This document shows, in pieces, positions 1-64,000 of a DNA stretch of 64,000 nucleotides; within the stretch, counting starts at the first letter, position 1; every line of letters starts with the position of its first letter. The notes beneath the pieces are model-generated. The model was given only the letters and a program-made list of their open reading frames with translations. It searched no databases and was not told the DNA's origin. The stretch comes from Polaribacter sp. NJDZ03 (lineage in GTDB: Bacteria; Bacteroidota; Bacteroidia; Flavobacteriales; Flavobacteriaceae), in the NCBI RefSeq assembly GCF_019263805.1, contig NZ_CP079195.1:3893001-3957000 (forward strand). The letters run 5' to 3'. Both the position numbers and the translations under genes were made by a program.

Positions 1-9
1 AGTCAGTAA

Positions 10-40
10 TAACTTATTGTTTTTTTAAAACAATAAGTTA
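10..40. terminator. Perfect 14-bp hairpin at left edge
   Basis: TAACTTATTGTTTT at 10-23 pairs perfectly with 27-40 around a 3-nt loop. It probably ends the gene to the left of the window, ahead of the regulator at 100. The stem has internal T/A runs but no separate long U tail, so it could also be a leader hairpin. Confidence 0.45.
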
Positions 41-99
41 CCTTTAGCTTGATAAAAGTATTTTTTGACTAAACCTTTTTTACATTTTACATTGATTTT

Positions 100-1725
100 A
101 TGAATTTAAAACCTCTTTTTCTTCTATTAATTAGTATTGTTGTTTTATTAAAACCTATTGATTTTTATGCGCAAGAGGAATCAAAAATAGCTAAGAAAAT
201 ATATAATAAAGCATTTAGTTTAAAGAATTCTAATCCAGATAGTTCTGTTGTTTTGTTCGAGAAAAGTTACTCGCTTTATTTACAATCTAAAGATACCTTA
301 AATGCTATACAAGCATTATTTCAAGAAGGTTTTGTTTTTGAAACGAGTGCTAAATATGCCAAGTCATATGATGTACTTTGGAAAGCATTATTGTTAATGG
401 ATAATATTGAAAATAATGGAGTAAAATCTGTTATTTATCATCGGTTAGGAAGGGTTTATAGTTATTATAAAAGAGAAGATAAAGCAATTGAGTTTTTAAC
501 AAAGGCATTAGGGTTACAGAAAAAAATGTTAGATTCTCGTGGTCTTAAAAACAAAGCAAGGTTAGTTTCATATTATTATTCTATTGCAGCTACCTACAGA
601 GAGTTGAATAAGCCAGATTTAGCAAAAAAATATTTAGACTCAAGTTATCTCTATTATAGAGCAAAAGAATCTTTGACACCAAAATCTTATTTAGATTTTG
701 AAAAAGCAATTCTGCTTACTAAAGAGCACAAAGAAAAAGAAGCTCTTAAGATAATGGAAGACATCTACCCTTGGTTTAATACGAATACACCATCTTATAT
801 GGTGCTTGTTTACAAGTATTGGGGAGATGCTTATAAGGGTTTAGGTGACGTTGATAAGAGCGAAAAATACTATTTAAAAGCATTAAAGGTTTCAGAAGAA
901 TATAAAAGTCATATAGATTTTACACCTTTAGTATATGAGAAATTATCCGACGTATTTTTATTAAAAAATAATTATCAAAAAGCTTTTAAAAACTTAAAAA
1001 AAGCTAAAGAGCTAGATCGTATTTTTTTTGATAGTAGAAGTAAGGAAAATCAGTCTTTATTAGAAATAAAAGATGATTACAGGTTAGAGAAAGAAAGACA
1101 AGAAAAAATAATTAAAGAACAGTATCTTAAGCATTTAGAGCAAGAGGATCAAATCATTAAGCTGCAAAGAATTATTCTTATCGGTTCTTTAATATTCTTA
1201 CTTGTATTAGGTTTCTTCTTTTTTAAACATTTAAGAGCAAAACATCATGCAGAAAAAGAATTAATAAGAAAAACAAAAGAATTAGAAATAGAAAAAACCA
1301 AAGAACTATTGTCTCTAAAAAACAAAGAACTAGCTACTTCTGCATTACAATTGATAGAGAAAGATGAGTTCTTAAAAGAATTGAAAACAAGAGTTAGAGA
1401 AGGTGGCGATAAAGTAAAAATTCATGAAATAAATAAAGTTTTAAGGTCTGTCTCTGTCAATAATAATAAAAACTGGGATGATTTTAAGATGCGTTTTATA
1501 GATGTAAATAAAGAATTCTATGATGTTATTTTTGCTAAATTCCCTAAATTAAGTCAAGGAGATCAAAAAATTTGCGCTTTAATTAAATTAAACTTTTCTA
1601 GTAAAGATATGGCAAGATTACTTGGTATTTCTGTAGAATCAGTGCATACAGTAAGACATAGAATACGTAAAAAAATGAGCCTAGAAAGAAATGTTAATTT
1701 AGAAGAATACATTAATTCTCTATAG
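100..1725 (+). CDS. Membrane-anchored TPR regulator with LuxR-like HTH
   Basis: This is a predicted one-component regulator of 541 residues. Residues 1-25 look like a signal peptide ending in YAQ. A long helical stretch with tetratricopeptide-like repeats (roughly 30-330) follows, then a hydrophobic segment (about 357-377), a charged coiled coil (about 380-440) and a C-terminal helix-turn-helix (about 484-530, with SSKDMARLLGISVESVHTVR). This order puts the TPR part outside the cytoplasm and the DNA-binding part inside. Proteins of this layout are common next to flavobacterial polysaccharide loci. It stands alone just upstream of the catabolic run and is the only intact regulator in the accessory region, so I infer that it controls the locus. 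No kinase domain is visible. Confidence 0.8.
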   Translation: MNLKPLFLLLISIVVLLKPIDFYAQEESKIAKKIYNKAFSLKNSNPDSSVVLFEKSYSLYLQSKDTLNAIQALFQEGFVFETSAKYAKSYDVLWKALLLMDNIENNGVKSVIYHRLGRVYSYYKREDKAIEFLTKALGLQKKMLDSRGLKNKARLVSYYYSIAATYRELNKPDLAKKYLDSSYLYYRAKESLTPKSYLDFEKAILLTKEHKEKEALKIMEDIYPWFNTNTPSYMVLVYKYWGDAYKGLGDVDKSEKYYLKALKVSEEYKSHIDFTPLVYEKLSDVFLLKNNYQKAFKNLKKAKELDRIFFDSRSKENQSLLEIKDDYRLEKERQEKIIKEQYLKHLEQEDQIIKLQRIILIGSLIFLLVLGFFFFKHLRAKHHAEKELIRKTKELEIEKTKELLSLKNKELATSALQLIEKDEFLKELKTRVREGGDKVKIHEINKVLRSVSVNNNKNWDDFKMRFIDVNKEFYDVIFAKFPKLSQGDQKICALIKLNFSSKDMARLLGISVESVHTVRHRIRKKMSLERNVNLEEYINSL

Positions 1726-1751
1726 AATATAGGCTTTTACCAAACTGAACA

Positions 1752-1787
1752 ACTTGACAATTACATTTAGTAAAGTTTTTGTCAAGT
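1752..1787. promoter_or_regulatory. Operator-like ACTTGAC sites upstream of the dehydrogenase
   Basis: ACTTGACAATT lies at 1752-1762 on the plus strand. A second ACTTGACAAAA unit lies at 1787-1777 on the minus strand and continues 11 bp further into a weaker ACTTTAC copy. The pair faces inward about 145 bp upstream of the start at 1932. The same half-site occurs before several other genes of the locus. A separate hairpin (AACCTAAGAA at 1826-1835 with 1841-1850) lies between this site and the gene and may act in the leader. Confidence 0.5.
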
Positions 1788-1931
1788 CTCTTTTCATTTA
1801 TTTCCAAACTGTTTCATATACTTTTAACCTAAGAATAATTTTCTTGGGTTGAATTCGTATTTGTAAAAACCAAATTCATTTTAAAGAAGATTATTCTCTT
1901 AACAAAAGATAATAATTTAAAATTCAATAAG

Positions 1932-2948
1932 ATGAAAGCAACACAATATGAAGGTAATAAAACCTTTAGTGTTATAGACAAGGAAATCGCAGCTCCAGAA
2001 CAAGGTGAAGTAAGAATTAAAGTAGCTTATGTAGGAGTTTGTGGTACAGATGTACATATCTATCATGGAATGATGGATAAACGAGTAAATACACCAGAAA
2101 CTATTGGCCATGAAATGTCTGGAGTAATTGATGCTGTGGGAGAAGGTGTTACTGGTTTTTCAGTTGGTGAAAAAGTAGTTGTTCGTCCGTTAGATGACAG
2201 AAAAGTAAAAGCATCAGACAAAGGTTTTAATCACATCTGTGAGGAATTAAAATTTATTGGAATTGATAGCCCAGGAGCAATGCAACAATATTGGAATGTT
2301 CCTGCATTTACACTTCACAAGTTAAAAGATACTACCGATTTAAAATTAGCAGCATTAATAGAACCTTTATCTGTAGCAACTCATGATGTTCGCTTAAGCG
2401 GATTAGTAAAAGGAGAAACTGCAGTTGTTTTAGGTGGTGGTCCAATAGGATTATTAGTTGGTTTAGTAGCTAAAGAAGTTGGTGCAGATGTAATTATTTC
2501 TGAAGTAAACCCAAAACGTATTGCAAAAGCAAAAGAATTAGGTTTTGATGCTGTAAGTCCAATAGATATTGATTTAGTGGAATATGTAAGAGAAAAAACT
2601 GACGGACGTTTAGCAGATGTTGTTTTTGAAGTTGCAGGAGTTCAACCCGCATTAGATGTAATGACTGAAGTTGCAGGTATTAGAGGTAGAATTTTGATGG
2701 TTGCAATTCATGGTGAGAAAAAACCGATTGATTTATTTAAATTTTTCTGGAAAGAATTAAAATTAATTGGAGCAAGAGTTTATGAAAAAGAAGATTATGA
2801 AAAATCGATCCAATTAATCACTGCAAATGAGTTGCCTTTCATCGATATGATTACTGATGTGCAGCCTTTAAGTAACATTCAACAAGTTTTTGAAAACATA
2901 GACAATAATCCTGACGGAATGAAAGTACTAATGGATTGTAGTTTATAA
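1932..2948 (+). CDS. Zinc-dependent medium-chain alcohol dehydrogenase
   Basis: This 338-residue oxidoreductase is related to sorbitol and threonine dehydrogenases. Catalytic zinc ligands are visible at Cys37 (GVCGTD) and His60-Glu61 (GHE), and the nucleotide fold at GGGPIGLLVG (about 168-177). The usual four-cysteine structural zinc loop is absent; only one Cys (in HICEEL) lies in that region. There is no signal peptide, so it is cytoplasmic. It heads the run SDR, enolase-type enzyme, mutarotase and GH117. In agar degraders, 2-keto-3-deoxy-L-galactonate is converted by an oxidation and a reduction to 2-keto-3-deoxygluconate. This gene is a good candidate for the C5 oxidation, but the substrate is inferred from context. 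Confidence 0.85.
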   Translation: MKATQYEGNKTFSVIDKEIAAPEQGEVRIKVAYVGVCGTDVHIYHGMMDKRVNTPETIGHEMSGVIDAVGEGVTGFSVGEKVVVRPLDDRKVKASDKGFNHICEELKFIGIDSPGAMQQYWNVPAFTLHKLKDTTDLKLAALIEPLSVATHDVRLSGLVKGETAVVLGGGPIGLLVGLVAKEVGADVIISEVNPKRIAKAKELGFDAVSPIDIDLVEYVREKTDGRLADVVFEVAGVQPALDVMTEVAGIRGRILMVAIHGEKKPIDLFKFFWKELKLIGARVYEKEDYEKSIQLITANELPFIDMITDVQPLSNIQQVFENIDNNPDGMKVLMDCSL

Positions 2949-2983
2949 CCTTAAGAAATAATAAAAACAAAAGAAAACATATA

Positions 2984-3778
2984 ATGAAAGAATTATTTAA
3001 TTTATCAGGTAAAGTCGCTCTTGTAACGGGAGGAACTCACGGAATTGGAATGGCTTGTGGGAAAGCTTTGGCTAAAGCAGGTGCTAAACTGTGTGTTAAC
3101 GATATTGATGATGAAAAACTAGAATCTTGTAAAGCAGAATACGCTAAAGAAGGTATTGATGTTTTTACAATTAACTTCAATGTTTGTAGTGAAGAAGGTG
3201 TAGATAAAGGAATTAGTCAAATTGAAGCAGAAGTAGGTCCTATAGATATTCTTGTTAATAATGCAGGGATTATCAAGCGTATTCCAATTTTAGATATGCC
3301 AATTTCTGATTTTGAGCAAGTACTTAATGTAGATTTAGTTGCGCCTTTAATTATGGCGAAGCGTGTTGCTCCAGGAATGATTGAGCGTAGAGAAGGTAAA
3401 ATTATAAACATGTGTTCTATGATGAGCGTTTATGGTCGTCAAAATGTATCAGCATATGCAGCAGCAAAAGGTGGTTTAAAATTATTGACTGCTAATATGT
3501 GTTGTGAATGGGCAAAATATGGCGTTCAAATAAACGGAATTGGGCCTGGTTATATAGCAACTGCTCAAACTGAACCGATTCGTATTGACGGTCACCCATT
3601 TAACGATTTGGTAATGACACGTACACCTGCAAACAGATGGGGAGAACCAGAAGATGTAGGTAATGCTTCATTATTCTTAGCTTCTAAAGCAGCAGATTTT
3701 GTTAATGGACAAGTTTTATATGTTGATGGAGGAATCCTTGCAAACTTTGGTTATGTAAAAGGAGAGAATGAAATTTAA
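2984..3778 (+). CDS. SDR family oxidoreductase, KduD/gluconate 5-dehydrogenase-like
   Basis: A classical short-chain dehydrogenase of 264 residues. It has the N-terminal cofactor motif TGGTHGIG, the NNAG motif, a catalytic serine in CSMMS, and Tyr158/Lys162 in SAYAAAK. Overall it resembles gluconate 5-dehydrogenase and KduD (2-keto-3-deoxygluconate dehydrogenase). It starts 35 bp after the dehydrogenase at 1932 and is probably co-transcribed with it. I infer that it performs the reductive half of the conversion of 2,5-diketo-3-deoxy-L-galactonate to 2-keto-3-deoxygluconate in anhydrogalactose breakdown. A terminator-like hairpin follows it directly. Confidence 0.85.
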   Translation: MKELFNLSGKVALVTGGTHGIGMACGKALAKAGAKLCVNDIDDEKLESCKAEYAKEGIDVFTINFNVCSEEGVDKGISQIEAEVGPIDILVNNAGIIKRIPILDMPISDFEQVLNVDLVAPLIMAKRVAPGMIERREGKIINMCSMMSVYGRQNVSAYAAAKGGLKLLTANMCCEWAKYGVQINGIGPGYIATAQTEPIRIDGHPFNDLVMTRTPANRWGEPEDVGNASLFLASKAADFVNGQVLYVDGGILANFGYVKGENEI

Positions 3779-3787
3779 TATTTAATA

Positions 3788-3822
3788 AAACGGGTTTTTA
3801 TAAATGCTGTAAAAACCCGTTT
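3788..3822 (+). terminator. Terminator/attenuator inside the catabolic run
   Basis: AAACGGGTTTTTA at 3788-3800 pairs perfectly over 13 bp with 3810-3822 and is followed by a T-rich tract. It separates the dehydrogenase/SDR pair from the enolase-type gene at 3848. Confidence 0.75.
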
Positions 3823-3847
3823 ATTTTTTATTCCATAAAACAATGTA

Positions 3848-4942
3848 ATGAGTACAAAAATAGCAAAGATAGAAACCAAATTATTTAAAGTTCCTTTAGC
3901 AGAAGTACTTTCTGATGCTAAACATGGAGACCATTTTCATTTTGAATTAGTAACCGTTACAGTTACTTTAGAAGATGGTAGTGAAGGAACTGGTTATACA
4001 TATACTGGAGGTAAAGGTGGTCGTGCTATAAAAGCAATGGTAGAATACGATTTTACAGAAGCGCTAATTGGTAAAGATGGTGATGATATTGAAAGTATTT
4101 ACGATTTTTTAGAATGGCACATTCATTATGTAGGTCGTGGCGGAATTGCTTCTTTCGCAATTTCTGCAATAGATATTGCTTTGTGGGATATCCGTTGTAA
4201 AAAACTTAATCAACCTTTATGGAAAGTTGCAGGTGGAACAAATAATACTTGTAAAGCATATTGTGGTGGAATTGATTTAATGTTTCCATTAGAAAAGTTG
4301 TTAAAGAACATGAAAACTTATTTAGCAAATGGTTTTAATGCAGTAAAAATTAAAATTGGTAGAGAAAATTTACAAGAAGATTTAGATCGTATAAAAGCAG
4401 TAAGAGAATTTATTGGTCCAGATGTTACTTTTATGGTAGATGCTAATTATTCTATGAGTGTAGAAAAAGCAATTAAAGCAATTGAAGGTTTTAAAAAATA
4501 TAATATTACTTGGTTTGAGGAGCCTACAATTCCTGATAACTACAAAGGATATGCAGAGATCGTTAATGCAACAGGTTTTCCTTTAGCAATGGGAGAAAAC
4601 TTACATACTATTCATGAATTTGAATATGCTATAGAGCAATCTAAACTAGCATTTGTACAACCAGACGCATCCAATTGTGGAGGTGTTACAGGTTGGTTAG
4701 CTGCAGCAAAATTAGCAGACAAAAATAACATACCTGCTTGTTCTCATGGAATGCAAGAATTGCACGTAAGTTTAGTTTCTTCTCAGTCCAATGCAGGTTG
4801 GTTAGAAGTACATAGTTTTCCTATTGATGAATATACAATGAGACCTTTAGTGGTAGAAAATTATAGAGCTGTAGCACCTAATACACCAGGGGTTGGAGTA
4901 GAATTTAATTGGGACAAACTAGCTCCTTATAAGCAAAATTAA
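3848..4942 (+). CDS. Enolase-superfamily enzyme, probable anhydrogalactonate cycloisomerase
   Basis: A 364-residue mandelate racemase/muconate lactonizing family protein. It has the KIK motif at Lys167/Lys169, metal ligands Asp198 (VDAN), Glu224 (FEEP) and Glu250 (GEN), Asp273 in QPD and a catalytic His300 (SHGM). In agar utilisers a member of this family converts 3,6-anhydro-L-galactonate to 2-keto-3-deoxy-L-galactonate. GH117, which releases anhydro-L-galactose, is two genes downstream, which supports this role. A galactonate-type sugar acid dehydratase is the main alternative. It follows a strong hairpin, so its transcription may be set separately from the two genes upstream. Confidence 0.85.
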
Positions 4943-4964
4943 TAGCATTAAATAAAATATATTA

Positions 4965-6011
4965 ATGAGTACTGCAGTATCAATATTTGGAACTTTTAAA
5001 GAGCAAGAGGTAAATCTATTTTGTTTAAAAAACGCTAATGGGGTTGAAGTTAAAATAACCAATTACGGAGCTACAATTACTTCTATAATTACACCAGATA
5101 AGTCTGGTAAGCTAGAAGATATTGTTTGTGGTTTTAACAACTTTGAGAGTTATTTTTTAGAGGAATATAAAACAAACGCTCCATATTTTGGAAGTACTGT
5201 TGGAAGATATTGTGCACAAATTAAAGATTCTAAATTTAATCTAAACGGATTAACTTATCAATTGGCGACTAATTGTGGTAACAATAATTTACATGGAGGT
5301 GTTGAAGGTTTTGATAAAAAAATATGGGATGCTAAAATTGTAGACAATAATAATGAAGCAAGTGTTGAGATGTTTTTAGTTAGTGCAAATCTTGAAGAAG
5401 GATTTCCAGGTAATGTAATTATTAAAGTGGTTTTTACTTTAACAAATGCAAATGAACTTTGTATAGAATATAATGCAGTTCCTGATGAAGATACTCCCTT
5501 AGCAATAACGAATCATACATATTTTAATTTATCAGGTTTTAATAAATCAATAGAAAATCATGAGGCTACAATTTTGGCAAACAAAAAGTTAGCAATGGAT
5601 GAAACAGGTTCAGCTCTAGATAAAATTGTACACCTAGATAATGAAGTTGATGATTTAAGAAGCCCTAAAAAAATTAAGGAAATACATAAAAAAATGAATG
5701 ATGGGTTTGCTCATTATTACATTTTTAATAAGAGTGATTTTCAATTAAAAAAAGTAGCTAAATTTTTATGTGAAGAAAGTGGTAGATCGTTAGAAATATC
5801 AACAACAGAACCTGGTGTACTATTTTATACAGGAACGTATACTTCAGGCAAATTAGAAAGAGAAAATGGTCAGAAATTTGGAAAATATAGCGGTTTTTGT
5901 TTTGAAACACAGAGATATCCAAATGGTCCAAATATTAAAAATTCACCAAAATCGATAACAAAAAAAGGAGAAGAATATAAAAGTGCAACTGTTTATAAGT
6001 TTAAATATTAA
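4965..6011 (+). CDS. galM: Aldose 1-epimerase (galactose mutarotase)
   Basis: A 348-residue GalM-type mutarotase that interconverts the anomers of D-galactose or a related aldose. Visible family motifs are NYGATITS, the substrate histidines His110 (NNLHGG) and His184 (TNHTYFNLSG), and the catalytic Glu314 (CFETQRYPNGPN). There is no signal peptide, so it acts in the cytoplasm. It starts 22 bp after the enolase-type gene and 15 bp before GH117. It fits a role in handling galactose released from agaro-oligosaccharides. Confidence 0.92.
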   Translation: MSTAVSIFGTFKEQEVNLFCLKNANGVEVKITNYGATITSIITPDKSGKLEDIVCGFNNFESYFLEEYKTNAPYFGSTVGRYCAQIKDSKFNLNGLTYQLATNCGNNNLHGGVEGFDKKIWDAKIVDNNNEASVEMFLVSANLEEGFPGNVIIKVVFTLTNANELCIEYNAVPDEDTPLAITNHTYFNLSGFNKSIENHEATILANKKLAMDETGSALDKIVHLDNEVDDLRSPKKIKEIHKKMNDGFAHYYIFNKSDFQLKKVAKFLCEESGRSLEISTTEPGVLFYTGTYTSGKLERENGQKFGKYSGFCFETQRYPNGPNIKNSPKSITKKGEEYKSATVYKFKY

Positions 6012-6026
6012 GAATAAAATTTAAAT

Positions 6027-7145
6027 ATGAGTATCGAAATAACAGACGAGCAGCAAGATTTCTTAGGAATTACTAATAAAGGTAAGTTAAGCGCAGCAAG
6101 TAAAAGAGCTTTAAAATGGCCAACAGATTTGGGTAAAGATTGGTTTTTTGATTATCAGATTGAAGATTTGAAAGGTGATTTAGCTTATGAAGAAGGAGTG
6201 GTAAGAAGAGATCCTAGTGCTATTATAAAGTTTGAAGGAAAATATTTTGTTTGGTACAGCAGAAGTATTGGGCCAACTCAAGGATTTGGAGGAAACATTG
6301 CTGAAGACAAAGTTTTTCCTTGGGATAGATGTGATATTTGGTACGCAACTTCTTATGATGGTATTACCTGGAAAGAAGAAGGTTTAGCTGTAGAAAGAGG
6401 TGAATCTGGAACTTATGATAATCGTTCTGTTTTTACACCAGAAGTTATGGAGCATGAAGGTATGTTTTATTTATCATATCAAACTATAACAGGAGATTAT
6501 ACAGTTCGTATAAAAAATGAAGTTGGTTTGGCTTGGTCAAATAAACCTTATGGTCCTTGGCAAAAAAGTGAGGAACCAATCTTAAAACCTGCTGATAATG
6601 GTGTTTGGAAAGGTGAAACTCAAAATAGATTTGCAGTAGAGAAAAAAGGAGATTTTGATAGTCATAAAGTACATGACCCTTGTATTATACCTTTTAAAGG
6701 TAAATTCTATTTGTATTACAAAGGAGAACAAATGGGTGAAGCTATCACATTTGGAGGAAGACAAATAAGACATGGAGTTGCTATTGCTGATAACCCAAAA
6801 GGACCTTATGTGAAATCGGAATACAATCCTATTTCAAATAGCGGACATGAAATTTGTGTTTGGAAATATAATGACGGAATTGCATCTTTAATTACTACAG
6901 ATGGACCAGAAAAAAACACAGTTCAATGGTCTCCAGATGGCATTAATTTTGAAATTAAAAGTGTTATAAAAGGAGCTCCTCATGCAATAGGTTTAAACAG
7001 ATCTGTAAATCAAGAAGTTCATCCTACTCATATTTTACGTTGGGGTTTAACACATAAATATATGAATGATGATTATCAATATATCCAAAGGTTTACAACT
7101 TGGGAAATGACACATCATACTGCAAAAGGAGAAAAAATAACATAG
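6027..7145 (+). CDS. GH117 alpha-1,3-(3,6-anhydro)-L-galactosidase
   Basis: A 372-residue five-bladed beta-propeller enzyme that removes non-reducing 3,6-anhydro-L-galactose from neoagaro-oligosaccharides. The N-terminal helical segment, RRDPSA (Asp62), HDP (Asp217) and SGHE (His274-Glu275) match the pattern I recall for GH117. Its length is usual for the family. No signal peptide is visible, so it is probably cytoplasmic and acts after import. It is the most specific marker that this locus targets agar-type galactan, because the linkage it cleaves contains anhydro-L-galactose. Confidence 0.9.
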   Translation: MSIEITDEQQDFLGITNKGKLSAASKRALKWPTDLGKDWFFDYQIEDLKGDLAYEEGVVRRDPSAIIKFEGKYFVWYSRSIGPTQGFGGNIAEDKVFPWDRCDIWYATSYDGITWKEEGLAVERGESGTYDNRSVFTPEVMEHEGMFYLSYQTITGDYTVRIKNEVGLAWSNKPYGPWQKSEEPILKPADNGVWKGETQNRFAVEKKGDFDSHKVHDPCIIPFKGKFYLYYKGEQMGEAITFGGRQIRHGVAIADNPKGPYVKSEYNPISNSGHEICVWKYNDGIASLITTDGPEKNTVQWSPDGINFEIKSVIKGAPHAIGLNRSVNQEVHPTHILRWGLTHKYMNDDYQYIQRFTTWEMTHHTAKGEKIT

Positions 7146-7174
7146 TAAAAAACGAATTAACTAAAACTAAAAAT

Positions 7175-8734
7175 ATGTCAACTAAAAAATTCTTTGTAAT
7201 AAAAATTGCAGCTATTGTTGCTTTGGGTGGGTTTTTATTAGGTTTTGATGCTTCAGTAATTTCTGGAGTCGTAAAATTTATTGAACCAGAATTCAATTTA
7301 ACAAAACTTCAATTAGGTTGGGCAGTAAGTTCAATTACTTTAACAGCAGCAGTTGGAATGCTAATTGCTGGCCCAATGAGTGATAAACATGGACGAAGAA
7401 GAATTTTAAAATTTGCAGCCATATTATTTACAATTTCTGCTGTGGGTTCTGCCTTAGCAGGGAATTTCTTTTGGTTAATTATTTTTAGAATGATTGGTGG
7501 TTTTGCTGTTGGTGCAGCATTAATTATAGCACCAATGTATATTGCTGAAGTTGCGCCTCCAGAAAAAAGAGGTCAATTAGTTTCTTTCAATCAACTAAAC
7601 ATTGTATTGGGTATTTCTATCGCATTTTTTACAAACTATTTAATTCTTAAATGGGGAAACTCTGATGCAGAATGGACTAAAACGTTAGGTTTTGATAAAT
7701 GGAATTGGAGATGGATGTTAGGTTTAGAAGCTGTTCCTGCAATTTTTTATTACTTAGGGTTAAATTTGGTACCCAAAAGTCCAAGGTGGTTAATGACTCA
7801 AAATGAGAAAGAAGAGGCTTTAACAATCATGAAAAAGGTGGTTTCTGAAGAAGAAGCAGTTTTACAAATGAATGCAGTAGAACAAAATATTCATGAAGAT
7901 AAGAATAAAGCAAAATCTAAGGTTAGTGATTTGTTTAAAAAATCAATGCGTAAAGTAATTATCATAGGAATAATTGTTGGAGTTTTTCAACAAATAGTTG
8001 GTATTAATGCTGTTTTGTTTTATGCCCCAATGATTTTTGAACAAACGGGTATTGGAACAAACGCTTCATTTATTCAGGCTGCTTTGGTAGGTGTAACCAA
8101 CCTAGGTTTTACAATAGTAGCGATGCTAGTTATTGATAAATTTGGAAGAAAACCTTTGTTAATTATTGGAATGGCAGGGATCTCTATTTGTTTATTTTTA
8201 TTAAGTTATGGATTTAATGATGCTACTTATACGCTTTCACAAGAAGCAATAGCAAATCTTCCAAAAGAAATTAATCATGACCAAATTGTGCAACTTCAAG
8301 ATAAAGTATTTGAAAACGATCTTGACTTTAAAGCTGCAATAGTTTCAACTTTAGGTGAAGAAAGTGCAAGAATACATGAGTCTACCCTTGTTACAGCTTC
8401 TGCCAAAATGAATACGCTTTTAATTCTTATCGGAATTATAGGATTCGTTGGGGCATTTGCAATGTCTATAGGTCCAGTAATGTGGGTGCTATTTTCAGAG
8501 TTATTTCCAACTAAGATTAGAGGTATTGCTATTGCATTTGTTGGGTTTATAAATCTTGGTGTTGGCTTTTTAGTTCAATTGTTATTTCCTTGGGAATTAG
8601 CATCGCTGGGTAATGCAGGTACATTTTTACTTTTCGGAATATTTGCAGTGATAGGTTTCGTCTTTATTTGGTTAAAAGTACCTGAAACTAAAGGAAAATC
8701 TTTGGAAGAATTAGAAGAAATGTTAGTTAAATAA
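7175..8734 (+). CDS. MFS sugar:proton symporter (XylE/GalP-type)
   Basis: A 12-helix sugar transporter of 519 residues. Family signatures are GGFLLGFDASVISG in helix 1, GRRR after helix 2, PKSPRWL before the central loop and PETKGKSLEE at the C-terminus. I start it at ATG 7175, because the reading frame upstream overlaps the GH117 end and lacks a signal-like or conserved N-terminus. A hydrophilic insertion of about 60 residues (nt 8220-8410) between late helices is longer than in XylE. Between GH117 and glycosidase genes it most likely imports galactose, anhydrogalactose or neoagarobiose across the inner membrane. Confidence 0.9.
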   Translation: MSTKKFFVIKIAAIVALGGFLLGFDASVISGVVKFIEPEFNLTKLQLGWAVSSITLTAAVGMLIAGPMSDKHGRRRILKFAAILFTISAVGSALAGNFFWLIIFRMIGGFAVGAALIIAPMYIAEVAPPEKRGQLVSFNQLNIVLGISIAFFTNYLILKWGNSDAEWTKTLGFDKWNWRWMLGLEAVPAIFYYLGLNLVPKSPRWLMTQNEKEEALTIMKKVVSEEEAVLQMNAVEQNIHEDKNKAKSKVSDLFKKSMRKVIIIGIIVGVFQQIVGINAVLFYAPMIFEQTGIGTNASFIQAALVGVTNLGFTIVAMLVIDKFGRKPLLIIGMAGISICLFLLSYGFNDATYTLSQEAIANLPKEINHDQIVQLQDKVFENDLDFKAAIVSTLGEESARIHESTLVTASAKMNTLLILIGIIGFVGAFAMSIGPVMWVLFSELFPTKIRGIAIAFVGFINLGVGFLVQLLFPWELASLGNAGTFLLFGIFAVIGFVFIWLKVPETKGKSLEELEEMLVK

Positions 8735-8761
8735 TTATGTATTTAGCTAAAGATTAATAAA

Positions 8762-10129
8762 ATGAAAAATATATCAACTTTACTTATTTGTGTTATAATA
8801 TTGCTTTCTTGTAAACAAGAAAAGCAACTATTTGTAGGCGTTAATCCAAATGCTTTAAAAGTAGATATAATTGTACCAGAACATGGTATGGCAGATCCTC
8901 ATGCTTGGGTTAAAAATGATACCGTTTTTATAATTGCTGGTCATGATAAATCCTGGGATGCAAAAAGTGCTTTTCCAATGGATAGATGGGAAATTTGGTC
9001 ATCCGCAGATTTAATAAATTGGAATTTCCATAAAAGTATTCTACCTACTCAAACTTATATTGGTGATCAACCAAATTGTTGGGCAGGTGATATTTGTGAA
9101 CGAGATGGAAAATATTATTGGTTTTTTTCAAATCGAAATATAGATACTGGTGTTATGGTATCAGATAAAATAGATGGAGAATACAAAGATTTATTAGGAA
9201 AACCTTTATTACCAAAAGGAATTGTACCTGTCAATCCATATGACCCAGAAATATATATAGAAAACGATGTCTACACTATTTGTTTTGGAGTGAACACCTA
9301 TTACATGGCCACATTATCTAAAAATATGAAGTCTTTAGAAAGTAAACCAACTTCTATTTCTGTTATTGATGCAACAGGAAAAGAAATTTCTACAGATGAT
9401 AAACCAACGTTATTTAAAAGAGGAGATTGGTATTATTTAGTTTATGGGAACAAATATGCAATGTCTAAAAAATTATATGGTCCATACAATTTTAAAGGAG
9501 CTTTCTTAGCAGGGGGTCATACAAGTTTTTTTCAATGGAAAGACCAGCAATGGTATGTGTTACAAGAAAATCATGACATCAGTGCTTTTTATCGCGGAGC
9601 AAGTCTAAAACCTGTGTTCTTTAATGAAGATGGAACTGTAATTATCCCTAAGGATGATAGAATGTATCCCGGTCCTGGAAGAAACTGGAAGTTTGAAAAC
9701 AGTACAATGGGTTGGAAATCATTACAAGGTACAACAGTAAATTTAAAAGAAAAAGGAATACTTACTGGTAATTTATCAGGCAAAAAAGCAATTATAGAAA
9801 GTGCGCCTTGGTTATATACAGATACGAGAGTTTGTAATAAAATTTCTTATACAATCAAAAATAATAGTGCTGCAACCGAAATGAAAGTAGCTATCTATTC
9901 TAGAAATGAAGATGCCAGTTTTTGGACTTCAGGTACAAAATCAATTGATTGGGAAAAACAAGAATGGATTACAATCCCAATAAAGTCAAATAGTACAGAA
10001 TATGTAACATACATTATTAACCTTTTAGATTTTAAAGAAGTTAATGCTAGGTTAATGCAAATGGCGGTGCAACCTGCTTGTAATGCAGATAGTGGCACAT
10101 GGGAAATTAAAAATATTTCTGTATTTTAA
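8762..10129 (+). CDS. GH43-like beta-propeller lipoprotein
   Basis: This 455-residue protein has a lipoprotein signal (cysteine in LLSCKQ near residue 17) and a five-bladed propeller domain of GH43/GH32 type up to about residue 310. Candidate acidic residues are Asp44 (MADPHAW) and Asp161 (YDPEIY); I could not assign the general-acid Glu. The remaining C-terminal part (about 310-455) looks like a beta-sandwich that may bind carbohydrate. It is probably surface- or periplasm-anchored and acts on a side chain or terminal residue of the galactan. Substrate unknown. Confidence 0.7.
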   Translation: MKNISTLLICVIILLSCKQEKQLFVGVNPNALKVDIIVPEHGMADPHAWVKNDTVFIIAGHDKSWDAKSAFPMDRWEIWSSADLINWNFHKSILPTQTYIGDQPNCWAGDICERDGKYYWFFSNRNIDTGVMVSDKIDGEYKDLLGKPLLPKGIVPVNPYDPEIYIENDVYTICFGVNTYYMATLSKNMKSLESKPTSISVIDATGKEISTDDKPTLFKRGDWYYLVYGNKYAMSKKLYGPYNFKGAFLAGGHTSFFQWKDQQWYVLQENHDISAFYRGASLKPVFFNEDGTVIIPKDDRMYPGPGRNWKFENSTMGWKSLQGTTVNLKEKGILTGNLSGKKAIIESAPWLYTDTRVCNKISYTIKNNSAATEMKVAIYSRNEDASFWTSGTKSIDWEKQEWITIPIKSNSTEYVTYIINLLDFKEVNARLMQMAVQPACNADSGTWEIKNISVF

Positions 10130-10165
10130 AAAATAAAAGAACTGCTCTAATAAAAACGATAAAAA

Positions 10166-12379
10166 ATGAAGAAATTAACTAAAATAAAAACTTCAATGGA
10201 TATTCTTCAAAAGAATAAATGGCAACTGATTATAGTAATTGGGTTGATTATAAACTTTAACTTCATGAGTTGTAATTCTTCTAAAAGTAATATTTCACAA
10301 AATGATTCTACAAATGAAGATGGTATGGTTTTATTTGACTTTGAGAATGAAACTCAAACTCAATTAGTAAAACCTCAAGATGCAACTTTCGAAATTATTT
10401 CATCAGAAAAAAATAATTATTTACAAGTTAACAACGGAAATACATTAAGAGAAACGGGCGTAAAATTAATGAGCCCTAACGGAAAACCTTGGAATTTGTC
10501 CTCTTACTATCAAGTAAAAGCAGATGTTTCTAATGTGGGTGATGAAAAAATGCAAGTAGAACTTTTTGTTGGTAATGATCCTGATGGGTTGTTAAGATGG
10601 TATTGTTCAGATTATATCGATTTAAAACCAGGAGAAAGTAAAACAATCACTGTTAATTTAGCTTGGACTCCTTGGATTTTTAAACCACAAATAAAGATTA
10701 ATGGTTTACGTGGAGTTCCTGGACAGATTAAAGCAGATTTAACGAAAGTTACTGAGCTAACTTTCTGTTCTAGATACAATACAGAACCTAATAATTTTAC
10801 AATTGATAATGTTAGAGCTGTTGGTAAATATGAAGAAAAAAGCCCTGATGGATTTTTACCTTTCATAGATAAATATGGACAATATAAACATCAAGATTGG
10901 AAAAATAAAATTCATTCTGATAAAGAAATTAAAGAATTTGCTAAGGCAGAATTAGCTTATTTAGAAAACGGTAAAGGGCCAAAAGATAGAGCCACTTTTG
11001 GAGGTTGGTTAAAAGGACCAAAATTAAAAGCAACAGGTTTTTTTAGAACAGAAAAAGTAGCAGATAAATGGTGGATGGTGGACCCAGAAGGATATTTATT
11101 TTGGACAGCAGGTTTAAACTGTGTCGCTTCAAACTCGGTTTTTACAGGTGTTTCTCAACGAGAAAATTATTTTGAATATTTACCAAAAAAAGACGATTCT
11201 TCTGCTCAGTTTTATCAAGAAGTAGATTATGCAACCCATGGTTTTTATAAAGATAAGAGACCATATAAAACGTTTAACTTTTATCAGAATAATTTATATA
11301 AAAAATATGGTGATGATTGGTTAAAAACATTTCAAGATGTTGCTCATAAAAGAATAAAAGATTGGGGGATGAATACCGTTGGTTTTATGTCTGATATAGG
11401 AGTAACAAAACAAAAAAGAACAGCATATGTTGGTTCTATTTGGATAAAAGATACACCTAAAATAAAAGGTTCAGAAGGTTTTTGGGGAAAGTTTCATGAT
11501 GTGTTTGATCCTAATTTTAGAATAGCTGTTAGAAATTCTGTAGAATCTCAAAAAGGAGGAGCTAATGATCCTTGGTGTTTAGGTTTTTTTGTTGATAACG
11601 AATTGTCTTGGGGGCAGTTAGGTTCTTTGGCTGTTGGTACTTTAAAAAGTCCAGAAAATCAACCTGCAAAGATAGAATTCATCAATGATTTAAAAAAGAA
11701 ATACAAAATGGTTAATGCTTTAAACATCTCTTGGAAATCGTCTTATAAATCTTGGGAACATTTATTAACATCTACAGAAATACCTAATAGAGAATTCGCA
11801 AAAACAGATTTAGTTAATTTTTATAAGAGAATTGCAGAAACATATTTTAGAACTATTAATGAAGAGTTAAAATCGGTTGCTCCAAATCAAAACTATTTAG
11901 GTTGCCGATTTGCTTGGGCAAATAATGATGTTGTTTTAACAGCTGCGAGTCATTATTTAGATATTATGAGCTTTAATAAATACGAATATAGCATTGCAGA
12001 TTTTTCGTTACCAAAAGGAGTTGATAAACCAGTTATGATTGGTGAGTTTCAGTTTGGTGCTTTAGATAGAGGAAGTCTACATGTAGGAATTAAAGCTGCA
12101 AAAGACCAAACAGAAAGAGGAGAAATGTTTAAAAGTTATATACAAGGAGCATTAAGAAACCCAAATATCGTTGGTGCTCATTGGTTTCAATATATAGATG
12201 AACCAAATACTGGACGTTTTGATGGAGAAAACTATAATGTAGGTTTTGTTGATATTACAGACAATCCTCATGAAGATTTTATAGAAAAAGTAAAAGAAAC
12301 TACCTATTCTATGTATGAATATAGAAAGAATAACAATTTAGAAAACAAGAATTCTAATCAATCATTATCAAAAAAATAA
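10166..12379 (+). CDS. GH50 beta-agarase lipoprotein
   Basis: A 737-residue lipoprotein (cysteine 36 in NFMSCN) with an N-terminal beta-sandwich of CBM type (about 45-215) and a GH50 catalytic barrel (about 230-715). The expected GH-A pair is present: acid/base Glu479 in VDNELSWG and nucleophile Glu627 in IGEFQFG. GH50 enzymes are agarases that commonly release neoagarobiose, the substrate of GH117 encoded just upstream. A second GH50, clearly diverged, lies at 40635. The start could also be the internal Met at codon 11. Confidence 0.88.
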   Translation: MKKLTKIKTSMDILQKNKWQLIIVIGLIINFNFMSCNSSKSNISQNDSTNEDGMVLFDFENETQTQLVKPQDATFEIISSEKNNYLQVNNGNTLRETGVKLMSPNGKPWNLSSYYQVKADVSNVGDEKMQVELFVGNDPDGLLRWYCSDYIDLKPGESKTITVNLAWTPWIFKPQIKINGLRGVPGQIKADLTKVTELTFCSRYNTEPNNFTIDNVRAVGKYEEKSPDGFLPFIDKYGQYKHQDWKNKIHSDKEIKEFAKAELAYLENGKGPKDRATFGGWLKGPKLKATGFFRTEKVADKWWMVDPEGYLFWTAGLNCVASNSVFTGVSQRENYFEYLPKKDDSSAQFYQEVDYATHGFYKDKRPYKTFNFYQNNLYKKYGDDWLKTFQDVAHKRIKDWGMNTVGFMSDIGVTKQKRTAYVGSIWIKDTPKIKGSEGFWGKFHDVFDPNFRIAVRNSVESQKGGANDPWCLGFFVDNELSWGQLGSLAVGTLKSPENQPAKIEFINDLKKKYKMVNALNISWKSSYKSWEHLLTSTEIPNREFAKTDLVNFYKRIAETYFRTINEELKSVAPNQNYLGCRFAWANNDVVLTAASHYLDIMSFNKYEYSIADFSLPKGVDKPVMIGEFQFGALDRGSLHVGIKAAKDQTERGEMFKSYIQGALRNPNIVGAHWFQYIDEPNTGRFDGENYNVGFVDITDNPHEDFIEKVKETTYSMYEYRKNNNLENKNSNQSLSKK

Positions 12380-12384
12380 AAACC

Positions 12385-13665
12385 ATGAGATTAAAAAAAC
12401 GATATATAAAAACAAATTTAATTATTTTATTGATAACTACGATAGTTATAGTTGCTTGCGGAAGTAGCTCAACAGAGCCCGAAGAACCACAAGAAATAAA
12501 CGATACACCATCAGCAGTTGATGACACTTTAAGTGTTGATGAAAATAGTAGCTCTGGGACTTCAAATCAAGTAAATGTAGCTTCAAATGATCATTTAGGA
12601 AATGATGGTGGAGGTACTGATAATTATAGTATAAAAACTGATCCAACTAATGGTACTATAACTGAAGTAAGTGATGGTGTTTTTGAATATATCCCTAATG
12701 CTGATTATTTTGGAGATGACAGTTTTGCATATAATATAACAGATGTTGATGGTGATGTAGATTCTGCATCGGTTGCAATAACTGTAACAAAATTTGCACC
12801 AAGTGCTAGTGCTTTTAGTAATATTGATCCAAGTCTTCCTTCATTTGTTTCTATTGAAGATACAACTCCAACAGATAAAAAATGGGTAAAGTTTGAATCG
12901 ATGTCTGATGAATTTGATTCTTGGGATAGCAGTAAATGGTTTAAATCTACTTGGAATTATCCTGCTCCCGTTTACATGTCTCAGTCTATACAAAACTCAG
13001 GAGTTACAGACGGTAAATTGTGGTTAAAAGCAACTTTAAATGAAAGTAACCCTGATGGGAGATGGTTTCAAACAGCAAGAATTCATTCTATAGCTGAAAC
13101 AAAATATCCTATGTACACAGAAGCTAGAATAAAATCTTCTCACATTTCTGCCTACAATACATATTGGTTAAATAATGGTGATATTAATAACAGAGATGAA
13201 ATTGATATTATCGAGAACAACTCAAAACCTTCTTGCAATGGTTGTCAACCTGAATTTCCAACAAGAATGAATTCGCAATATTTTCATGCTGATGCAAGTA
13301 AATCTCCAGTGGAAATTAGAGATGAAGACAATTTTATAAACACCAATTTATCAAATAATAATCCTTTAAAAGGAGTAAAATGGAATGAAGCATATCAAAC
13401 TTTCGGAGTTTGGTGGAAAGATGCTAAACACATTCAATTTTACTTAAATGGAGAACCTGCTGGAAGTGTTGTAGTAGGTGAAGATAGAGGGGGACAAACA
13501 TATGCAGGTCGTGAATTTACGCGTGATTTAGAAATAATATTTGATTTATGGACGAATGAAGGAAACTATCTAGGTGGTCTTCCTCCTAAATCAGATTTAG
13601 GTGATGATACAATTAATACCATGAGAATTGATTGGGTAAGAACATGGAAATTAGAAGATAAATAA
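12385..13665 (+). CDS. GH16 lipoprotein, beta-porphyranase or agarase type
   Basis: A 426-residue lipoprotein (cysteine 25 in VIVACGS) with a cadherin-like Ig domain (about 45-135, ending DVDGDVDSASVAITV) and a GH16 catalytic domain (about 160-425). The catalytic motif is EIDIIE at Glu272-Asp274-Glu277. The surrounding sequence (NGDINNRDEIDIIENNS) resembles, from memory, Zobellia beta-porphyranases more than AgaA/AgaB-type agarases, but I cannot run the comparison. It starts 5 bp after GH50, so the two are tightly coupled. It is likely an endo-acting enzyme anchored at the outer surface. Confidence 0.82.
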   Translation: MRLKKRYIKTNLIILLITTIVIVACGSSSTEPEEPQEINDTPSAVDDTLSVDENSSSGTSNQVNVASNDHLGNDGGGTDNYSIKTDPTNGTITEVSDGVFEYIPNADYFGDDSFAYNITDVDGDVDSASVAITVTKFAPSASAFSNIDPSLPSFVSIEDTTPTDKKWVKFESMSDEFDSWDSSKWFKSTWNYPAPVYMSQSIQNSGVTDGKLWLKATLNESNPDGRWFQTARIHSIAETKYPMYTEARIKSSHISAYNTYWLNNGDINNRDEIDIIENNSKPSCNGCQPEFPTRMNSQYFHADASKSPVEIRDEDNFINTNLSNNNPLKGVKWNEAYQTFGVWWKDAKHIQFYLNGEPAGSVVVGEDRGGQTYAGREFTRDLEIIFDLWTNEGNYLGGLPPKSDLGDDTINTMRIDWVRTWKLEDK

Positions 13666-13685
13666 GAATATAAAAATAGAGATAA

Positions 13686-16166
13686 ATGAAGAATATTAGT
13701 CAAGAAGAAAGAGACTACTTAGCTGAACAAGGCAAAGAGTCTAACGAAAAAGTTGTTTTTGATTTAAGTGGAAACAAATGGCAATTTGAAGGTATAAGGC
13801 CAGACGAAGGTGTTAAAGTTGGTTTTCATGAGTTAAACTTTGATATTACAGGAGATTCATTTAATTGGTCTTTTGCGAAAGTTCCTGGAGATGTGTATAC
13901 AGATTTATGGAGAGCAGGTAGAATAGAGGATCCGCATTTTGGAAGAAATAGTGTAAAAGCAAAATGGGTTCCAGAAAATGAATGGTGGTATAAACGTCAG
14001 TTCGATGTACCTAAAAACATGTTTGAGAAACACATTCAATTGGTTTTTGATGGTGTAGATTTTGGATGTGATGTTTGGTTGAATGGAAAATTTTTAGGTT
14101 CTCATGAAGGAATGTTTTCAAAATTCAAGTTTGATGTATCAGAAGATATTCGTTTCGAAAACTTGCGTTTCGGAACCAATGTTTTAATGGTTCGTTTACA
14201 TCCAGCACCAAGAAGATATAGTCAAGTTGCAGGACGTAAACCTGCGTGGCATGGAGATTATTGGGTAAGTTTACCTCCAACAGGAATTTGGAAACCAGTT
14301 TATTTAGAAGCAACAGGTAAGGTTACTATTGAAGATACGTATGTAAAACCGGTTATATTAACTGAAGATTCTGCTCGTTTAGATGTAGAAATTGAGTTAA
14401 AAAATCATGAAGATGCTGAAAGAGAAATAGCTATTAACATTGAAGTTGAAGGTGAAAATTTCGAATCTAAAACGTATCAAGTTCAGCAAAAAGTTAAAGT
14501 TTCTAAAGGAACTAATAACTATGAAATCAGTTTAGATATTGATGGTGCAAAACTTTGGTGGCCTTGGGATTTAGGAGATCAAAACTTATATAATGCTAAA
14601 GTTACTGTTATTGAAGGTGAAGATACTTTATTAGACACAACAGATACTTCTTTTGGAATTCGTGAAGTAAAAATGGTACACAATCCTGGGTTTACTTTAG
14701 AACAGGTAGAAAATCCTTGGACAGTTATGATTAATGACAGACGTCATTTTATGCGTTCAGGAACTTGGGGAGGACCACCAGATATTTTTATGGGTCGTGC
14801 ACATCCAAGTAAATATGTAGAGTTAATTCGTTTAGCAAAAGAATGTAACTTTAATAACTTAAGAATATTTGGTTGGCATCCAGAAGAAATTCCTTTATTC
14901 TACAAATTATGTAACGAAGCAGGTATTACAGTTTGGCAAGATGTTTTACCATTAGCAAGTTTGTCTTTACCAAAAGATGAAGAATTTAAACAAGCTGTTT
15001 TTGCAGAAGCTATTTCATCTGTAAAAGCGCAACGTAATCATCCTTGTTTAGTGTTATTAGAAGGTTCAGAAGAATTGTTTATGACAGCTTCAGACCCAGA
15101 ACACAATTTAGAATTTGTAAATGCACTTGGTGAGGCTATTAAACCTTATACACCTTTACATTTTATACCTTCTTCACCTTTAAGTGATGAGGTTGGTTTA
15201 AATTTAGGTTTTAAACCAAACGAAAGTTTCCATGCGAATGATTTATTCTATGGTGAAGGAGAGTTTGTAATGGAAGAATATTTCCCTAGTTTAGATTTTG
15301 CAGTAATTCCTGAATTAGCAATTTCTTCTTGTCCGAATGTAGAAAGTATTAAGAAGTTTATTCCTGCGGATGAAGTATGGCCTCCAGGACCAAGTTGGGG
15401 ACACCATTGGACAGATTTTGATGCACTAAGAACTTTAAATTTTGAAGTTTTAGGAGATCAAAGTAGAGACGGTTTAGAAAAATTTGTTGAAGCTACTCAA
15501 ATTTCACAAGGGGTTATTTTTCAATATGCATTAGAGCATTTTAGAACGAGAAAACCTAAAACAAGTGCTGTTTGTATTTGTCACTATATCACTTTTGCTC
15601 CAGATATGAAATGGGGAATTGTAGATTATTATCAAGAGAAAAAATTATCTTTTGACTATGTGAGAAAAGCATATCAACCTGTTTTAGTTACGATGAAACA
15701 CAATAATAGACGTTGGTTACCAGGAGAAGAATTTAAAGGAGAATTATGGGTTGTAAATGATTATTATAAATCATTTAAAGACTGTAAAGTTACTATCAAA
15801 TACTTGGATAATAATAAATCTGTATTCAAATTAGAAACGTTTGATATTTCTGAAATTGGAGGAGATAGTTCAGGGAAATTTGTTGATGTTTCCTGTAAAG
15901 TTCCAGGAGTAATAGGAGATAAATTCTATACAGAAATTTCTCTTGTTGATGCAGATGGAAATTCTATTTCTGAAAATGACTATATGTTATTAGTAGCAGA
16001 TAAAGAAAAAGATAGAAAAGAATTAAGAGCTATTGGTTTAGAAGCTTTTGAAACGAAGGAAAAATTTGGTTGGGCTAGTTACTTTAGATATTACCCTAGT
16101 TTAGGTGGTGAAGATGGAGTTCCAGAAGCGGATCAAAAAATGCCAATTGCAAGAGGTTTTGAGTAA
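13686..16166 (+). CDS. Divergent GH2 family glycosidase, no signal peptide
   Basis: An 826-residue GH2-fold protein with a jelly-roll sugar-binding domain (about 20-210), Ig-like domain (about 210-330), TIM barrel (about 330-640) and C-terminal beta domain. It lacks a secretion signal and is therefore probably cytoplasmic. The acid/base position reads GSEE (Glu462-Glu463), where family members have a GxNE-type motif. The nucleophile region reads PELA (Glu543) instead of the usual SEFG. Both glutamates are retained but the Asn before the acid/base is replaced. Context suggests an exo-beta-galactosidase on imported oligosaccharides, but the motif changes leave activity uncertain. Confidence 0.8.
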   Translation: MKNISQEERDYLAEQGKESNEKVVFDLSGNKWQFEGIRPDEGVKVGFHELNFDITGDSFNWSFAKVPGDVYTDLWRAGRIEDPHFGRNSVKAKWVPENEWWYKRQFDVPKNMFEKHIQLVFDGVDFGCDVWLNGKFLGSHEGMFSKFKFDVSEDIRFENLRFGTNVLMVRLHPAPRRYSQVAGRKPAWHGDYWVSLPPTGIWKPVYLEATGKVTIEDTYVKPVILTEDSARLDVEIELKNHEDAEREIAINIEVEGENFESKTYQVQQKVKVSKGTNNYEISLDIDGAKLWWPWDLGDQNLYNAKVTVIEGEDTLLDTTDTSFGIREVKMVHNPGFTLEQVENPWTVMINDRRHFMRSGTWGGPPDIFMGRAHPSKYVELIRLAKECNFNNLRIFGWHPEEIPLFYKLCNEAGITVWQDVLPLASLSLPKDEEFKQAVFAEAISSVKAQRNHPCLVLLEGSEELFMTASDPEHNLEFVNALGEAIKPYTPLHFIPSSPLSDEVGLNLGFKPNESFHANDLFYGEGEFVMEEYFPSLDFAVIPELAISSCPNVESIKKFIPADEVWPPGPSWGHHWTDFDALRTLNFEVLGDQSRDGLEKFVEATQISQGVIFQYALEHFRTRKPKTSAVCICHYITFAPDMKWGIVDYYQEKKLSFDYVRKAYQPVLVTMKHNNRRWLPGEEFKGELWVVNDYYKSFKDCKVTIKYLDNNKSVFKLETFDISEIGGDSSGKFVDVSCKVPGVIGDKFYTEISLVDADGNSISENDYMLLVADKEKDRKELRAIGLEAFETKEKFGWASYFRYYPSLGGEDGVPEADQKMPIARGFE

Positions 16167-16191
16167 AAAGTAAAGCTTATTTTATAATTTT

Positions 16192-16236
16192 AAAAGGGAT
16201 AATTCAATTTTATATTGAGTTATCTCTTTTTTTTTC
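16192..16236 (+). terminator. Terminator after GH2
   Basis: A 17-bp stem (16192-16208 with 16214-16230, two G-U pairs) around a 5-nt loop is followed by a T run. It ends the plus-strand catabolic run and separates it from the GH16 gene at 16402. Confidence 0.8.
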
Positions 16237-16327
16237 TCTAATTTCCCTAAAATTAAAAATAGTTGTAAAGGTCTTAGGTATTGATTTTTAGTGAGTTTTA
16301 TGCAGTTTTTGTTGAAGTATTTAGCTT

Positions 16328-16345
16328 GTCAAGTTTTAGTTCAGT
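16328..16345. promoter_or_regulatory. Operator-like 11-bp direct repeat before GH16
   Basis: GTCAAGT at 16328-16334 and GTTCAGT at 16339-16345 are spaced exactly 11 bp, about 60 bp upstream of the GH16 start. This is the same half-site as at 26187, read on the other strand. Confidence 0.5.
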
Positions 16346-16401
16346 TAAAAAAGTAACTTTTAATTACAATATTAATTAGTTTAGCTGAAAACATAAAGAG
16401 T

Positions 16402-17637
16402 ATGATGAAAAATACATTATTAATATTAATCTGTTTGTTTAGTATTTCAAATTTAGCAAGCCAAGATTGGAACGGAATTGCAGTTCCTGTAACATTAGAT
16501 GGAGGAGATACTTGGGTGTTACAATCTAATGTTTCTGACGATTTTAATTATACAGCACCTGCTGCAAATAAAGGAACTACTTTTAAAAGTAAGTGGGATG
16601 ATTTCTATCATAATGTTTGGACAGGTCCTGGTTCTACAGTATGGACTAGACAACATTCATCAGTTAATGGAGGTGAACTAAAATTAACAGCTACTAGATA
16701 TTTAAGTAGTAGTGTTAATGCAGGTGCGATCCATTCTAATAATACAATTCAATATCCTGTTTATATTGAAGCGAAAATTAAAATAATGAACTCTGTTTTA
16801 GCAAATGGAGCTTGGTTATTAAGCCCAGACGATACACAAGAAATAGATTTTATGGAAGGCTATGGCGCTACATATTCAGATAGTGCACAAGAAGATCTTT
16901 CTTGGTGGGGAGAAAGAATGCATGTAAGTCATCACGTCTTTATAAGATCACCTTTTAAAGATTGGCAACCAAGTGAACTAGCATCTGGAAATGGAAATCC
17001 AGCTCCAAACCCAACTTGGATAAGAAGAAACGACGGAAATGGAAATATTAAGTGGAAAGATTCATATCACACCTATGGAGTTTATTGGAAAGACCCTTGG
17101 CATATTTACCATTTTATAGATGGTGTTCAAGTATCTAAAAGGGAAGGAAAAGATCAAATAGATCCTTTGTTTTTTACTAATTCAGTAAATCAAGGGGACT
17201 CAAGCAATGATACTAGAACAGGGCTATCTAAAGCAATGGATATTATGATAACTGTTGAAGAACAAGGATGGAGAAAAGCAAACGAAAAGTCTGTTGTTCC
17301 TACAAATTCGGAGCTATCAAACATAGAAAATAATACATTTAAGATTGATTGGATTAGAGCCTATAAACCAACTAGTAGTTTATCTGTAAAGGATGTAAAA
17401 AATAATTTTAAAGTAAATATTTACCCAAATCCTACCTCTAAATTAATACAAATTAATGCTAGTCAATTAATTAATAAGATAGATTGTTTTGATGTAAGAG
17501 GTAAGCTAATCTGTTCAAAGAATTTTAATGATGCCGCTGTTAATTTTGATTTACAAAAGTTAACGAAAGGAATTTATTTCTTAGAAATTTCTGCTCAAGA
17601 TGGATCTACTAGTAGACAAAAAATTCTAAAAAACTAA
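16402..17637 (+). CDS. Secreted GH16 beta-agarase with T9SS sorting tail
   Basis: A 411-residue secreted enzyme. The signal peptide ends near residue 20 (NLASQ). The GH16 domain spans about 22-325 with catalytic EIDFME (Glu147-Asp149-Glu152), preceded by WLLSPDDTQ, a context typical of AgaA/AgaB-like beta-agarases. The C-terminal 80 residues (VNIYPNPTSK to RQKILKN) are a type IX secretion sorting domain, so the protein should be released or displayed outside the cell. It has its own promoter region with an ACTTGAC-type site and stands apart from the upstream operon behind a terminator. It likely performs the first endo cut of agarose. Confidence 0.88.
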   Translation: MMKNTLLILICLFSISNLASQDWNGIAVPVTLDGGDTWVLQSNVSDDFNYTAPAANKGTTFKSKWDDFYHNVWTGPGSTVWTRQHSSVNGGELKLTATRYLSSSVNAGAIHSNNTIQYPVYIEAKIKIMNSVLANGAWLLSPDDTQEIDFMEGYGATYSDSAQEDLSWWGERMHVSHHVFIRSPFKDWQPSELASGNGNPAPNPTWIRRNDGNGNIKWKDSYHTYGVYWKDPWHIYHFIDGVQVSKREGKDQIDPLFFTNSVNQGDSSNDTRTGLSKAMDIMITVEEQGWRKANEKSVVPTNSELSNIENNTFKIDWIRAYKPTSSLSVKDVKNNFKVNIYPNPTSKLIQINASQLINKIDCFDVRGKLICSKNFNDAAVNFDLQKLTKGIYFLEISAQDGSTSRQKILKN

Positions 17638-17730
17638 ATTTATTTTTATTTGGATAAATGAATAACTCAGTATAAAATTTATTTTTTTTGATAAAGTTTA
17701 TTAAGACTTAAAATTTAATTATAATATAAT

Positions 17731-17768
17731 AAAAAAAGGAGGTTAACAATTGTTAACCTCCTTTTTTT
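17731..17768. terminator. Bidirectional palindromic terminator
   Basis: GGAGGTTAAC AATT GTTAACCTCC flanked by seven A and seven T residues forms a perfect palindrome (17731-17768). It lies between the convergent GH16 and FG-GAP genes and serves both directions. The rest of the gap (17638-17921) is AT-rich with nothing recognised. Confidence 0.85.
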
Positions 17769-17921
17769 ATTTAGTTTCTATTCCGTTTAAAGGAATAATT
17801 TGTTTATAATAAACATTAAAAGAGTATAACAAAGAGTTAAGTAAAATCATGCTAATGCTGTGTAATTATAAACACCTTAAATATAATTAATATGCTTGTA
17901 TAAATATTGTATTTTATTTCA

Positions 17922-20900
17922 CTAATTTTTTTTAGATATATTTAGAACCGCATATAACTTATGTGTATCATTATTGTTGATAACAAGCAGTAGTTTACCT
18001 TTCTTAGAATTAAGAATTAACATATTTCTTACATCTTTATCAGCAAATAAACCAGTGGTAACATTAGACACGTATTTATAAAACCCTTTTTTATCACCTA
18101 GTAATAGAACACCTGTTCCTGCATCTGCTCTGGTAGTTTCTACTTCAGACATGTAATTATTTCCTGCTAGAATTAAGTCATTAATATTATCATCATTTAT
18201 ATCTTCAGAAATAATACTATTTATAAGTGATTTTTGAACATGATTAGAAAATGGTTCAAATTTAAATGTACCTTTTCCATCATTTTTAAAAATACCTGAT
18301 TTAAACTGATTTACCTCGTAGTGCAAAGCGCTTTTAATTCGCGAGCCTAAAATACCTTCTAAATCACTATTGGCAAATTCATTGTAAGATTTTATTTTAT
18401 TTTTTAAATGTGGTAATTGTTGTGCAGTACAACCTTTTCCTCTAACGGGAACTTGTTTGTTATTATAGTATTTTGCTAAAAAAATATCTTGAACACCGTT
18501 AAAATCAAAATCGTTTGTATAAATATGAAATGGTTTTTCTTTGGATGCATGAAACTTATAGTTTGTACCTAAATTTCCTGCAATAATGTCTTTATCTCCA
18601 TCATTATCAACATCAGAAACTAAAATCTTATTCCACCAACCTTTGGCATCTTTTAATGCTAGATACTCGTTGCTTTTTATAAGTTTACCATTTTTGTTGA
18701 TGAAAACTTCAATACCCATCCATTCTCCAGTAACAATTAAGTCCACTTGATTATCATTATTTATATCTGTCCAAACGGCATCTGTAACCATGCCTATAAA
18801 TTCTAAATCTGGAGCAAGACTAGGTGTTGCAATAGTAAATTTACCACCATTATTCACCAAAAGAAAACTTTTTGGAGCAAACGGATATTTTTCAGGGATT
18901 ACTCTTCCGCCAACAAAAAGATCTTGGTCTCCATCATTGTCATAATCATTAGCGACAACAATAGAACCTGCGGAAACCATTTCTGGTAGGGCGGTAGTAG
19001 ATTTACTAAATTTCCCTTTTCCGTTGTTGATGTACAACCTATCTAATAACATTTTTGGTAAACGACCAAATTCATAGCTACCACTTACCACATATAAATC
19101 TTGGTCTCCATCCCCGTCTGCATCAAAAAATGTAGCACCAACATCTTCTTGGTTTCGATCTCTAATAAAATCTGGAATATTAGTAGTTTTAAAGCTCCCG
19201 TTTGGGGTACTTAATAATAATTTACCAGCTTGTTTTCTTCCTCCTCCAATATAGACATCATCAAAACCATCATTATTAATATCAGCTTTAGCTACCGCAG
19301 GACCTGTTTGAGATAATTTATGCGGTAATAATACTTGCTTGTGGTAATCATTAAAATAAGGATCGTTATGTGTATACTTAAATTGTTCCTCGGAAAATAG
19401 TGTAGAAAGCCTTGTTTTTTTTGATTTAGGAATGTCTGTAGCGTTAGAATATTCTAAAACAATAGCTGTGTTTATAGCAGGGGTCTGTATTTTTTGACGT
19501 TTACCATCTTGCCAAACTACTTCTGCTTTTAAAACTTTAGCATCTTTATGTATTCCAAAATGTAATTTATTGGAAACGGCAGATAAAAAGCCACGTGTAT
19601 TAATTAGTTGTCTAGTTTGTATAGCCCCATCATTCATATATAAATTAACAATTGTACCCACTCCAAATTTATTATTACTTGGACCATTTAGAGAAAATTG
19701 TAAAAAGTTACCGTTTTCTATTTCACGAGCGTTATTTTTTAAGATAGTTGCAGGCTCATTAATATTATTTACAATTAAATCTAAATCACCATCATTATCT
19801 AAATCTGCATATGCAGCTCCATTAGAAAATGTTGGTTTTCCACTATTCCATTCATCCGAAGTATTTTTAAAGGTTAGGTCGCTGTTATTCTTGAAGAAAT
19901 AGTTAGTTAGTTTTTGTTGAGGTAGCATTTTAGCATATTCAAAGAAATCTTCTTTGGTTGGTTTTCGTCCTTTTGCCCGTAAAGTAGCTAAAATTTTATT
20001 GTTAGAATCTCTATCAATTACATCTCTAAAAACGCCATTTGTTACAAAAATATCATTGTGCCCGTCTAAATCGAAATCTGCGGATAATAAAGACCAACTC
20101 CAATCGGTATCTCCAATTCCTGCCATTTTGCTGATTTCACTAAACGTTCCATTGCCATTATTAACTTGTAACATATTGTGCATGTATTGGTAATGATATC
20201 CTGACTTTGTCATAGATTCAAAATTTTCAATAGAGGTCATACCCATTGTGGTTTTAGAACGAATATAATCTTCCGGATTCATGTCTAATGTCATTAAATC
20301 TAAAAGACCATCATTATTAATATCCGCTACATCTCCGCCCATGGTATTAAAAGCCATGTGCTTGATTACTTTGTCTCTGCCTTCAGAAAAAGTACTGTTT
20401 CCATTGTTTAGATATACGTAATCTGGTATGTTAAAATCGTTATTAACATAAATATCTAAAAAACCATCATTATTTAAATCGGCAACTTGCGGATTTAAAC
20501 CAAACCCGGTTTCTGGTAAGATTCCAGATTTTATAGAAACATCAGTAAAATGACCAGTACCATCATTATTATATAAACGATCGCTACCTTTTAGGGTGAT
20601 GGTTTTTGGATCTTTTTGTAAAGCTAAAAGATCTATAATATCTGTTTGACTTCTATTAATAATATCTCCTGCATTAGAAACAAAAACATCTAAATCGTTG
20701 TCATTATCATAATCAAAAAAGATGGCATTTATGGTTCTGTTTTCATCGTCTAAACCCAATTCTTTTGCTTTTTCTGTAAATGTTAAATCGCCATTATTAA
20801 TATATAACATGTTTGCAAATTGATGATTTTCATCAATCCAACCACCTCTAGATAGATAGATGTCTAGATAGCCGTCATTATTAACATCTGCTATAGTTAC

Positions 20901-21293
20901 ACCAGTATCAAAGCCTGGTCTTTTAATAATTCCGGCTTTTTTAGAAATATCTTCAAATTTAAAATTGCCTTTATTTATATATAATTTATTGTCTGACGTA
21001 TTTGAAGAAAATAAAATATCGACCAATCCGTCGTTATTAAAATCTGCTGTAGCAACACCAGCACCTATATACATGTAATTGTATTGAAAATAATTAGCAT
21101 CTGGACTTTCTATTAATGAATTTTGAAAATCGACTCCAGAATCTTTAGGTAAAACGGTAATGAAGAGTTTTTTTACGTCTACTTTTATAGTGGTCTTTTT
21201 TATTTTTTTATCACAAGAAAAAAGAGAAATCAATATTAAAAAAAAGATTGATTTAACAAAAAATGCTGTATTTATTATAGTTAAGTTTGACAT
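17922..21293 (-). CDS. FG-GAP/VCBS repeat and ASPIC/UnbV lipoprotein
   Basis: A 1123-residue lipoprotein (cysteine 27 in SLFSCDK). It is built from many calcium-binding FG-GAP repeats of the form DxNNDGxxD (for example ADFNNDGLVDILF, ADVNNDGYLDIYL), with an ASPIC/UnbV segment near residues 540-630, as in CRTAC1-like proteins. It is presumably at the outer surface. It lies 83 bp downstream of SusD on the same strand, after a hairpin, so it is probably expressed at a lower level with the SusCD pair. The biochemical role of such proteins is not known; glycan binding or adhesion is a guess from context. Confidence 0.85.
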   Translation of the reverse strand: MSNLTIINTAFFVKSIFFLILISLFSCDKKIKKTTIKVDVKKLFITVLPKDSGVDFQNSLIESPDANYFQYNYMYIGAGVATADFNNDGLVDILFSSNTSDNKLYINKGNFKFEDISKKAGIIKRPGFDTGVTIADVNNDGYLDIYLSRGGWIDENHQFANMLYINNGDLTFTEKAKELGLDDENRTINAIFFDYDNDNDLDVFVSNAGDIINRSQTDIIDLLALQKDPKTITLKGSDRLYNNDGTGHFTDVSIKSGILPETGFGLNPQVADLNNDGFLDIYVNNDFNIPDYVYLNNGNSTFSEGRDKVIKHMAFNTMGGDVADINNDGLLDLMTLDMNPEDYIRSKTTMGMTSIENFESMTKSGYHYQYMHNMLQVNNGNGTFSEISKMAGIGDTDWSWSLLSADFDLDGHNDIFVTNGVFRDVIDRDSNNKILATLRAKGRKPTKEDFFEYAKMLPQQKLTNYFFKNNSDLTFKNTSDEWNSGKPTFSNGAAYADLDNDGDLDLIVNNINEPATILKNNAREIENGNFLQFSLNGPSNNKFGVGTIVNLYMNDGAIQTRQLINTRGFLSAVSNKLHFGIHKDAKVLKAEVVWQDGKRQKIQTPAINTAIVLEYSNATDIPKSKKTRLSTLFSEEQFKYTHNDPYFNDYHKQVLLPHKLSQTGPAVAKADINNDGFDDVYIGGGRKQAGKLLLSTPNGSFKTTNIPDFIRDRNQEDVGATFFDADGDGDQDLYVVSGSYEFGRLPKMLLDRLYINNGKGKFSKSTTALPEMVSAGSIVVANDYDNDGDQDLFVGGRVIPEKYPFAPKSFLLVNNGGKFTIATPSLAPDLEFIGMVTDAVWTDINNDNQVDLIVTGEWMGIEVFINKNGKLIKSNEYLALKDAKGWWNKILVSDVDNDGDKDIIAGNLGTNYKFHASKEKPFHIYTNDFDFNGVQDIFLAKYYNNKQVPVRGKGCTAQQLPHLKNKIKSYNEFANSDLEGILGSRIKSALHYEVNQFKSGIFKNDGKGTFKFEPFSNHVQKSLINSIISEDINDDNINDLILAGNNYMSEVETTRADAGTGVLLLGDKKGFYKYVSNVTTGLFADKDVRNMLILNSKKGKLLLVINNNDTHKLYAVLNISKKN

Positions 21294-21312
21294 GTTTTTT
21301 TATAAGAATTAT

Positions 21313-21357
21313 AAGTAAAAAACGGTAAGACATATAAAATATCCTACCGTTTTACTT
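21313..21357 (-). terminator. Hairpin between SusD and FG-GAP gene
   Basis: TACCGTTTTACTT at 21345-21357 pairs with 21313-21327, with two bulged bases, about 20 bp after the SusD stop on the minus strand and followed by T residues. It likely attenuates read-through from susCD. Confidence 0.6.
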
Positions 21358-21376
21358 AAAATTAAATATTTAAAAA

Positions 21377-22906
21377 TTAATTACCCAAATTAGGGTTGTT
21401 ATTTAATGCTTCTGCAGGAATAGGAGAAAAATAATTATCAGTACTTAAACTACCAGCGATTTGATTATGTTCTGCAATTGTGCCTGAAGGAGTTCTATTA
21501 CCTAGTACTTCTTGAACACGTTCTAATCGCATTAAATCATACCATCTTAAATATTCTCCTGCAAACTCCCATTTACGTTCTGTAAACGCTAATTCAGCTA
21601 AATCGCCACTAGATAGATCTACGGTAGCATCTGGTGTAGCAAATGGTAAACCAGATGCTCTACGACGTATTTTATTTAATGCTTCCCAAGAATCTGCAGT
21701 TACAGCACCTGATCTAGCAGAAGCTTCTGCATAGATTAATAAAACTTCTGCATAACGCATAAAGAAGTCGTTTCTATTGGTAATAAATGAGTTTGGTAAA
21801 TCTCCTTTTGGACCTGCTATTTTTTTAAAAATAGGACTTTTTTGATCTTTAGCAGAACTAAAGTTTCTCCAATCTAAATCCATTCTATATGTAGCTTCTT
21901 TTCTAGGTCCTGTAGGGAAATCTTCATAAAATTTAATTTCACCAAATGTTTCACTCCATCCACCTGCACTATCATTTAAACCTACAATTCCATATTTCCA
22001 ATTTGCAATTCTATCATCACCGCAAGAGTTACAATAAGTAAGTGTAAAAACAGATTCATTATTAAATCGGCCTGCAACTGTCCATAAGTTTTCTAGGTCA
22101 TCTACCAATCCAAATTTATATGTACTAGCATTATCTATAACTGTTTTAGCAATATTAGCTGCATCTGTATATTTACTGTTGTCTTTTAAAGGGAAACCAG
22201 CCCAATCCATATATAAACGAGCTAAAATACTTTTAGCAGAACCCTTATTAGGTCTAGAAGCACCTTCTTTTAAACTTGGATAAACATTAGGTAATCTTTT
22301 TTCTGCTTCTAATAAATCTGCTTCTATTTGTTGAAATACTTCTAATTGTGTTGCTCTAGAAATATTTGGATCAGGAATTGTAGTTAGTGGTAGAGGAATT
22401 CTACCATGAACTCTAGCTAACTGGTAGAACATAATACCTCTTATAAAGTGAGTTTCGCCAATATATCTATTTAATAAATCTTGATCTACTGCTAAATTTT
22501 CTAAACCTTTAGACCTGTCTAAAACTGAATTTGTAGTGTTAATTACATCTAAAATTGCATTCCAGTTAGATAATAGTCTACTATTTGATGCTTGTACATT
22601 TCTTTGGTCAAACTCTCTAAAATCGGCTTTATTACCAGAAGCCCAGGTTGTCATATCATCACCCGCCCAAGCAGGAGCATAAAAAGTAGTCCATCTAGAT
22701 GCATTTACTATTTTACTGTAAATACCAGATATTCCTTTGTCCATTTCATCTAAATTAGAAAATACTTCTGGAGGTAAATTAAATTCTAAAGGATCTGGAT
22801 CTAATTCTGCACAGCTTTGAAAATTTAAGGTAGTAAAAACAACTATAAAAATTACTAATAACTTAGCGGTTTTATTATATTTTGTACTTATTTTTATTTT
22901 GTTCAT
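21377..22906 (-). CDS. SusD/RagB-family glycan-binding lipoprotein
   Basis: A 509-residue outer-membrane lipoprotein (cysteine in NFQSCAEL near residue 32) with the helical TPR-like core of SusD proteins and the conserved C-terminal region (WYDLMRLERVQEVLG, then YFSPIPAEAL near the end). It caps the SusC transporter and binds oligosaccharide at the cell surface. It follows SusC by 15 bp on the same strand. The ligand is inferred to be an agaro- or porphyran-oligosaccharide from the neighbouring enzymes. Confidence 0.93.
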   Translation of the reverse strand: MNKIKISTKYNKTAKLLVIFIVVFTTLNFQSCAELDPDPLEFNLPPEVFSNLDEMDKGISGIYSKIVNASRWTTFYAPAWAGDDMTTWASGNKADFREFDQRNVQASNSRLLSNWNAILDVINTTNSVLDRSKGLENLAVDQDLLNRYIGETHFIRGIMFYQLARVHGRIPLPLTTIPDPNISRATQLEVFQQIEADLLEAEKRLPNVYPSLKEGASRPNKGSAKSILARLYMDWAGFPLKDNSKYTDAANIAKTVIDNASTYKFGLVDDLENLWTVAGRFNNESVFTLTYCNSCGDDRIANWKYGIVGLNDSAGGWSETFGEIKFYEDFPTGPRKEATYRMDLDWRNFSSAKDQKSPIFKKIAGPKGDLPNSFITNRNDFFMRYAEVLLIYAEASARSGAVTADSWEALNKIRRRASGLPFATPDATVDLSSGDLAELAFTERKWEFAGEYLRWYDLMRLERVQEVLGNRTPSGTIAEHNQIAGSLSTDNYFSPIPAEALNNNPNLGN

Positions 22907-22921
22907 TTTTTTTTTTTTAGA

Positions 22922-25900
22922 TTAAAACTCTAATTTTAGCCCTAACGTAAATGTTCTTGGGTTTGGATATGCACCTTGATCTAATCCGGCACCACCATCT
23001 ACAGGCGCAGAAATTCCAGGGTCAGATGTTATTGGGGTAGAAGATACTTCTGGATCATATCCAGAATAATTAGTTATAAGGAATACGTTTTGCCCACTTG
23101 CATAAACTTCTAGTTTACTAACACCTTTTATTAAGTTTTTTAGATTGTAACCTAACTTAACATTACTTAATCTAATGAAACTACCATCTTCAATCCACCT
23201 AGATGAATTTAAAAGGTTGCTAGCACCATTTCTAGGAATTTCCGTTTCGTTAGCAGCTGTCCAAGTATTGTATCTAGAAGGGGATAGATTATCTCTAAAA
23301 GCAGCAGCTCCTCCGTTTAATGCTGCAGAAACAAAATTATAAACATCAAATCCGGTAGCACCAGTAATAAAGATATTAAAATTCCAATCTTTATACGTAA
23401 AACTATTATTAAAGCCCCAAGAAGTTGTTGGTAAACCATTACCAATAGGACCTAAAACGAATTCTCCGTTTTCATCTCTTAAATATTTTGGATCACCAGG
23501 AACACGATCAAAAGTAGCGGCTAATGCTGTTTCATTTGTTTTCCAAGTTCCTAAAAAAGTATATCCGTTAAATGTACCTATTGGTTCTCCCACCTTTATA
23601 ACATCTACTCTAGCTTGTGAACCTCCAATTACTAAGTTATTACCAGGGATTTGATTTAAATCTCCATTTAGTGCTATAACTTTATTTTTTAAGAGAGAAA
23701 CATTAAGTGAGGTATTCCAATTAAAGTTATCATTTCTAATAATATCACCAGAAAGAGAAATGTCTAAACCTTTATTTTCTACCTCACCAACATTTTCATA
23801 TTTTCGATATAAAGTACCTGTAACAGTTGTTTGTAATAAAAGATCTTTAGTTGTTTTTTTATAATAATCTAAAGACCCCGTAAAACGTCCTTGAAGAATA
23901 CCAAAATCTACACCTGCATTAATTTGAGTTGTGGTTTCCCAAGTTAAATCTGGGTTTCCTATTTGAATTAACGTTTGCCCGGTCTGAGCTGTATTACCAT
24001 CAAAAGAATACAAACCAGAATCATTCGTAATAGAAGAAGAGGCAAGTGCATTAATGTTTTCATTACCAACTTGTCCCCATCCTGCTCTTAATTTTAAATT
24101 AGATAAAAATTCTCCATCTTCAATAAATTTTAATTTATTTAAGCTATAAGCAGCAGCAAGAGAAGGGAAATAACCTGTTCTATTTCCTTTTAGAAATTTA
24201 GAAGATTCATCTACTCTTAAAGAACCTGTAAGGTATATTGTGTTATCAAAATTATAATTAACACGTCCTAAATAAGATTGAATAGAAGTTCTAGCACCTC
24301 CATTGGTGAAAAATTCGTTATTACTATTGTCTCCATGGTAAAAACTAGGAACATTAACATCAAATGCACTATAAGCATTGGTTTTAGAAACAGCACCCTG
24401 AAATTCATAGACTCCTGTTATATCTAAATTGTGTTTATTAAAAGATTTTTTCCAATTTAGAATGTTACTAATTTGATGCGTAGTCTGTTTATAATTATTA
24501 TAATATAAAATATTAAAACTAGATCCAACACCCTGTGCAGGGTCTTTTTCCCATCTAAAAGATTCTGTATTTCCATTATATCTTGTTGCATTTGTTATTA
24601 ATGTGTAGGTAAAATTATCATTAATTTTATAATTTAGATTTAAAGTTGCATTTAAACGATCTCCTATAACCTCATCTTTACTTTCCGTTAAATTATAGAT
24701 TGGGTTATATCCATTATTTGCATTACTAGTTCTGTAAATATAATTTCCGTTTGCATCTCTTACAGGAGAAGTAGGATCCCAGGTTAGTGCTTTTAGTAAA
24801 ATACTACCATTAAAACGCGCAAAAGCATCTTGGTTGTTTAAAGTATATTCTCTACTTCCATAAACATTGAAACCAATATTTAACCTGTCATTTACTTCAA
24901 TACCTAAATTAGCTCTAAAAGAACCTCTTTTATAATTGGTATTAATTTGTGTACCTTCTTGTGTTAAATAGTTACCAGAAACAAAATAATTTATTTTGTC
25001 TGAACGACCGCTCATAGATACTTGTGTATTGGATCCAATACCCGTTTGTGATATTAAATCTTCGTAATCAATAGGGTTTGCATCTAAATTAGCAATTTGT
25101 TGAGTTGTAAAAGGAAGGTTGTTTTGATCGGATGCTTCATTATTTAAAACTCTAGCAAATTGACCAGAATTTAACTTATCAATTTTCTTTGCAAAAGAAG
25201 ACACGGATGCAAACTGACTTACAGTAAATTTAGTTTTATCACTTTTTCCTTTTTTGGTAGTTACTAAAATAACTCCATTGGAACCTCTAGAGCCATATAC
25301 AGCTAAAGCAGATGCATCTTTTAAGACTTCCATAGAAGAAATGTCATCTGGATTCAATGATTTTAAATCTCCTCCAAAAACACCATCTACAACTACTAGT
25401 GGGTTATTATTACCTGTAACAGAGTTAACCCCTCTTACTCTTACTTTTATATCTGCCCCAGGTTGCCCGCCTCCAGATACAGTTATTCCAGAAGCCCTAC
25501 CTTGTAATGCATTTTCAACACGAACAACGGGTGCGTCTTTAAAGGATTTAGCAGTTACTTGTGATACAGATCCTGTAATATCACTCTTTTTAGCAGTACC
25601 ATAACCGATTACTACAATTTCTTCTAACTGGCTTGCATCTTCAGCAAGAACAACATTAATTACTGTTTGTTCTTTTACTGTAATATTTTGTGCTGCATAT
25701 CCTAAAAAAGAAAAGATAAGAATATCTTCGGTAGATGCTGAAAGGGTAAAATTACCATCAAAATCTGTTGTTGTACCCGTTGTTGTTCCTTTTTTAAGAA
25801 TACTTACACCAGGAATAGGCATTTTGTTTTCATCACTAACTGTTCCTGTGATGGTTTTTTGTGAATAGGAGTTTTGTGCACTCATTAATGTTAGTAATAA

Positions 25901-25948
25901 CACTAACAAGAAACTCTTACTTATTAGTTTAGTAATTTGCTGTTTCAT
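22922..25948 (-). CDS. SusC/RagA TonB-dependent oligosaccharide transporter
   Basis: A 1008-residue TonB-dependent outer-membrane transporter. It shows a signal peptide (1-30, ending NSYSQ), a carboxypeptidase-regulatory-like domain (about 32-115), a plug domain (about 120-240, with DASALAVYGSRGSNGVILVTT) and a beta-barrel that ends in LGLKLEF. There is no extra N-terminal STN (secretin/TonB short N-terminal) domain, so it is not expected to signal to a FecI/FecR-type sigma factor. It pairs with the SusD gene downstream. Its upstream region carries three tandem 11-bp ACTTGACATAA-like units. Confidence 0.95.
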   Translation of the reverse strand: MKQQITKLISKSFLLVLLLTLMSAQNSYSQKTITGTVSDENKMPIPGVSILKKGTTTGTTTDFDGNFTLSASTEDILIFSFLGYAAQNITVKEQTVINVVLAEDASQLEEIVVIGYGTAKKSDITGSVSQVTAKSFKDAPVVRVENALQGRASGITVSGGGQPGADIKVRVRGVNSVTGNNNPLVVVDGVFGGDLKSLNPDDISSMEVLKDASALAVYGSRGSNGVILVTTKKGKSDKTKFTVSQFASVSSFAKKIDKLNSGQFARVLNNEASDQNNLPFTTQQIANLDANPIDYEDLISQTGIGSNTQVSMSGRSDKINYFVSGNYLTQEGTQINTNYKRGSFRANLGIEVNDRLNIGFNVYGSREYTLNNQDAFARFNGSILLKALTWDPTSPVRDANGNYIYRTSNANNGYNPIYNLTESKDEVIGDRLNATLNLNYKINDNFTYTLITNATRYNGNTESFRWEKDPAQGVGSSFNILYYNNYKQTTHQISNILNWKKSFNKHNLDITGVYEFQGAVSKTNAYSAFDVNVPSFYHGDNSNNEFFTNGGARTSIQSYLGRVNYNFDNTIYLTGSLRVDESSKFLKGNRTGYFPSLAAAYSLNKLKFIEDGEFLSNLKLRAGWGQVGNENINALASSSITNDSGLYSFDGNTAQTGQTLIQIGNPDLTWETTTQINAGVDFGILQGRFTGSLDYYKKTTKDLLLQTTVTGTLYRKYENVGEVENKGLDISLSGDIIRNDNFNWNTSLNVSLLKNKVIALNGDLNQIPGNNLVIGGSQARVDVIKVGEPIGTFNGYTFLGTWKTNETALAATFDRVPGDPKYLRDENGEFVLGPIGNGLPTTSWGFNNSFTYKDWNFNIFITGATGFDVYNFVSAALNGGAAAFRDNLSPSRYNTWTAANETEIPRNGASNLLNSSRWIEDGSFIRLSNVKLGYNLKNLIKGVSKLEVYASGQNVFLITNYSGYDPEVSSTPITSDPGISAPVDGGAGLDQGAYPNPRTFTLGLKLEF

Positions 25949-26348
25949 ATACTAATTTAATTATTGTTAATTGTTAATTAATTGTTTCTATTGATTTTAG
26001 GTTTATAAAATCTAAGAAGTTCTGCTATTGTTTACTTTTAATCGGTTTAAAAGTAAATGTTAAAGAATTACGGAGTAATTGGTAACATTACCTTTTCATT
26101 ATTTTATTCTGCCATATGATTAATTTGAATTTAAAATTTGGTTAATACAAAGTTGTTTTTTATTAAAATAAAAACAGTAAAATTGAACTTGACATAAACT
26201 TGACATAAACTTGATATTGTTTAGTGTTGATTTTAACTATTTGAAATTAAGTGTTTTAATATTTGTCTATGTTAGTTTAAATAGATTTTATATTTTGATT
26301 AGGTATTTTTTTATTTCAAAATTTATTAAAATGTTTTCCTAACGCATC
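25949..26348. other. Promoter region of susCD
   Basis: This 400-bp AT-rich gap lies between the SusC start and the decayed aldolase. Apart from the tandem repeats at 26187-26219 I recognise no gene or RNA. Confidence 0.5.
26187..26219. promoter_or_regulatory. Triple 11-bp direct repeat, ACTTGACATAA type
   Basis: Three head-to-tail units start at 26187, 26198 and 26209: ACTTGACATAA, ACTTGACATAA and ACTTGATATTG. One unit equals about one helical turn, so a protein oligomer could bind on a single DNA face. The array lies 239 bp upstream of the SusC start. It is the best copy of a motif also seen at 1752, 16328, 28574 and 29950. Confidence 0.65.
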
Positions 26349-26869
26349 CTAATCTTTATTAGCAATCATTTCTGGGTCAAAAAGGAAACCTCCCATTCCA
26401 AAAGCTTTAGCTCCTGCATTTTTGTATGCTTCCATATTTTCTAAAAGATGCCTCTTGTTGGCAGAAGGAAAAACCTTTACCATTTTAGCACCTAATTTAT
26501 GAGCAGTAAACATTTCTGTAGGTGAAGATGCACCAGGAAAAACAGAATTTTTTTTACACAGAATTTAATTACTTTTTTATCTACTATTGGTGTTGCAATA
26601 AAATTTGCACCAGATTTTAAAACTTTTTTTGCATCTTTAATAGACAAAATTGTTCCGCAATCAATATTTAATTTTCCGTCAAATTCTTTTACGAATACTT
26701 CAATAAGATCAAAAACATTAGGTTATTTCTAGTAACCTTTAAGCTAGTAAAACCTTGTTTTTGATATGTTCTTGCAATATTTAAGGTTGTTTCCTTATCA
26801 TATCTTCTTAGAACTCCAATTACAGTTGTTTTCTTAAATAATTTTTCTAAAAAATGGTTTCATATTCAT
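26349..26869 (-). pseudogene. Decayed KDPG/KHG aldolase
   Basis: Reading the minus strand across three frames recovers most of a 2-keto-3-deoxy-6-phosphogluconate aldolase: KTTVIGVLRRYDKETTLNIA, then NVFDLIEVFVKEFDGKLNID, GANFIATPIVDKKVI, then VFPGASSPTEMFTAHKLGAK and GMGGFLFDPEMIANKD. Breaks that would be repaired by one base occur in the A/T run near 26850, near 26728 and in the eight-T run at 26548-26555. About 20-25 residues are also missing between KVFPS and ENMEAY, where the family has the second half of the barrel. The intact enzyme would split KDPG to pyruvate and glyceraldehyde-3-phosphate. Its start overlaps the lactonase stop (ATGA), so the two were one operon. Confidence 0.8.
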
Positions 26870-27855
26870 TTTAATTTTATTCTTAATATTAATTCATGAC
26901 AAGAAACATATAGTTCAGATTCGTCATCATTAAAAGCACAGTTAGATGTTAATTTATCTGTTTTTATAGTTCCTAAATGATTACCATTTTGATCAATTAC
27001 AAAAACACCATCAGGACCTGTAAGAAATATAGTTCCGTCTTTTTTACAGCCATTCCATCGGGCAATTGTTTAGCAATACTTTTCTTTAAAGCTTCTCTCA
27101 TGTCTAAAACAATGTTTTCATTACTTAGTGTTCCATCTTGAGAAAGGTTATAAGAAATAAACAATACAGGCTCAGAATTGGCAATATATAATTTTGAATT
27201 ATCTGGAGATAAACCTATTCCGTTTGGTGTTTTCCACTTAGAAGTTAACAAGGTTACTTTTCCTTTTATGTCTATTTTATAAACACCTTGATAATCGATT
27301 TCTTTTGTCCCTTTTTCTATTCCAAAATTAGGATCTGTAAAATAAATATTTCCTTTTTTATCAACTACCAAATCATTAGGAGCATTAAACCTTTTTCCTT
27401 CAAAATTATTGGCAATTACTTCGAAGTTAGACATCGGTTTTGTAAAACTCCCTTTATATCTAGCAATAACTCTGTCTCCTGTTTGACATAGAATTAAATA
27501 ACCATTATTATCTAAAAATAATCCATTAGAACCTTGTAGTTTTTTTGTTTTACCGGTATACCCACTTGGTTTTAAAAAAGGTTTTGCACCTTCTTTTTCC
27601 GTCCATTTATAATTGGTATTTTCTGTAACATCAGAAAATAATAAACAGTGTTCTTTAGGTACCCAAACAGGTCCTTCTGTCCAAATATAACCTTCAGAAA
27701 TTATTTCTATTTTTGTTGATTTTGGAACGTGTTTGTAAAAGTCATCCGTTACTTTTTCTAAATATCCCATGGTTTTATAAGCTACCTTTTCTTCTAATTT
27801 AATGGGTGTTTTTTCAGGATTGTTCTTTAATTTATATACGTTAAACTTTTCCTAT
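26866..27855 (-). pseudogene. Frameshifted SMP-30/gluconolactonase
   Basis: The largest open piece (26997-27770) encodes an SMP-30-type lactonase with the metal-ligand motifs EGPVW, NAPNDL, PNGIGLSPD and PDGMA. After PDGMAVKK the frame breaks in an A6 run near 27045. Restoring one A gives the rest of the propeller (DGTIFLTGPDGVFVIDQNGN to ELYVSCHELILRIKLK). Upstream of the first Met the frame stays open (FNVYKLKNNPEKT) back to about 27855. The remnant of a signal peptide (LCFFCSYLFLIG) appears there in another frame. The gene would have hydrolysed a sugar lactone such as galactonolactone. It is broken at both ends. Confidence 0.8.
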
Positions 27856-27868
27856 TAAAAATAAATAA

Positions 27869-28405
27869 CTACAAAAAAAACAAAGTAAATCGCTGTTTAG
27901 TAGTGGTTTATTGTTAATTTTTAATGATATTACGGCAAAAGATGTAGGTGGTGAAATGGTTTCAATGAAAAAAATGTCGCCTACACTTAGGCTAATAGAA
28001 TTTATAAAATTACTTCATGAATTATCTTTAGAAAAATATGAAGTACTAAGTTTAGTAGCACGTTTTAATGTGAATTCTTTGGTTTCAGATAGAATTAAAA
28101 ATATTATCGATTTTGTGGATAAAAACTATCAAAACAAAATTGATGCTGCGCAATTAGGTGATTTAGTTTTTATGACTTCAGTTTCTTTTTCTAAGTTTTT
28201 TAAAAAGACATTTAATAAAACGTTTACTGCCTATTTAAATGAATATAGAGTTAGTAAAGCTTGTGAATTATTAAAAGAATCTGAAACCTCGGTAGAACAA
28301 ATAGCTTTTGAAACAGGTTATCCAAATCTTTCTTTTTTCCATATAAAATTCAAGCTATTTACAAATAAAACGCCTGCTCAGTATAGAGCAACATTCTTCA
28401 AATAA
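27869..28405 (+). pseudogene. 5'-truncated AraC-family regulator
   Basis: An open frame begins after a stop at 27866 and holds about 178 codons. The C-terminal 100 residues are a full AraC/XylS DNA-binding domain (DRIKNIIDFVDKNYQNK, MTSVSFSKFFKKTFNKTF, IAFETGYPNLSFFHIKF, TPAQYR). The N-terminal cupin sensor domain expected in this subfamily is missing, with only its last helices left. No ATG precedes the conserved part; the first usable starts are TTG 27911 or ATG 27956. The truncation abuts the damaged 5' end of the divergent lactonase, which suggests one deletion removed both gene fronts. A short DNA-binding-only protein could still be made. Confidence 0.7.
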
Positions 28406-28709
28406 TAAGATTATATTCTTTATAGTGTTCTAAAAATAACCACTTTTTTTATTTAGTATATATTATCTAATATATTTTTATTTCGTTAGGATTCCTATTC
28501 TGAGATTAATTGAAAATTCTTTAAGCATTTTATAAAGTAGATGAATAATGCAAAATCATTTAAAATTAGACTTGTCAAGTTTTTATCAAGAAGTAATACT
28601 GATGACCTATAATGATAATACATCGTTTTTAATTAAATTTAAACATGAGGATAAAAAAATAATGTGTACCTTTTTTGAGAGGGCAAAATAATACAACTAA
28701 TTAAAAAAG
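28406..28709. other. Intergenic region with one operator-like site
   Basis: About 300 bp between the AraC remnant and the lipoprotein gene at 28710. It contains the ACTTGAC-type repeat at 28574-28591. A 47-codon frame at 28548-28691 overlaps that site and is probably not a gene. Confidence 0.4.
28574..28591. promoter_or_regulatory. Operator-like 11-bp direct repeat
   Basis: GTCAAGT at 28574-28580 and ATCAAGA at 28585-28591 are 11 bp apart, about 120 bp upstream of the lipoprotein gene at 28710. Confidence 0.5.
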
Positions 28710-29909
28710 ATGGATATTTTACAAAGTGGTAAAAATACTGTGAGGGTTTTATTATTTATTTTATTGATGATATTAGTTATGAATTGTAAAGAAAATATTA
28801 AAGAAAGAAATTTTGGAGAAGCGTTAGAAAAATTACAAACTATTGAAGGTTTGGAAGTTTTACAATCTGGAGAATCTATGATTGCTGTTTCTGGTAAATA
28901 CCAAGGAAGAATATTTACAAGTTCTTCTAATGGTTTAGAAGGTAAAAGTTATGGTTGGATTAATTGGGATTTGATTACTGATAAAAAAGACCAAATAACA
29001 ATGGCAAGATTGGGTGGTGAAAGTAGAGTTTGGTTTGGCCCTGAATATGGTAAATTTGCTACTTTCTTTGAGCAGAATAAAAGGCAAGAAGGAGAGGATA
29101 TAAAAGTGCAAGAAGATTTAAATTCTAAGCAATTTAAAAAAGTAAGTAGTTCTAAAAAATCGATAACATATCAAGCTGATTTACAGATTGTAAATGCTAA
29201 CAATTATCTATTTAAAATAAATACAAAACGAAAAATTTCTATTCTAGATAGAAAAACAATTAATACTGATTTAAAAATATCTTCGGATATTGATATTTCT
29301 GTAGTAGGTTTTAGTGCAGAAACTTGGTTGAAAAATATCGATTCCATTCAATGGACTAAAGACAAAGGGCTTTTATCTATTTGGGAAATAGGAAGTATAT
29401 TAACATCTGTAGATACCAAAGTTATTATTCCTTTAGAAAAACCTTTAGATAGTTTAAAAACATATTTCGGCACTAAAGAAAAAACTAGATATCGAATAAA
29501 AAATAATACACTTTTTTACAAGAGTGATGCTCAATTATTAGGGAAAATAGGAATTCCACCAGAAAATACTAAGAATATTATGGGAAGTTATTCTCGTAAA
29601 AACAATTTGCTAACCATTGTTACTTTCAATTTTAAAAATGATGGTGATTACTTAAATTGTTTTCCAAAAAACACTGCTCCTTACGATGGAGATGTAATTA
29701 ATATTTTTAATGGCGAAGTAAATAAATCTTTGGGCTACAATTGGCCATTTTATGAGTTTGAATCTTTATCATCATCCAAAGAATTAAAACCACAAGAAGA
29801 AATATATCATAAACAAACTACTTATCATATAGAAGCAGATTTTGTTGAGTTAAATTTAATTTCAAAAAAACTATTAGGTATTGACCTAAATGAAATTCCT
29901 GTTTTTTAA
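28710..29909 (+). CDS. Lipoprotein of DUF6786-like family, unknown function
   Basis: A 399-residue lipoprotein (cysteine 26 in LVMNCKEN). The body is predominantly beta, with motifs AVSGKYQGRIFTSS, INWDLI and FGPEYGKFATFF. From memory it fits the DUF6786 group of proteins often found in carbohydrate-utilisation loci, with a fold like a mutarotase-type beta-sandwich; I could not verify this. No catalytic residues can be assigned. It has its own operator-like site and is followed by a second lipoprotein gene on the same strand. Confidence 0.6.
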   Translation: MDILQSGKNTVRVLLFILLMILVMNCKENIKERNFGEALEKLQTIEGLEVLQSGESMIAVSGKYQGRIFTSSSNGLEGKSYGWINWDLITDKKDQITMARLGGESRVWFGPEYGKFATFFEQNKRQEGEDIKVQEDLNSKQFKKVSSSKKSITYQADLQIVNANNYLFKINTKRKISILDRKTINTDLKISSDIDISVVGFSAETWLKNIDSIQWTKDKGLLSIWEIGSILTSVDTKVIIPLEKPLDSLKTYFGTKEKTRYRIKNNTLFYKSDAQLLGKIGIPPENTKNIMGSYSRKNNLLTIVTFNFKNDGDYLNCFPKNTAPYDGDVINIFNGEVNKSLGYNWPFYEFESLSSSKELKPQEEIYHKQTTYHIEADFVELNLISKKLLGIDLNEIPVF

Positions 29910-29949
29910 TAATGAAATAATCTTTTAATTACTAACGTTTTATGTTTTG

Positions 29950-29967
29950 TTCAAGTTTTTGTCAAGT
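29950..29967. promoter_or_regulatory. Operator-like 11-bp direct repeat
   Basis: TTCAAGT at 29950-29956 and GTCAAGT at 29961-29967 are spaced 11 bp, about 58 bp upstream of ATG 30025. A TTG in the same frame lies within this site at 29947, which argues against that TTG as the start. Confidence 0.5.
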
Positions 29968-30024
29968 TGTAAATCAATCATTTTTTTTAATAAATTGATA
30001 CATTTATTACTTAAAAGCAACATT

Positions 30025-32880
30025 ATGAAAAATTTAATATTACTAGTTTTATTTGTATTTACGTTTAGTGTTATTACTTCTTGTAAAAACAATAACATTC
30101 TTTTAAATTCAATAGAAGTCTCTACTGATAATCCAGAAATTCTAAATTATAAAGTTGAAGGAAACTTAACAAAAAAAATCATTCTTACTATTAATAATCC
30201 ATCAGCATATGCAAGTTTAAGTGTTTTTGTAAATGATGAGCTTTTAATGGATGACTTTAATATACCAAAGAAAGGAATTCAGAATTTAACGAGTGTAATT
30301 CGTTTTCCTAAAATTGGTGATGTAAAAATTCGTTTTCAAGCTTTAGATGAAAATTTAACGATAAGCAGTCTGTATTTTGAAGAGGTGTCAGCATTAGAAA
30401 TTCCTGTTTTTAAAGATATTTCTGTACAAGCAGGATTAGATAAAGTGAGTTCATTAAAATATGGAGGACCATCAATAGCAGATATAGATAATGATGGAGA
30501 TTATGATTTTATTGCAAACAACCATAATGCAGAAACGAGTAAGATATATTGGAATAATGGAGATGGTACAGTAACAAAACATAACAAAGACCTTGCAAGA
30601 TGGTTTAAACATGATTTGCATGGTACTTCTCTTGGGGATTATGACAATGATGGCGATTTAGATCTTGTTTTAGAAGAAGGAGGTGGTAATGGAGCTATTC
30701 CTACTAGGCTTAATTTCTACCTTAATGAAAATAATAAATTTATTATGTACACTGGTGATGTAGGTGTAGAAAAAGGAGGTAGAGGGCGCAGTACTAGATG
30801 GATAGACGCAGATTTAGATGGGGATCTTGATTTATTAATCATTAACGAGTCGAGTTTGAAATTTGATAAACCACAACATTTTTTTTATGAAAATAACGGA
30901 GATAGAACTTTTAAATATAGATCTGTAAAAGGACTCGAAGATGTTGACGAATCACGAGTTTTGGTAACCGATTTTAATAACGATAATATTGACGATATTA
31001 TTTTTTACGGCCCTTTAACGTTGTGGAAAGGAAATGGAGATTTTACATTTACAGATGTATCAGCGTTAATTCCAGACGAAGTTCGTTCTTCAAAACAAAT
31101 CATGGCTGTTACGGACATTGATATTGATAATGACGGAGATTTAGATTTGTATTTGGCTCAAGGAATGATCTTTGAACATGGAAAAGGAGAAACTCCTTCC
31201 GTAGATTTTAATCCTATTACAAAAGAATTAGCCATAAAAACTAGAGGTTATAAAGGTGATGATGTTTTTAGTTTTACAGCTGAAAACAAAATTAAATTAC
31301 ATAAATATTATTACTTGGCGCAAGGAGCTATTTTAGGTAAAGATTATCCTATTTTTTTAGGGGAAAATAAGGTCTCAAAAATTGTAAATTCTGGTGATGA
31401 GTTAGAAATTAGCCCAGAAGAAGCAAAAGGATGGGCAGATGATATTTCTAAAAATGGATTCTATATCGGTTATTTAGGAAACAATGAATGGAAGGCAACT
31501 TTGGTTCGTGATGGTAATTTCTTTTGGCAATACAGATTTAGTCTTTCTGGTGTAACAAGTGTTACTCCAGATTTTATTCCGCAAAACAGAAATAATGCCG
31601 ATGTTTTATTAAGAAACGATGGAGATAAATTTACAGATGTTTCTAAAGCTTGGAATATTCCTAAAGGAGGAAACGCTTTAGGTGTTACAACTGGAGATTT
31701 TAATAATGACAGTCATCAAGATTTATTTGTGTATCGTTGGGGTAGAGTAGGAGCAAGAATTTCTGATTATATGTTATTAAATACAGGTAATAATTCTTTT
31801 GAAACAACAACAATGCATGGAGCAAATGATGTTGGTGGACCAGGGAATGGAGATATGGGGCAAGCTTTTGATTTTGATTTAGATGGGCAATTAGATTTAT
31901 TAAATGGTAGTGAAAACGGAGAATGGTATTTGTACAATAATCAAACAAAGTCAGACAACAAGCATGTAACTATTAAAGTAGGTTATTCTCCAAAATCTAA
32001 TGTGGATCCTATTTCTGCAGAAGTTATTGTAAAAACAGCTGATAATGAATATAGAAAAAGAGTTGGTTCTGCAGGAGAAATATTTTCCCAAAGTTTAATG
32101 AACATTGTACATTTTGGATTGGGAAATGAATCTGAAATAAAAAGTATTAAAGTTAGATGGAGAAATGGAGAAACTGTAGCGTTTAAAAACAAAGAAGCGA
32201 ACAATATTTACAATACTGATTATGTAAATATTGATTCTAATAAAAACTCACCAGTTACTTCAATCTCTTTTAAAACAGAAAAAATAGAATTATATAAAGG
32301 GAAAAATAAAACTCTAGACGTAAGCGTTTTACCAAAAAATAAGACCAATTCTGAAATTATTTGGACATCTAGTAATACAAATATTCTTACTGTTGATAAA
32401 AATGGTAATGCAAACCCAATTAAACCAGGAAAAGCAATTGTAAAAGCATCTTCAAAAGACAATTCTATTTCATCAGAAATTAAAGTTACGGTTGCTCCTT
32501 ATACTGCACCTTATGTTAAAATACTAAACAAGGAAAAGTATGGGAATCACCAGATAAAAGTGAGTGATAATTTAAAAGTGACTGTTAAATATCATGCAGG
32601 ATCTGGAAACAAAGTGATTTCGGCAGATGAAGGCGGAATTCGTTTTTGGTTACGTCATTTTAAAAGTAAATGGATACCTGTAAAAGATGTGGTTCTTGTA
32701 AATAAAGAAGCGTTAAAAACAACAAGTGGAACAGCAAATATGACTTTTTCATTGAAAGATTATATTCCGTCTAACCAATTACAAGAAAACCATTTTTATC
32801 AACTTAGAGTCACTTTTACTTCTAGCGATGGAGATATGTATGAAGATGAAATTCTTCCTTTAGAAATAGTTTCTAAGTAA
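30025..32880 (+). CDS. FG-GAP/VCBS lipoprotein with ASPIC and Big_2 domains
   Basis: A 951-residue lipoprotein. I choose ATG 30025 because MKNLILLVLFVFTFSVITSC is a clean lipoprotein signal and the longer frame starts inside an operator-like repeat. It has an N-terminal beta domain (about 20-120), FG-GAP repeats with DIDNDGDYDF/DYDNDGDLDL calcium motifs, an ASPIC/UnbV-like segment (about 660-730), a bacterial Ig-like group 2 domain (about 740-830) and a C-terminal beta domain. The FG-GAP portion is clearly paralogous to the protein at 38711. Likely surface-anchored; molecular role unknown. Confidence 0.85.
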   Translation: MKNLILLVLFVFTFSVITSCKNNNILLNSIEVSTDNPEILNYKVEGNLTKKIILTINNPSAYASLSVFVNDELLMDDFNIPKKGIQNLTSVIRFPKIGDVKIRFQALDENLTISSLYFEEVSALEIPVFKDISVQAGLDKVSSLKYGGPSIADIDNDGDYDFIANNHNAETSKIYWNNGDGTVTKHNKDLARWFKHDLHGTSLGDYDNDGDLDLVLEEGGGNGAIPTRLNFYLNENNKFIMYTGDVGVEKGGRGRSTRWIDADLDGDLDLLIINESSLKFDKPQHFFYENNGDRTFKYRSVKGLEDVDESRVLVTDFNNDNIDDIIFYGPLTLWKGNGDFTFTDVSALIPDEVRSSKQIMAVTDIDIDNDGDLDLYLAQGMIFEHGKGETPSVDFNPITKELAIKTRGYKGDDVFSFTAENKIKLHKYYYLAQGAILGKDYPIFLGENKVSKIVNSGDELEISPEEAKGWADDISKNGFYIGYLGNNEWKATLVRDGNFFWQYRFSLSGVTSVTPDFIPQNRNNADVLLRNDGDKFTDVSKAWNIPKGGNALGVTTGDFNNDSHQDLFVYRWGRVGARISDYMLLNTGNNSFETTTMHGANDVGGPGNGDMGQAFDFDLDGQLDLLNGSENGEWYLYNNQTKSDNKHVTIKVGYSPKSNVDPISAEVIVKTADNEYRKRVGSAGEIFSQSLMNIVHFGLGNESEIKSIKVRWRNGETVAFKNKEANNIYNTDYVNIDSNKNSPVTSISFKTEKIELYKGKNKTLDVSVLPKNKTNSEIIWTSSNTNILTVDKNGNANPIKPGKAIVKASSKDNSISSEIKVTVAPYTAPYVKILNKEKYGNHQIKVSDNLKVTVKYHAGSGNKVISADEGGIRFWLRHFKSKWIPVKDVVLVNKEALKTTSGTANMTFSLKDYIPSNQLQENHFYQLRVTFTSSDGDMYEDEILPLEIVSK

Positions 32881-32884
32881 TAAA

Positions 32885-32925
32885 AAAAAGTAAACCTCTC
32901 TTATTTATAGAGAGGTTTACTTTTT
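32885..32925. terminator. Bidirectional terminator between convergent genes
   Basis: A perfect 16-bp stem (32885-32900 with 32910-32925), starting in A5 and ending in T5, lies between the convergent FG-GAP and CoA-transferase genes. Confidence 0.88.
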
Positions 32926-32952
32926 CGAATAAATAAAATAATGTCTGTAATT

Positions 32953-34095
32953 TTAGGCTAAAAATTCTTGAGATATTTTATCTGTATGTTCACCTAAACT
33001 TGGAGATCCTAGGGTTGATGTAAAATACTCACCATCAATCTTTATTGGACACCTTGTTGTCTTATACTCATATCCATCACCCATTCTTACATTCTGAATC
33101 ATGTCTAAAGATTTAAATCCATCTTGATTAAAAAGTGTTTCCCAATCCATAACATTAGCACACCAAATGTCTGCTGGCTCTAAAATTGAAAGCCAATGTT
33201 CTGTAGTATTGGTGTTTAATTTGTTGGCTAAAATCGTTTTTATTTCATCACGTTTTGTAAACCAACTTGCTGGTTCTGGATACTCGGCTAATTCATTGCA
33301 ACCAATTAATTCTCCAATAAAAGGAATAGAGCCCATTGCTAAAGCGAAATAGCCGTTTTGTGTTTTATAAACACCATAAGGAGCGCCTAAATAAGCATGT
33401 GCACTATTACTCTTTGGACGAACAGTTGGTTCTCCTCCATCATGATAAAACGTGGTAATAGATTCAAATTGAAAATCTATAATAGATTCTAACATGCTTA
33501 CAGAAATTTTTGTACCGATACCTGTTTTGCCTTTTTTAATTAAAGCAGCCAAAATACCTTGTACTAAATGAGAGCCAGATAAAATATCTGCAATAGCAAT
33601 TCCTACAGGTGTAGGGCCACTTCCATCATTCCCATTTAACCAGGTTAAACCAGATAATGATTGCACAAGTAAATCTTGTCCGGGTTTAGATTTCCAAGGA
33701 CCTTCATCTCCATAACCTGAAATATTTCCATAAACAATTTTTGGATTTATTTTTTTAATAGTTTCATAATCAAAACCCAAACGTTCTACAACACCAGGTC
33801 TAAAATTATGAACTAAAACATCTGCTTTTGCAATCAATTTTAAAACACGTTGTTTATCTACTTCGTTTTTTAAATCTGCTTCAAAACTTTCTTTATTTCT
33901 ATTAACAGCTATAAATAAAGGAGATTCATTATTCATCTTTAGATTAGAAACATGTAATTGACGACTAATGTCTCCAGTTTTAGGGCGCTCTACTTTAATA
34001 ACTCTTGCTCCCAAATCTGCTAAACGTAAAGTAGCAGAAGGTGCAGATAAAAACTGACTTAAATCTATAACTAATATATCTTCTAATGGTTTCAT
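32953..34095 (-). CDS. Family III CoA-transferase (CaiB/BaiF), copy 1
   Basis: A 380-residue CoA-transferase that moves CoA between carboxylic acids. Family signatures are [14 protein letters not shown] near residue 30, [12 protein letters not shown] near 97, and catalytic Asp141 in [13 protein letters not shown]. It is the last gene of the minus-strand operon, 5 bp after a paralogous CoA-transferase. The acid substrate cannot be read from sequence. A tandem pair may form a heteromer or serve two acids. Confidence 0.88.
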
Positions 34096-34100
34096 CCTAT

Positions 34101-35246
34101 TTATAGATTAAATTCTTTAATAATTGCTTCTGTATTTTGTCCAACTCTTGGTGCTGCTTTTTTATTAAAAAGCCTTTCATCATTTAATCTTATTGGGCAG
34201 CGTGTTGTGTGTATTTCTTCGCCAGAAATTAATGGTAATTTTTGATCCATTTTTAAAACATCATATGCTTCATGGTTCAATAATTTTTTATAATCAAAAA
34301 CATCAGAACACCAAATTCCTTTAGGTTCTAAAATATCTAACCAATCTTGTGTGTTTTTTTCGATTAAAAAAGCACGAAGAACATCCATTATTTCATCTCG
34401 TTTTTCATACCAAGAATTGGGGTCAGAATAAGATGCTAATTGTGAAATGTTAAGAATGTTAGCTAAATTTGTTAAAGAGCCCATTGCTAAAGATAAATAA
34501 CCATCTTTTGTTTGATAAACGCCATAAGGAGCGCCTAAATATGCATGTGCATTTCCTTGTTTAGCTCTATTTGGTTTTTGATTATTATCACTTAAATAGC
34601 CGGTAATAACTTCAAATTGAAGGTCTAGTGTAGATTCTAATAAACTCACTTCAACCAAAGCCCCTTTATTCGTTTTGATACGTTTTAAAAGACTTGATAA
34701 AATTCCATGAGCCAAATGTGTTCCCGTAATTAAATCGGAAACAGCAGCACCAACAGGAGTTGGATTATCATCTTTATCTCCTGTTAACTTTGCAAAACCA
34801 GACATCGCCTGAATTAATAAATCTTGACCTGGTTTTTTAACCCATTCACCTTCTGTACCATAACCAGTAACAGATGCATACACTAATTTTGAGTTTATAT
34901 TCTGAACCGTTTTATAATCTAAGCCAATTTTCTCCATAACTCCTGGACGGAAATTATGTGTCATAACATCAGCTTGTTCTATTAATTTTTTAACACGATC
35001 TAAATCATCTGCATCTTTTAAATTGGCAGTATAAGATTCTTTATTTCTATTTACGGTATGAAATACCAAACTACTGCCATCTAAAAATAAGTTTTTTAAA
35101 GCAATACCTCTTCCTGCTTCACCAGAACCAGGTCTTTCAATTTTGATAACTCTTGCACCTAAATCAGCTAATCTTAATCCTGCAGATGGTCCAGCCATAA
35201 ATTGAGAGAATTCTAATACCAAAATGCCTTCTAAAGGTAATTTCAT
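34101..35246 (-). CDS. Family III CoA-transferase (CaiB/BaiF), copy 2
   Basis: A 381-residue paralogue of the downstream CoA-transferase. It has [20 protein letters not shown] near residue 28, [12 protein letters not shown] and catalytic Asp142 in [12 protein letters not shown]. It begins 2 bp after the solute-binding-like gene. Both copies keep the catalytic aspartate, so neither is an obvious degenerate subunit. CoA-transferases are unusual in a polysaccharide locus; their neighbours (aldehyde dehydrogenase, enoyl-CoA hydratase) suggest oxidation of an aldehyde to an acid that is then processed as a CoA thioester. Confidence 0.88.
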
Positions 35247-35248
35247 AG

Positions 35249-36388
35249 TTATTCTTTTAATGATTTTAAATACAACTCATTTAAATCTTTTAATAGCTGT
35301 TGTTCATCTCCTCCATTCATCATATACTCTCTAATTGGCGCACCAGCTCTATCTTGAAAATACATATGACCATGATATCTTGGGCGTAAAAAAGCTCTAT
35401 CTAACGCTGGTAAAGTATCTTTAAAGAAATTATCTGTTAAATCATTTGCACGCTTATCTAACCAAGCTTGTCTATGTCCTGGTTGACCTCCGTTATCAAA
35501 AAACACACCTTTTTGAGTTGCTTCTGAACCTACATATTCTACAAATTTACCAGCAATTTCTTGATGCTCAGTATTTGCAGAAATAGCTAATCCAGTACCT
35601 CCTAAAGTTGTTATTAATTTTTGATTATCAATTGCAACCATATCATGAAACTTTAAATGCTTTCTAGCATAGCCTTCACGAGAATAATTGGTGTAACCAT
35701 AAGCGAAAGGACTATAAATATAATCGTCCGTTAAAGTCATTGCTTCATATACTTTAATAGGATTCCAATCATAATTTTCCTTTTTGATATTTTTACCAAG
35801 AGCTCTTAATATTTGAAGTGCTTTTATTCCAGTTTTTTCTGAAATAACTTCTTTATCAGAAGTACAAACATCTTCACCAAGTGTAGAGCAAATCATATAG
35901 AAACTCATTAAAGTATCTTGTGGGATTCCTGGAATTGCAACCATTCCTGTTTTTGACAATTCTATTAAATCATCAAAAGTTTCTGGGAATTTTAAATTTA
36001 ATTTCTCGAACAAATCTGGTCTGCTCGCTGCAACAGGTGTAGCAGCATCAATAGCTAAAGCCCATTGTTTTCCTTTTATAGAATAACTTTCATGAGATTT
36101 ACCAACAGTGTTTACTGCTAGGTCTTTTAAGTATTCATCTGATAAAAATTTATTTAATGGTAAAATTACTTCTGTTCTAGCAGCAAAGCCAGTCCAAGGA
36201 TGGTCAATAATTAAAAAATCGTAGCGTTTTGCTAATTCATTAATTGGTTCATCTGCAAATGCTTGCAATGATCTTTTCTCCCAAACGATTTCAACATCTG
36301 GGTTTAATTCTGTAAAACGTTGGGCAGCGGCTACAATTGATGTAAATCCTCTACTGTGATTCCAAGTTATTCCTTTTAATTGTTTCAT
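35249..36388 (-). CDS. Solute-binding-protein-like, no signal peptide, no permease
   Basis: A 379-residue protein with the fold pattern of family 1 extracellular solute-binding proteins (FTELNPDVEIVWEKRS, FPETFDDLIEL, GGTGLAISANTEHQEIAGKF). It starts directly at MKQLKGITWNHSRGF with no hydrophobic leader and no lipobox. No ABC permease or ATPase gene is in the window. Embedded in an operon of cytoplasmic CoA-linked enzymes, it may work inside the cell as a ligand-binding or enzymatic protein. I recall similar signal-less homologues next to CoA-transferases in alphaproteobacteria, but cannot check this. A missed upstream start is unlikely because the codons before Met 36388 give no leader. Confidence 0.75.
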   Translation of the reverse strand: MKQLKGITWNHSRGFTSIVAAAQRFTELNPDVEIVWEKRSLQAFADEPINELAKRYDFLIIDHPWTGFAARTEVILPLNKFLSDEYLKDLAVNTVGKSHESYSIKGKQWALAIDAATPVAASRPDLFEKLNLKFPETFDDLIELSKTGMVAIPGIPQDTLMSFYMICSTLGEDVCTSDKEVISEKTGIKALQILRALGKNIKKENYDWNPIKVYEAMTLTDDYIYSPFAYGYTNYSREGYARKHLKFHDMVAIDNQKLITTLGGTGLAISANTEHQEIAGKFVEYVGSEATQKGVFFDNGGQPGHRQAWLDKRANDLTDNFFKDTLPALDRAFLRPRYHGHMYFQDRAGAPIREYMMNGGDEQQLLKDLNELYLKSLKE

Positions 36389-36477
36389 GTACTAATATTA
36401 TTTGTTTTTATGGGTTACATGTGGCTTCCATTGAGTCATTTCCTATTGATTGACGTTAGTTATGGAAGGTTTATAAT

Positions 36478-37923
36478 TTATTCGTAACTCATGTAAATTG
36501 TTCGTTTCTGTAAATACTGTTCGATACCGTAAACTCCATCTTCACCACCAATACCAGCTTTTTTATGACCAGAATGATGCCCTTGAATGTAGCCTACAAT
36601 TTGTTTGTTAATAAAAATGGTTCCTATTTCAAACTCTTGAATAGATCGCATTATTAATTTATGATTTTCTGTATATAAATAAGCAGATAAACTATCATCT
36701 CGTTTATTTAATAATTCTTTAGCGTGTTCAAAACCTTTAATTTTAACAATTGGTAAAACCGGTCCAAACATTTCTTCTTGCACGGTTGCATCACCTGGTT
36801 TTACATTTGTTAAAATGGTTGGTTCATACCAATTTCCTTTTTCAAATTCTTTACCTTCTGGTCTTTTACCACCTAAAACTAATTCTGCTCCTTGTGCTAT
36901 GTTTTTTTGAACAACTTCATCGATTCTTTTTAAGGCAGCAGCGCTTAAACTTGGTCCCATGTTTACATCTGTCATTGGGTTACCTACTGTAATTTTTTGA
37001 ACTCTTTTTATTAATTTTTCTGTAAACTCGTCTGCAATTTTTTCATCAACAAAAACCATTTCATTACAAATACATACTTGTCCGCAATTTGCATAACGAG
37101 ATATAGCAGCAGCTTCAACAGCTTTGTCAATATCAGCATCTTCTAAAACTATAAAAGGCGCTTTTCCACCTAATTCTAATACTAATCCTGCCACGTTTTG
37201 CGAAGCACCTTTGTAAATAGCTTGTCCTGCTCTTGTGCTTCCAGTCATAGAAATTAACCTCGTAATTGGATTTTCTACTAATGCAGCACCAACAGTATGT
37301 CCATGACCAACAACCATACTAATAACTCCTTTTGGTAAGCCAACTTCATCAATTATTTTACAAAATTCAGATGCAGTTATTGGTGTTAATTCTGATGGTT
37401 TTATAACCATTGTATTTCCTGTAATTAAAGCAGGACCAATTTTACGTCCAATTAAAGCCAAAGGATAATTAAAAGCCATTAAACCTACCGTAACTCCATA
37501 AGGAACTTTGTGTATAGTAAGTTGTTCGTTAGGTTGGTCTGAAGGAAAAATAGCACCTTGTATACGTCTTCCTGCTTCAGCAGAATACGTCATATATCTT
37601 ATAGTATCATCAACTTCGTAACGAGCTTCTACAAGAGTTTTTCCTTGTTCCATTACCAGTAACTTGGCAAAATGCTCTTTTCTTTCTTCTAACTTCTCTG
37701 CAATTTTATACAAATAATTTGCACGCTCTTGAGTTGGTAACATTTGCCAAGCAAATTGCGCTTTATCAGCAGCTTCTAATGCTTGTTGTACTTCGTCTAA
37801 ACTACTCGAGTAAATTTCAGCAAATACTTCTCCATTTGCTGGGTTTTCTACATCAATCTTTTCTCCTGAACTTTTTTCAATCCACTCTCCGTTAATGTAA
37901 CATCTGTATACTGTTGTTTCCAT
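36478..37923 (-). CDS. NAD(P)-dependent aldehyde dehydrogenase
   Basis: A 481-residue aldehyde dehydrogenase with Asn152 (FNYPLA) for the oxyanion hole, general base Glu250 (LELGGK) and catalytic Cys284 (CGQVC). It is closest in pattern to lactaldehyde/succinate-semialdehyde dehydrogenases. Known 3,6-anhydro-L-galactose dehydrogenases belong to the same broad group, and no other aldehyde dehydrogenase is in the window. It may therefore supply the first oxidation of anhydrogalactose to the acid used by the cycloisomerase at 3848. Alternatively it serves the CoA-linked genes of its own operon. Confidence 0.88.
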
Positions 37924-37934
37924 AAATACTATTT

Positions 37935-38705
37935 TTAGTTAAAGATTGCTTTTCTTTTTTCTACGAAGGCTTTTAATCCTTCTTGTGCATCTGGAGTATC
38001 ATACAATCCATCTGCTAATTGTGTCTCTAATTTTAATCCTTCTTCAAGAGAGAGCTCTATTCCTTTATGAACAGATTCTTTAATGGCTATCATTGCCAAT
38101 AATGGTCCTTTTGCTAATTTTTCTAAATAAGATTTAGATTGCTCTTTAAAATTTTCTTTAGCATATAATTGATTTACCAATCCAATATCAAAAGCTTGTT
38201 TTGCTATGATTGGTTCTCCTGAAATTAAAATTTCTAAAGCTTTACTTTGGTTTACAATTCTGATTAATCTTTGAGTTCCACCATTTCCTGGCATCAATCC
38301 TAAATTGATTTCTGGTAACCCTATTAAATATTGACCATCACTTGCCAAACGAATATCGCAAGCTAATGCCAGTTCTAAACCACCACCTAAAGTATGACCA
38401 TCTAATAAAGCAACTACTATTTTAGGGCTTTTAGAAATTTTGTAGGCTACCAAGTTGGCTTGTATAACCATCTTTTTGTTTTCAGCAACAGAATTTTGTT
38501 GAAAAACCTTTACATCTGCTCCTGCACAAAAGAACTTTTCTAATTCGCTTTTTATGGCTATTATTTTTACATTGTTATTACGATTTGCTTCATCAATAAT
38601 TTCTGATAAAGAGGTCATAAAATCAAGGTCGTAACTGTTGGCTTTTGGTTTGTTAATAACGATATAGCCAACTTTGTTTTCTATTTCTAGTCTAATTTGT
38701 TTCAT
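37935..38705 (-). CDS. Enoyl-CoA hydratase/isomerase (crotonase) family
   Basis: A 256-residue crotonase-fold enzyme acting on a CoA thioester. Oxyanion motifs are FFCAGADV and [10 protein letters not shown]. The two glutamates of hydratases are present (Glu111 in [10 protein letters not shown], Glu132 in [11 protein letters not shown]). I start it at ATG 38705, where [20 protein letters not shown] matches family N-termini; a longer frame would overlap the preceding FG-GAP gene. It is 5 bp from the upstream gene and 11 bp from the aldehyde dehydrogenase. Both glutamates suggest hydratase rather than simple isomerase activity. Confidence 0.87.
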
Positions 38706-38710
38706 CTTAT

Positions 38711-40627
38711 TTAAAATTGATAGATTTTGTTTGCTTTTAAATTGGTAAGAGTTGATTTTTCTCCACTTCTCCAAACCACTTCTACTTTCTCAATTACTTT
38801 CTCTTTTCCTAGACCAAAATGAACAGTATTTAAAAAGCTTTGAGCATGAGAAGCACTACTAGAACCAATAAGTTTGAATTGTTTTCCAATTTTTGTTGTT
38901 ATGTAAACTTTAGCGCCATAAGCATCTACATTAGATTTAGAATTACCAACTCTAAATAGGGCATAATTGTTTACAGAAACTGTTTCGTTCTCGTATAAAT
39001 GCCATTGTCCATTATCATCATCTCCACTTAAAATATCTATTTTACCATCTAAATTATAATCGAAAGTTGCCCCCATATCTCCATGAGATTTAGATGGAAT
39101 ATTGTTTGCTCCATGTGTTAAAATAGATTCAAACTCTAAGTTTCCTTTATTTTTAAAAATCACGTCTTCACTTCTTTGGATTAAACCACCAAAACGATAT
39201 AAGAAGAAATCATTAAAGCCATCGTTGTCAAAATCTCCTGTAGTTATTCCCCAATTGTTTTCCAAGCTTTCTTTAGGCAAATGTTTAGACCCATCTATAA
39301 AATGAGTTCCTTCATTAATCAACAAAACATCTGGAACACCCAAGTCTTGAGGAGTCCAATCTGGTACTACTTTTGTAACACCAACAACAGATGCTCTCAC
39401 ATCCCATGCTAAATTGGTTTTTAATAACCATTCTAAACGCCATTTTCCTTCACCCAAATAGCCTAAGTACCATCCGCTTTTGTCTAAATTTTCGGGAAAT
39501 CCATTCGCTTCATTTTGCGTTACTTTTTGAATGTCAAAAGGCATTTTATGTTCGGTTTTAGAACTTCCAATAAACAACGGAATACTTGGTTTTTCAGGGC
39601 CTCTAGGAAAACGATAAAAATCGGAAAGTTGTATAGCTGCATCCGCATAAAAAGTTATACCATCATGACTTTTGTTTCCTTCATCTCTTAAATCTAATCG
39701 TTTCAGTTTTTCATCAAAAGAAATAGAATTATTTGCAATTTGATAATAACTTTTACCTCTTGCTAAATAATAATCTAAATCACCATCATTATCTATGTCT
39801 GCCTGTGCAGCAGTACTCATCTGGTCTATATTCTGTAACTCTTTAGGTAACCATTCTTTAGATAAGTTGGTAAATGAAAAATCGTTATTTCCTTTCCAAA
39901 ATTCTGCGGCAGCATAAGGAGAAAATGTTAGTAAATCTAGTATTCCATCATTGTTAAAATCTGTAATTAGTAAACGTTCTGCATTAATTTGTTCAAAAGC
40001 TTCACTCTTTTTATAAGTAAATGTTCCGTTTCCATTATTTTCGAATAATAGATTTCTTGGAATTTCTTCATTGACCATTTGTTCTGCATTAATTTGAAGA
40101 AAATCTAAATCACCATCATTATCTAAATCTATCCATCTTACAGAACGACCACGAGCTCCCATTTCTGATAACCCAGTTTCTTCTGTAGCATCCACAAATT
40201 TCCCATTATCATTACGTAACAAGCGTTGAGGTTGTGGTGTTGACCCGTTTCCGCCTCCTAAAGAAATTAGCAAATCTAAATCACCATCTTTATCATAATC
40301 ACCTGCAGCCATTCCATGTAAATCTGCTTTTGGGAAAAGCCCTTTTTGTTCTTTAAAAGTATTGTTTTCTTGTGCCCAAAATAATTGAATAGGTGTGTTG
40401 TCATGATTACCTAAAAGTAAATCATATTTTCCATCATTGTTGATGTCTGCGATAGTTGGTCCGCCATATTTCCAGTTTTTTTCTGTATTTAAATGGACTT
40501 CTTTAGTTACGTCTATAAATTTTATAGGATTGTTTTTCTCTTTACCTTTATTACAACTGATAAGAGAAATTAATAGAAACCCAAGGGCTAATAATTGTTT
40601 CGATTTTGTTTTAAGTAAACGTTTCAT
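38711..40627 (-). CDS. FG-GAP/VCBS and ASPIC/UnbV lipoprotein
   Basis: A 638-residue lipoprotein (cysteine 25 in SLISCNK) made of FG-GAP repeats (ADINNDGKYDLLLG, DYDKDGDLDLLIS, DLDNDGDLDFLQ), ending in an ASPIC/UnbV segment (SSSASHAQSFLNTVHFGLG). It is a shorter paralogue of the protein at 30025, without the Ig-like C-terminus. It sits between GH50 and the crotonase with 7 bp and 5 bp gaps, so it is firmly part of this operon. Likely surface-located; function unknown. Confidence 0.85.
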   Translation of the reverse strand: MKRLLKTKSKQLLALGFLLISLISCNKGKEKNNPIKFIDVTKEVHLNTEKNWKYGGPTIADINNDGKYDLLLGNHDNTPIQLFWAQENNTFKEQKGLFPKADLHGMAAGDYDKDGDLDLLISLGGGNGSTPQPQRLLRNDNGKFVDATEETGLSEMGARGRSVRWIDLDNDGDLDFLQINAEQMVNEEIPRNLLFENNGNGTFTYKKSEAFEQINAERLLITDFNNDGILDLLTFSPYAAAEFWKGNNDFSFTNLSKEWLPKELQNIDQMSTAAQADIDNDGDLDYYLARGKSYYQIANNSISFDEKLKRLDLRDEGNKSHDGITFYADAAIQLSDFYRFPRGPEKPSIPLFIGSSKTEHKMPFDIQKVTQNEANGFPENLDKSGWYLGYLGEGKWRLEWLLKTNLAWDVRASVVGVTKVVPDWTPQDLGVPDVLLINEGTHFIDGSKHLPKESLENNWGITTGDFDNDGFNDFFLYRFGGLIQRSEDVIFKNKGNLEFESILTHGANNIPSKSHGDMGATFDYNLDGKIDILSGDDDNGQWHLYENETVSVNNYALFRVGNSKSNVDAYGAKVYITTKIGKQFKLIGSSSASHAQSFLNTVHFGLGKEKVIEKVEVVWRSGEKSTLTNLKANKIYQF

Positions 40628-40634
40628 TTTTTAA

Positions 40635-42968
40635 TTACTTTTTTATTTTTTTACCAAACCTTCTTGTATATAAATTTGAATTTACTTCTTTTGCTTTTTT
40701 AATCATTGGTGGATAAGGAATATCTGTATTAGAGACAAAACCTACATTATAATTTTCACCATCGTGGGCTCTACCAGTAAGTGGAGAATCTAAATATTGA
40801 AACCAATGTACTCCTACAAAATATGGGTTGTCTATTGCAGAGTTTGCATAATCTGCCCACATATTAGCTCTATCTTTTTGATCTGCTGCATGAACTAAAC
40901 CAGAATGAAATAACCCAGAATCTGGTGCTCCCATGTGAAATTCTCCAATAATGGTTGGCATATCTATTTCTTCTAAAAATTTCCAGTACTTAGTACCAAT
41001 ACCTTCTTTGTAATGATTGTAACTAAAAACATCAACATATTTAGCTGCAGATTCACGAACTTCTTTTGTGATTCCCCAAACAGCAAAACGACATCCCATG
41101 TACATATAGTTTGGCATTTTATCTTCTAAAATATCATGAACAGTTTTAAAATATTTGGTAGCAAAAGCTGTGAGCATTACAGAAAAATCTGCCACCATAC
41201 CTTCAGGAAATTCATTTTGTTTTTTATAATCAACACCTTTTTCAAGTTCTTTCCAACTAGCTATATTTGTTTTCCAAGCTTTATTTAAGTTTCCAATAGT
41301 TTTGTGCTTAGTCTTTAAAATAGTCATAAACTGTTGCTTTAAATAGCTATCTTTTCCTTTAGATAAACCATCTAAAACCAATCCATAATGTGCTTTTGTA
41401 GAACTTTCATTCCCCCAACTTCTTTCGTTATCAACAAAAACACCCATACACCAAGGATTGTTTTCGACTTCTTTAGAAACAACATCAATTGATTTTATTA
41501 CTCTTCTTTCAAATTCTGGATCGAAAGGATCTGGCATTGGTCCCCAATAATCCGAACCAGAATATACCTTTTGAAAATCTCCAATAATCCATCCGTTAGC
41601 AAAATAAGGTAAGTTATTTCTGTGATAAAATGCTGGGTCAATCCAGTTTCCAAAGGACGTGAATCCCCAATTACGCATTCTGTTTTCTGTAACTTCTAAC
41701 CATTTATCAAAAAAAGAATTTTTGCTTGTTTCTCCATATCTACGTTCTAAGTTCGCTCTATAAAAACTATATGTTTGTCCATGTTCTATAGGCCCAAAAT
41801 GAGATTCTCTTCTATAACTATAATGATTAGCTAGAGCATCATCAATTTTTGGTAATTCAAGAAACATGTCATTTCTAAGTTTATTAACTACATGAGCTGT
41901 TTTCATGGTTTCTGTAGGTATTTCTATAATACCTTTAGAGTCTTCAGGAGTTACATCTTCCGGGTCTCTATGATATAATTTTTCATCTGTATAATCGATA
42001 CCTGTATACGTTGTAGTGTTTGCCATACGTACATTTGCTAAACCAATTGAAAAATATAAGTAACCTTCTGGATCTATTAAAGCCCATTTTCCATCAACTT
42101 TTTCTTTTCTAAAATAACCCGTTGCATCTAATTTAGGACCATCTTTCCATCCACCATATTGGCTTCTATCTGACATTAACGTATATTCTGCTAAAGATTT
42201 TAATTCTACATCAGCAATTTTCTTTAGTTCTTCATCAGAATGTACTTTTATAGGGAAATCTCTTTTTGCATTTTGCCCAAATTTATCTACAATTCCTTTT
42301 AAAAAATTTGGATCTCTTTCTGGGCTTTCTACAATTCTAATATTATCAACTAAAATAGTTTTGTCTTTTAAACCTTCTAATCTAAAAAAGTCTATTCCTG
42401 CTATTTCAGAAAAATCCATATTATATAGAAGTCCACTAATTTTCATATGAGTTGCTTCGGTTTTCCAAGCTTTAGGAGTATCTCTTAAACCACTATTTAT
42501 GTCAGTTTTATTTGAGGTGAGTTCAAAGAAATATGATTTGAATTCACCTGTATCAATGTTTGTAATTCTTCTTACTCTTTCTCCATTTCCGTTTTCGGCA
42601 TAAACTGTTAAAAAAGTAGTTTCGTCCCCTAAACTTTTTGCATCAAAAACTAAACTATATTTTTTGCTTTTATTTAATTTGAAATTATTTTTCGGTGTTA
42701 ATTTAACTCCTGTAATTTTTTCATCTTTTTTAAAGGAAATTTCTAATGCATGATTTCTATTATTTTTAACAATTTTGTGACTTCCTTTTATGTCAATGAA
42801 ATTGTTATTAATGTCTTCTTTTTCGAAATCTAAAAACAAGATATCTGATTTTGAACTCCAAACTTCATTTTGTGTAGTTTCTTTTTTACATGAAAAAAAT
42901 ACCACAGAAATAAATGTTAACATTAACAATTTTCTGACAGTTTTAAAAAGATTGTATTTTCCCTTCAT
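40635..42968 (-). CDS. Second GH50-type agarase lipoprotein
   Basis: A 777-residue lipoprotein (cysteine 27 in VFFSCKK) with an N-terminal beta-sandwich (about 40-220) and a GH50-like catalytic barrel (about 235-765). Catalytic residues correspond to Glu515 (VDNERSWG) and Glu676 (IGEFHMG). It shares architecture with the GH50 at 10166, including the paired KxGYFRKEKV and WxxxDPEGYLxxxxGL regions, but is well diverged, so a different oligosaccharide preference is plausible. It is first in the seven-gene minus-strand operon. Only a weak ACTTGAC site lies upstream. Confidence 0.85.
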   Translation of the reverse strand: MKGKYNLFKTVRKLLMLTFISVVFFSCKKETTQNEVWSSKSDILFLDFEKEDINNNFIDIKGSHKIVKNNRNHALEISFKKDEKITGVKLTPKNNFKLNKSKKYSLVFDAKSLGDETTFLTVYAENGNGERVRRITNIDTGEFKSYFFELTSNKTDINSGLRDTPKAWKTEATHMKISGLLYNMDFSEIAGIDFFRLEGLKDKTILVDNIRIVESPERDPNFLKGIVDKFGQNAKRDFPIKVHSDEELKKIADVELKSLAEYTLMSDRSQYGGWKDGPKLDATGYFRKEKVDGKWALIDPEGYLYFSIGLANVRMANTTTYTGIDYTDEKLYHRDPEDVTPEDSKGIIEIPTETMKTAHVVNKLRNDMFLELPKIDDALANHYSYRRESHFGPIEHGQTYSFYRANLERRYGETSKNSFFDKWLEVTENRMRNWGFTSFGNWIDPAFYHRNNLPYFANGWIIGDFQKVYSGSDYWGPMPDPFDPEFERRVIKSIDVVSKEVENNPWCMGVFVDNERSWGNESSTKAHYGLVLDGLSKGKDSYLKQQFMTILKTKHKTIGNLNKAWKTNIASWKELEKGVDYKKQNEFPEGMVADFSVMLTAFATKYFKTVHDILEDKMPNYMYMGCRFAVWGITKEVRESAAKYVDVFSYNHYKEGIGTKYWKFLEEIDMPTIIGEFHMGAPDSGLFHSGLVHAADQKDRANMWADYANSAIDNPYFVGVHWFQYLDSPLTGRAHDGENYNVGFVSNTDIPYPPMIKKAKEVNSNLYTRRFGKKIKK

Positions 42969-43278
42969 ATTTGCTTTGGTTTAATATAATTATAGAATTT
43001 AGTGTTGTACAGATACAACTTGACAGATAGTGTTAATCTTTTGTATTACAGTGTGTAATAGATTGTTATTCATGTTTAAAACTATTCTCTCTACAAGTAA
43101 AGAAATTTATATTAATAAAGGAAGTGTTTTAGGTGTTTGTACAGTTTAATTCTAGTGAAAAGATGAGTTTTTTAATTGATATAATACTTAGAATCGGCTA
43201 ATTTTCATATTATTTATAAAAAAAAATAAATTTTAAAAACTTGGTGTTTAATAATGTTAGTTATTTTTTTTCGGATGA
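42969..43278. other. AT-rich intergenic region upstream of GH50
   Basis: Roughly 300 bp with no recognisable gene. It contains a single ACTTGAC at 43018-43024, about 50 bp upstream of the GH50 start, with only poor partners at 11-bp spacing. Confidence 0.4.
43018..43024. promoter_or_regulatory. Single ACTTGAC half-site before GH50 operon
   Basis: One exact half-site matches the motif seen before other genes of the locus. A clear second copy 11 bp away is missing, so this is weak support for shared control. Confidence 0.25.
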
Positions 43279-43286
43279 TATCTTTG
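43279..43286 (+). promoter_or_regulatory. Candidate -7 box TATCTTTG
   Basis: TATCTTTG matches the Bacteroidetes TAnnTTTG element and points into the structured non-coding stretch that begins just downstream. The -33 element is weak. Confidence 0.35.
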
Positions 43287-43690
43287 TAAGTATTCAAGAC
43301 CCATTGAAGTACATTTTTATTGTTTTAGACCTCGTTCAGCACATTTTTCTGCATTTCGCGAAAAGCTTCATTTCGTAAAAAAAGCTTCTCTAAAAAAGTC
43401 TTGGACACAATTCATAATTCTCGCTTTCCATTTCGTTACCCATTCTGCTACCGCTGAATGGTGCACTTCATTCCTGAGCAAAAATTATGAATGCCTCCGC
43501 TACATAGGAATATTATTTTATCATTTGGAGCCACTTCCTATGTTTTTGTACTTCACATAGATATCTCGATTAAAGTCCAGACCTCACTATTTCTTCCTTT
43601 TTTGACAGCAAAATACCAAGATTTTGAAGTTGAACAGACTGCATAAACCGTTTTGCTGCGCCTCACTTTTTATAAGTCTTTCTCAATTCA
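43287..43690. other. Structured non-coding region with inverted repeats
   Basis: This stretch is visibly richer in G and C than its surroundings and holds no long reading frame. A perfect 10-bp inverted repeat (43410-43419 with 43483-43492, ATTCATAATT) encloses a 6-bp hairpin (CCATTC 43440-43445 with GAATGG 43456-43461, 10-nt loop). A 9-bp inverted repeat follows (ACATAGGAA 43502-43510 with TTCCTATGT 43535-43543). Near 43352-43389 there is an imperfect direct repeat of CATTTCG plus AAAAGCTTC. The nested stems suggest a folded RNA, or a transfer or replication origin of a mobile element. I do not recognise a known family. Confidence 0.5.
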
Positions 43691-43695
43691 AAATA

Positions 43696-43770
43696 ATGAA
43701 AATGTATCAGCAACAAAAAAAGGAAACAGCGAAGGCACTATGGGAAGTAAATCAAAATGAAAACTTATGA
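43696..43770 (+). CDS. Tiny ORF upstream of ssb (24 aa)
   Basis: ATG 43696 to TGA 43770 encodes MKMYQQQKKETAKALWEVNQ and four more residues. Its stop overlaps the start of the next frame (ATGA), the arrangement of translationally coupled genes. No function is recognised and it may be chance. Confidence 0.25.
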   Translation: MKMYQQQKKETAKALWEVNQNENL

Positions 43771-43901
43771 AATCATACAAAAACATCAAAAAGGAAGCGG
43801 CACCAAAAAAAACAAAAAAGGAAAACGCTCTAGATATAATAAGTAAATCACTTCAAAAAAAAATAATAGCAAACTGTCTGAATAGTTCAGATAGGGTTTA
43901 A
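43767..43901 (+). CDS. Small lysine-rich ORF upstream of ssb (44 aa)
   Basis: ATG 43767 to TAA 43901 encodes a strongly basic 44-residue peptide beginning MKSYKNIKKEAAPKKTKKEN. It overlaps the preceding tiny frame by 4 bp and ends 21 bp before ssb, so all three could share one transcript. The lysine richness would fit nucleic-acid binding, but the region is A-rich and the composition alone could produce it. Confidence 0.3.
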   Translation: MKSYKNIKKEAAPKKTKKENALDIISKSLQKKIIANCLNSSDRV

Positions 43902-43922
43902 TTAATCTTTAAATATATTATT

Positions 43923-44426
43923 ATGAGCACACTAAAAAACAAAGTACAGTTAATCGGGAATGTAGGAAATGTACCCGAAGTTAAGACCCTAGAGGATGGG
44001 AAAAAAGTTGTTAATTTTTCATTGGCAACGAATGAGTTTTATAAAAACTCAGATGGAGAAAAAGTACAAAATACCCAATGGCATGCTATTGTAGCATGGG
44101 GGAAAATTGCTGAAATAGTTGCGGAATATGTTGGCAAAGGAAAAGAAGTTGCAATTGAAGGTAAATTAACGTCCCGTTCTTACGAAACCAAAGAAGGTGA
44201 AAAACGATATGTTACGGAAGTGGTAGCAGATGAAATTCTATTGCTTGGTATCAAAGGAGAAAAAGACAATTTGAAATCAATTCACAACCAACCTCTCATT
44301 GTGGTTTGGATTCCCGCCCTTGTGATTGCTCACGTAAAAATACAATTTGAAATCAATTCACAACATAGTGAGAGTAAGGAGGAACGTAAAGAAGCTTGTG
44401 ATTGCTCACGTAAAAATACAATTTGA
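43923..44426 (+). CDS. ssb: Single-stranded DNA-binding protein with CRISPR-derived tail
   Basis: Residues 1-109 form a standard OB-fold SSB (LIGNVGNVPEV, VVNFSLATNEFY, TQWHAIVAWGK, VAIEGKLTSRSYETKEGEKRY, VADEILLLG). Short flavobacterial SSBs usually stop a few residues after this point. Here the frame continues 58 residues, read through a CRISPR-like repeat/spacer array, and the tail has no acidic SSB tip for partner binding. It lies beside a structured non-coding region and tRNA-Met, so it is probably an SSB of a mobile element, not the chromosomal housekeeping copy. The DNA-binding core looks intact. Confidence 0.8.
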   Translation: MSTLKNKVQLIGNVGNVPEVKTLEDGKKVVNFSLATNEFYKNSDGEKVQNTQWHAIVAWGKIAEIVAEYVGKGKEVAIEGKLTSRSYETKEGEKRYVTEVVADEILLLGIKGEKDNLKSIHNQPLIVVWIPALVIAHVKIQFEINSQHSESKEERKEACDCSRKNTI

Positions 44427-44438
44427 AATCAATTCACA
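44260..44438. CRISPR. Short orphan CRISPR-like array, 46-nt repeat, 30-nt spacers
   Basis: A full repeat spans 44319-44364 (46 nt). A second copy spans 44395-44438 and matches it up to its last two bases. The end of a third copy lies at 44266-44288 inside ssb (23 matching bases, and a further AAAAA before one mismatch). The two intervals, 44289-44318 and 44365-44394, are each exactly 30 nt and unrelated in sequence. Read on the minus strand the repeat begins GTTGTGAATTGATTTC and ends AATCACAAG. A 46-48-nt repeat with 30-nt spacers is the geometry of type II-C arrays in Bacteroidetes. No cas gene or leader was recognised, and both ends are truncated. Confidence 0.7.
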
Positions 44439-44625
44439 GTAAGTCATGAAGTTTTAAAAAAAAAATAAATTTAAAAAGAGTATGTATATAGAAATAAAGA
44501 GGTTATTTTTTTTTAAATAAGAATATTGACACAAAGATGTCTTGTTTTGAATGCTTATTATAGCAATTAATAGCTTTTAAGGTAATTTGTATTGTTCTAC
44601 TATGATGAGTAAAAAAAATCAATTT

Positions 44626-44647
44626 GTTGTACCTATGTTGTACCTAA
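44626..44647. repeat. Tandem 11-bp direct repeat GTTGTACCTAT
   Basis: GTTGTACCTAT at 44626-44636 is followed directly by GTTGTACCTAA at 44637-44647, just beyond the 3' end of tRNA-Met. It could be a protein-binding site of a lost element or chance duplication. Confidence 0.4.
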
Positions 44648-44652
44648 ACAAA

Positions 44653-44680
44653 AAAAGTCAAGATATAAATCTTGACTTTT
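44653..44680. terminator. Bidirectional terminator between ssb and tRNA-Met
   Basis: A perfect 12-bp stem (44653-44664 with 44669-44680) with a 4-nt loop, A4 on one side and T4 on the other. It serves the tRNA on the minus strand and whatever reads rightward from ssb. Confidence 0.85.
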
Positions 44681-44693
44681 CGTACTATACTTG

Positions 44694-44767
44694 TAGCGAG
44701 AACGGGATTTGAACCCGTGACCTCAGGGTTATGAATCCTGCGCTCTAACCAACTGAGCTACCTCGCC
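44694..44767 (-). tRNA. tRNA-Met (anticodon CAT)
   Basis: The minus strand folds into a complete 74-nt tRNA: acceptor GGCGAGG with TCTCGCT, D arm GCTC/GAGC, anticodon loop TTCATAA, and T arm ACGGG/CCCGT around TTCAAAT. The G1-U72 pair argues against initiator tRNA, which has a mismatch there. A CAT anticodon could also be read as isoleucine after lysidine modification; elongator Met is favoured. CCA is not encoded. Confidence 0.9.
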
Positions 44768-44782
44768 ATGGTTTTGAGGCTG

Positions 44783-44812
44783 CAAATATAATAGAATTTT
44801 ACAAACTGGCAA
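44783..44812 (-). promoter_or_regulatory. Promoter of tRNA-Met
   Basis: On the minus strand TATATTTG (44790-44783) lies 15 bp upstream of the tRNA. A TTG at 44812-44810 lies 19 bp further up, matching the Bacteroidetes -33/-7 layout. tRNA-Gly has the same arrangement. Confidence 0.7.
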
Positions 44813-44875
44813 GAACTGTTTTAAATTTTTTTTAAAAAGAATTAATAACTATATTGTCAACCTAAGAAAATAATA

Positions 44876-45259
44876 ATGGATAAAATAAAATTCGAACTAG
44901 AAATAGCTATTCACGCATCGCCTCACATGTTGTATCAGTACATCTCATCACCTTCTAATTTGCAAGAGTGGTTTGCAGATAAAGTGAACTCTAGAGGTAA
45001 AGAATATAGCTTTACTTGGGAAGGAGAAGAAGAGATTGCAGAGTTAATCACAAAAAAAACAGATGATAGAGTCCGTTTTAAATGGGTAGAGAGTGAAGGA
45101 GATGACAGTTATTTTGAAATTAAGATTCAAGTTGATGCATTAACTAAAGATGTTTCTTTAATTATTACAGATTTTGCAGATGATGAAGATGAAGTAGAAG
45201 AGTCAAAACAACTATGGGAAAATCAGATAGATGAATTAAGACACACAATTGGAGCATAG
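44876..45259 (+). CDS. START-like/SRPBCC domain protein
   Basis: A 127-residue protein with a helix-grip (SRPBCC, AHSA1/START-like) pattern: ELEIAIHASPHMLYQYISSPSN at the start, LQEWFADKV, and a C-terminal helix after ESKQLWENQID. Such small single-domain proteins are conserved in Flavobacteriia and predicted to bind a hydrophobic ligand. There is no signal peptide. It marks the beginning of the core-genome block beside tRNA-Met. Confidence 0.75.
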   Translation: MDKIKFELEIAIHASPHMLYQYISSPSNLQEWFADKVNSRGKEYSFTWEGEEEIAELITKKTDDRVRFKWVESEGDDSYFEIKIQVDALTKDVSLIITDFADDEDEVEESKQLWENQIDELRHTIGA

Positions 45260-45340
45260 GTTTTAGTATGTATTGGCAGCACTGTATTATTCAGTTAAAA
45301 AACGTTGCATTCTTTGTGGTTTAACACATATTATTAAAAT

Positions 45341-45370
45341 AAAAAACTCAACATTATTGTTGAGTTTTTT
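45341..45370 (+). terminator. Terminator after START-like gene
   Basis: A perfect 13-bp stem (45341-45353 with 45358-45370), with A6 on the left arm and T6 on the right. Confidence 0.85.
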
Positions 45371-45395
45371 TATGCTAAAATATTTTAAAAAACAT

Positions 45396-45403
45396 TAATT
45401 TTG
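45396..45403 (+). promoter_or_regulatory. -7 box TAATTTTG before aminotransferase
   Basis: TAATTTTG fits TAnnTTTG and lies 21 bp upstream of ATG 45425, directly after a terminator. The -33 element is not clear. Confidence 0.5.
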
Positions 45404-45424
45404 CAACTCTAAAAAAATGTATTT

Positions 45425-46258
45425 ATGATTAACTTTAATGGAGCGTTAATAAGTCCAGAAAATATAAAATTATCATCAGAAAATAGAGCTTTTAAATATG
45501 GTGATGCCATTTTTGAAACTGTAAAAGTGATGCATAAAAAAGTAGTTTTTTGGGAAGATCATTATTTTAGATTAATGGCCTCTATGAGAATGTTACGTAT
45601 GAAAATTCCTATGGAGTTTACGCTAGAATTTTTAGAACAAGAAATTTTAAAAACAGTTGCAACTCAAAAGGATGCAAATACGTATAGAGTCCGATTAAAT
45701 GTTTTTAGAAAAGACGGTGGTTTGTATACACCTAAAACCAATAAAATAGATTACACTATAGAAGCTACCGAAAGCTCTTATCAGATAAAAGAATCATACT
45801 CTTTAGATGTTTATAAAGATTTTTACAATTATTCAGGGCTTTTATCAACCATAAAAACCAATAATAGAATGCTGAATACTTTAGCTAGTATTTTTGCTGA
45901 TGAAAATGATTTAGACAATTGTATTTTATTAAATGAAAAAAAGGGAGTAGTAGAGGTTACTAATGGAAATATATTTGTAATTAAAGGAAATGTTATTAAA
46001 ACGCCTGCACTCTCTGAAGGTTGTATAAAAGGGATTGCCCGTAATAAGGTAATAGAGATTTTATCTAAAAATAAAGATTTTACGCTAGAGGAAACGTCAA
46101 TATCACCTTTTGAAATACAAAAAGCTGATGAAGTATTTATAACAAATGCAATTATTGGTGTACAACCAGTTACTGGTTATAAGAAAAAAGTGTTTACTAC
46201 GGAAATAGGAAATAAAATAGCAGGTAATTTAAAAGTATTACAAATTACAGGTATTTAA
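45425..46258 (+). CDS. Class IV aminotransferase / aminodeoxychorismate lyase-like
   Basis: A 277-residue fold-type IV PLP enzyme. The PLP lysine is Lys144 in STIKTNN. Other family features are FKYGDAIFETVKV near the start, RVRLNVFR, and the phosphate-binding region EVTNGNIFVIKG. Members include branched-chain aminotransferases and the 4-amino-4-deoxychorismate lyase PabC of folate synthesis; sequence alone does not separate them here. Its stop overlaps that of the convergent YqgE gene. Confidence 0.82.
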   Translation: MINFNGALISPENIKLSSENRAFKYGDAIFETVKVMHKKVVFWEDHYFRLMASMRMLRMKIPMEFTLEFLEQEILKTVATQKDANTYRVRLNVFRKDGGLYTPKTNKIDYTIEATESSYQIKESYSLDVYKDFYNYSGLLSTIKTNNRMLNTLASIFADENDLDNCILLNEKKGVVEVTNGNIFVIKGNVIKTPALSEGCIKGIARNKVIEILSKNKDFTLEETSISPFEIQKADEVFITNAIIGVQPVTGYKKKVFTTEIGNKIAGNLKVLQITGI

Positions 46259-46803
46259 TTTAAATTGAAATCACTAGGAGCGTTTGCCCAAAGCTTATAA
46301 TTACCTCCTTTTTGTAATAATTTATTTTTCCAGAGGTTTTCATCATCCATAGAAAAAATATTTTCAAAATCATTGTCACCTACAAACCAAGAATTTTGAT
46401 TCATTTCTTGGTCTAGTTGTTCTTTTTCCCAACCAGAATATCCTAAGAAAAAACGAATGTCTGATGCTTTTAGGGTGTCATTATTTAATAAGTCTTTTAA
46501 ACACTCAAAACTGCCTCCCCAAAATATTCCGTTAGCAACCTCTATACTGTCTGGAAGGAGTTGTGGTACCTTATGTACAAAGTACAAGTTATCTTGTTCT
46601 ACAGGGCCACCTTGATATACCGGGAAATTACAATCAATTTCTGGCAGTAAATCATTAATAGTATACTCTAAAGGTCTATTTAAAATGAACCCAACAGAAT
46701 TACTTGAGGTATGTTCTGTTAATAAGACTATAGTTCTATTAAAAGCGCTATCATTTAAAATAGCTGGTTCTGCAATTAATAATTTTCCTTTATTTAGTTT
46801 CAA
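46255..46803 (-). CDS. YqgE/AlgH family protein
   Basis: A 182-residue member of the UPF0301 (YqgE/AlgH) family, with the conserved opening GKLLIAEPAILNDSAFNRTI, then SVGFILNRPLE, the YQGGPVEQD motif and FFLGYSGWEKEQLDQE. It is cytoplasmic. AlgH was linked to alginate regulation in Pseudomonas, but the molecular function is not settled. It ends convergently with the aminotransferase, sharing stop-codon bases. Confidence 0.92.
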   Translation of the reverse strand: MKLNKGKLLIAEPAILNDSAFNRTIVLLTEHTSSNSVGFILNRPLEYTINDLLPEIDCNFPVYQGGPVEQDNLYFVHKVPQLLPDSIEVANGIFWGGSFECLKDLLNNDTLKASDIRFFLGYSGWEKEQLDQEMNQNSWFVGDNDFENIFSMDDENLWKNKLLQKGGNYKLWANAPSDFNLN

Positions 46804-46853
46804 ATTTTTGATTTAAAAAAGATATGTTAAATATAATAAAAAAAAGCATAAAA

Positions 46854-46881
46854 AAAAACCCTCTTAAAAAAGAGAGCTTTT
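46854..46881 (-). terminator. Terminator after HU gene
   Basis: On the minus strand an 11-bp stem with two G-U pairs (46881-46871 with 46864-46854) is followed by a U run, just past the HU stop. Confidence 0.65.
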
Positions 46882-46904
46882 TATATACTTTAAAACTATA
46901 TGTT

Positions 46905-47177
46905 TTAGTTTACAGCGTCGCTTAAACCAGCTCCAGCTTTAAATTTAGCTACGTTTTTAGCAGCAATTTCAATAGTTTTTCCTGTTTGAGGGTTTCTTCC
47001 TGTTCTAGCAGCTCTGTTAGAAACAGAGAATGTACCAAAACCAACTAAAGCAACTTTATCACCACCTTTTAAAGCAGAAGTTACATTGTCTGTAAAAGAT
47101 TCTAATGCCGCTTTAGCTGCTACTTTAGAAATTCCTGCATCAGCAGCCATTGCATCGATTAAATCTGACTTGTTCAT
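46905..47177 (-). CDS. HU-family DNA-binding protein
   Basis: A 90-residue HU/IHF-type nucleoid protein: [20 protein letters not shown], the central GFGTFSV strand, and the DNA-intercalating arm [11 protein letters not shown]. Full normal length. It bends and compacts chromosomal DNA. It is monocistronic, with its own strong promoter and terminator, as expected for an abundant protein. Confidence 0.95.
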
Positions 47178-47228
47178 AATAAATAAATTTTTTAATATTA
47201 ATTGAATATTTTTTGCTTAATAGCTTAA

Positions 47229-47259
47229 CAAATATAGATGGATTAAGGGTTTACGCAAA
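47229..47259 (-). promoter_or_regulatory. Consensus promoter of HU gene
   Basis: On the minus strand TTTG (47259-47256) is followed after 19 bp by TATATTTG (47236-47229). This is a near-perfect Bacteroidetes promoter about 50 bp upstream of the HU start. Confidence 0.8.
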
Positions 47260-47363
47260 TTTGAGTGCAAAAAAAGCACCTTTTTGTTAATAAATATGTG
47301 TAAATTGTTAATAAAGGTAGTTGTAAAACACAAAAACCTGTAAAAACCTTACAGATAAAGGCT

Positions 47364-48314
47364 TTAGAAGACATTTGCTTCTGGCGAGAAAGTATAGCCA
47401 TTTAATAAACTTTTGGCATCCATTTTTTTCTTTCCTGATAGTTTTATTTCATCAATAATAATGAAACCGCCATGAACAGCCACTTTTAATTCTTTTTTAG
47501 TCGCTATAATTTTACCAATTTCAAAAACATGAACTTCTTCTTCTATTTCTTTTCTAATGGCATAAATTTTAGCAGTTATTTCTTCTTCTTCATTTTTAAT
47601 GATAGTCCAAGATGCTGGAAAAGGATTTAAACCTCTAATTTTATTATAGATGTTGTCTAAAGAATCTGTCCAATCTATTCTGCAATTTTCTGGATTTAAT
47701 TTAGATGCAGATTTCTCTTCTAAATCTGGTTGTTTTGTAGTGTTTACTTTTTCTGTAGCAATTAGGTCTATTGTTTTACCAACTAAATCGGCTCCTAAAA
47801 ACATTAATTTATCATGTAGCGTACCAACTGTTTCTGTTTCCGAAACCGCTATTTCTTTTTGTAAGATAATTTCTCCGGTATCAATTTTATCATCAATAAA
47901 AAAAGTAGTTACACCCGTTTTAGTTTCTCCATTTATAATTGCCCAATGTATAGGTGCTGCACCTCTATATTCTGGTAGTAAAGAAGCGTGTAAATTAAAA
48001 GTACCATATTTAGGCATTTGCCAAACTATTTTTGGTAACATTCTAAAAGCAACTACAATTTGTACATCAGCATTTAAATTTTTTAATTCTATATTAAAAG
48101 CTTCGTTTTTTAAATTGGTAGGTTGTAAAACCGGTAAATTTACAGAAGTTGCATATTTTTTTACGGCAGATTCATTTAATTTTCGTCCTCTTCCTGCTGG
48201 TTTGTCTGCCGCTGTAATAACACCAACTACATTATAATCATTTTCTACCAAATGCTTTAAAATAGTAACAGCAAAATCTGGAGTTCCCATAAAAACAATA
48301 CGCATATCTTTCAT
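47364..48314 (-). CDS. fmt: Methionyl-tRNA formyltransferase
   Basis: A 316-residue enzyme that formylates initiator Met-tRNA with 10-formyl-THF. The catalytic set is visible: Asn107 and His109 in NLHASLLPEYRGAAP, and Asp145 in DDKIDTGEI. The N-terminal MGTPDFAV binds the cofactor domain and a C-terminal tRNA-binding domain is present. It starts 2 bp after recQ ends on the same strand, so the two are co-transcribed. Confidence 0.96.
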   Translation of the reverse strand: MKDMRIVFMGTPDFAVTILKHLVENDYNVVGVITAADKPAGRGRKLNESAVKKYATSVNLPVLQPTNLKNEAFNIELKNLNADVQIVVAFRMLPKIVWQMPKYGTFNLHASLLPEYRGAAPIHWAIINGETKTGVTTFFIDDKIDTGEIILQKEIAVSETETVGTLHDKLMFLGADLVGKTIDLIATEKVNTTKQPDLEEKSASKLNPENCRIDWTDSLDNIYNKIRGLNPFPASWTIIKNEEEEITAKIYAIRKEIEEEVHVFEIGKIIATKKELKVAVHGGFIIIDEIKLSGKKKMDAKSLLNGYTFSPEANVF

Positions 48315-48316
48315 AA

Positions 48317-50218
48317 TTAGTGGATTAATTGGTATTTATTCTGATGATTAATTTTTATTTTATCATCTGTTAATAGTTGTCGCAAATGTATTAAAATGTC
48401 TTTTTCATCTGCTACTAAAGAAGCACTAATTTCTTGGGATGATAAAACTTGCTTATTCTTTAAAAGTAGCATTATTTCTGATGATAAATTTTTAGTAGGC
48501 TTTCTGTTTTCTGAAATACAAACATCGCAAATACCACATTTTTCTGTTTTTATTTCATCAAAATAACTTAAAACCTGATTACTTCTACAAACGGAATTGT
48601 TATTTACAAAAGCAATTAAATCTTCAGATTTTTGTTTTTTCTGATGGATGAATTGCTTCATTTCTCTAGAGCACCTATTTATGGTGTAATCATCTTCTCT
48701 AGGTAATAAAAAAACAAGTTCGGCATCATTTTTTACAGGCTTATATGCAATGATATTATCGTTTTCTAAACGTTCAAAATTTGCTAAAACAAGGTTAGTG
48801 GTTAAACCCGCTTTTTTTGCGATAAAAAATTCATCAATCTTTACTTCTTCCTCAAATAAACCAGCATAGGTTCTTAATATAGAGTTGGTAAAATTTTTAA
48901 TAATTGAATTTTTATCTAGATAATTTAATACCGTTTTACTGTTTACAATAAATTGCAACGTAGATTTTTTGTTATATAGATTGCTAATTTCTATAATTCC
49001 GTTGTTGGATAATATTTTAAGAGCAGTATCTACTTTTAATACGGAGTAATTATATTTTTTAGAAAATTCTAAAAGATTAAAAGAATGCGATTCTTCGTTT
49101 AATTCACCTATAGAAACTCTAAAATATTGATATAATTTTTTATGTATTTCTTTAATTTCTGTAATGCTTAACAGTGTTTTTTCTAATCGATCTTTAAATA
49201 ATAAAATATCACTTTTATTAAATAACAAAACCGCAAACGATTTTTTACCACTTCTACCAGCTCTACCAGTTTCTTGTACGTAATTTTCTATACTTGTAGG
49301 TAAGTCTAAATGAATAACCAAACCAACATTTGCTTTGTCAATTCCCATTCCGAAGGCATTTGTTGCCACCATAATAGGTGTTTTTTCTGTCATCCAGTTT
49401 TCAAAGGAAATATTTTTTTCTACGGATGATAATCCACCGTGATAAAAAGAACTTTTAAAGTTATTTGCGTTTAAAAATGAGGCTATCTGAGTCGTTTTTT
49501 TTCTAGAATTGACATAAACAATTGCCGGAGTTTTTGTTTTTGTAAATATTTGAAGTAAACGTTGTAATTTATCTTCAATAGTAAATATTTGATAGGCTAA
49601 ATTTTCTCTATAAAAAGATTTTTTAAAAAGTAGCGGTTCTTTTAATTCAAGGTTTTTTTCAATATCACTAAGAACTTTTTGGTTTGCTGTTGCTGTTAAA
49701 GCGATAAAAGGAATATTTGGTTTTAACTCTCTTAAGATATTGATGTTTCTGTATGAAGGTCTAAAATCATGTCCCCATTCAGAAATACAATGTGCTTCAT
49801 CAATAGCAATTAAATTAACGTTTAATTCTTTTACTTTCTGTTGAATAAAATAGGACTGCAACCTTTCTGGAGAAAGATATAAGAATTTTATGCCTCCAAA
49901 TTTAACATTGTCAAACAACGTTATCATTTCATCTTGTGTAGCACCAGATTTAATGGTTGTGGCTTTTATTCCTTTTTGAGTTAAGTTTTCTACTTGATCT
50001 TGCATTAAAGCAATTAAAGGTGAAATAACCAAACAGACACCTTCTTTTGCCAAAGCCGGAATTTGAAAGCAGATAGATTTTCCACCACCTGTTGGCAGTA
50101 ATGCAATGACATCTTTTTGAGCTAAAGATGCCGTAATTATTTCTTCTTGTTGTGGTCTAAATTCAGAAAAGCCCCAATATTTTTTTAATATTTCTTTTGG
50201 CGAAATCATAATTCGCAA
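48317..50218 (-). CDS. recQ: RecQ ATP-dependent DNA helicase
   Basis: A superfamily 2 helicase of about 630 residues. It has the motif 0 region FRPQQEEII, Walker A LPTGGGKS, DEAH box IDEAHCISEWGHDFRPSY, motif VI QETGRAGRSGK, and a zinc cluster (Cys in RCSREMK, CRSN, CGICDVC). The usual C-terminal HRDC domain is absent, leaving a winged-helix end. The start is probably MISPKEILKKYW at 50209, because the first three codons overlap the upstream ATPase gene. Confidence 0.95.
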   Translation of the reverse strand: MRIMISPKEILKKYWGFSEFRPQQEEIITASLAQKDVIALLPTGGGKSICFQIPALAKEGVCLVISPLIALMQDQVENLTQKGIKATTIKSGATQDEMITLFDNVKFGGIKFLYLSPERLQSYFIQQKVKELNVNLIAIDEAHCISEWGHDFRPSYRNINILRELKPNIPFIALTATANQKVLSDIEKNLELKEPLLFKKSFYRENLAYQIFTIEDKLQRLLQIFTKTKTPAIVYVNSRKKTTQIASFLNANNFKSSFYHGGLSSVEKNISFENWMTEKTPIMVATNAFGMGIDKANVGLVIHLDLPTSIENYVQETGRAGRSGKKSFAVLLFNKSDILLFKDRLEKTLLSITEIKEIHKKLYQYFRVSIGELNEESHSFNLLEFSKKYNYSVLKVDTALKILSNNGIIEISNLYNKKSTLQFIVNSKTVLNYLDKNSIIKNFTNSILRTYAGLFEEEVKIDEFFIAKKAGLTTNLVLANFERLENDNIIAYKPVKNDAELVFLLPREDDYTINRCSREMKQFIHQKKQKSEDLIAFVNNNSVCRSNQVLSYFDEIKTEKCGICDVCISENRKPTKNLSSEIMLLLKNKQVLSSQEISASLVADEKDILIHLRQLLTDDKIKINHQNKYQLIH

Positions 50219-50748
50219 GCAAGCGAATTCATAACAAAATCGGTTCTTTCTTTTAAATTTCCAAATGGAACATTAATTATTGCGTATCCTAAATCTGTAT
50301 AAGATTTTATTAAAAACTTGTCAATTTCTAATGTTTCTTCAAAAGATTCATAGCGTTCATTATCAGTGGTGTGTATCTCTTTCCAGGGAGCAAAATGAAA
50401 AATTTTAGTGTATTTGTAAAGATTGCTTTTTTCGAAAAAAGTTGATGGGTAGTCGGTTTTAAAAAAGTCCATATATGCATGGACATCCGGAATTCCTCTA
50501 TCAAAAAAAACAAGTTCTTTATTGTTATTATTTGCTTCTATAAATTGTTTTTCTCTGCCTTCTAAAAGCATTTGACTAAACAATAAAGGTTCTGTTAAGA
50601 ACAGTTGATCTATTCCTTTTTTTTGTGCTTCTAAGGTTACTTCTCTAGAAATTTCGGGCATACAAAAACACCCTCTATTTGTTAATTCATTTATAACGGA
50701 AGTTTTTCCTGTTCCAGGTCCACCTATTAAGACTATTTTTTGTTGCAT
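50206..50748 (-). CDS. Small AAA/P-loop ATPase (AAA_28-like)
   Basis: A 180-residue NTPase with P-loop IGGPGTGKTS (8-17) and the motif FFDRGIPDVHAY (near 90), typical of the AAA_28 group of predicted nucleotide kinases. The substrate is unknown. It overlaps the start of recQ by a few bases, suggesting one transcript with recQ and fmt. A -7 box sits only 4 bp before its ATG. Confidence 0.8.
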   Translation of the reverse strand: MQQKIVLIGGPGTGKTSVINELTNRGCFCMPEISREVTLEAQKKGIDQLFLTEPLLFSQMLLEGREKQFIEANNNNKELVFFDRGIPDVHAYMDFFKTDYPSTFFEKSNLYKYTKIFHFAPWKEIHTTDNERYESFEETLEIDKFLIKSYTDLGYAIINVPFGNLKERTDFVMNSLACEL

Positions 50749-50752
50749 TTCA

Positions 50753-50760
50753 CAAAAATA
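50753..50760 (-). promoter_or_regulatory. -7 box almost abutting the ATPase start
   Basis: On the minus strand TATTTTTG ends at 50753, 4 bp before ATG 50748-50746. If used, the transcript would be leaderless or nearly so. Confidence 0.4.
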
Positions 50761-50792
50761 AATGAATCTCTTTATAAAACTAATTTTTAATG

Positions 50793-50800
50793 TAATTTTG
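50793..50800 (+). promoter_or_regulatory. -7 box TAATTTTG before DUF493 gene
   Basis: TAATTTTG matches TAnnTTTG, 44 bp upstream of the DUF493 start and divergent from the ATPase promoter. Confidence 0.45.
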
Positions 50801-50844
50801 TGGCTTGTTATCTATAATTAATTTAGATTTAAGAAAGTATTTTT

Positions 50845-51126
50845 ATGAGTGATAAAAAAGAATTTTACGCAAAGTTAAAAGATCAATTAGATGATACTAC
50901 TAGCTTTCCTGCAGATTATATGTATAAATTTATTGTGCCTACAGATGGTAATCAGGTTCAAGAAGTAGAAGATTTATTTAATGACTCAGGAGCAGTAATA
51001 AATACAAAAAAGTCTAAGACAGGGAAATATGTGAGTGTTTCTATCGTATTAAAGATAGAAAGTTCAGATAAAGTAATTTCATATTATTTAAAAGCTGAAA
51101 AAATTAAAGGAATCATATCATTATAA
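50845..51126 (+). CDS. DUF493 (YbeD-like) family protein
   Basis: A 93-residue ferredoxin-like small protein of the DUF493/YbeD group (YKFIVPTDGNQVQEVEDLF, GKYVSVSIVLKIESSDKVI). It is cytoplasmic; YbeD has been linked to regulation, but no mechanism is established. It begins a run with three periplasmic folding genes and a MoxR ATPase. Confidence 0.82.
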   Translation: MSDKKEFYAKLKDQLDDTTSFPADYMYKFIVPTDGNQVQEVEDLFNDSGAVINTKKSKTGKYVSVSIVLKIESSDKVISYYLKAEKIKGIISL

Positions 51127-51136
51127 TTAAGTGTTT

Positions 51137-52771
51137 ATGAAAAAAATAGTTTTATTATTTGTTTTAGTTGCATCCATATCTGTCTTCTCACAAAAGAAAG
51201 AGAAAACGTTAATTACAATAGATGGAGAAAAAACAACTGTTTCTGAATTTAAAAGAATCTATGAAAAAAATTTAGACGCTATAGATAATGAAGAAGCCAA
51301 AAGCATTACAAATAATTTAGACTTATACATTAATTATAAGCTAAAAGTAAAAGAAGCTTATGCTATTCATTTAGATACGTTGCCCTCTTATAAAAGAGAA
51401 ATGGAGTCTTATAAAAACCAACTTTCTGCACCTTATTTACAAGACACTACTTTTATAGATCAATTGGTAAAAGAGGCTTATTTTAGAACAAAAAATAAGG
51501 TAAAAGCAAAACATATTTTAATGAGACTGCCAAGAGAAGCATCTCCCAGAGATACTTTAATGGTTTATAATAAAATCTTAGAGCTAAGAGAAAGAATTAT
51601 AAAAGGTGAAAAATTTGAAGCAATAGCTGCACAATATTCAGAAGATAGGTCTGCGCAAGACGATCCTAAAACAGGCAGAAAAGGAAATGGTGGTAATTTA
51701 GGCTATTTCTCTGCTTTTAATATGGTGTATCCTTTTGAAGTTGCCGCGTATGCTACTAAGGTTGGTGAAATTTCTATGCCATTTAAAACACAATTTGGCT
51801 ATCATATTATGCAAGTTGATGATATAAAAGAATCTAAAGGAGAAATTGAAGCAGCACATATTTTAATAAGAGACACCACTGCTGTTGGTAAAATGAAGAT
51901 AGATAGTATTTATGTAAAATTAAAGAATAAAGAGCTTTTTGAAGATTTAGCCAAAAAATATTCAGAAGATCCTGGTTCTAAAAATAATGGAGGTAAGTTA
52001 GGTAAATTTGGAGCAGGGAAAATGGTAAAATCATTTGATGATGCAGCTTTTGCCTTAGAAAACGTATCAGATTTTTCTAAACCATTTAGAAGTCAGTTTG
52101 GTTGGCATATTGTTAAATTGTTAAAAAGACATCCTATTCAATCTTTTGATGAAATGAAAGTTGAATTAAAAGAAAAAATAAAAAAGAGCTCTAGAATGCA
52201 GTTGTCTGAAGATGCAGTTGTAAATAAATTAAAAAAAGAGTACACAATTACAGAATACGAGGAAGCTAAAAAGATTTTAGATCGTAAAAATCTAAGAGCA
52301 ATTCCAAAAGATTCATTACAGAATACTTTAATTAGTATAAATGATAAAAATATTACACAAGAAACTTTTATAAGCTATATTAGAAATAGAAGACATTTAG
52401 CTGTTTTTAAACTTTTTGAAATGTTTAAAGAAGATCAAATTCTTACGTACTATAAAGAGAATTTAATTTATACGGAACCAGAATATGCCTATACTTTAAA
52501 AGAGTATGAAGATGGTTTATTGCTTTTTGAATTGATGCAAGAAAAAATTTGGGCAAAGTCTTCTAATGATTCAATTGGCTTGCAAAAGTTCTTTGAGAGC
52601 CAAACGGATACTTATGCAACAACCGATTTAAATAGTGTTAAAGGACAGGTAATTAATGATTACCAAAACTTTTTAGACAAAAATTGGATTGCAGATTTAA
52701 GAAAGAAAAGTAAAGTGAAGGTGAATAAAAAGGAATTGAAAAAGTTAATTAAATTTTACGAAAATAAATGA
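51137..52771 (+). CDS. Parvulin-type peptidyl-prolyl isomerase with two rotamase domains
   Basis: A 544-residue exported protein. I start at ATG 51137, which gives a signal peptide (MKKIVLLFVLVASISVFSQ); a GTG two codons earlier is possible. Two parvulin domains are visible: KVKAKHILMRLP to FGYHIMQVDDI (about 120-235), and IEAAHILIRDT to FGWHIVKLLKR (about 240-335). It probably acts in the periplasm on outer-membrane protein folding. It overlaps the next gene by 4 bp; with SurA downstream it forms a folding operon. Confidence 0.88.
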   Translation: MKKIVLLFVLVASISVFSQKKEKTLITIDGEKTTVSEFKRIYEKNLDAIDNEEAKSITNNLDLYINYKLKVKEAYAIHLDTLPSYKREMESYKNQLSAPYLQDTTFIDQLVKEAYFRTKNKVKAKHILMRLPREASPRDTLMVYNKILELRERIIKGEKFEAIAAQYSEDRSAQDDPKTGRKGNGGNLGYFSAFNMVYPFEVAAYATKVGEISMPFKTQFGYHIMQVDDIKESKGEIEAAHILIRDTTAVGKMKIDSIYVKLKNKELFEDLAKKYSEDPGSKNNGGKLGKFGAGKMVKSFDDAAFALENVSDFSKPFRSQFGWHIVKLLKRHPIQSFDEMKVELKEKIKKSSRMQLSEDAVVNKLKKEYTITEYEEAKKILDRKNLRAIPKDSLQNTLISINDKNITQETFISYIRNRRHLAVFKLFEMFKEDQILTYYKENLIYTEPEYAYTLKEYEDGLLLFELMQEKIWAKSSNDSIGLQKFFESQTDTYATTDLNSVKGQVINDYQNFLDKNWIADLRKKSKVKVNKKELKKLIKFYENK

Positions 52772-53616
52772 TGAAATATTTTGCTTTTCTATTTTGTGTA
52801 GTACTATTTTCTTCTTGTGATTTTTTTACAATGAAAGAAAAGGAAATAAATACCTCAGAAGTTGTGGCTTCTGTTAATACGGGAAAGCTTTTTAAAAAAG
52901 ATTTAGTAAACGTATTACCTAAAAATATAAGCAGTGTAGACAGCCTTGTATTGGTAAAAAGCTATATTCAAAACTGGGCAATTAAAAGACTCTTGCTAGA
53001 AAAAGCTAAGAATAATATTTCTTTAGAATCGTTAAACCAAATAGACAATCTAGTTAAAGATTATAAAGAAAGTTTATTAATTAATAATTTTAAAGAACAA
53101 CTTGTAAAACAACAATTAGATACTGTTATTTCTGAAGAGGAATTAGCGGAATATTATATGTTGAATAAGGAGAATTTTAAACTAAATGAAGAGCTTGTTA
53201 AAATAAGATATCTTCATGTAGATAAAAATATTAAAGATAAAAAGGATATTTTAAAACTCTTTAAATCTGATGATATTAGTGATCTAGAAAAATTAGAAAA
53301 ACAAGAGTTGAGTTTTAAATCTCATCAATTTAACGACTCTGTTTGGACACAATTAGATAACATTTTGTTAAAACTTCCTTTTTCAAAGGAAATACTGTTA
53401 AAAAAAACAAAATTCATCGAAAAACAAGACTCAATAGGTTTATATTTGGTGGCTATTAATGACGTGTTAGAACGTAATTCTATTGCACCATTAAGTTATA
53501 TTACCCCAACTATAGAACAAATGATTTTACATAAACGTAAAATTGAATTATTAAGAGAGATAGAAAAAATAATAGTAAAAGATGCAACACAGAACAACAA
53601 TTTTAAAATATATTAA
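52768..53616 (+). CDS. Periplasmic lipoprotein, SurA-operon partner
   Basis: A 282-residue predicted lipoprotein (cysteine 17 in LFSSCDFF) that is almost entirely helical after residue 60. It resembles the helical chaperone segments of SurA/PpiD proteins but lacks a visible rotamase domain. It overlaps the isomerase upstream by 4 bp and SurA downstream by 35 bp. I infer a chaperone role with its two neighbours; no conserved motif proves it. Confidence 0.65.
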   Translation: MMKYFAFLFCVVLFSSCDFFTMKEKEINTSEVVASVNTGKLFKKDLVNVLPKNISSVDSLVLVKSYIQNWAIKRLLLEKAKNNISLESLNQIDNLVKDYKESLLINNFKEQLVKQQLDTVISEEELAEYYMLNKENFKLNEELVKIRYLHVDKNIKDKKDILKLFKSDDISDLEKLEKQELSFKSHQFNDSVWTQLDNILLKLPFSKEILLKKTKFIEKQDSIGLYLVAINDVLERNSIAPLSYITPTIEQMILHKRKIELLREIEKIIVKDATQNNNFKIY

Positions 53617-54964
53617 ATCATCAATTTTAGCACTATTCTTATGCTTTTTAGGACTGCAAACTTCTGCACAAAAAGTAAAAATAGATGGTGTAGCCGTTGT
53701 TATTGGTAAAAACATTGTTTTAGATTCTGATATTGCTAAATTTAAGCAAGAAGTAGAGGTAAGGAGCGAAGGAAAAGTGCAAATTACAGACTGCGAAATG
53801 CTAGAAGAATTAATGCAACAGAAATTAATGGCACACCATGCTGTTGTAGATAGTGTTACTGTTTCAGATGCCGAAATTTCAGATAAAGTAGAGAGAAGTA
53901 TCCAGTATTTTACACAACAATATGGTAATGTAGATAAAGTTATTAAAGCCTATGGTTTTAATGATTTAGAAGATTTAAAAAAGGAATTAACAACCGTGCA
54001 AACAGAAAATATTTTAATTGAAAAAGAGCAATTAAAGATTACTGAAAAAATAGATGTTACTCCAGAGGAAGTTCGTTTGTATTTTAATGGATTAAAAGAA
54101 AAAGATGAATTACCTCAGTTTCCTGCAGAAATAGAATTAGCTCAAGTAGTTTTAAAAGCAGTACCTACCAAAGAAGAAACAGAAAGAGTTATTAATAAAC
54201 TTAATGAATTAAAAAAAGAAATAGAAGAAGGTTCTAATTTTAGAATGAAAGCTATTATTAATTCTGATGATCCTGGAGTTACTACCAATGGAGGTGAATA
54301 TTCGGTAACAAAAGAATCTGCTTTTATTAAAGAATTTAAAGAAATGGCTTTTACTTTAGATGTTGGTCAGGTTTCTAAACCATTTAAATCTGAATTTGGT
54401 TATCATATAATGCAATTACATGCAGTTAAAGGAAATACAAGAGTTGCTTCTCATATTTTAATGCAACCAGAAGTTCCAGATTCTAAAATGAATGAACTTA
54501 AAGTAAAAGCAGATAGTATTGTTCAAAAAATTAGAGAAGGAGCTTTAACTTTTGAGGAAGCTGTTAAAAAATATTCTGATGACGAGGACACTAGAAATAG
54601 TGGAGGGCTTATTATTAACCCATCTACAGGAGAATCTAAATTCGATTTAACAAGAATGGATCCTGCTTTTTATGCAAGAGTTAGTGATCTTAAAAAAGGT
54701 GAAATGACAGACCCTTTTTATGATGAAGAAAGATCTGGAGATAAAATGTTTAAATTCATTTTAATGAAAGGTAGAACAGATACGCATGTTGCAAATATTA
54801 TTGACGATTATGTTAAAGTACAGCAATTAGCACTTCAAAAAAAGAAAGAAGAAACCATTACAAAATGGTCTAAAGAAAAAATAAAAGATACTTATATTAA
54901 CATCGGACCTACACATAGTAAATGTACGTTTGATAAGAATTGGAAAAAAGCAGTAAATAAATAA
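53582..54964 (+). CDS. SurA-like periplasmic chaperone/isomerase
   Basis: A 460-residue exported protein with a signal peptide ending near TSAQ, a SurA N-terminal helical domain (VAVVIGKNIVLDSDI, CEMLEELMQQKLMAHHAV) and two rotamase domains (IELAQVVLKAVP to FGYHIMQLHAV, then VASHILMQPE to FKFILMKGR). Such proteins escort outer-membrane proteins, which would include SusC-type barrels. The start overlaps the previous gene by 35 bp, and its stop codon overlaps the MoxR start. Confidence 0.88.
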   Translation: MQHRTTILKYIKSSILALFLCFLGLQTSAQKVKIDGVAVVIGKNIVLDSDIAKFKQEVEVRSEGKVQITDCEMLEELMQQKLMAHHAVVDSVTVSDAEISDKVERSIQYFTQQYGNVDKVIKAYGFNDLEDLKKELTTVQTENILIEKEQLKITEKIDVTPEEVRLYFNGLKEKDELPQFPAEIELAQVVLKAVPTKEETERVINKLNELKKEIEEGSNFRMKAIINSDDPGVTTNGGEYSVTKESAFIKEFKEMAFTLDVGQVSKPFKSEFGYHIMQLHAVKGNTRVASHILMQPEVPDSKMNELKVKADSIVQKIREGALTFEEAVKKYSDDEDTRNSGGLIINPSTGESKFDLTRMDPAFYARVSDLKKGEMTDPFYDEERSGDKMFKFILMKGRTDTHVANIIDDYVKVQQLALQKKKEETITKWSKEKIKDTYINIGPTHSKCTFDKNWKKAVNK

Positions 54965-55917
54965 TGTCTGACGTTAAAGCTGTAAAAGATTTAGTAGACA
55001 AATACAACGCACTAAAAACAGAAATAGGTAAAGTAATTATTGGTCAACATGAAGCTGTTAATTTTACTTTACTATCTATTTTTTGCGGAGGTCACTCATT
55101 ATTAGTTGGTGTACCTGGTTTGGCTAAAACTTTATTAGTAAATACAGTGTCAGATGCTTTAGGATTGGGTTTTAAAAGAATTCAATTTACACCAGATTTA
55201 ATGCCTTCCGACATTTTAGGTAGTGAAATTTTAGACGAAAACAGGCATTTTAAATTTATTAAAGGCCCTATTTTCTCTAATATTATTCTTGCTGATGAAA
55301 TTAACAGAACTCCACCAAAAACGCAGGCAGCTTTATTGGAAGCAATGCAAGAGCGTTCAGTAACGGTTTCTGGAAATCATTATAAATTAGATTTACCGTT
55401 CTTTGTATTAGCAACGCAAAATCCAATTGAGCAAGAAGGAACTTATCCTTTACCAGAAGCTCAATTAGATCGATTTATGTTTTCTATTTATTTAGAATAT
55501 CCTTCTTTTGAAGAAGAGGTAGCAGTTGTAAAAAGTACAACAGGTAATAAAATTACTACTATAAACCCATTATTTTCTGCGGAAGAAATTGTTGAAATTC
55601 AAAAATTAATTCGTAAAATCCCTGTTGCAGATAATGTAATAGAATATGCAGTTGGTTTAGTTGGTAAAACAAGACCAAAATCTAAAGAAGCAACAGATCT
55701 AGTAAAATCTTACTTAGACTGGGGTGCAGGGCCAAGAGCATCTCAAAATTTAATCTTAGCAGCTAAAGCACATGCAGCTGTAAACGGAAAGTTTTCTCCA
55801 GATATAGAAAATGTAAAGGCAGTAGCTATTCCTATTTTATCGCACAGAATTGTAAAAAATTACAAAGCAGAGGCAGAGGGAATTACGGTTGCAGATATTA
55901 TAAAGTCTCTTTTGTAG
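54964..55917 (+). CDS. MoxR-family AAA+ ATPase
   Basis: A 317-residue MoxR ATPase: Walker A GVPGLAKT (49-56), Walker B LADE (109-112) followed by INRTPPKTQ, and the sensor region TQNPIEQEGTYPLPEAQLDRF. MoxR proteins act as chaperones that insert cofactors or assemble complexes, usually next to a von Willebrand A-domain gene. Here no such partner follows. A terminator stands directly after it. Confidence 0.93.
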   Translation: MSDVKAVKDLVDKYNALKTEIGKVIIGQHEAVNFTLLSIFCGGHSLLVGVPGLAKTLLVNTVSDALGLGFKRIQFTPDLMPSDILGSEILDENRHFKFIKGPIFSNIILADEINRTPPKTQAALLEAMQERSVTVSGNHYKLDLPFFVLATQNPIEQEGTYPLPEAQLDRFMFSIYLEYPSFEEEVAVVKSTTGNKITTINPLFSAEEIVEIQKLIRKIPVADNVIEYAVGLVGKTRPKSKEATDLVKSYLDWGAGPRASQNLILAAKAHAAVNGKFSPDIENVKAVAIPILSHRIVKNYKAEAEGITVADIIKSLL

Positions 55918-55940
55918 ATATATTATATTTTTCAAACATA

Positions 55941-55968
55941 AAAAAACACGGCATTTGCCGTGTTTTTT
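55941..55968. terminator. Bidirectional terminator
   Basis: A perfect 12-bp GC-containing stem (55941-55952 with 55957-55968), A6 left and T6 right, between convergent moxR-type and rsmD genes. Confidence 0.9.
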
Positions 55969-55995
55969 TATGAGTAAACTTTTAATTGATGAGAA

Positions 55996-56535
55996 TTATT
56001 CGTTTTCAAAGAAACTAAATACATTTCCTCCGTAACGCTTATCATAGCTGTGGTTTTCGTGTTTAGAAAGGTCGGTGTGTTTAGAGTGTTCTACAATTAG
56101 TACACCTTCTTCCTTTAGTAGTTTTCTAGTAAAAACTAAATCTACAATTTTTAAAAATTGTTCTTCTTCAAAATCGTAAGGAGGATCAGCAAAAATAACA
56201 TCTGCTTGTAAAGAAGTCTTTTCTAAAAATTTATAAACATCACTTTTAAAAGTGTTTATTGGTAGGTCTAAAACTTTAGCAGTTTCGTTAATGTATTTGA
56301 TACAACCAAAGTGTGCATCTATGGCATAAATATCTTTTGTTCCTCTAGAACCAAATTCATAACTAATGTTTCCTGTACCAGAAAAAAGATCTATAACAGC
56401 AATACTATCAAAGAAATATGTATTGTTTAAGATGTTAAATAACGATTCTTTTGCCATATCTGTTGTAGGGCGAACAGGTAAGTTCTTAGGCGCTGATAAA
56501 CGTCTGCTTTTGTGTTTTCCAGAAATTATTCTCAT
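55996..56535 (-). CDS. rsmD: 16S rRNA (guanine-N2) methyltransferase RsmD
   Basis: A 179-residue SAM-dependent methyltransferase that modifies G966 of 16S rRNA. RPTTDMAKESLFNIL, the SAM loop DLFSGTGN (49-56) and the catalytic FADPPY (115-120) are the expected RsmD signature. Normal length. It overlaps the upstream DUF3822-like gene by 4 bp. Confidence 0.94.
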   Translation of the reverse strand: MRIISGKHKSRRLSAPKNLPVRPTTDMAKESLFNILNNTYFFDSIAVIDLFSGTGNISYEFGSRGTKDIYAIDAHFGCIKYINETAKVLDLPINTFKSDVYKFLEKTSLQADVIFADPPYDFEEEQFLKIVDLVFTRKLLKEEGVLIVEHSKHTDLSKHENHSYDKRYGGNVFSFFENE

Positions 56536-57368
56536 GAATTTAAAAGGATATAATTTGAATGTTTAGAAGTATCTAATTCATTAAAAATTGGGTTCTTACT
56601 TTCTAAAAAAGAAACATTTCTAATGTATTGATACGTGATTTTGTATATTTCAGATTCTGGCTCAATATTTCCCGTAAAAAATACAGCTATTTTTTCTACA
56701 TCTAACTTTAATTGTTCAAATGTAAATAAGATATAGTAGATAAAATCTTCTTTTGTTTGAAAATTAAATGAATTTGAAAATTGTAATTGTTTATTTTCTA
56801 ATACAACAATATCGTAATTTTCTTTAGAAACATTTACAAACACTTTTTTATCAGCAGTATTATTAGCTGAAATTAATTTTTCAATTAAAACAGTTAAATG
56901 ATGTTTGTATTCAAACGCTCCAAAATTTTGAAATAAGTAATTATTAATATTTACATAGGGTACATATACATTTTTTGCATTTATACTTTCTATATCATCA
57001 TAAGCTATAAAATCTGTGGCTAATGTTTTAATATTAAAATTAAGATATTCAGAAAGTATGTCTTCAGAAAAATATGGATCAGGTACCAGTGAAAATAAAT
57101 TGTTTTGATGAATTACTAATACAGATAAAAAATCTTTTTGTAAATGAATATCTGTTTTAAAAATTTCTTCTATTTTCTTTAAGAGATTTTCTGGAGTTAG
57201 TTGTTTTTCCTTAAAAATATATTCAGAAAAGTAACTTGTTTCTTTTGTAGTATTATTTATGATACAAAAAGAAAATCCATCCAAATTAAATTGGATGGAT
57301 AACTTTGTATCTTTTGAGTGTGTTACAGTATTTCTACTATTCTTCTTTATCACTGTCTTTTTTATCAT
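56532..57368 (-). CDS. DUF3822-like family protein
   Basis: A 278-residue protein of a Bacteroidetes-restricted family, usually beside rsmD. I place the start at Met 57368 (MIKKTVIKKNSRNTV), since the longer frame extends into the upstream membrane-protein gene; the two still overlap by about 30 bp. It shows an actin/ASKHA-like alternating pattern (LSIQFNLDGFSFCIINN, VFVNVSKENYDIVVLEN), as in pilus-associated ATPase-fold proteins, but no functional residues can be claimed. Confidence 0.7.
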   Translation of the reverse strand: MIKKTVIKKNSRNTVTHSKDTKLSIQFNLDGFSFCIINNTTKETSYFSEYIFKEKQLTPENLLKKIEEIFKTDIHLQKDFLSVLVIHQNNLFSLVPDPYFSEDILSEYLNFNIKTLATDFIAYDDIESINAKNVYVPYVNINNYLFQNFGAFEYKHHLTVLIEKLISANNTADKKVFVNVSKENYDIVVLENKQLQFSNSFNFQTKEDFIYYILFTFEQLKLDVEKIAVFFTGNIEPESEIYKITYQYIRNVSFLESKNPIFNELDTSKHSNYILLNS

Positions 57369-58071
57369 AAGCAGGAGGCCAATTACCACCAGTTGAAACT
57401 TCATCTAAAGAACCAACAGAAACATATTCTCCTCTAATTTGGTCTGTTGCAACTTGCTCTAATTCTTGTTTTAGAAGCGATTCATTCATCCCTTTTAAAA
57501 TGTCTTCTTTACCTGTTTTAACATAAAAAGTTGGTACTACCATTCCTGGTACTTTTTCTACTGTTCCTACTTCAATATCAAACTCTTTTCCATCTACACC
57601 AGGTACTTTAAACATCTCTTTGTAGTTTTTACCTTTAAAGTACTTAGAAACTGGCTCGTAACCAATAGTGTCTGTTTGTTTCTTCTCTACATCAATAATA
57701 ATTCCACCACCTCTATCTTCTTTCTCTACAACAGTTTTTGTTTCTGTTAAGGCTAATCTTGCCGTATCAATAAACTGTATTAAAGCGTTTTTGTCTTTAG
57801 TATATTGTCCTGTTACTTCAAAATGTTTAACTTCTGCATCTCTAATTATTTTTAAGTTGTTAACAACTTTGCTGTATTTAACCACTTTGGTTTTGTTAAA
57901 AATAATAGGTTCCATTATACCGTAGTATATTTTAGAAACTAAAAAAGCGGTTAAAGCCAAAAGTAATATAGAGGCAATCCACCTTAATTTTAATGGTAAA
58001 AATTTAACTATAATAAAAGCTAGTAATATTGCAACTATAACCGCTGCCAAAATCATTCCAAGTAATCCCAT
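57337..58071 (-). CDS. Membrane-anchored protein of unknown function
   Basis: A 244-residue protein with two N-terminal transmembrane helices (about 3-23 and 31-51) and a soluble domain after them. The stretch KVVNNLKIIRDAEVKHFEVTG resembles the start of pilin-like or periplasmic sensor domains, but I do not recognise the family. It heads the three-gene set with the DUF3822-like gene and rsmD, with overlapping ends. Confidence 0.65.
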   Translation of the reverse strand: MGLLGMILAAVIVAILLAFIIVKFLPLKLRWIASILLLALTAFLVSKIYYGIMEPIIFNKTKVVKYSKVVNNLKIIRDAEVKHFEVTGQYTKDKNALIQFIDTARLALTETKTVVEKEDRGGGIIIDVEKKQTDTIGYEPVSKYFKGKNYKEMFKVPGVDGKEFDIEVGTVEKVPGMVVPTFYVKTGKEDILKGMNESLLKQELEQVATDQIRGEYVSVGSLDEVSTGGNWPPAYDKKDSDKEE

Positions 58072-58152
58072 TGTTAAGTATTTTTTTTAATAGTCCTAAG
58101 GCAAATCTACAATTTTTTTTTAATGATAAAAACTTTTATTTACAAATCGATG

Positions 58153-58160
58153 TATCTTTG
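58153..58160 (+). promoter_or_regulatory. -7 box TATCTTTG that decides the helicase start
   Basis: TATCTTTG fits TAnnTTTG and lies 16 bp before ATG 58177. An in-frame ATG at 58123 is upstream of this box, so it would not be on the transcript. Confidence 0.55.
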
Positions 58161-58176
58161 TTGTATTAATTTTTAT

Positions 58177-59601
58177 ATGATAAATAAAACGACTGATTTT
58201 TACGCAGAATTATTGAAAAAATTTCAATTTTCACCAACAATTAAACAGAATAAATTACTAAATCTTCTAAGCAATTTTAGCTTTACAGAAGATACAGATG
58301 CTTTGTTTTTATTAAAGGGATACGCTGGTACTGGGAAAACAACAAGTATTAGTGCTTATGTTAATAGTTTGGGTACTATTGGTAAGAAGGCAGTTTTACT
58401 AGCACCAACTGGTAGAGCGGCTAAAGTAATTTCTTTATATTCTAAAAGACCAGCATTTACAATTCATAAAAAAATATATTTTCCAAAAAAACAGTCAAAT
58501 GGTGCTGTAGGTTTTGTTTTGCAACCTAATAAGCATAGAAATACTATTTTTATTGTGGATGAAGCTTCTATGATTCCAGATAGTAGACAAAATCAGCAAT
58601 TATTTGATTCTGGTTCTTTATTAGATGATTTAATTAGGTATGTATACTCTGGTCATCAATGTAAGTTGATATTTATAGGAGATACTGCTCAATTACCTCC
58701 TGTAAAGTTAAATATTAGTCCTGCTTTAGAAGAAGATACTTTGGTGTATGATTATCATAAAAATGTAACAGAAATTGAATTAGATGAAGTTATGCGTCAG
58801 CATGAAGATTCTGGTATTCTAGCAAATGCTACTTTGTTGAGGTTAATGATTCAAAATGATACTACTAATTTTAAGTTTGATATCGATTTTCCCGATATTG
58901 TAAGGTTAGATGATGGTTATGATATAGAAGATGCTTTGGTTACTGCTTATGAGAGTGATGGAGTAGAGGATACTGCATTTATTGTGCGTTCTAACAAAAG
59001 AGCTAATGATTATAATCAGCAAATTAGAATGAAAATTCGTGGGCAAGAAAATGAAATTTCTGCTGGGGATTATATAATGGTCGTAAAAAACAATTATTTC
59101 TGGTTAAAAGAAAATTCAACCGCAGGTTTTATTGCCAATGGAGATATTTGCGAGGTCTTAAAAATATTTTCTATTAAAGAGTTGTATGGTTTTAAATTTG
59201 CAGAAGTAGAGGTAAGGATGATTGATTACCCAGATATGCAGCCTTTTGAAACTGTTTTATTGCTAGATACCCTAACAAGTGAAACCCCTTCTTTAACTTA
59301 TGAGGAATCTAATAGGTTATATCAAGCAGTAAAGGAAGACTATGCTCACTTAAAATCGAAGTCTAAACAGTTTATGGAAATTAAAAAGAATTTGTTTTTT
59401 AATGCATTACAAGTTAAGTTTTCTTATGCTATGACGTGTCATAAATCTCAAGGAGGACAATGGAAAACAGTGTTTATAGAGCAACCTTATTTACCAGAAG
59501 GTGTTTCTAAAGAATATTATAGGTGGTTGTATACTGCATTAACTAGAGCGCAAGAAAAATTATATTTAATTGGTTTTAAAGGGGAGTTTTTTGAGGAATA
59601 A
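58177..59601 (+). CDS. RecD-like superfamily 1 DNA helicase
   Basis: A helicase of 474 residues from ATG 58177. It has P-loop GYAGTGKTT (48-56), Walker B IFIVDEASMIPD, motif III IFIGDTAQLPP, and the C-terminal UvrD-like part with AMTCHKSQGGQW and YTALTRAQEKLYLIG. It is shorter than RecD2 and lacks the long N-terminal region, as is typical of the AAA_30/UvrD_C_2 helicases in Flavobacteriia. Probably a 5'-3' DNA repair helicase. Confidence 0.88.
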   Translation: MINKTTDFYAELLKKFQFSPTIKQNKLLNLLSNFSFTEDTDALFLLKGYAGTGKTTSISAYVNSLGTIGKKAVLLAPTGRAAKVISLYSKRPAFTIHKKIYFPKKQSNGAVGFVLQPNKHRNTIFIVDEASMIPDSRQNQQLFDSGSLLDDLIRYVYSGHQCKLIFIGDTAQLPPVKLNISPALEEDTLVYDYHKNVTEIELDEVMRQHEDSGILANATLLRLMIQNDTTNFKFDIDFPDIVRLDDGYDIEDALVTAYESDGVEDTAFIVRSNKRANDYNQQIRMKIRGQENEISAGDYIMVVKNNYFWLKENSTAGFIANGDICEVLKIFSIKELYGFKFAEVEVRMIDYPDMQPFETVLLLDTLTSETPSLTYEESNRLYQAVKEDYAHLKSKSKQFMEIKKNLFFNALQVKFSYAMTCHKSQGGQWKTVFIEQPYLPEGVSKEYYRWLYTALTRAQEKLYLIGFKGEFFEE

Positions 59602-59699
59602 TTTTAGGTTGAAGTAAAAGTAGCCTTATAAGGTTGTTTTTATTATGAATTGTAGTTCGTTGCTAAACCTATAAATAAATACAACTAACTATTGCTATT

Positions 59700-60650
59700 T
59701 TAATGCAGTAGATAGTTAATTGCAATTCTGCCATATCTATGTCCGTTTGTAAATCTTAAATCTTTAGATTTATTTGTGTTGTAATGAAATGAGTATCCAA
59801 AGTTAAAACGGTTTACGGTAAATTTTAATCCTAATTCTAGGTCAAAAACAACAGGTATTAAATAGTTGGTAATTGGACTAGTCTTGTTTAAGAAGCTTCC
59901 TTGTAGAGTAGCGTCATAGGCGGCGTAACGTAGCGTTGGTTTTATGTAAAAAAAAGATTCTACTTCTCTAAAATAATTTGTTTGTTCATTATTTAGATTT
60001 GTATCAAATGCAATAGAGTTTGCTAAGTCTTGCAGAGGCTTTAACCCAATTCTACTATAAACTCCGGTAGAAATATTGGTGTAAACTGTGCCTAGGTTTA
60101 CTTGATTGGTCCAGGTAATGTCAAAATTATTACTTTTATTTTTTAAAATTGTTTTTAAATATTCTGCATTATAGTTTAACGCAAAAGCATTTTTTATTTG
60201 ATATTCCCAGCCTATTGCTTGTTTAAAACCATAAACATTATGTATAAATTCTTGTAATTCTTCGGCATAAGAATTAGCTCCAATTACTCCAATTTGGGCA
60301 GTGGTGCTAAAAATTTGGTTATTTTTATAGATTCTTTTTATTCCGAAACTTCCATATAAATAACCTGCAAAAGGTCTATCATGGTTATTAATGTCTTGCA
60401 CAGTGGCCTTAAATGGACTGTACATTTCTTGACTTATTTTCCATTCTAAAATACGTTTTTCTAAAGACTCTTTTTTATTTTTAGAAAGATAGCTATAACT
60501 TAAAAAGACTCCACTTGTATAATATCGATCTCTAACGGTAGAAACATATAAATCGTTGTCTGTAATTAGACTAATTTCTTTTGAAAATTTTTCTTGAGCA
60601 ATTGAATAGGATGATATAAAGACAACTAGGCTTAGTATTAAGTATTTCAT
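59700..60650 (-). CDS. LpxR-family outer-membrane lipid A deacylase
   Basis: A protein of 316 residues starting at ATG 60650 (MKYLILSLVVFISSYSIAQ signal peptide); a TTG three codons earlier is less likely. The conserved N-terminal region TDNDLYVSTVRDRYYTSGV carries the Asn/Asp/Thr cluster of LpxR-type (DUF2219) barrels, and YLYGSFGIKR and the closing RYGRIAINYLLH fit an outer-membrane beta-barrel. LpxR removes the 3'-acyloxyacyl group of lipid A; activity here is inferred from family only. Confidence 0.85.
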   Translation of the reverse strand: MKYLILSLVVFISSYSIAQEKFSKEISLITDNDLYVSTVRDRYYTSGVFLSYSYLSKNKKESLEKRILEWKISQEMYSPFKATVQDINNHDRPFAGYLYGSFGIKRIYKNNQIFSTTAQIGVIGANSYAEELQEFIHNVYGFKQAIGWEYQIKNAFALNYNAEYLKTILKNKSNNFDITWTNQVNLGTVYTNISTGVYSRIGLKPLQDLANSIAFDTNLNNEQTNYFREVESFFYIKPTLRYAAYDATLQGSFLNKTSPITNYLIPVVFDLELGLKFTVNRFNFGYSFHYNTNKSKDLRFTNGHRYGRIAINYLLH

Positions 60651-60743
60651 AAGTAACAAATATAAAATAACTTATTTAAAATGATTTTTTTTTCATGTAT
60701 TTCTAAAAAAAAGTAGTTATTTTAGTCCGAGTAAATAGAATTT

Positions 60744-61598
60744 ATGGATATTAAAGAAGGATTAAGTTCAGAAGACTTTCAGGGTGTTACCAACAGTAAA
60801 GAATTGTTAGCGCTTATAGGTGAAAAGAATGAGGCTTGTAAGAAAGTAAAGAAAACAATTATATATAATGAAGAGCTAAGGTTACTTCAAATAGAGTTGG
60901 TTAAATTACAAAGGTGGATTTCGAATAATAACAAGCGAGTTGCAATTATTTTTGAAGGACGAGATGCTGCCGGTAAAGGTGGTAATATTCGTAGATTTAT
61001 GGAGCACTTAAACCCACGTTCTAGTAGATTGGTGGCCTTAAATAAGCCTACAGAAATAGAAAAAGGACAATGGTATTTTCAGCGGTATATTAAAGAATTA
61101 CCAAACCCTGGTGAAATTGTTTTTTTTGATAGAAGTTGGTATAATAGAGCAGTTGTAGAGCCTGTTATGGGGTTTTGTACAGACCAACAATACAAACAGT
61201 TTTTGGTACAAGTGCCAGAGTTTGAGCACATGATGTATGAAGATGGTGTTGTTATTATTAAATTTTGGCTATCAATTAGTAAAGATGAGCAGCTAAAACG
61301 TTTTGAGGGCAGAAAAGAAAATCCATTAAAAAGATGGAAATTTAGCCCTGTAGATAAACAAGGTCAAATTCTTTGGGACAGATATACGCATTATAAGGGA
61401 GAAATGTTTTCAAAGACACACACCTCTTACAGTCCTTGGATGATGATAAAAACGAATGACAAAAAAGTAGCAAGGCTAGAAGCTATTAGACATGTTTTAT
61501 CTCAATTTGATTATGACGATAAAGAAGCAAAAACAGTTTTAAACCCAGATCCTAATGTTGTAATGCGTTATTATAGATCTAACACTAATATAGATTAA
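60744..61598 (+). CDS. ppk2: Polyphosphate kinase 2, copy 1
   Basis: A 284-residue PPK2 that uses polyphosphate to phosphorylate nucleotides. Walker A is GRDAAGKGG (72-80), Walker B FFDRSWYNRA (127-136), with the lid region KRFEGRKENPLKRWKFSPVD. Single-domain length. It lies 7 bp upstream of a second PPK2 gene on the same strand. Which nucleotide (NDP or NMP) it prefers cannot be read with confidence. Confidence 0.93.
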   Translation: MDIKEGLSSEDFQGVTNSKELLALIGEKNEACKKVKKTIIYNEELRLLQIELVKLQRWISNNNKRVAIIFEGRDAAGKGGNIRRFMEHLNPRSSRLVALNKPTEIEKGQWYFQRYIKELPNPGEIVFFDRSWYNRAVVEPVMGFCTDQQYKQFLVQVPEFEHMMYEDGVVIIKFWLSISKDEQLKRFEGRKENPLKRWKFSPVDKQGQILWDRYTHYKGEMFSKTHTSYSPWMMIKTNDKKVARLEAIRHVLSQFDYDDKEAKTVLNPDPNVVMRYYRSNTNID

Positions 61599-61605
61599 AT
61601 TTAAT

Positions 61606-62385
61606 ATGGAAATATCACCTAAAAATTTAAAAAAATTAAATTCTAAGAAAGGCTTGTTGGCTCTTTTATCTAAAGAACCTCTAAATATAGATAGAGCCAT
61701 TAGATATGTAGATTACCAAAGAAAGCTTGACAGTTTACAGGTAGAATTGATCCGTTTACAAAAATGGGCTATCAATAATAATGAAAGAATAATTATTGTT
61801 TTTCAGGGAAGAGATGCTGCAGGTAAGGGAGGAGCAATTAGAAGATTAACAGAGCGTATCAATCCGCGTCATATGCGTATTGTAGCATTGCCGAAACCGT
61901 CGGAAGATGAGCAGTCTCAATGGTATTTTCAAAGATACGTAGAGCAGTTTCCTAAAGCAGGAGAAATAGTGTTTTTTGATAGAAGTTGGTATAATAGAGC
62001 GGTTGTAGAGCCTGTTAATAATTTTTGTACTAAAGAAGAATATAATGTCTTTATGAATCAGGTAAATGATTTTGAAAGAATGATTTTAGAATCGGGTATT
62101 CATTTAGTTAAAATATATATGTCTATTTCTAAGAAAGAGCAAGCAAAACGTTTTGCAGACATAAAAAGCGATCCATTAAAGCAATGGAAAATGACTAAGT
62201 TAGATGAGAAGGCACAATTGCTTTGGGAAGATTATACAGAGTATAAGAAAGCAATGTTTCAAAAAACAAATACAGGACTTTCTCCTTGGAAGATAATTAG
62301 AGCAAATAGAAAAACGGAAGCGCGTATAAATGTGATTAATCATATTTTAGATCGTATTCCTTATGATAAGAATTTAGAGGTTTAA
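61606..62385 (+). CDS. ppk2: Polyphosphate kinase 2, copy 2
   Basis: A 259-residue PPK2 paralogue with Walker A GRDAAGKGG (68-76), Walker B FFDRSWYNRA (123-132) and lid KRFADIKSDPLKQWKMTKLD. It is shorter at the N-terminus than copy 1 and clearly diverged, yet all catalytic motifs are kept. The tandem arrangement suggests either different nucleotide specificity or a heteromeric enzyme. Confidence 0.93.
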   Translation: MEISPKNLKKLNSKKGLLALLSKEPLNIDRAIRYVDYQRKLDSLQVELIRLQKWAINNNERIIIVFQGRDAAGKGGAIRRLTERINPRHMRIVALPKPSEDEQSQWYFQRYVEQFPKAGEIVFFDRSWYNRAVVEPVNNFCTKEEYNVFMNQVNDFERMILESGIHLVKIYMSISKKEQAKRFADIKSDPLKQWKMTKLDEKAQLLWEDYTEYKKAMFQKTNTGLSPWKIIRANRKTEARINVINHILDRIPYDKNLEV

Positions 62386-62421
62386 AAAACCGCTAAATCT
62401 TTTTAATATAATAAACAAAAA

Positions 62422-62452
62422 AAAAGACTTCATATAAAATATGAAGTCTTTT
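62422..62452. terminator. Bidirectional terminator after PPK2 and tRNA-Gly
   Basis: A perfect 13-bp stem (62422-62434 with 62440-62452) with A4/T4 ends, immediately past the tRNA 3' end on the minus strand. Confidence 0.85.
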
Positions 62453-62453
62453 G

Positions 62454-62526
62454 AGCGAAAGACCGGGTTCGAACCGGCGACATTCAGCTTGGAAGGCTGA
62501 CGCTCTACCAACTGAGCTACTTTCGC
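62454..62526 (-). tRNA. tRNA-Gly (anticodon TCC)
   Basis: A 73-nt tRNA on the minus strand: acceptor GCGAAAG with CTTTCGC, D arm GCTC/GAGC, anticodon loop CTTCCAA between TCAGC and GCTGA, T arm GCCGG/CCGGT around TTCGAAC, and U73, the glycine discriminator. CCA is not encoded. Confidence 0.95.
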
Positions 62527-62544
62527 ATTATTGGTAAGCGGTTG

Positions 62545-62575
62545 CAAATATAATATGTTTTTTGAGTTCCGCAAG
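62545..62575 (-). promoter_or_regulatory. Promoter of tRNA-Gly
   Basis: On the minus strand CTTG (62575-62572), a 19-bp spacer and TATATTTG (62552-62545), 18 bp before the tRNA. Same layout as the tRNA-Met promoter. Confidence 0.7.
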
Positions 62576-62591
62576 CTTTTTTTTAAAAAAA

Positions 62592-63038
62592 TTAATAAAA
62601 TTTTTTATCAGCTCTTAATACCTTTAAAAAATGAAAACCATAAATGTCGTATCCTTCATTATAATAGAATTTATGAGACTTCGTATTGCCTGAGTAGGCA
62701 TTTAATTCTATTGCTTCACATCCTTTGTTTTTAACATGGTTGTTTATCCAATTAAAGAATTGTTTTCCAAGTCCTTGTCCTCGGGTAGATTCATCTATAA
62801 TTACATGATCTGGTTCTGCAGATTTTCCTATATAATGTCTTGTAGTGTACCAAAGTCCAGAAATTCCTACTAATTTTTCATCAACATATAAGCCAATACA
62901 TTCGTAATTGGTGTTTTTTGACATTTCTATAACTCGTTCTTTTAAAATTTCTAAAGGAGTTTTTGAGTTTAATTTTGTTAAAAGCGGAATTATTGTCAAA
63001 ATTTCTTCTACTTCAATTACTTTTATTAGCGTATTCAT
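62592..63038 (-). CDS. GNAT-family N-acetyltransferase
   Basis: A 148-residue GCN5-related acetyltransferase. The acetyl-CoA loop is TRGQGLGKQF (about 89-98), followed by the typical C-terminal pattern ELNAYSGNTKSHKFYYNEGY. The acceptor substrate is unknown; the family modifies amines of small molecules or proteins. It lies downstream of tRNA-Gly, on the same strand as the esterase. Confidence 0.87.
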   Translation of the reverse strand: MNTLIKVIEVEEILTIIPLLTKLNSKTPLEILKERVIEMSKNTNYECIGLYVDEKLVGISGLWYTTRHYIGKSAEPDHVIIDESTRGQGLGKQFFNWINNHVKNKGCEAIELNAYSGNTKSHKFYYNEGYDIYGFHFLKVLRADKKFY

Positions 63039-63141
63039 GCTTTATAATTTAATGATGGATGCATTATTAGTCTTTATTTGTATTTAAAATTTATCAAAAG
63101 ATAAATCTTAGACTAGTGATCCGTTTAATTTGTTTGTAAAT

Positions 63142-63173
63142 AAAAAACCTCAAACGAATGTTTGAGGTTTTTT
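63142..63173. terminator. Bidirectional terminator
   Basis: A perfect 14-bp stem (63142-63155 with 63160-63173), A6/T6 ends, between the esterase and the acetyltransferase gene. Confidence 0.88.
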
Positions 63174-63232
63174 AAAATCTTATTCTTTCGTTTTATTGGG
63201 TTGGGTGGTTTGTTTATCGAAAATAAACAAAA

Positions 63233-63874
63233 CTATAAACGTTCTTCAATCCAGGTTTTAAAACTATAAAAATTCTGTGGTGCAACACCATGACCTACCG
63301 GATATTCTGAATAGGTGTTATTAAAGCCTAAATTGTCTAAAAAAGGTTTGCTTTCTCTTGCCCAATCTATTGGTAAAACTTGATCAACTGTTCCGTGAGA
63401 GCAATAATAGTTAGTGGTAATTTCTTTAGAAATGTTGGTAGGGAGTAATTCTTTATTAATATAACCACTTAGTGCAATTACATGTTGTACTTTATTTGGA
63501 TAGAAAAAACTTAAAGAATAACTTAGAATAGCACCTTGACTAAAACCTAATAAAAAAGTGTTGTTAGGGTCTGTTTTGTATTTTGCTTTTATTTCATCAA
63601 CAAAAACAGCAATTTTATCTACAGATTCTTTAGCTTGTTTTAAGTCGGAAAACTTACCATTTATTTCATCGAAGTTAATAGCGTACCATGCATAAGCTCC
63701 AGATCCCATTGTATAAGGTGCCTGAGCGCTTACTATTAATAAATTATCTGGTAATTCTTCAGCAAAAGAAAATAAATCCTGTTCGTTACTTCCGTAACCA
63801 TGTAGAAGAATTAATAAAGGTGGATTTTCTGTTGGTGTTTTTGGTTGTCTTACCAGGTAATTTAAATTGCTCAT
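63233..63874 (-). CDS. Alpha/beta hydrolase, phospholipase/carboxylesterase family
   Basis: A 213-residue serine hydrolase. The triad is Ser112 (GFSQGA), Asp164 (TVDQVLP) and His195 (VGHGV), with the oxyanion loop LLHGYGSN. It matches small cytoplasmic carboxylesterases/thioesterases of the YpfH/lysophospholipase-like group and is of full length. There is no signal peptide. The substrate is undetermined. Confidence 0.9.
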   Translation of the reverse strand: MSNLNYLVRQPKTPTENPPLLILLHGYGSNEQDLFSFAEELPDNLLIVSAQAPYTMGSGAYAWYAINFDEINGKFSDLKQAKESVDKIAVFVDEIKAKYKTDPNNTFLLGFSQGAILSYSLSFFYPNKVQHVIALSGYINKELLPTNISKEITTNYYCSHGTVDQVLPIDWARESKPFLDNLGFNNTYSEYPVGHGVAPQNFYSFKTWIEERL

Positions 63875-63900
63875 TTTGTATACTGTGTTTTTTGTTTTGA

Positions 63901-63999
63901 TTATATGTTTTTAAACCACTCTTGAAATTGATCTCCAACTACAGGAATAATTTTTTCTTCACCTTTAACGGCTCCCATTAATGAAATAACCCATAAAAC
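63901..63999 (-). CDS. C-terminal end of a small membrane protein (partial)
   Basis: The last 32 codons before the window edge read VLWVISLMGAVKGEEKIIPV and end VGDQFQEWFKNI. The hydrophobic segment followed by KGEEK resembles the C-terminus of DUF4870/Tic20-like membrane proteins, but too little is present to be sure. Confidence 0.4.
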   Translation of the reverse strand, partial: VLWVISLMGAVKGEEKIIPVVGDQFQEWFKNI

Positions 64000-64000
64000 C

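Follow-up and report, generated by a model that had tools for sequence, protein, structure and literature searches.

What is a CRISPR array of two spacers doing beside a tRNA gene with no cas gene near it? The question is raised by a 64,000-nt stretch of Polaribacter sp. NJDZ03 DNA (hereafter the window; positions 3893001–3957000 of a genome that consists of one 4.08-Mb contig), in which an initial annotation had seen an orphan type II-C-like mini-array that might be a relic or might be carried by a mobile element and use the host Cas9. We confirmed that the two-spacer array is real (window 44260–44440, adjoining the tRNA gene), and our comparisons indicate, as the most likely reading, a relic carried by a mobile element. 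Specifically, we give a probability of roughly 0.86 to the reading that a large integrative element in tRNA-Met carried a type II-C locus at its right (att) end, that a deletion removed the cas genes, and that the leader-distal stump is what remains.

A two-spacer array between ssb and tRNA-Met

The features on which the argument rests are as follows (window coordinates, strand where assigned).

33926–44264: stretch 99.65% identical to Cellulophaga sp. 20_2_10 scaffold 22 (locus L093), ending at the junction
43923–44426, plus: ssb gene, 3′ end lost; the frame runs on through the array, 167 aa
44259–44262: junction of ssb DNA and repeat, about 2 nt of shared sequence (read from the letters)
44260–44288, minus: truncated repeat fused to ssb; last 29 nt of the 46-nt unit (plus orientation), one mismatch
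44289–44318, minus: 30-nt spacer; self-match only in 166 genus genomes (≤3 mismatches), target not found
44319–44364, minus: complete, exact 46-nt repeat (repeat spacing and shuffle control)
44365–44394, minus: 30-nt spacer; self-match only in 166 genus genomes (≤3 mismatches), target not found
44395–44440, minus: terminal (leader-distal) repeat, 44/46; two changed bases, the same in Cellulophaga sp. 20_2_10
44441–44692: flank from array to tRNA-Met, right end of the element; near-identical in Cellulophaga sp. 20_2_10, 83.7% over 227 nt in relative G456
44625–44646, plus: 22-nt direct repeat; partner at 3821052–3821073, ~280 bp before the integrase open reading frame (ORF)
44693–44767, minus: tRNA-Met (CAT), attachment site; perfect second copy of its 3′ 43 nt at 3820905

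The 46-nt repeats and two unique 30-nt spacers reported earlier were recovered exactly, as a 29-nt repeat stub, a spacer, a complete repeat, a second spacer and a 44/46 repeat, with direct-repeat spacings of 76 and 76 and a total of only ~2.6 repeat units; copies of the repeat in 100 shuffled controls averaged 0. The minus strand is the crRNA sense for this repeat family, and on it the order is flank, terminal repeat (44440–44395), spacer (44394–44365), repeat (44364–44319), spacer (44318–44289) and stub (44288–44260). The array had been described as cut off at both ends, which holds for the left copy but not for the right, where the repeat reaches 44440 and differs only in its last two bases, and is thus near-complete rather than cut. 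Against Rfam, the array gave a CRISPR-DR50 match below threshold (29.4 bits versus 47, E = 0.078).

Genome-wide, the window array was the sole site of the full 46-nt repeat (≤3 mismatches), and the remaining 18 blastn matches (E ≤ 10) were pieces of 14–27 nt with E values of 0.19 or worse. A dispersed, transposon-like repeat is thereby ruled out, and the 76-nt period recurs in the long cas-adjacent arrays of relatives. The array query matched 34 of 146 genus genomes and 30 of 397 family genomes (the window genome counted in each), and the long arrays in the fetched loci mostly lay beside cas2, cas1 and cas9 (order cas9–cas1–cas2–array), several with an anti-repeat beyond cas9. The proposed type II-C ancestry is borne out by these loci, whose arrays carry the identical 46-nt repeat.

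An integrative element inserted at tRNA-Met

Two copies of the 43-nt tRNA-Met core, at 3820905 and 3937694, bound an island of ~116.8 kb (its window part being 1–44736), and the array lies between these two att copies. Just inside the left copy is a tyrosine-recombinase ORF (3821350–3822312) with PF00589 and PF13102 matches (the Pfam scan covered 8 of the element's listed ORFs), and the pair of 22-nt direct repeats are likely integrase arm sites. Together, the core copies, integrase and arm sites place the array at the right end of the element, and with near-identical Cellulophaga DNA they substantiate the suggestion that a mobile element carries it. Beyond the left att copy, a further ~60–70 bp again resemble the right-end flank, which by sequence resemblance suggests tandem elements.

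The island is also rich in large ORFs that look, from the ORF list, like polysaccharide-use genes. At 3866550–3872496 it holds type I restriction–modification genes in pieces (an HsdM N-terminal part, an N6_Mtase part and Methylase_S); the HsdM pieces are separated by a transposase-like ORF, and a copy of IS1595 lies close by.

A cas-bearing counterpart in Cellulophaga

A near-identical array end was found in another genus. Window 33926–44264 is 99.65% identical over 10.3 kb to scaffold 22 of Cellulophaga sp. 20_2_10, on which ssb ends normally and is followed by one IS1595 end; contig C1 of the same genome begins with the other IS1595 end and continues with a cas9 remnant (the 3′ part, interrupted by an in-frame stop), cas1 with a frameshift, cas2, an array of three repeats, the flank and tRNA-Met. 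From the IS1595 ends at the facing ends of the two contigs (96% over 101 bp and 100% over 88 bp), we infer that scaffold 22 and C1 are neighbours in the Cellulophaga genome. The last Cellulophaga repeat carries the same two changed bases as the window terminal repeat, and across terminal repeat and flank 298 of 301 aligned columns are identical. The Cellulophaga tRNA-Met differs from that of Polaribacter inside the 43-nt core, which leaves some latitude in where the exchange took place.

In the window, the match to scaffold 22 stops at the point where ssb meets the repeat stub, and a deletion probably fused the two in the window lineage. A conserved ssb–array association was considered and rejected, as the repeat was in none of 109 ssb loci (L064–L172; fetched DNA, some flanks short). 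In Algibacter miyuki (L098), another II-C system adjoins the same type of ssb gene, with a cas2 85% and a partial cas1 70% identical to those of the window strain's 36-nt-repeat system.

Intact and reduced loci in relatives

Genomes of the same genus (G numbers) showed the same tRNA-Met site in several states. A complete II-C locus of 17.5 kb in G397 is flanked by a full tRNA-Met on one side and by a 43-nt copy of the tRNA 3′ part on the other, in the order integrase, ORF without a Pfam match, AAA_25 ATPase, DUF6371/zinc-ribbon protein, array, cas2, cas1, cas9, anti-repeat and tRNA fragment, with 84 repeat matches (anti-repeat included). G429 has the same gene set adjoining the tRNA fragment; a full tRNA-Met was not found within its fetched stretches. 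Because integrase genes lie between array and tRNA in both, these loci are cousins of the window element, not its direct precursor. At tRNA-Met, G469 and G523 retain the G397-type genes from integrase to DUF6371 but only one repeat, and neither genome gave a Cas9 match. In G456, three complete repeats and two spacers are accompanied by the flank and the tRNA core; the ~29 kb on either side of the array held no match to the G397 cas genes, and a different Cas9 lies at 3.51 Mb.

Among other repeat-bearing fetched loci, no cas match was found in several, including G409 (L234), G421 (L267, cut by the contig end), G456 (L233), G479 (L282) and G463 (L283), and the 15 genus genomes with only one or two array matches, when searched again, included lone or degenerate repeats. 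In G400, G405, G412, G416 and G418, the repeat was not found in the 19–19.5 kb fetched at tRNA-Met, and the G409 array is located elsewhere than this site.

Three side observations concern individual loci. In G469 and G523, the single terminal repeat directly follows the DUF6371 gene (L276 15400–15434 and L277 14895–14929, respectively); single repeat units are described elsewhere as RNA anti-CRISPRs. L234 (G409) holds a long array of the 46-nt family (9533–15572, 78 repeat matches) with no cas1, cas2 or cas9 match in the 19.5 kb fetched. In G523, an array-free copy of the right-end flank and tRNA-Met core (L315 ~13083–13318; G523 contig C1 1495083–1495317) lies ~42 kb from tRNA-Met in the opposite orientation.

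Host Cas9 and the missing anti-repeat

Searches with tblastn and two query sets detected no cas1, cas2 or cas9 in the 155 kb around the array (3810000–3965000), in agreement with the earlier reading that none is nearby. The 21-nt repeat core (≤3 mismatches) had no extra copy in the same 155 kb, where a cognate tracrRNA anti-repeat would show, so none was detected there, nor was a comparable anti-repeat found genome-wide. A genome search for cas9, as had been recommended, found one Cas9 (1525 aa, at 0.68 Mb), accompanied by cas1, cas2 and an array of 36-nt repeats with a period of 66; a second HNH match at 2.3 Mb falls in a 201-aa frame. The window repeat differs from this 36-nt repeat, and the predicted pairing of the putative host anti-repeat with the 46-nt repeat was −9.5 kcal/mol, versus −18.7 kcal/mol with the repeat of its own 36-nt system and −34.7 kcal/mol for the cognate anti-repeat and repeat of G397. 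Given these energies, use of the host Cas9, which the initial annotation had entertained, is judged unlikely, and with such poor modelled pairing activity of the array in this host would also be unlikely.

Spacer targets and spacer differences

The window spacers matched nothing but themselves in 166 genus genomes (≤3 mismatches), and a search against phage and plasmid records, another suggestion of the annotation, returned only weak matches (E = 0.6–0.7: two records of one Leptospira phage and one Persicobacter plasmid). Exact 20-mers from either end of each spacer were absent from IMG/VR. We also compared 752 spacers (from the window, G456, Cellulophaga and 17 other arrays; G411 and G562 contributed none, their repeat fitting neither extraction pattern) with the fetched loci, obtaining one non-array match (24/30, E = 0.042) and no target among tRNA-Met elements. 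As we judge the searched collections to be poor in marine flavobacterial phages, the lack of a match is weak evidence.

Three arrays lie at att ends, with two spacers each:

window 44260–44440: Polaribacter sp. NJDZ03
L233 9546–9743: G456
L311 3315–3512: Cellulophaga sp. 20_2_10

All six of their spacers are different, and both Cellulophaga spacers are thus other than those of the window despite near-identical flanks, a difference that, judged from the sequences, would be unexpected from simple deletion. Our guess is that a longer array contracted by recombination between repeats.

Origin of the mini-array

A deletion in the window lineage, reaching from ssb into the array, would be the simplest account. 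A type II-C locus would have been carried at the att end of an element inserted at tRNA-Met, and a deletion from the 3′ end of ssb into a repeat would then have taken out the cas genes together with the leader and the array portion next to it; we infer both the event and this order from the junction and from the cas-bearing Cellulophaga array end. By analogy with Flavobacterium II-C arrays, the leader-distal side would be the tRNA side and the lost side would have held the leader. Some minus-strand RNA may still arise from repeat-internal promoters, and, lacking a matching Cas9 and tracrRNA, such RNA should be inactive in this host.

Alternatively, a II-C locus may already have resided in the chromosome beside tRNA-Met and have been broken up by insertion of the element. 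II-C loci without a match to either integrase query do lie between tRNA-Met and tRNA-Gly in G401 and G411, where such an origin is possible, and the G401 array starts ~100 bp from tRNA-Met; for the window it is improbable, as the array is inside the two att copies and its end and flank are ~99% common to another genus, whereas the adjoining tRNA and START_2 gene are not (the Cellulophaga START_2 matches the G397 protein at 58%). Hardly worth entertaining is ectopic spacer insertion or a chance repeat: the array has few units and abuts a gene, but its repeat is identical to that of true cas-bearing arrays and 0 copies are expected by chance. Insertion by the host Cas1–Cas2 is ruled out outright, the host units being 36 nt long with another sequence.

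The array might, rather, still work, as a two-spacer guide cassette at the att end, with which the Cas9 of II-C hosts could be directed in trans at competing elements or phages. The conserved module of array, flank and core in G456 and Cellulophaga, with spacers that all differ, would fit such a role. For the window it is very unlikely, as one repeat is truncated and runs into ssb, the host Cas9 serves a different type of repeat, with weak pairing predicted, and no spacer target was found, whether in tRNA-Met elements or in the other sequences searched. We also consider improbable a broader form, in which the att-proximal array would be a portable guide cassette that tRNA-Met elements of marine flavobacteria maintain with two spacers; Cas1–Cas2 of II-C hosts would refresh it, the Cas9 of these hosts would use it in trans, and the window would hold a recently broken copy. 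If true, repeat-only elements would exploit and compete with elements that carry the whole system. The relic status proposed for the mini-array is thus supported, and we retain the leader-distal stump as our reading.

Comparison with known systems and significance

The closest known system, and a clear precedent, is CampyICE1 of Campylobacter jejuni/coli, which is reported to be an integrative and conjugative element with a degenerate type II-C system at tRNA-Met (PMC8743540). It shares with the window an integrative element with its integrase at tRNA-Met, degenerate II-C components and short arrays, and differs, according to the same account, in keeping cas9 without cas1 or cas2, whereas the window copy has no cas gene, and in having spacers that mostly match plasmids, whereas no targets were found for ours. 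G397-type relatives, unlike CampyICE1 as described there, keep cas1, cas2 and cas9 and long arrays.

Within the Bacteroidetes, the II-C systems of Flavobacterium psychrophilum (Fp2Cas9; PMC10309648) and Flavobacterium columnare (PMC8092290) resemble the window family in 46-bp repeats (F. psychrophilum CN46), an array beside cas2, repeat-encoded promoters from which transcription runs toward the leader, and degenerate terminal repeats that mark the leader-distal end; compared with these accounts, the window lacks cas genes, leader and tracrRNA. Virus-borne CRISPR mini-arrays (PMC11656645) likewise have one or two spacers and no cas genes on a mobile element; their repeats are identical to those of the host's system and their spacers directed against related viruses, whereas the window repeat is foreign to its host and its spacers have no known targets. 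We found no report of CRISPR-bearing tRNA-Met elements in Polaribacter or Cellulophaga in the literature searched, in which subscription journals were thinly covered.

The result for the window itself is modest, and its main interest is a well-documented decay series: comparison of a decaying cas-bearing version, a stump and complete II-C loci across two genera explains one kind of 'orphan' array. In addition, as elements with complete and with reduced II-C loci share one tRNA gene as their site, competition between elements for it becomes testable.
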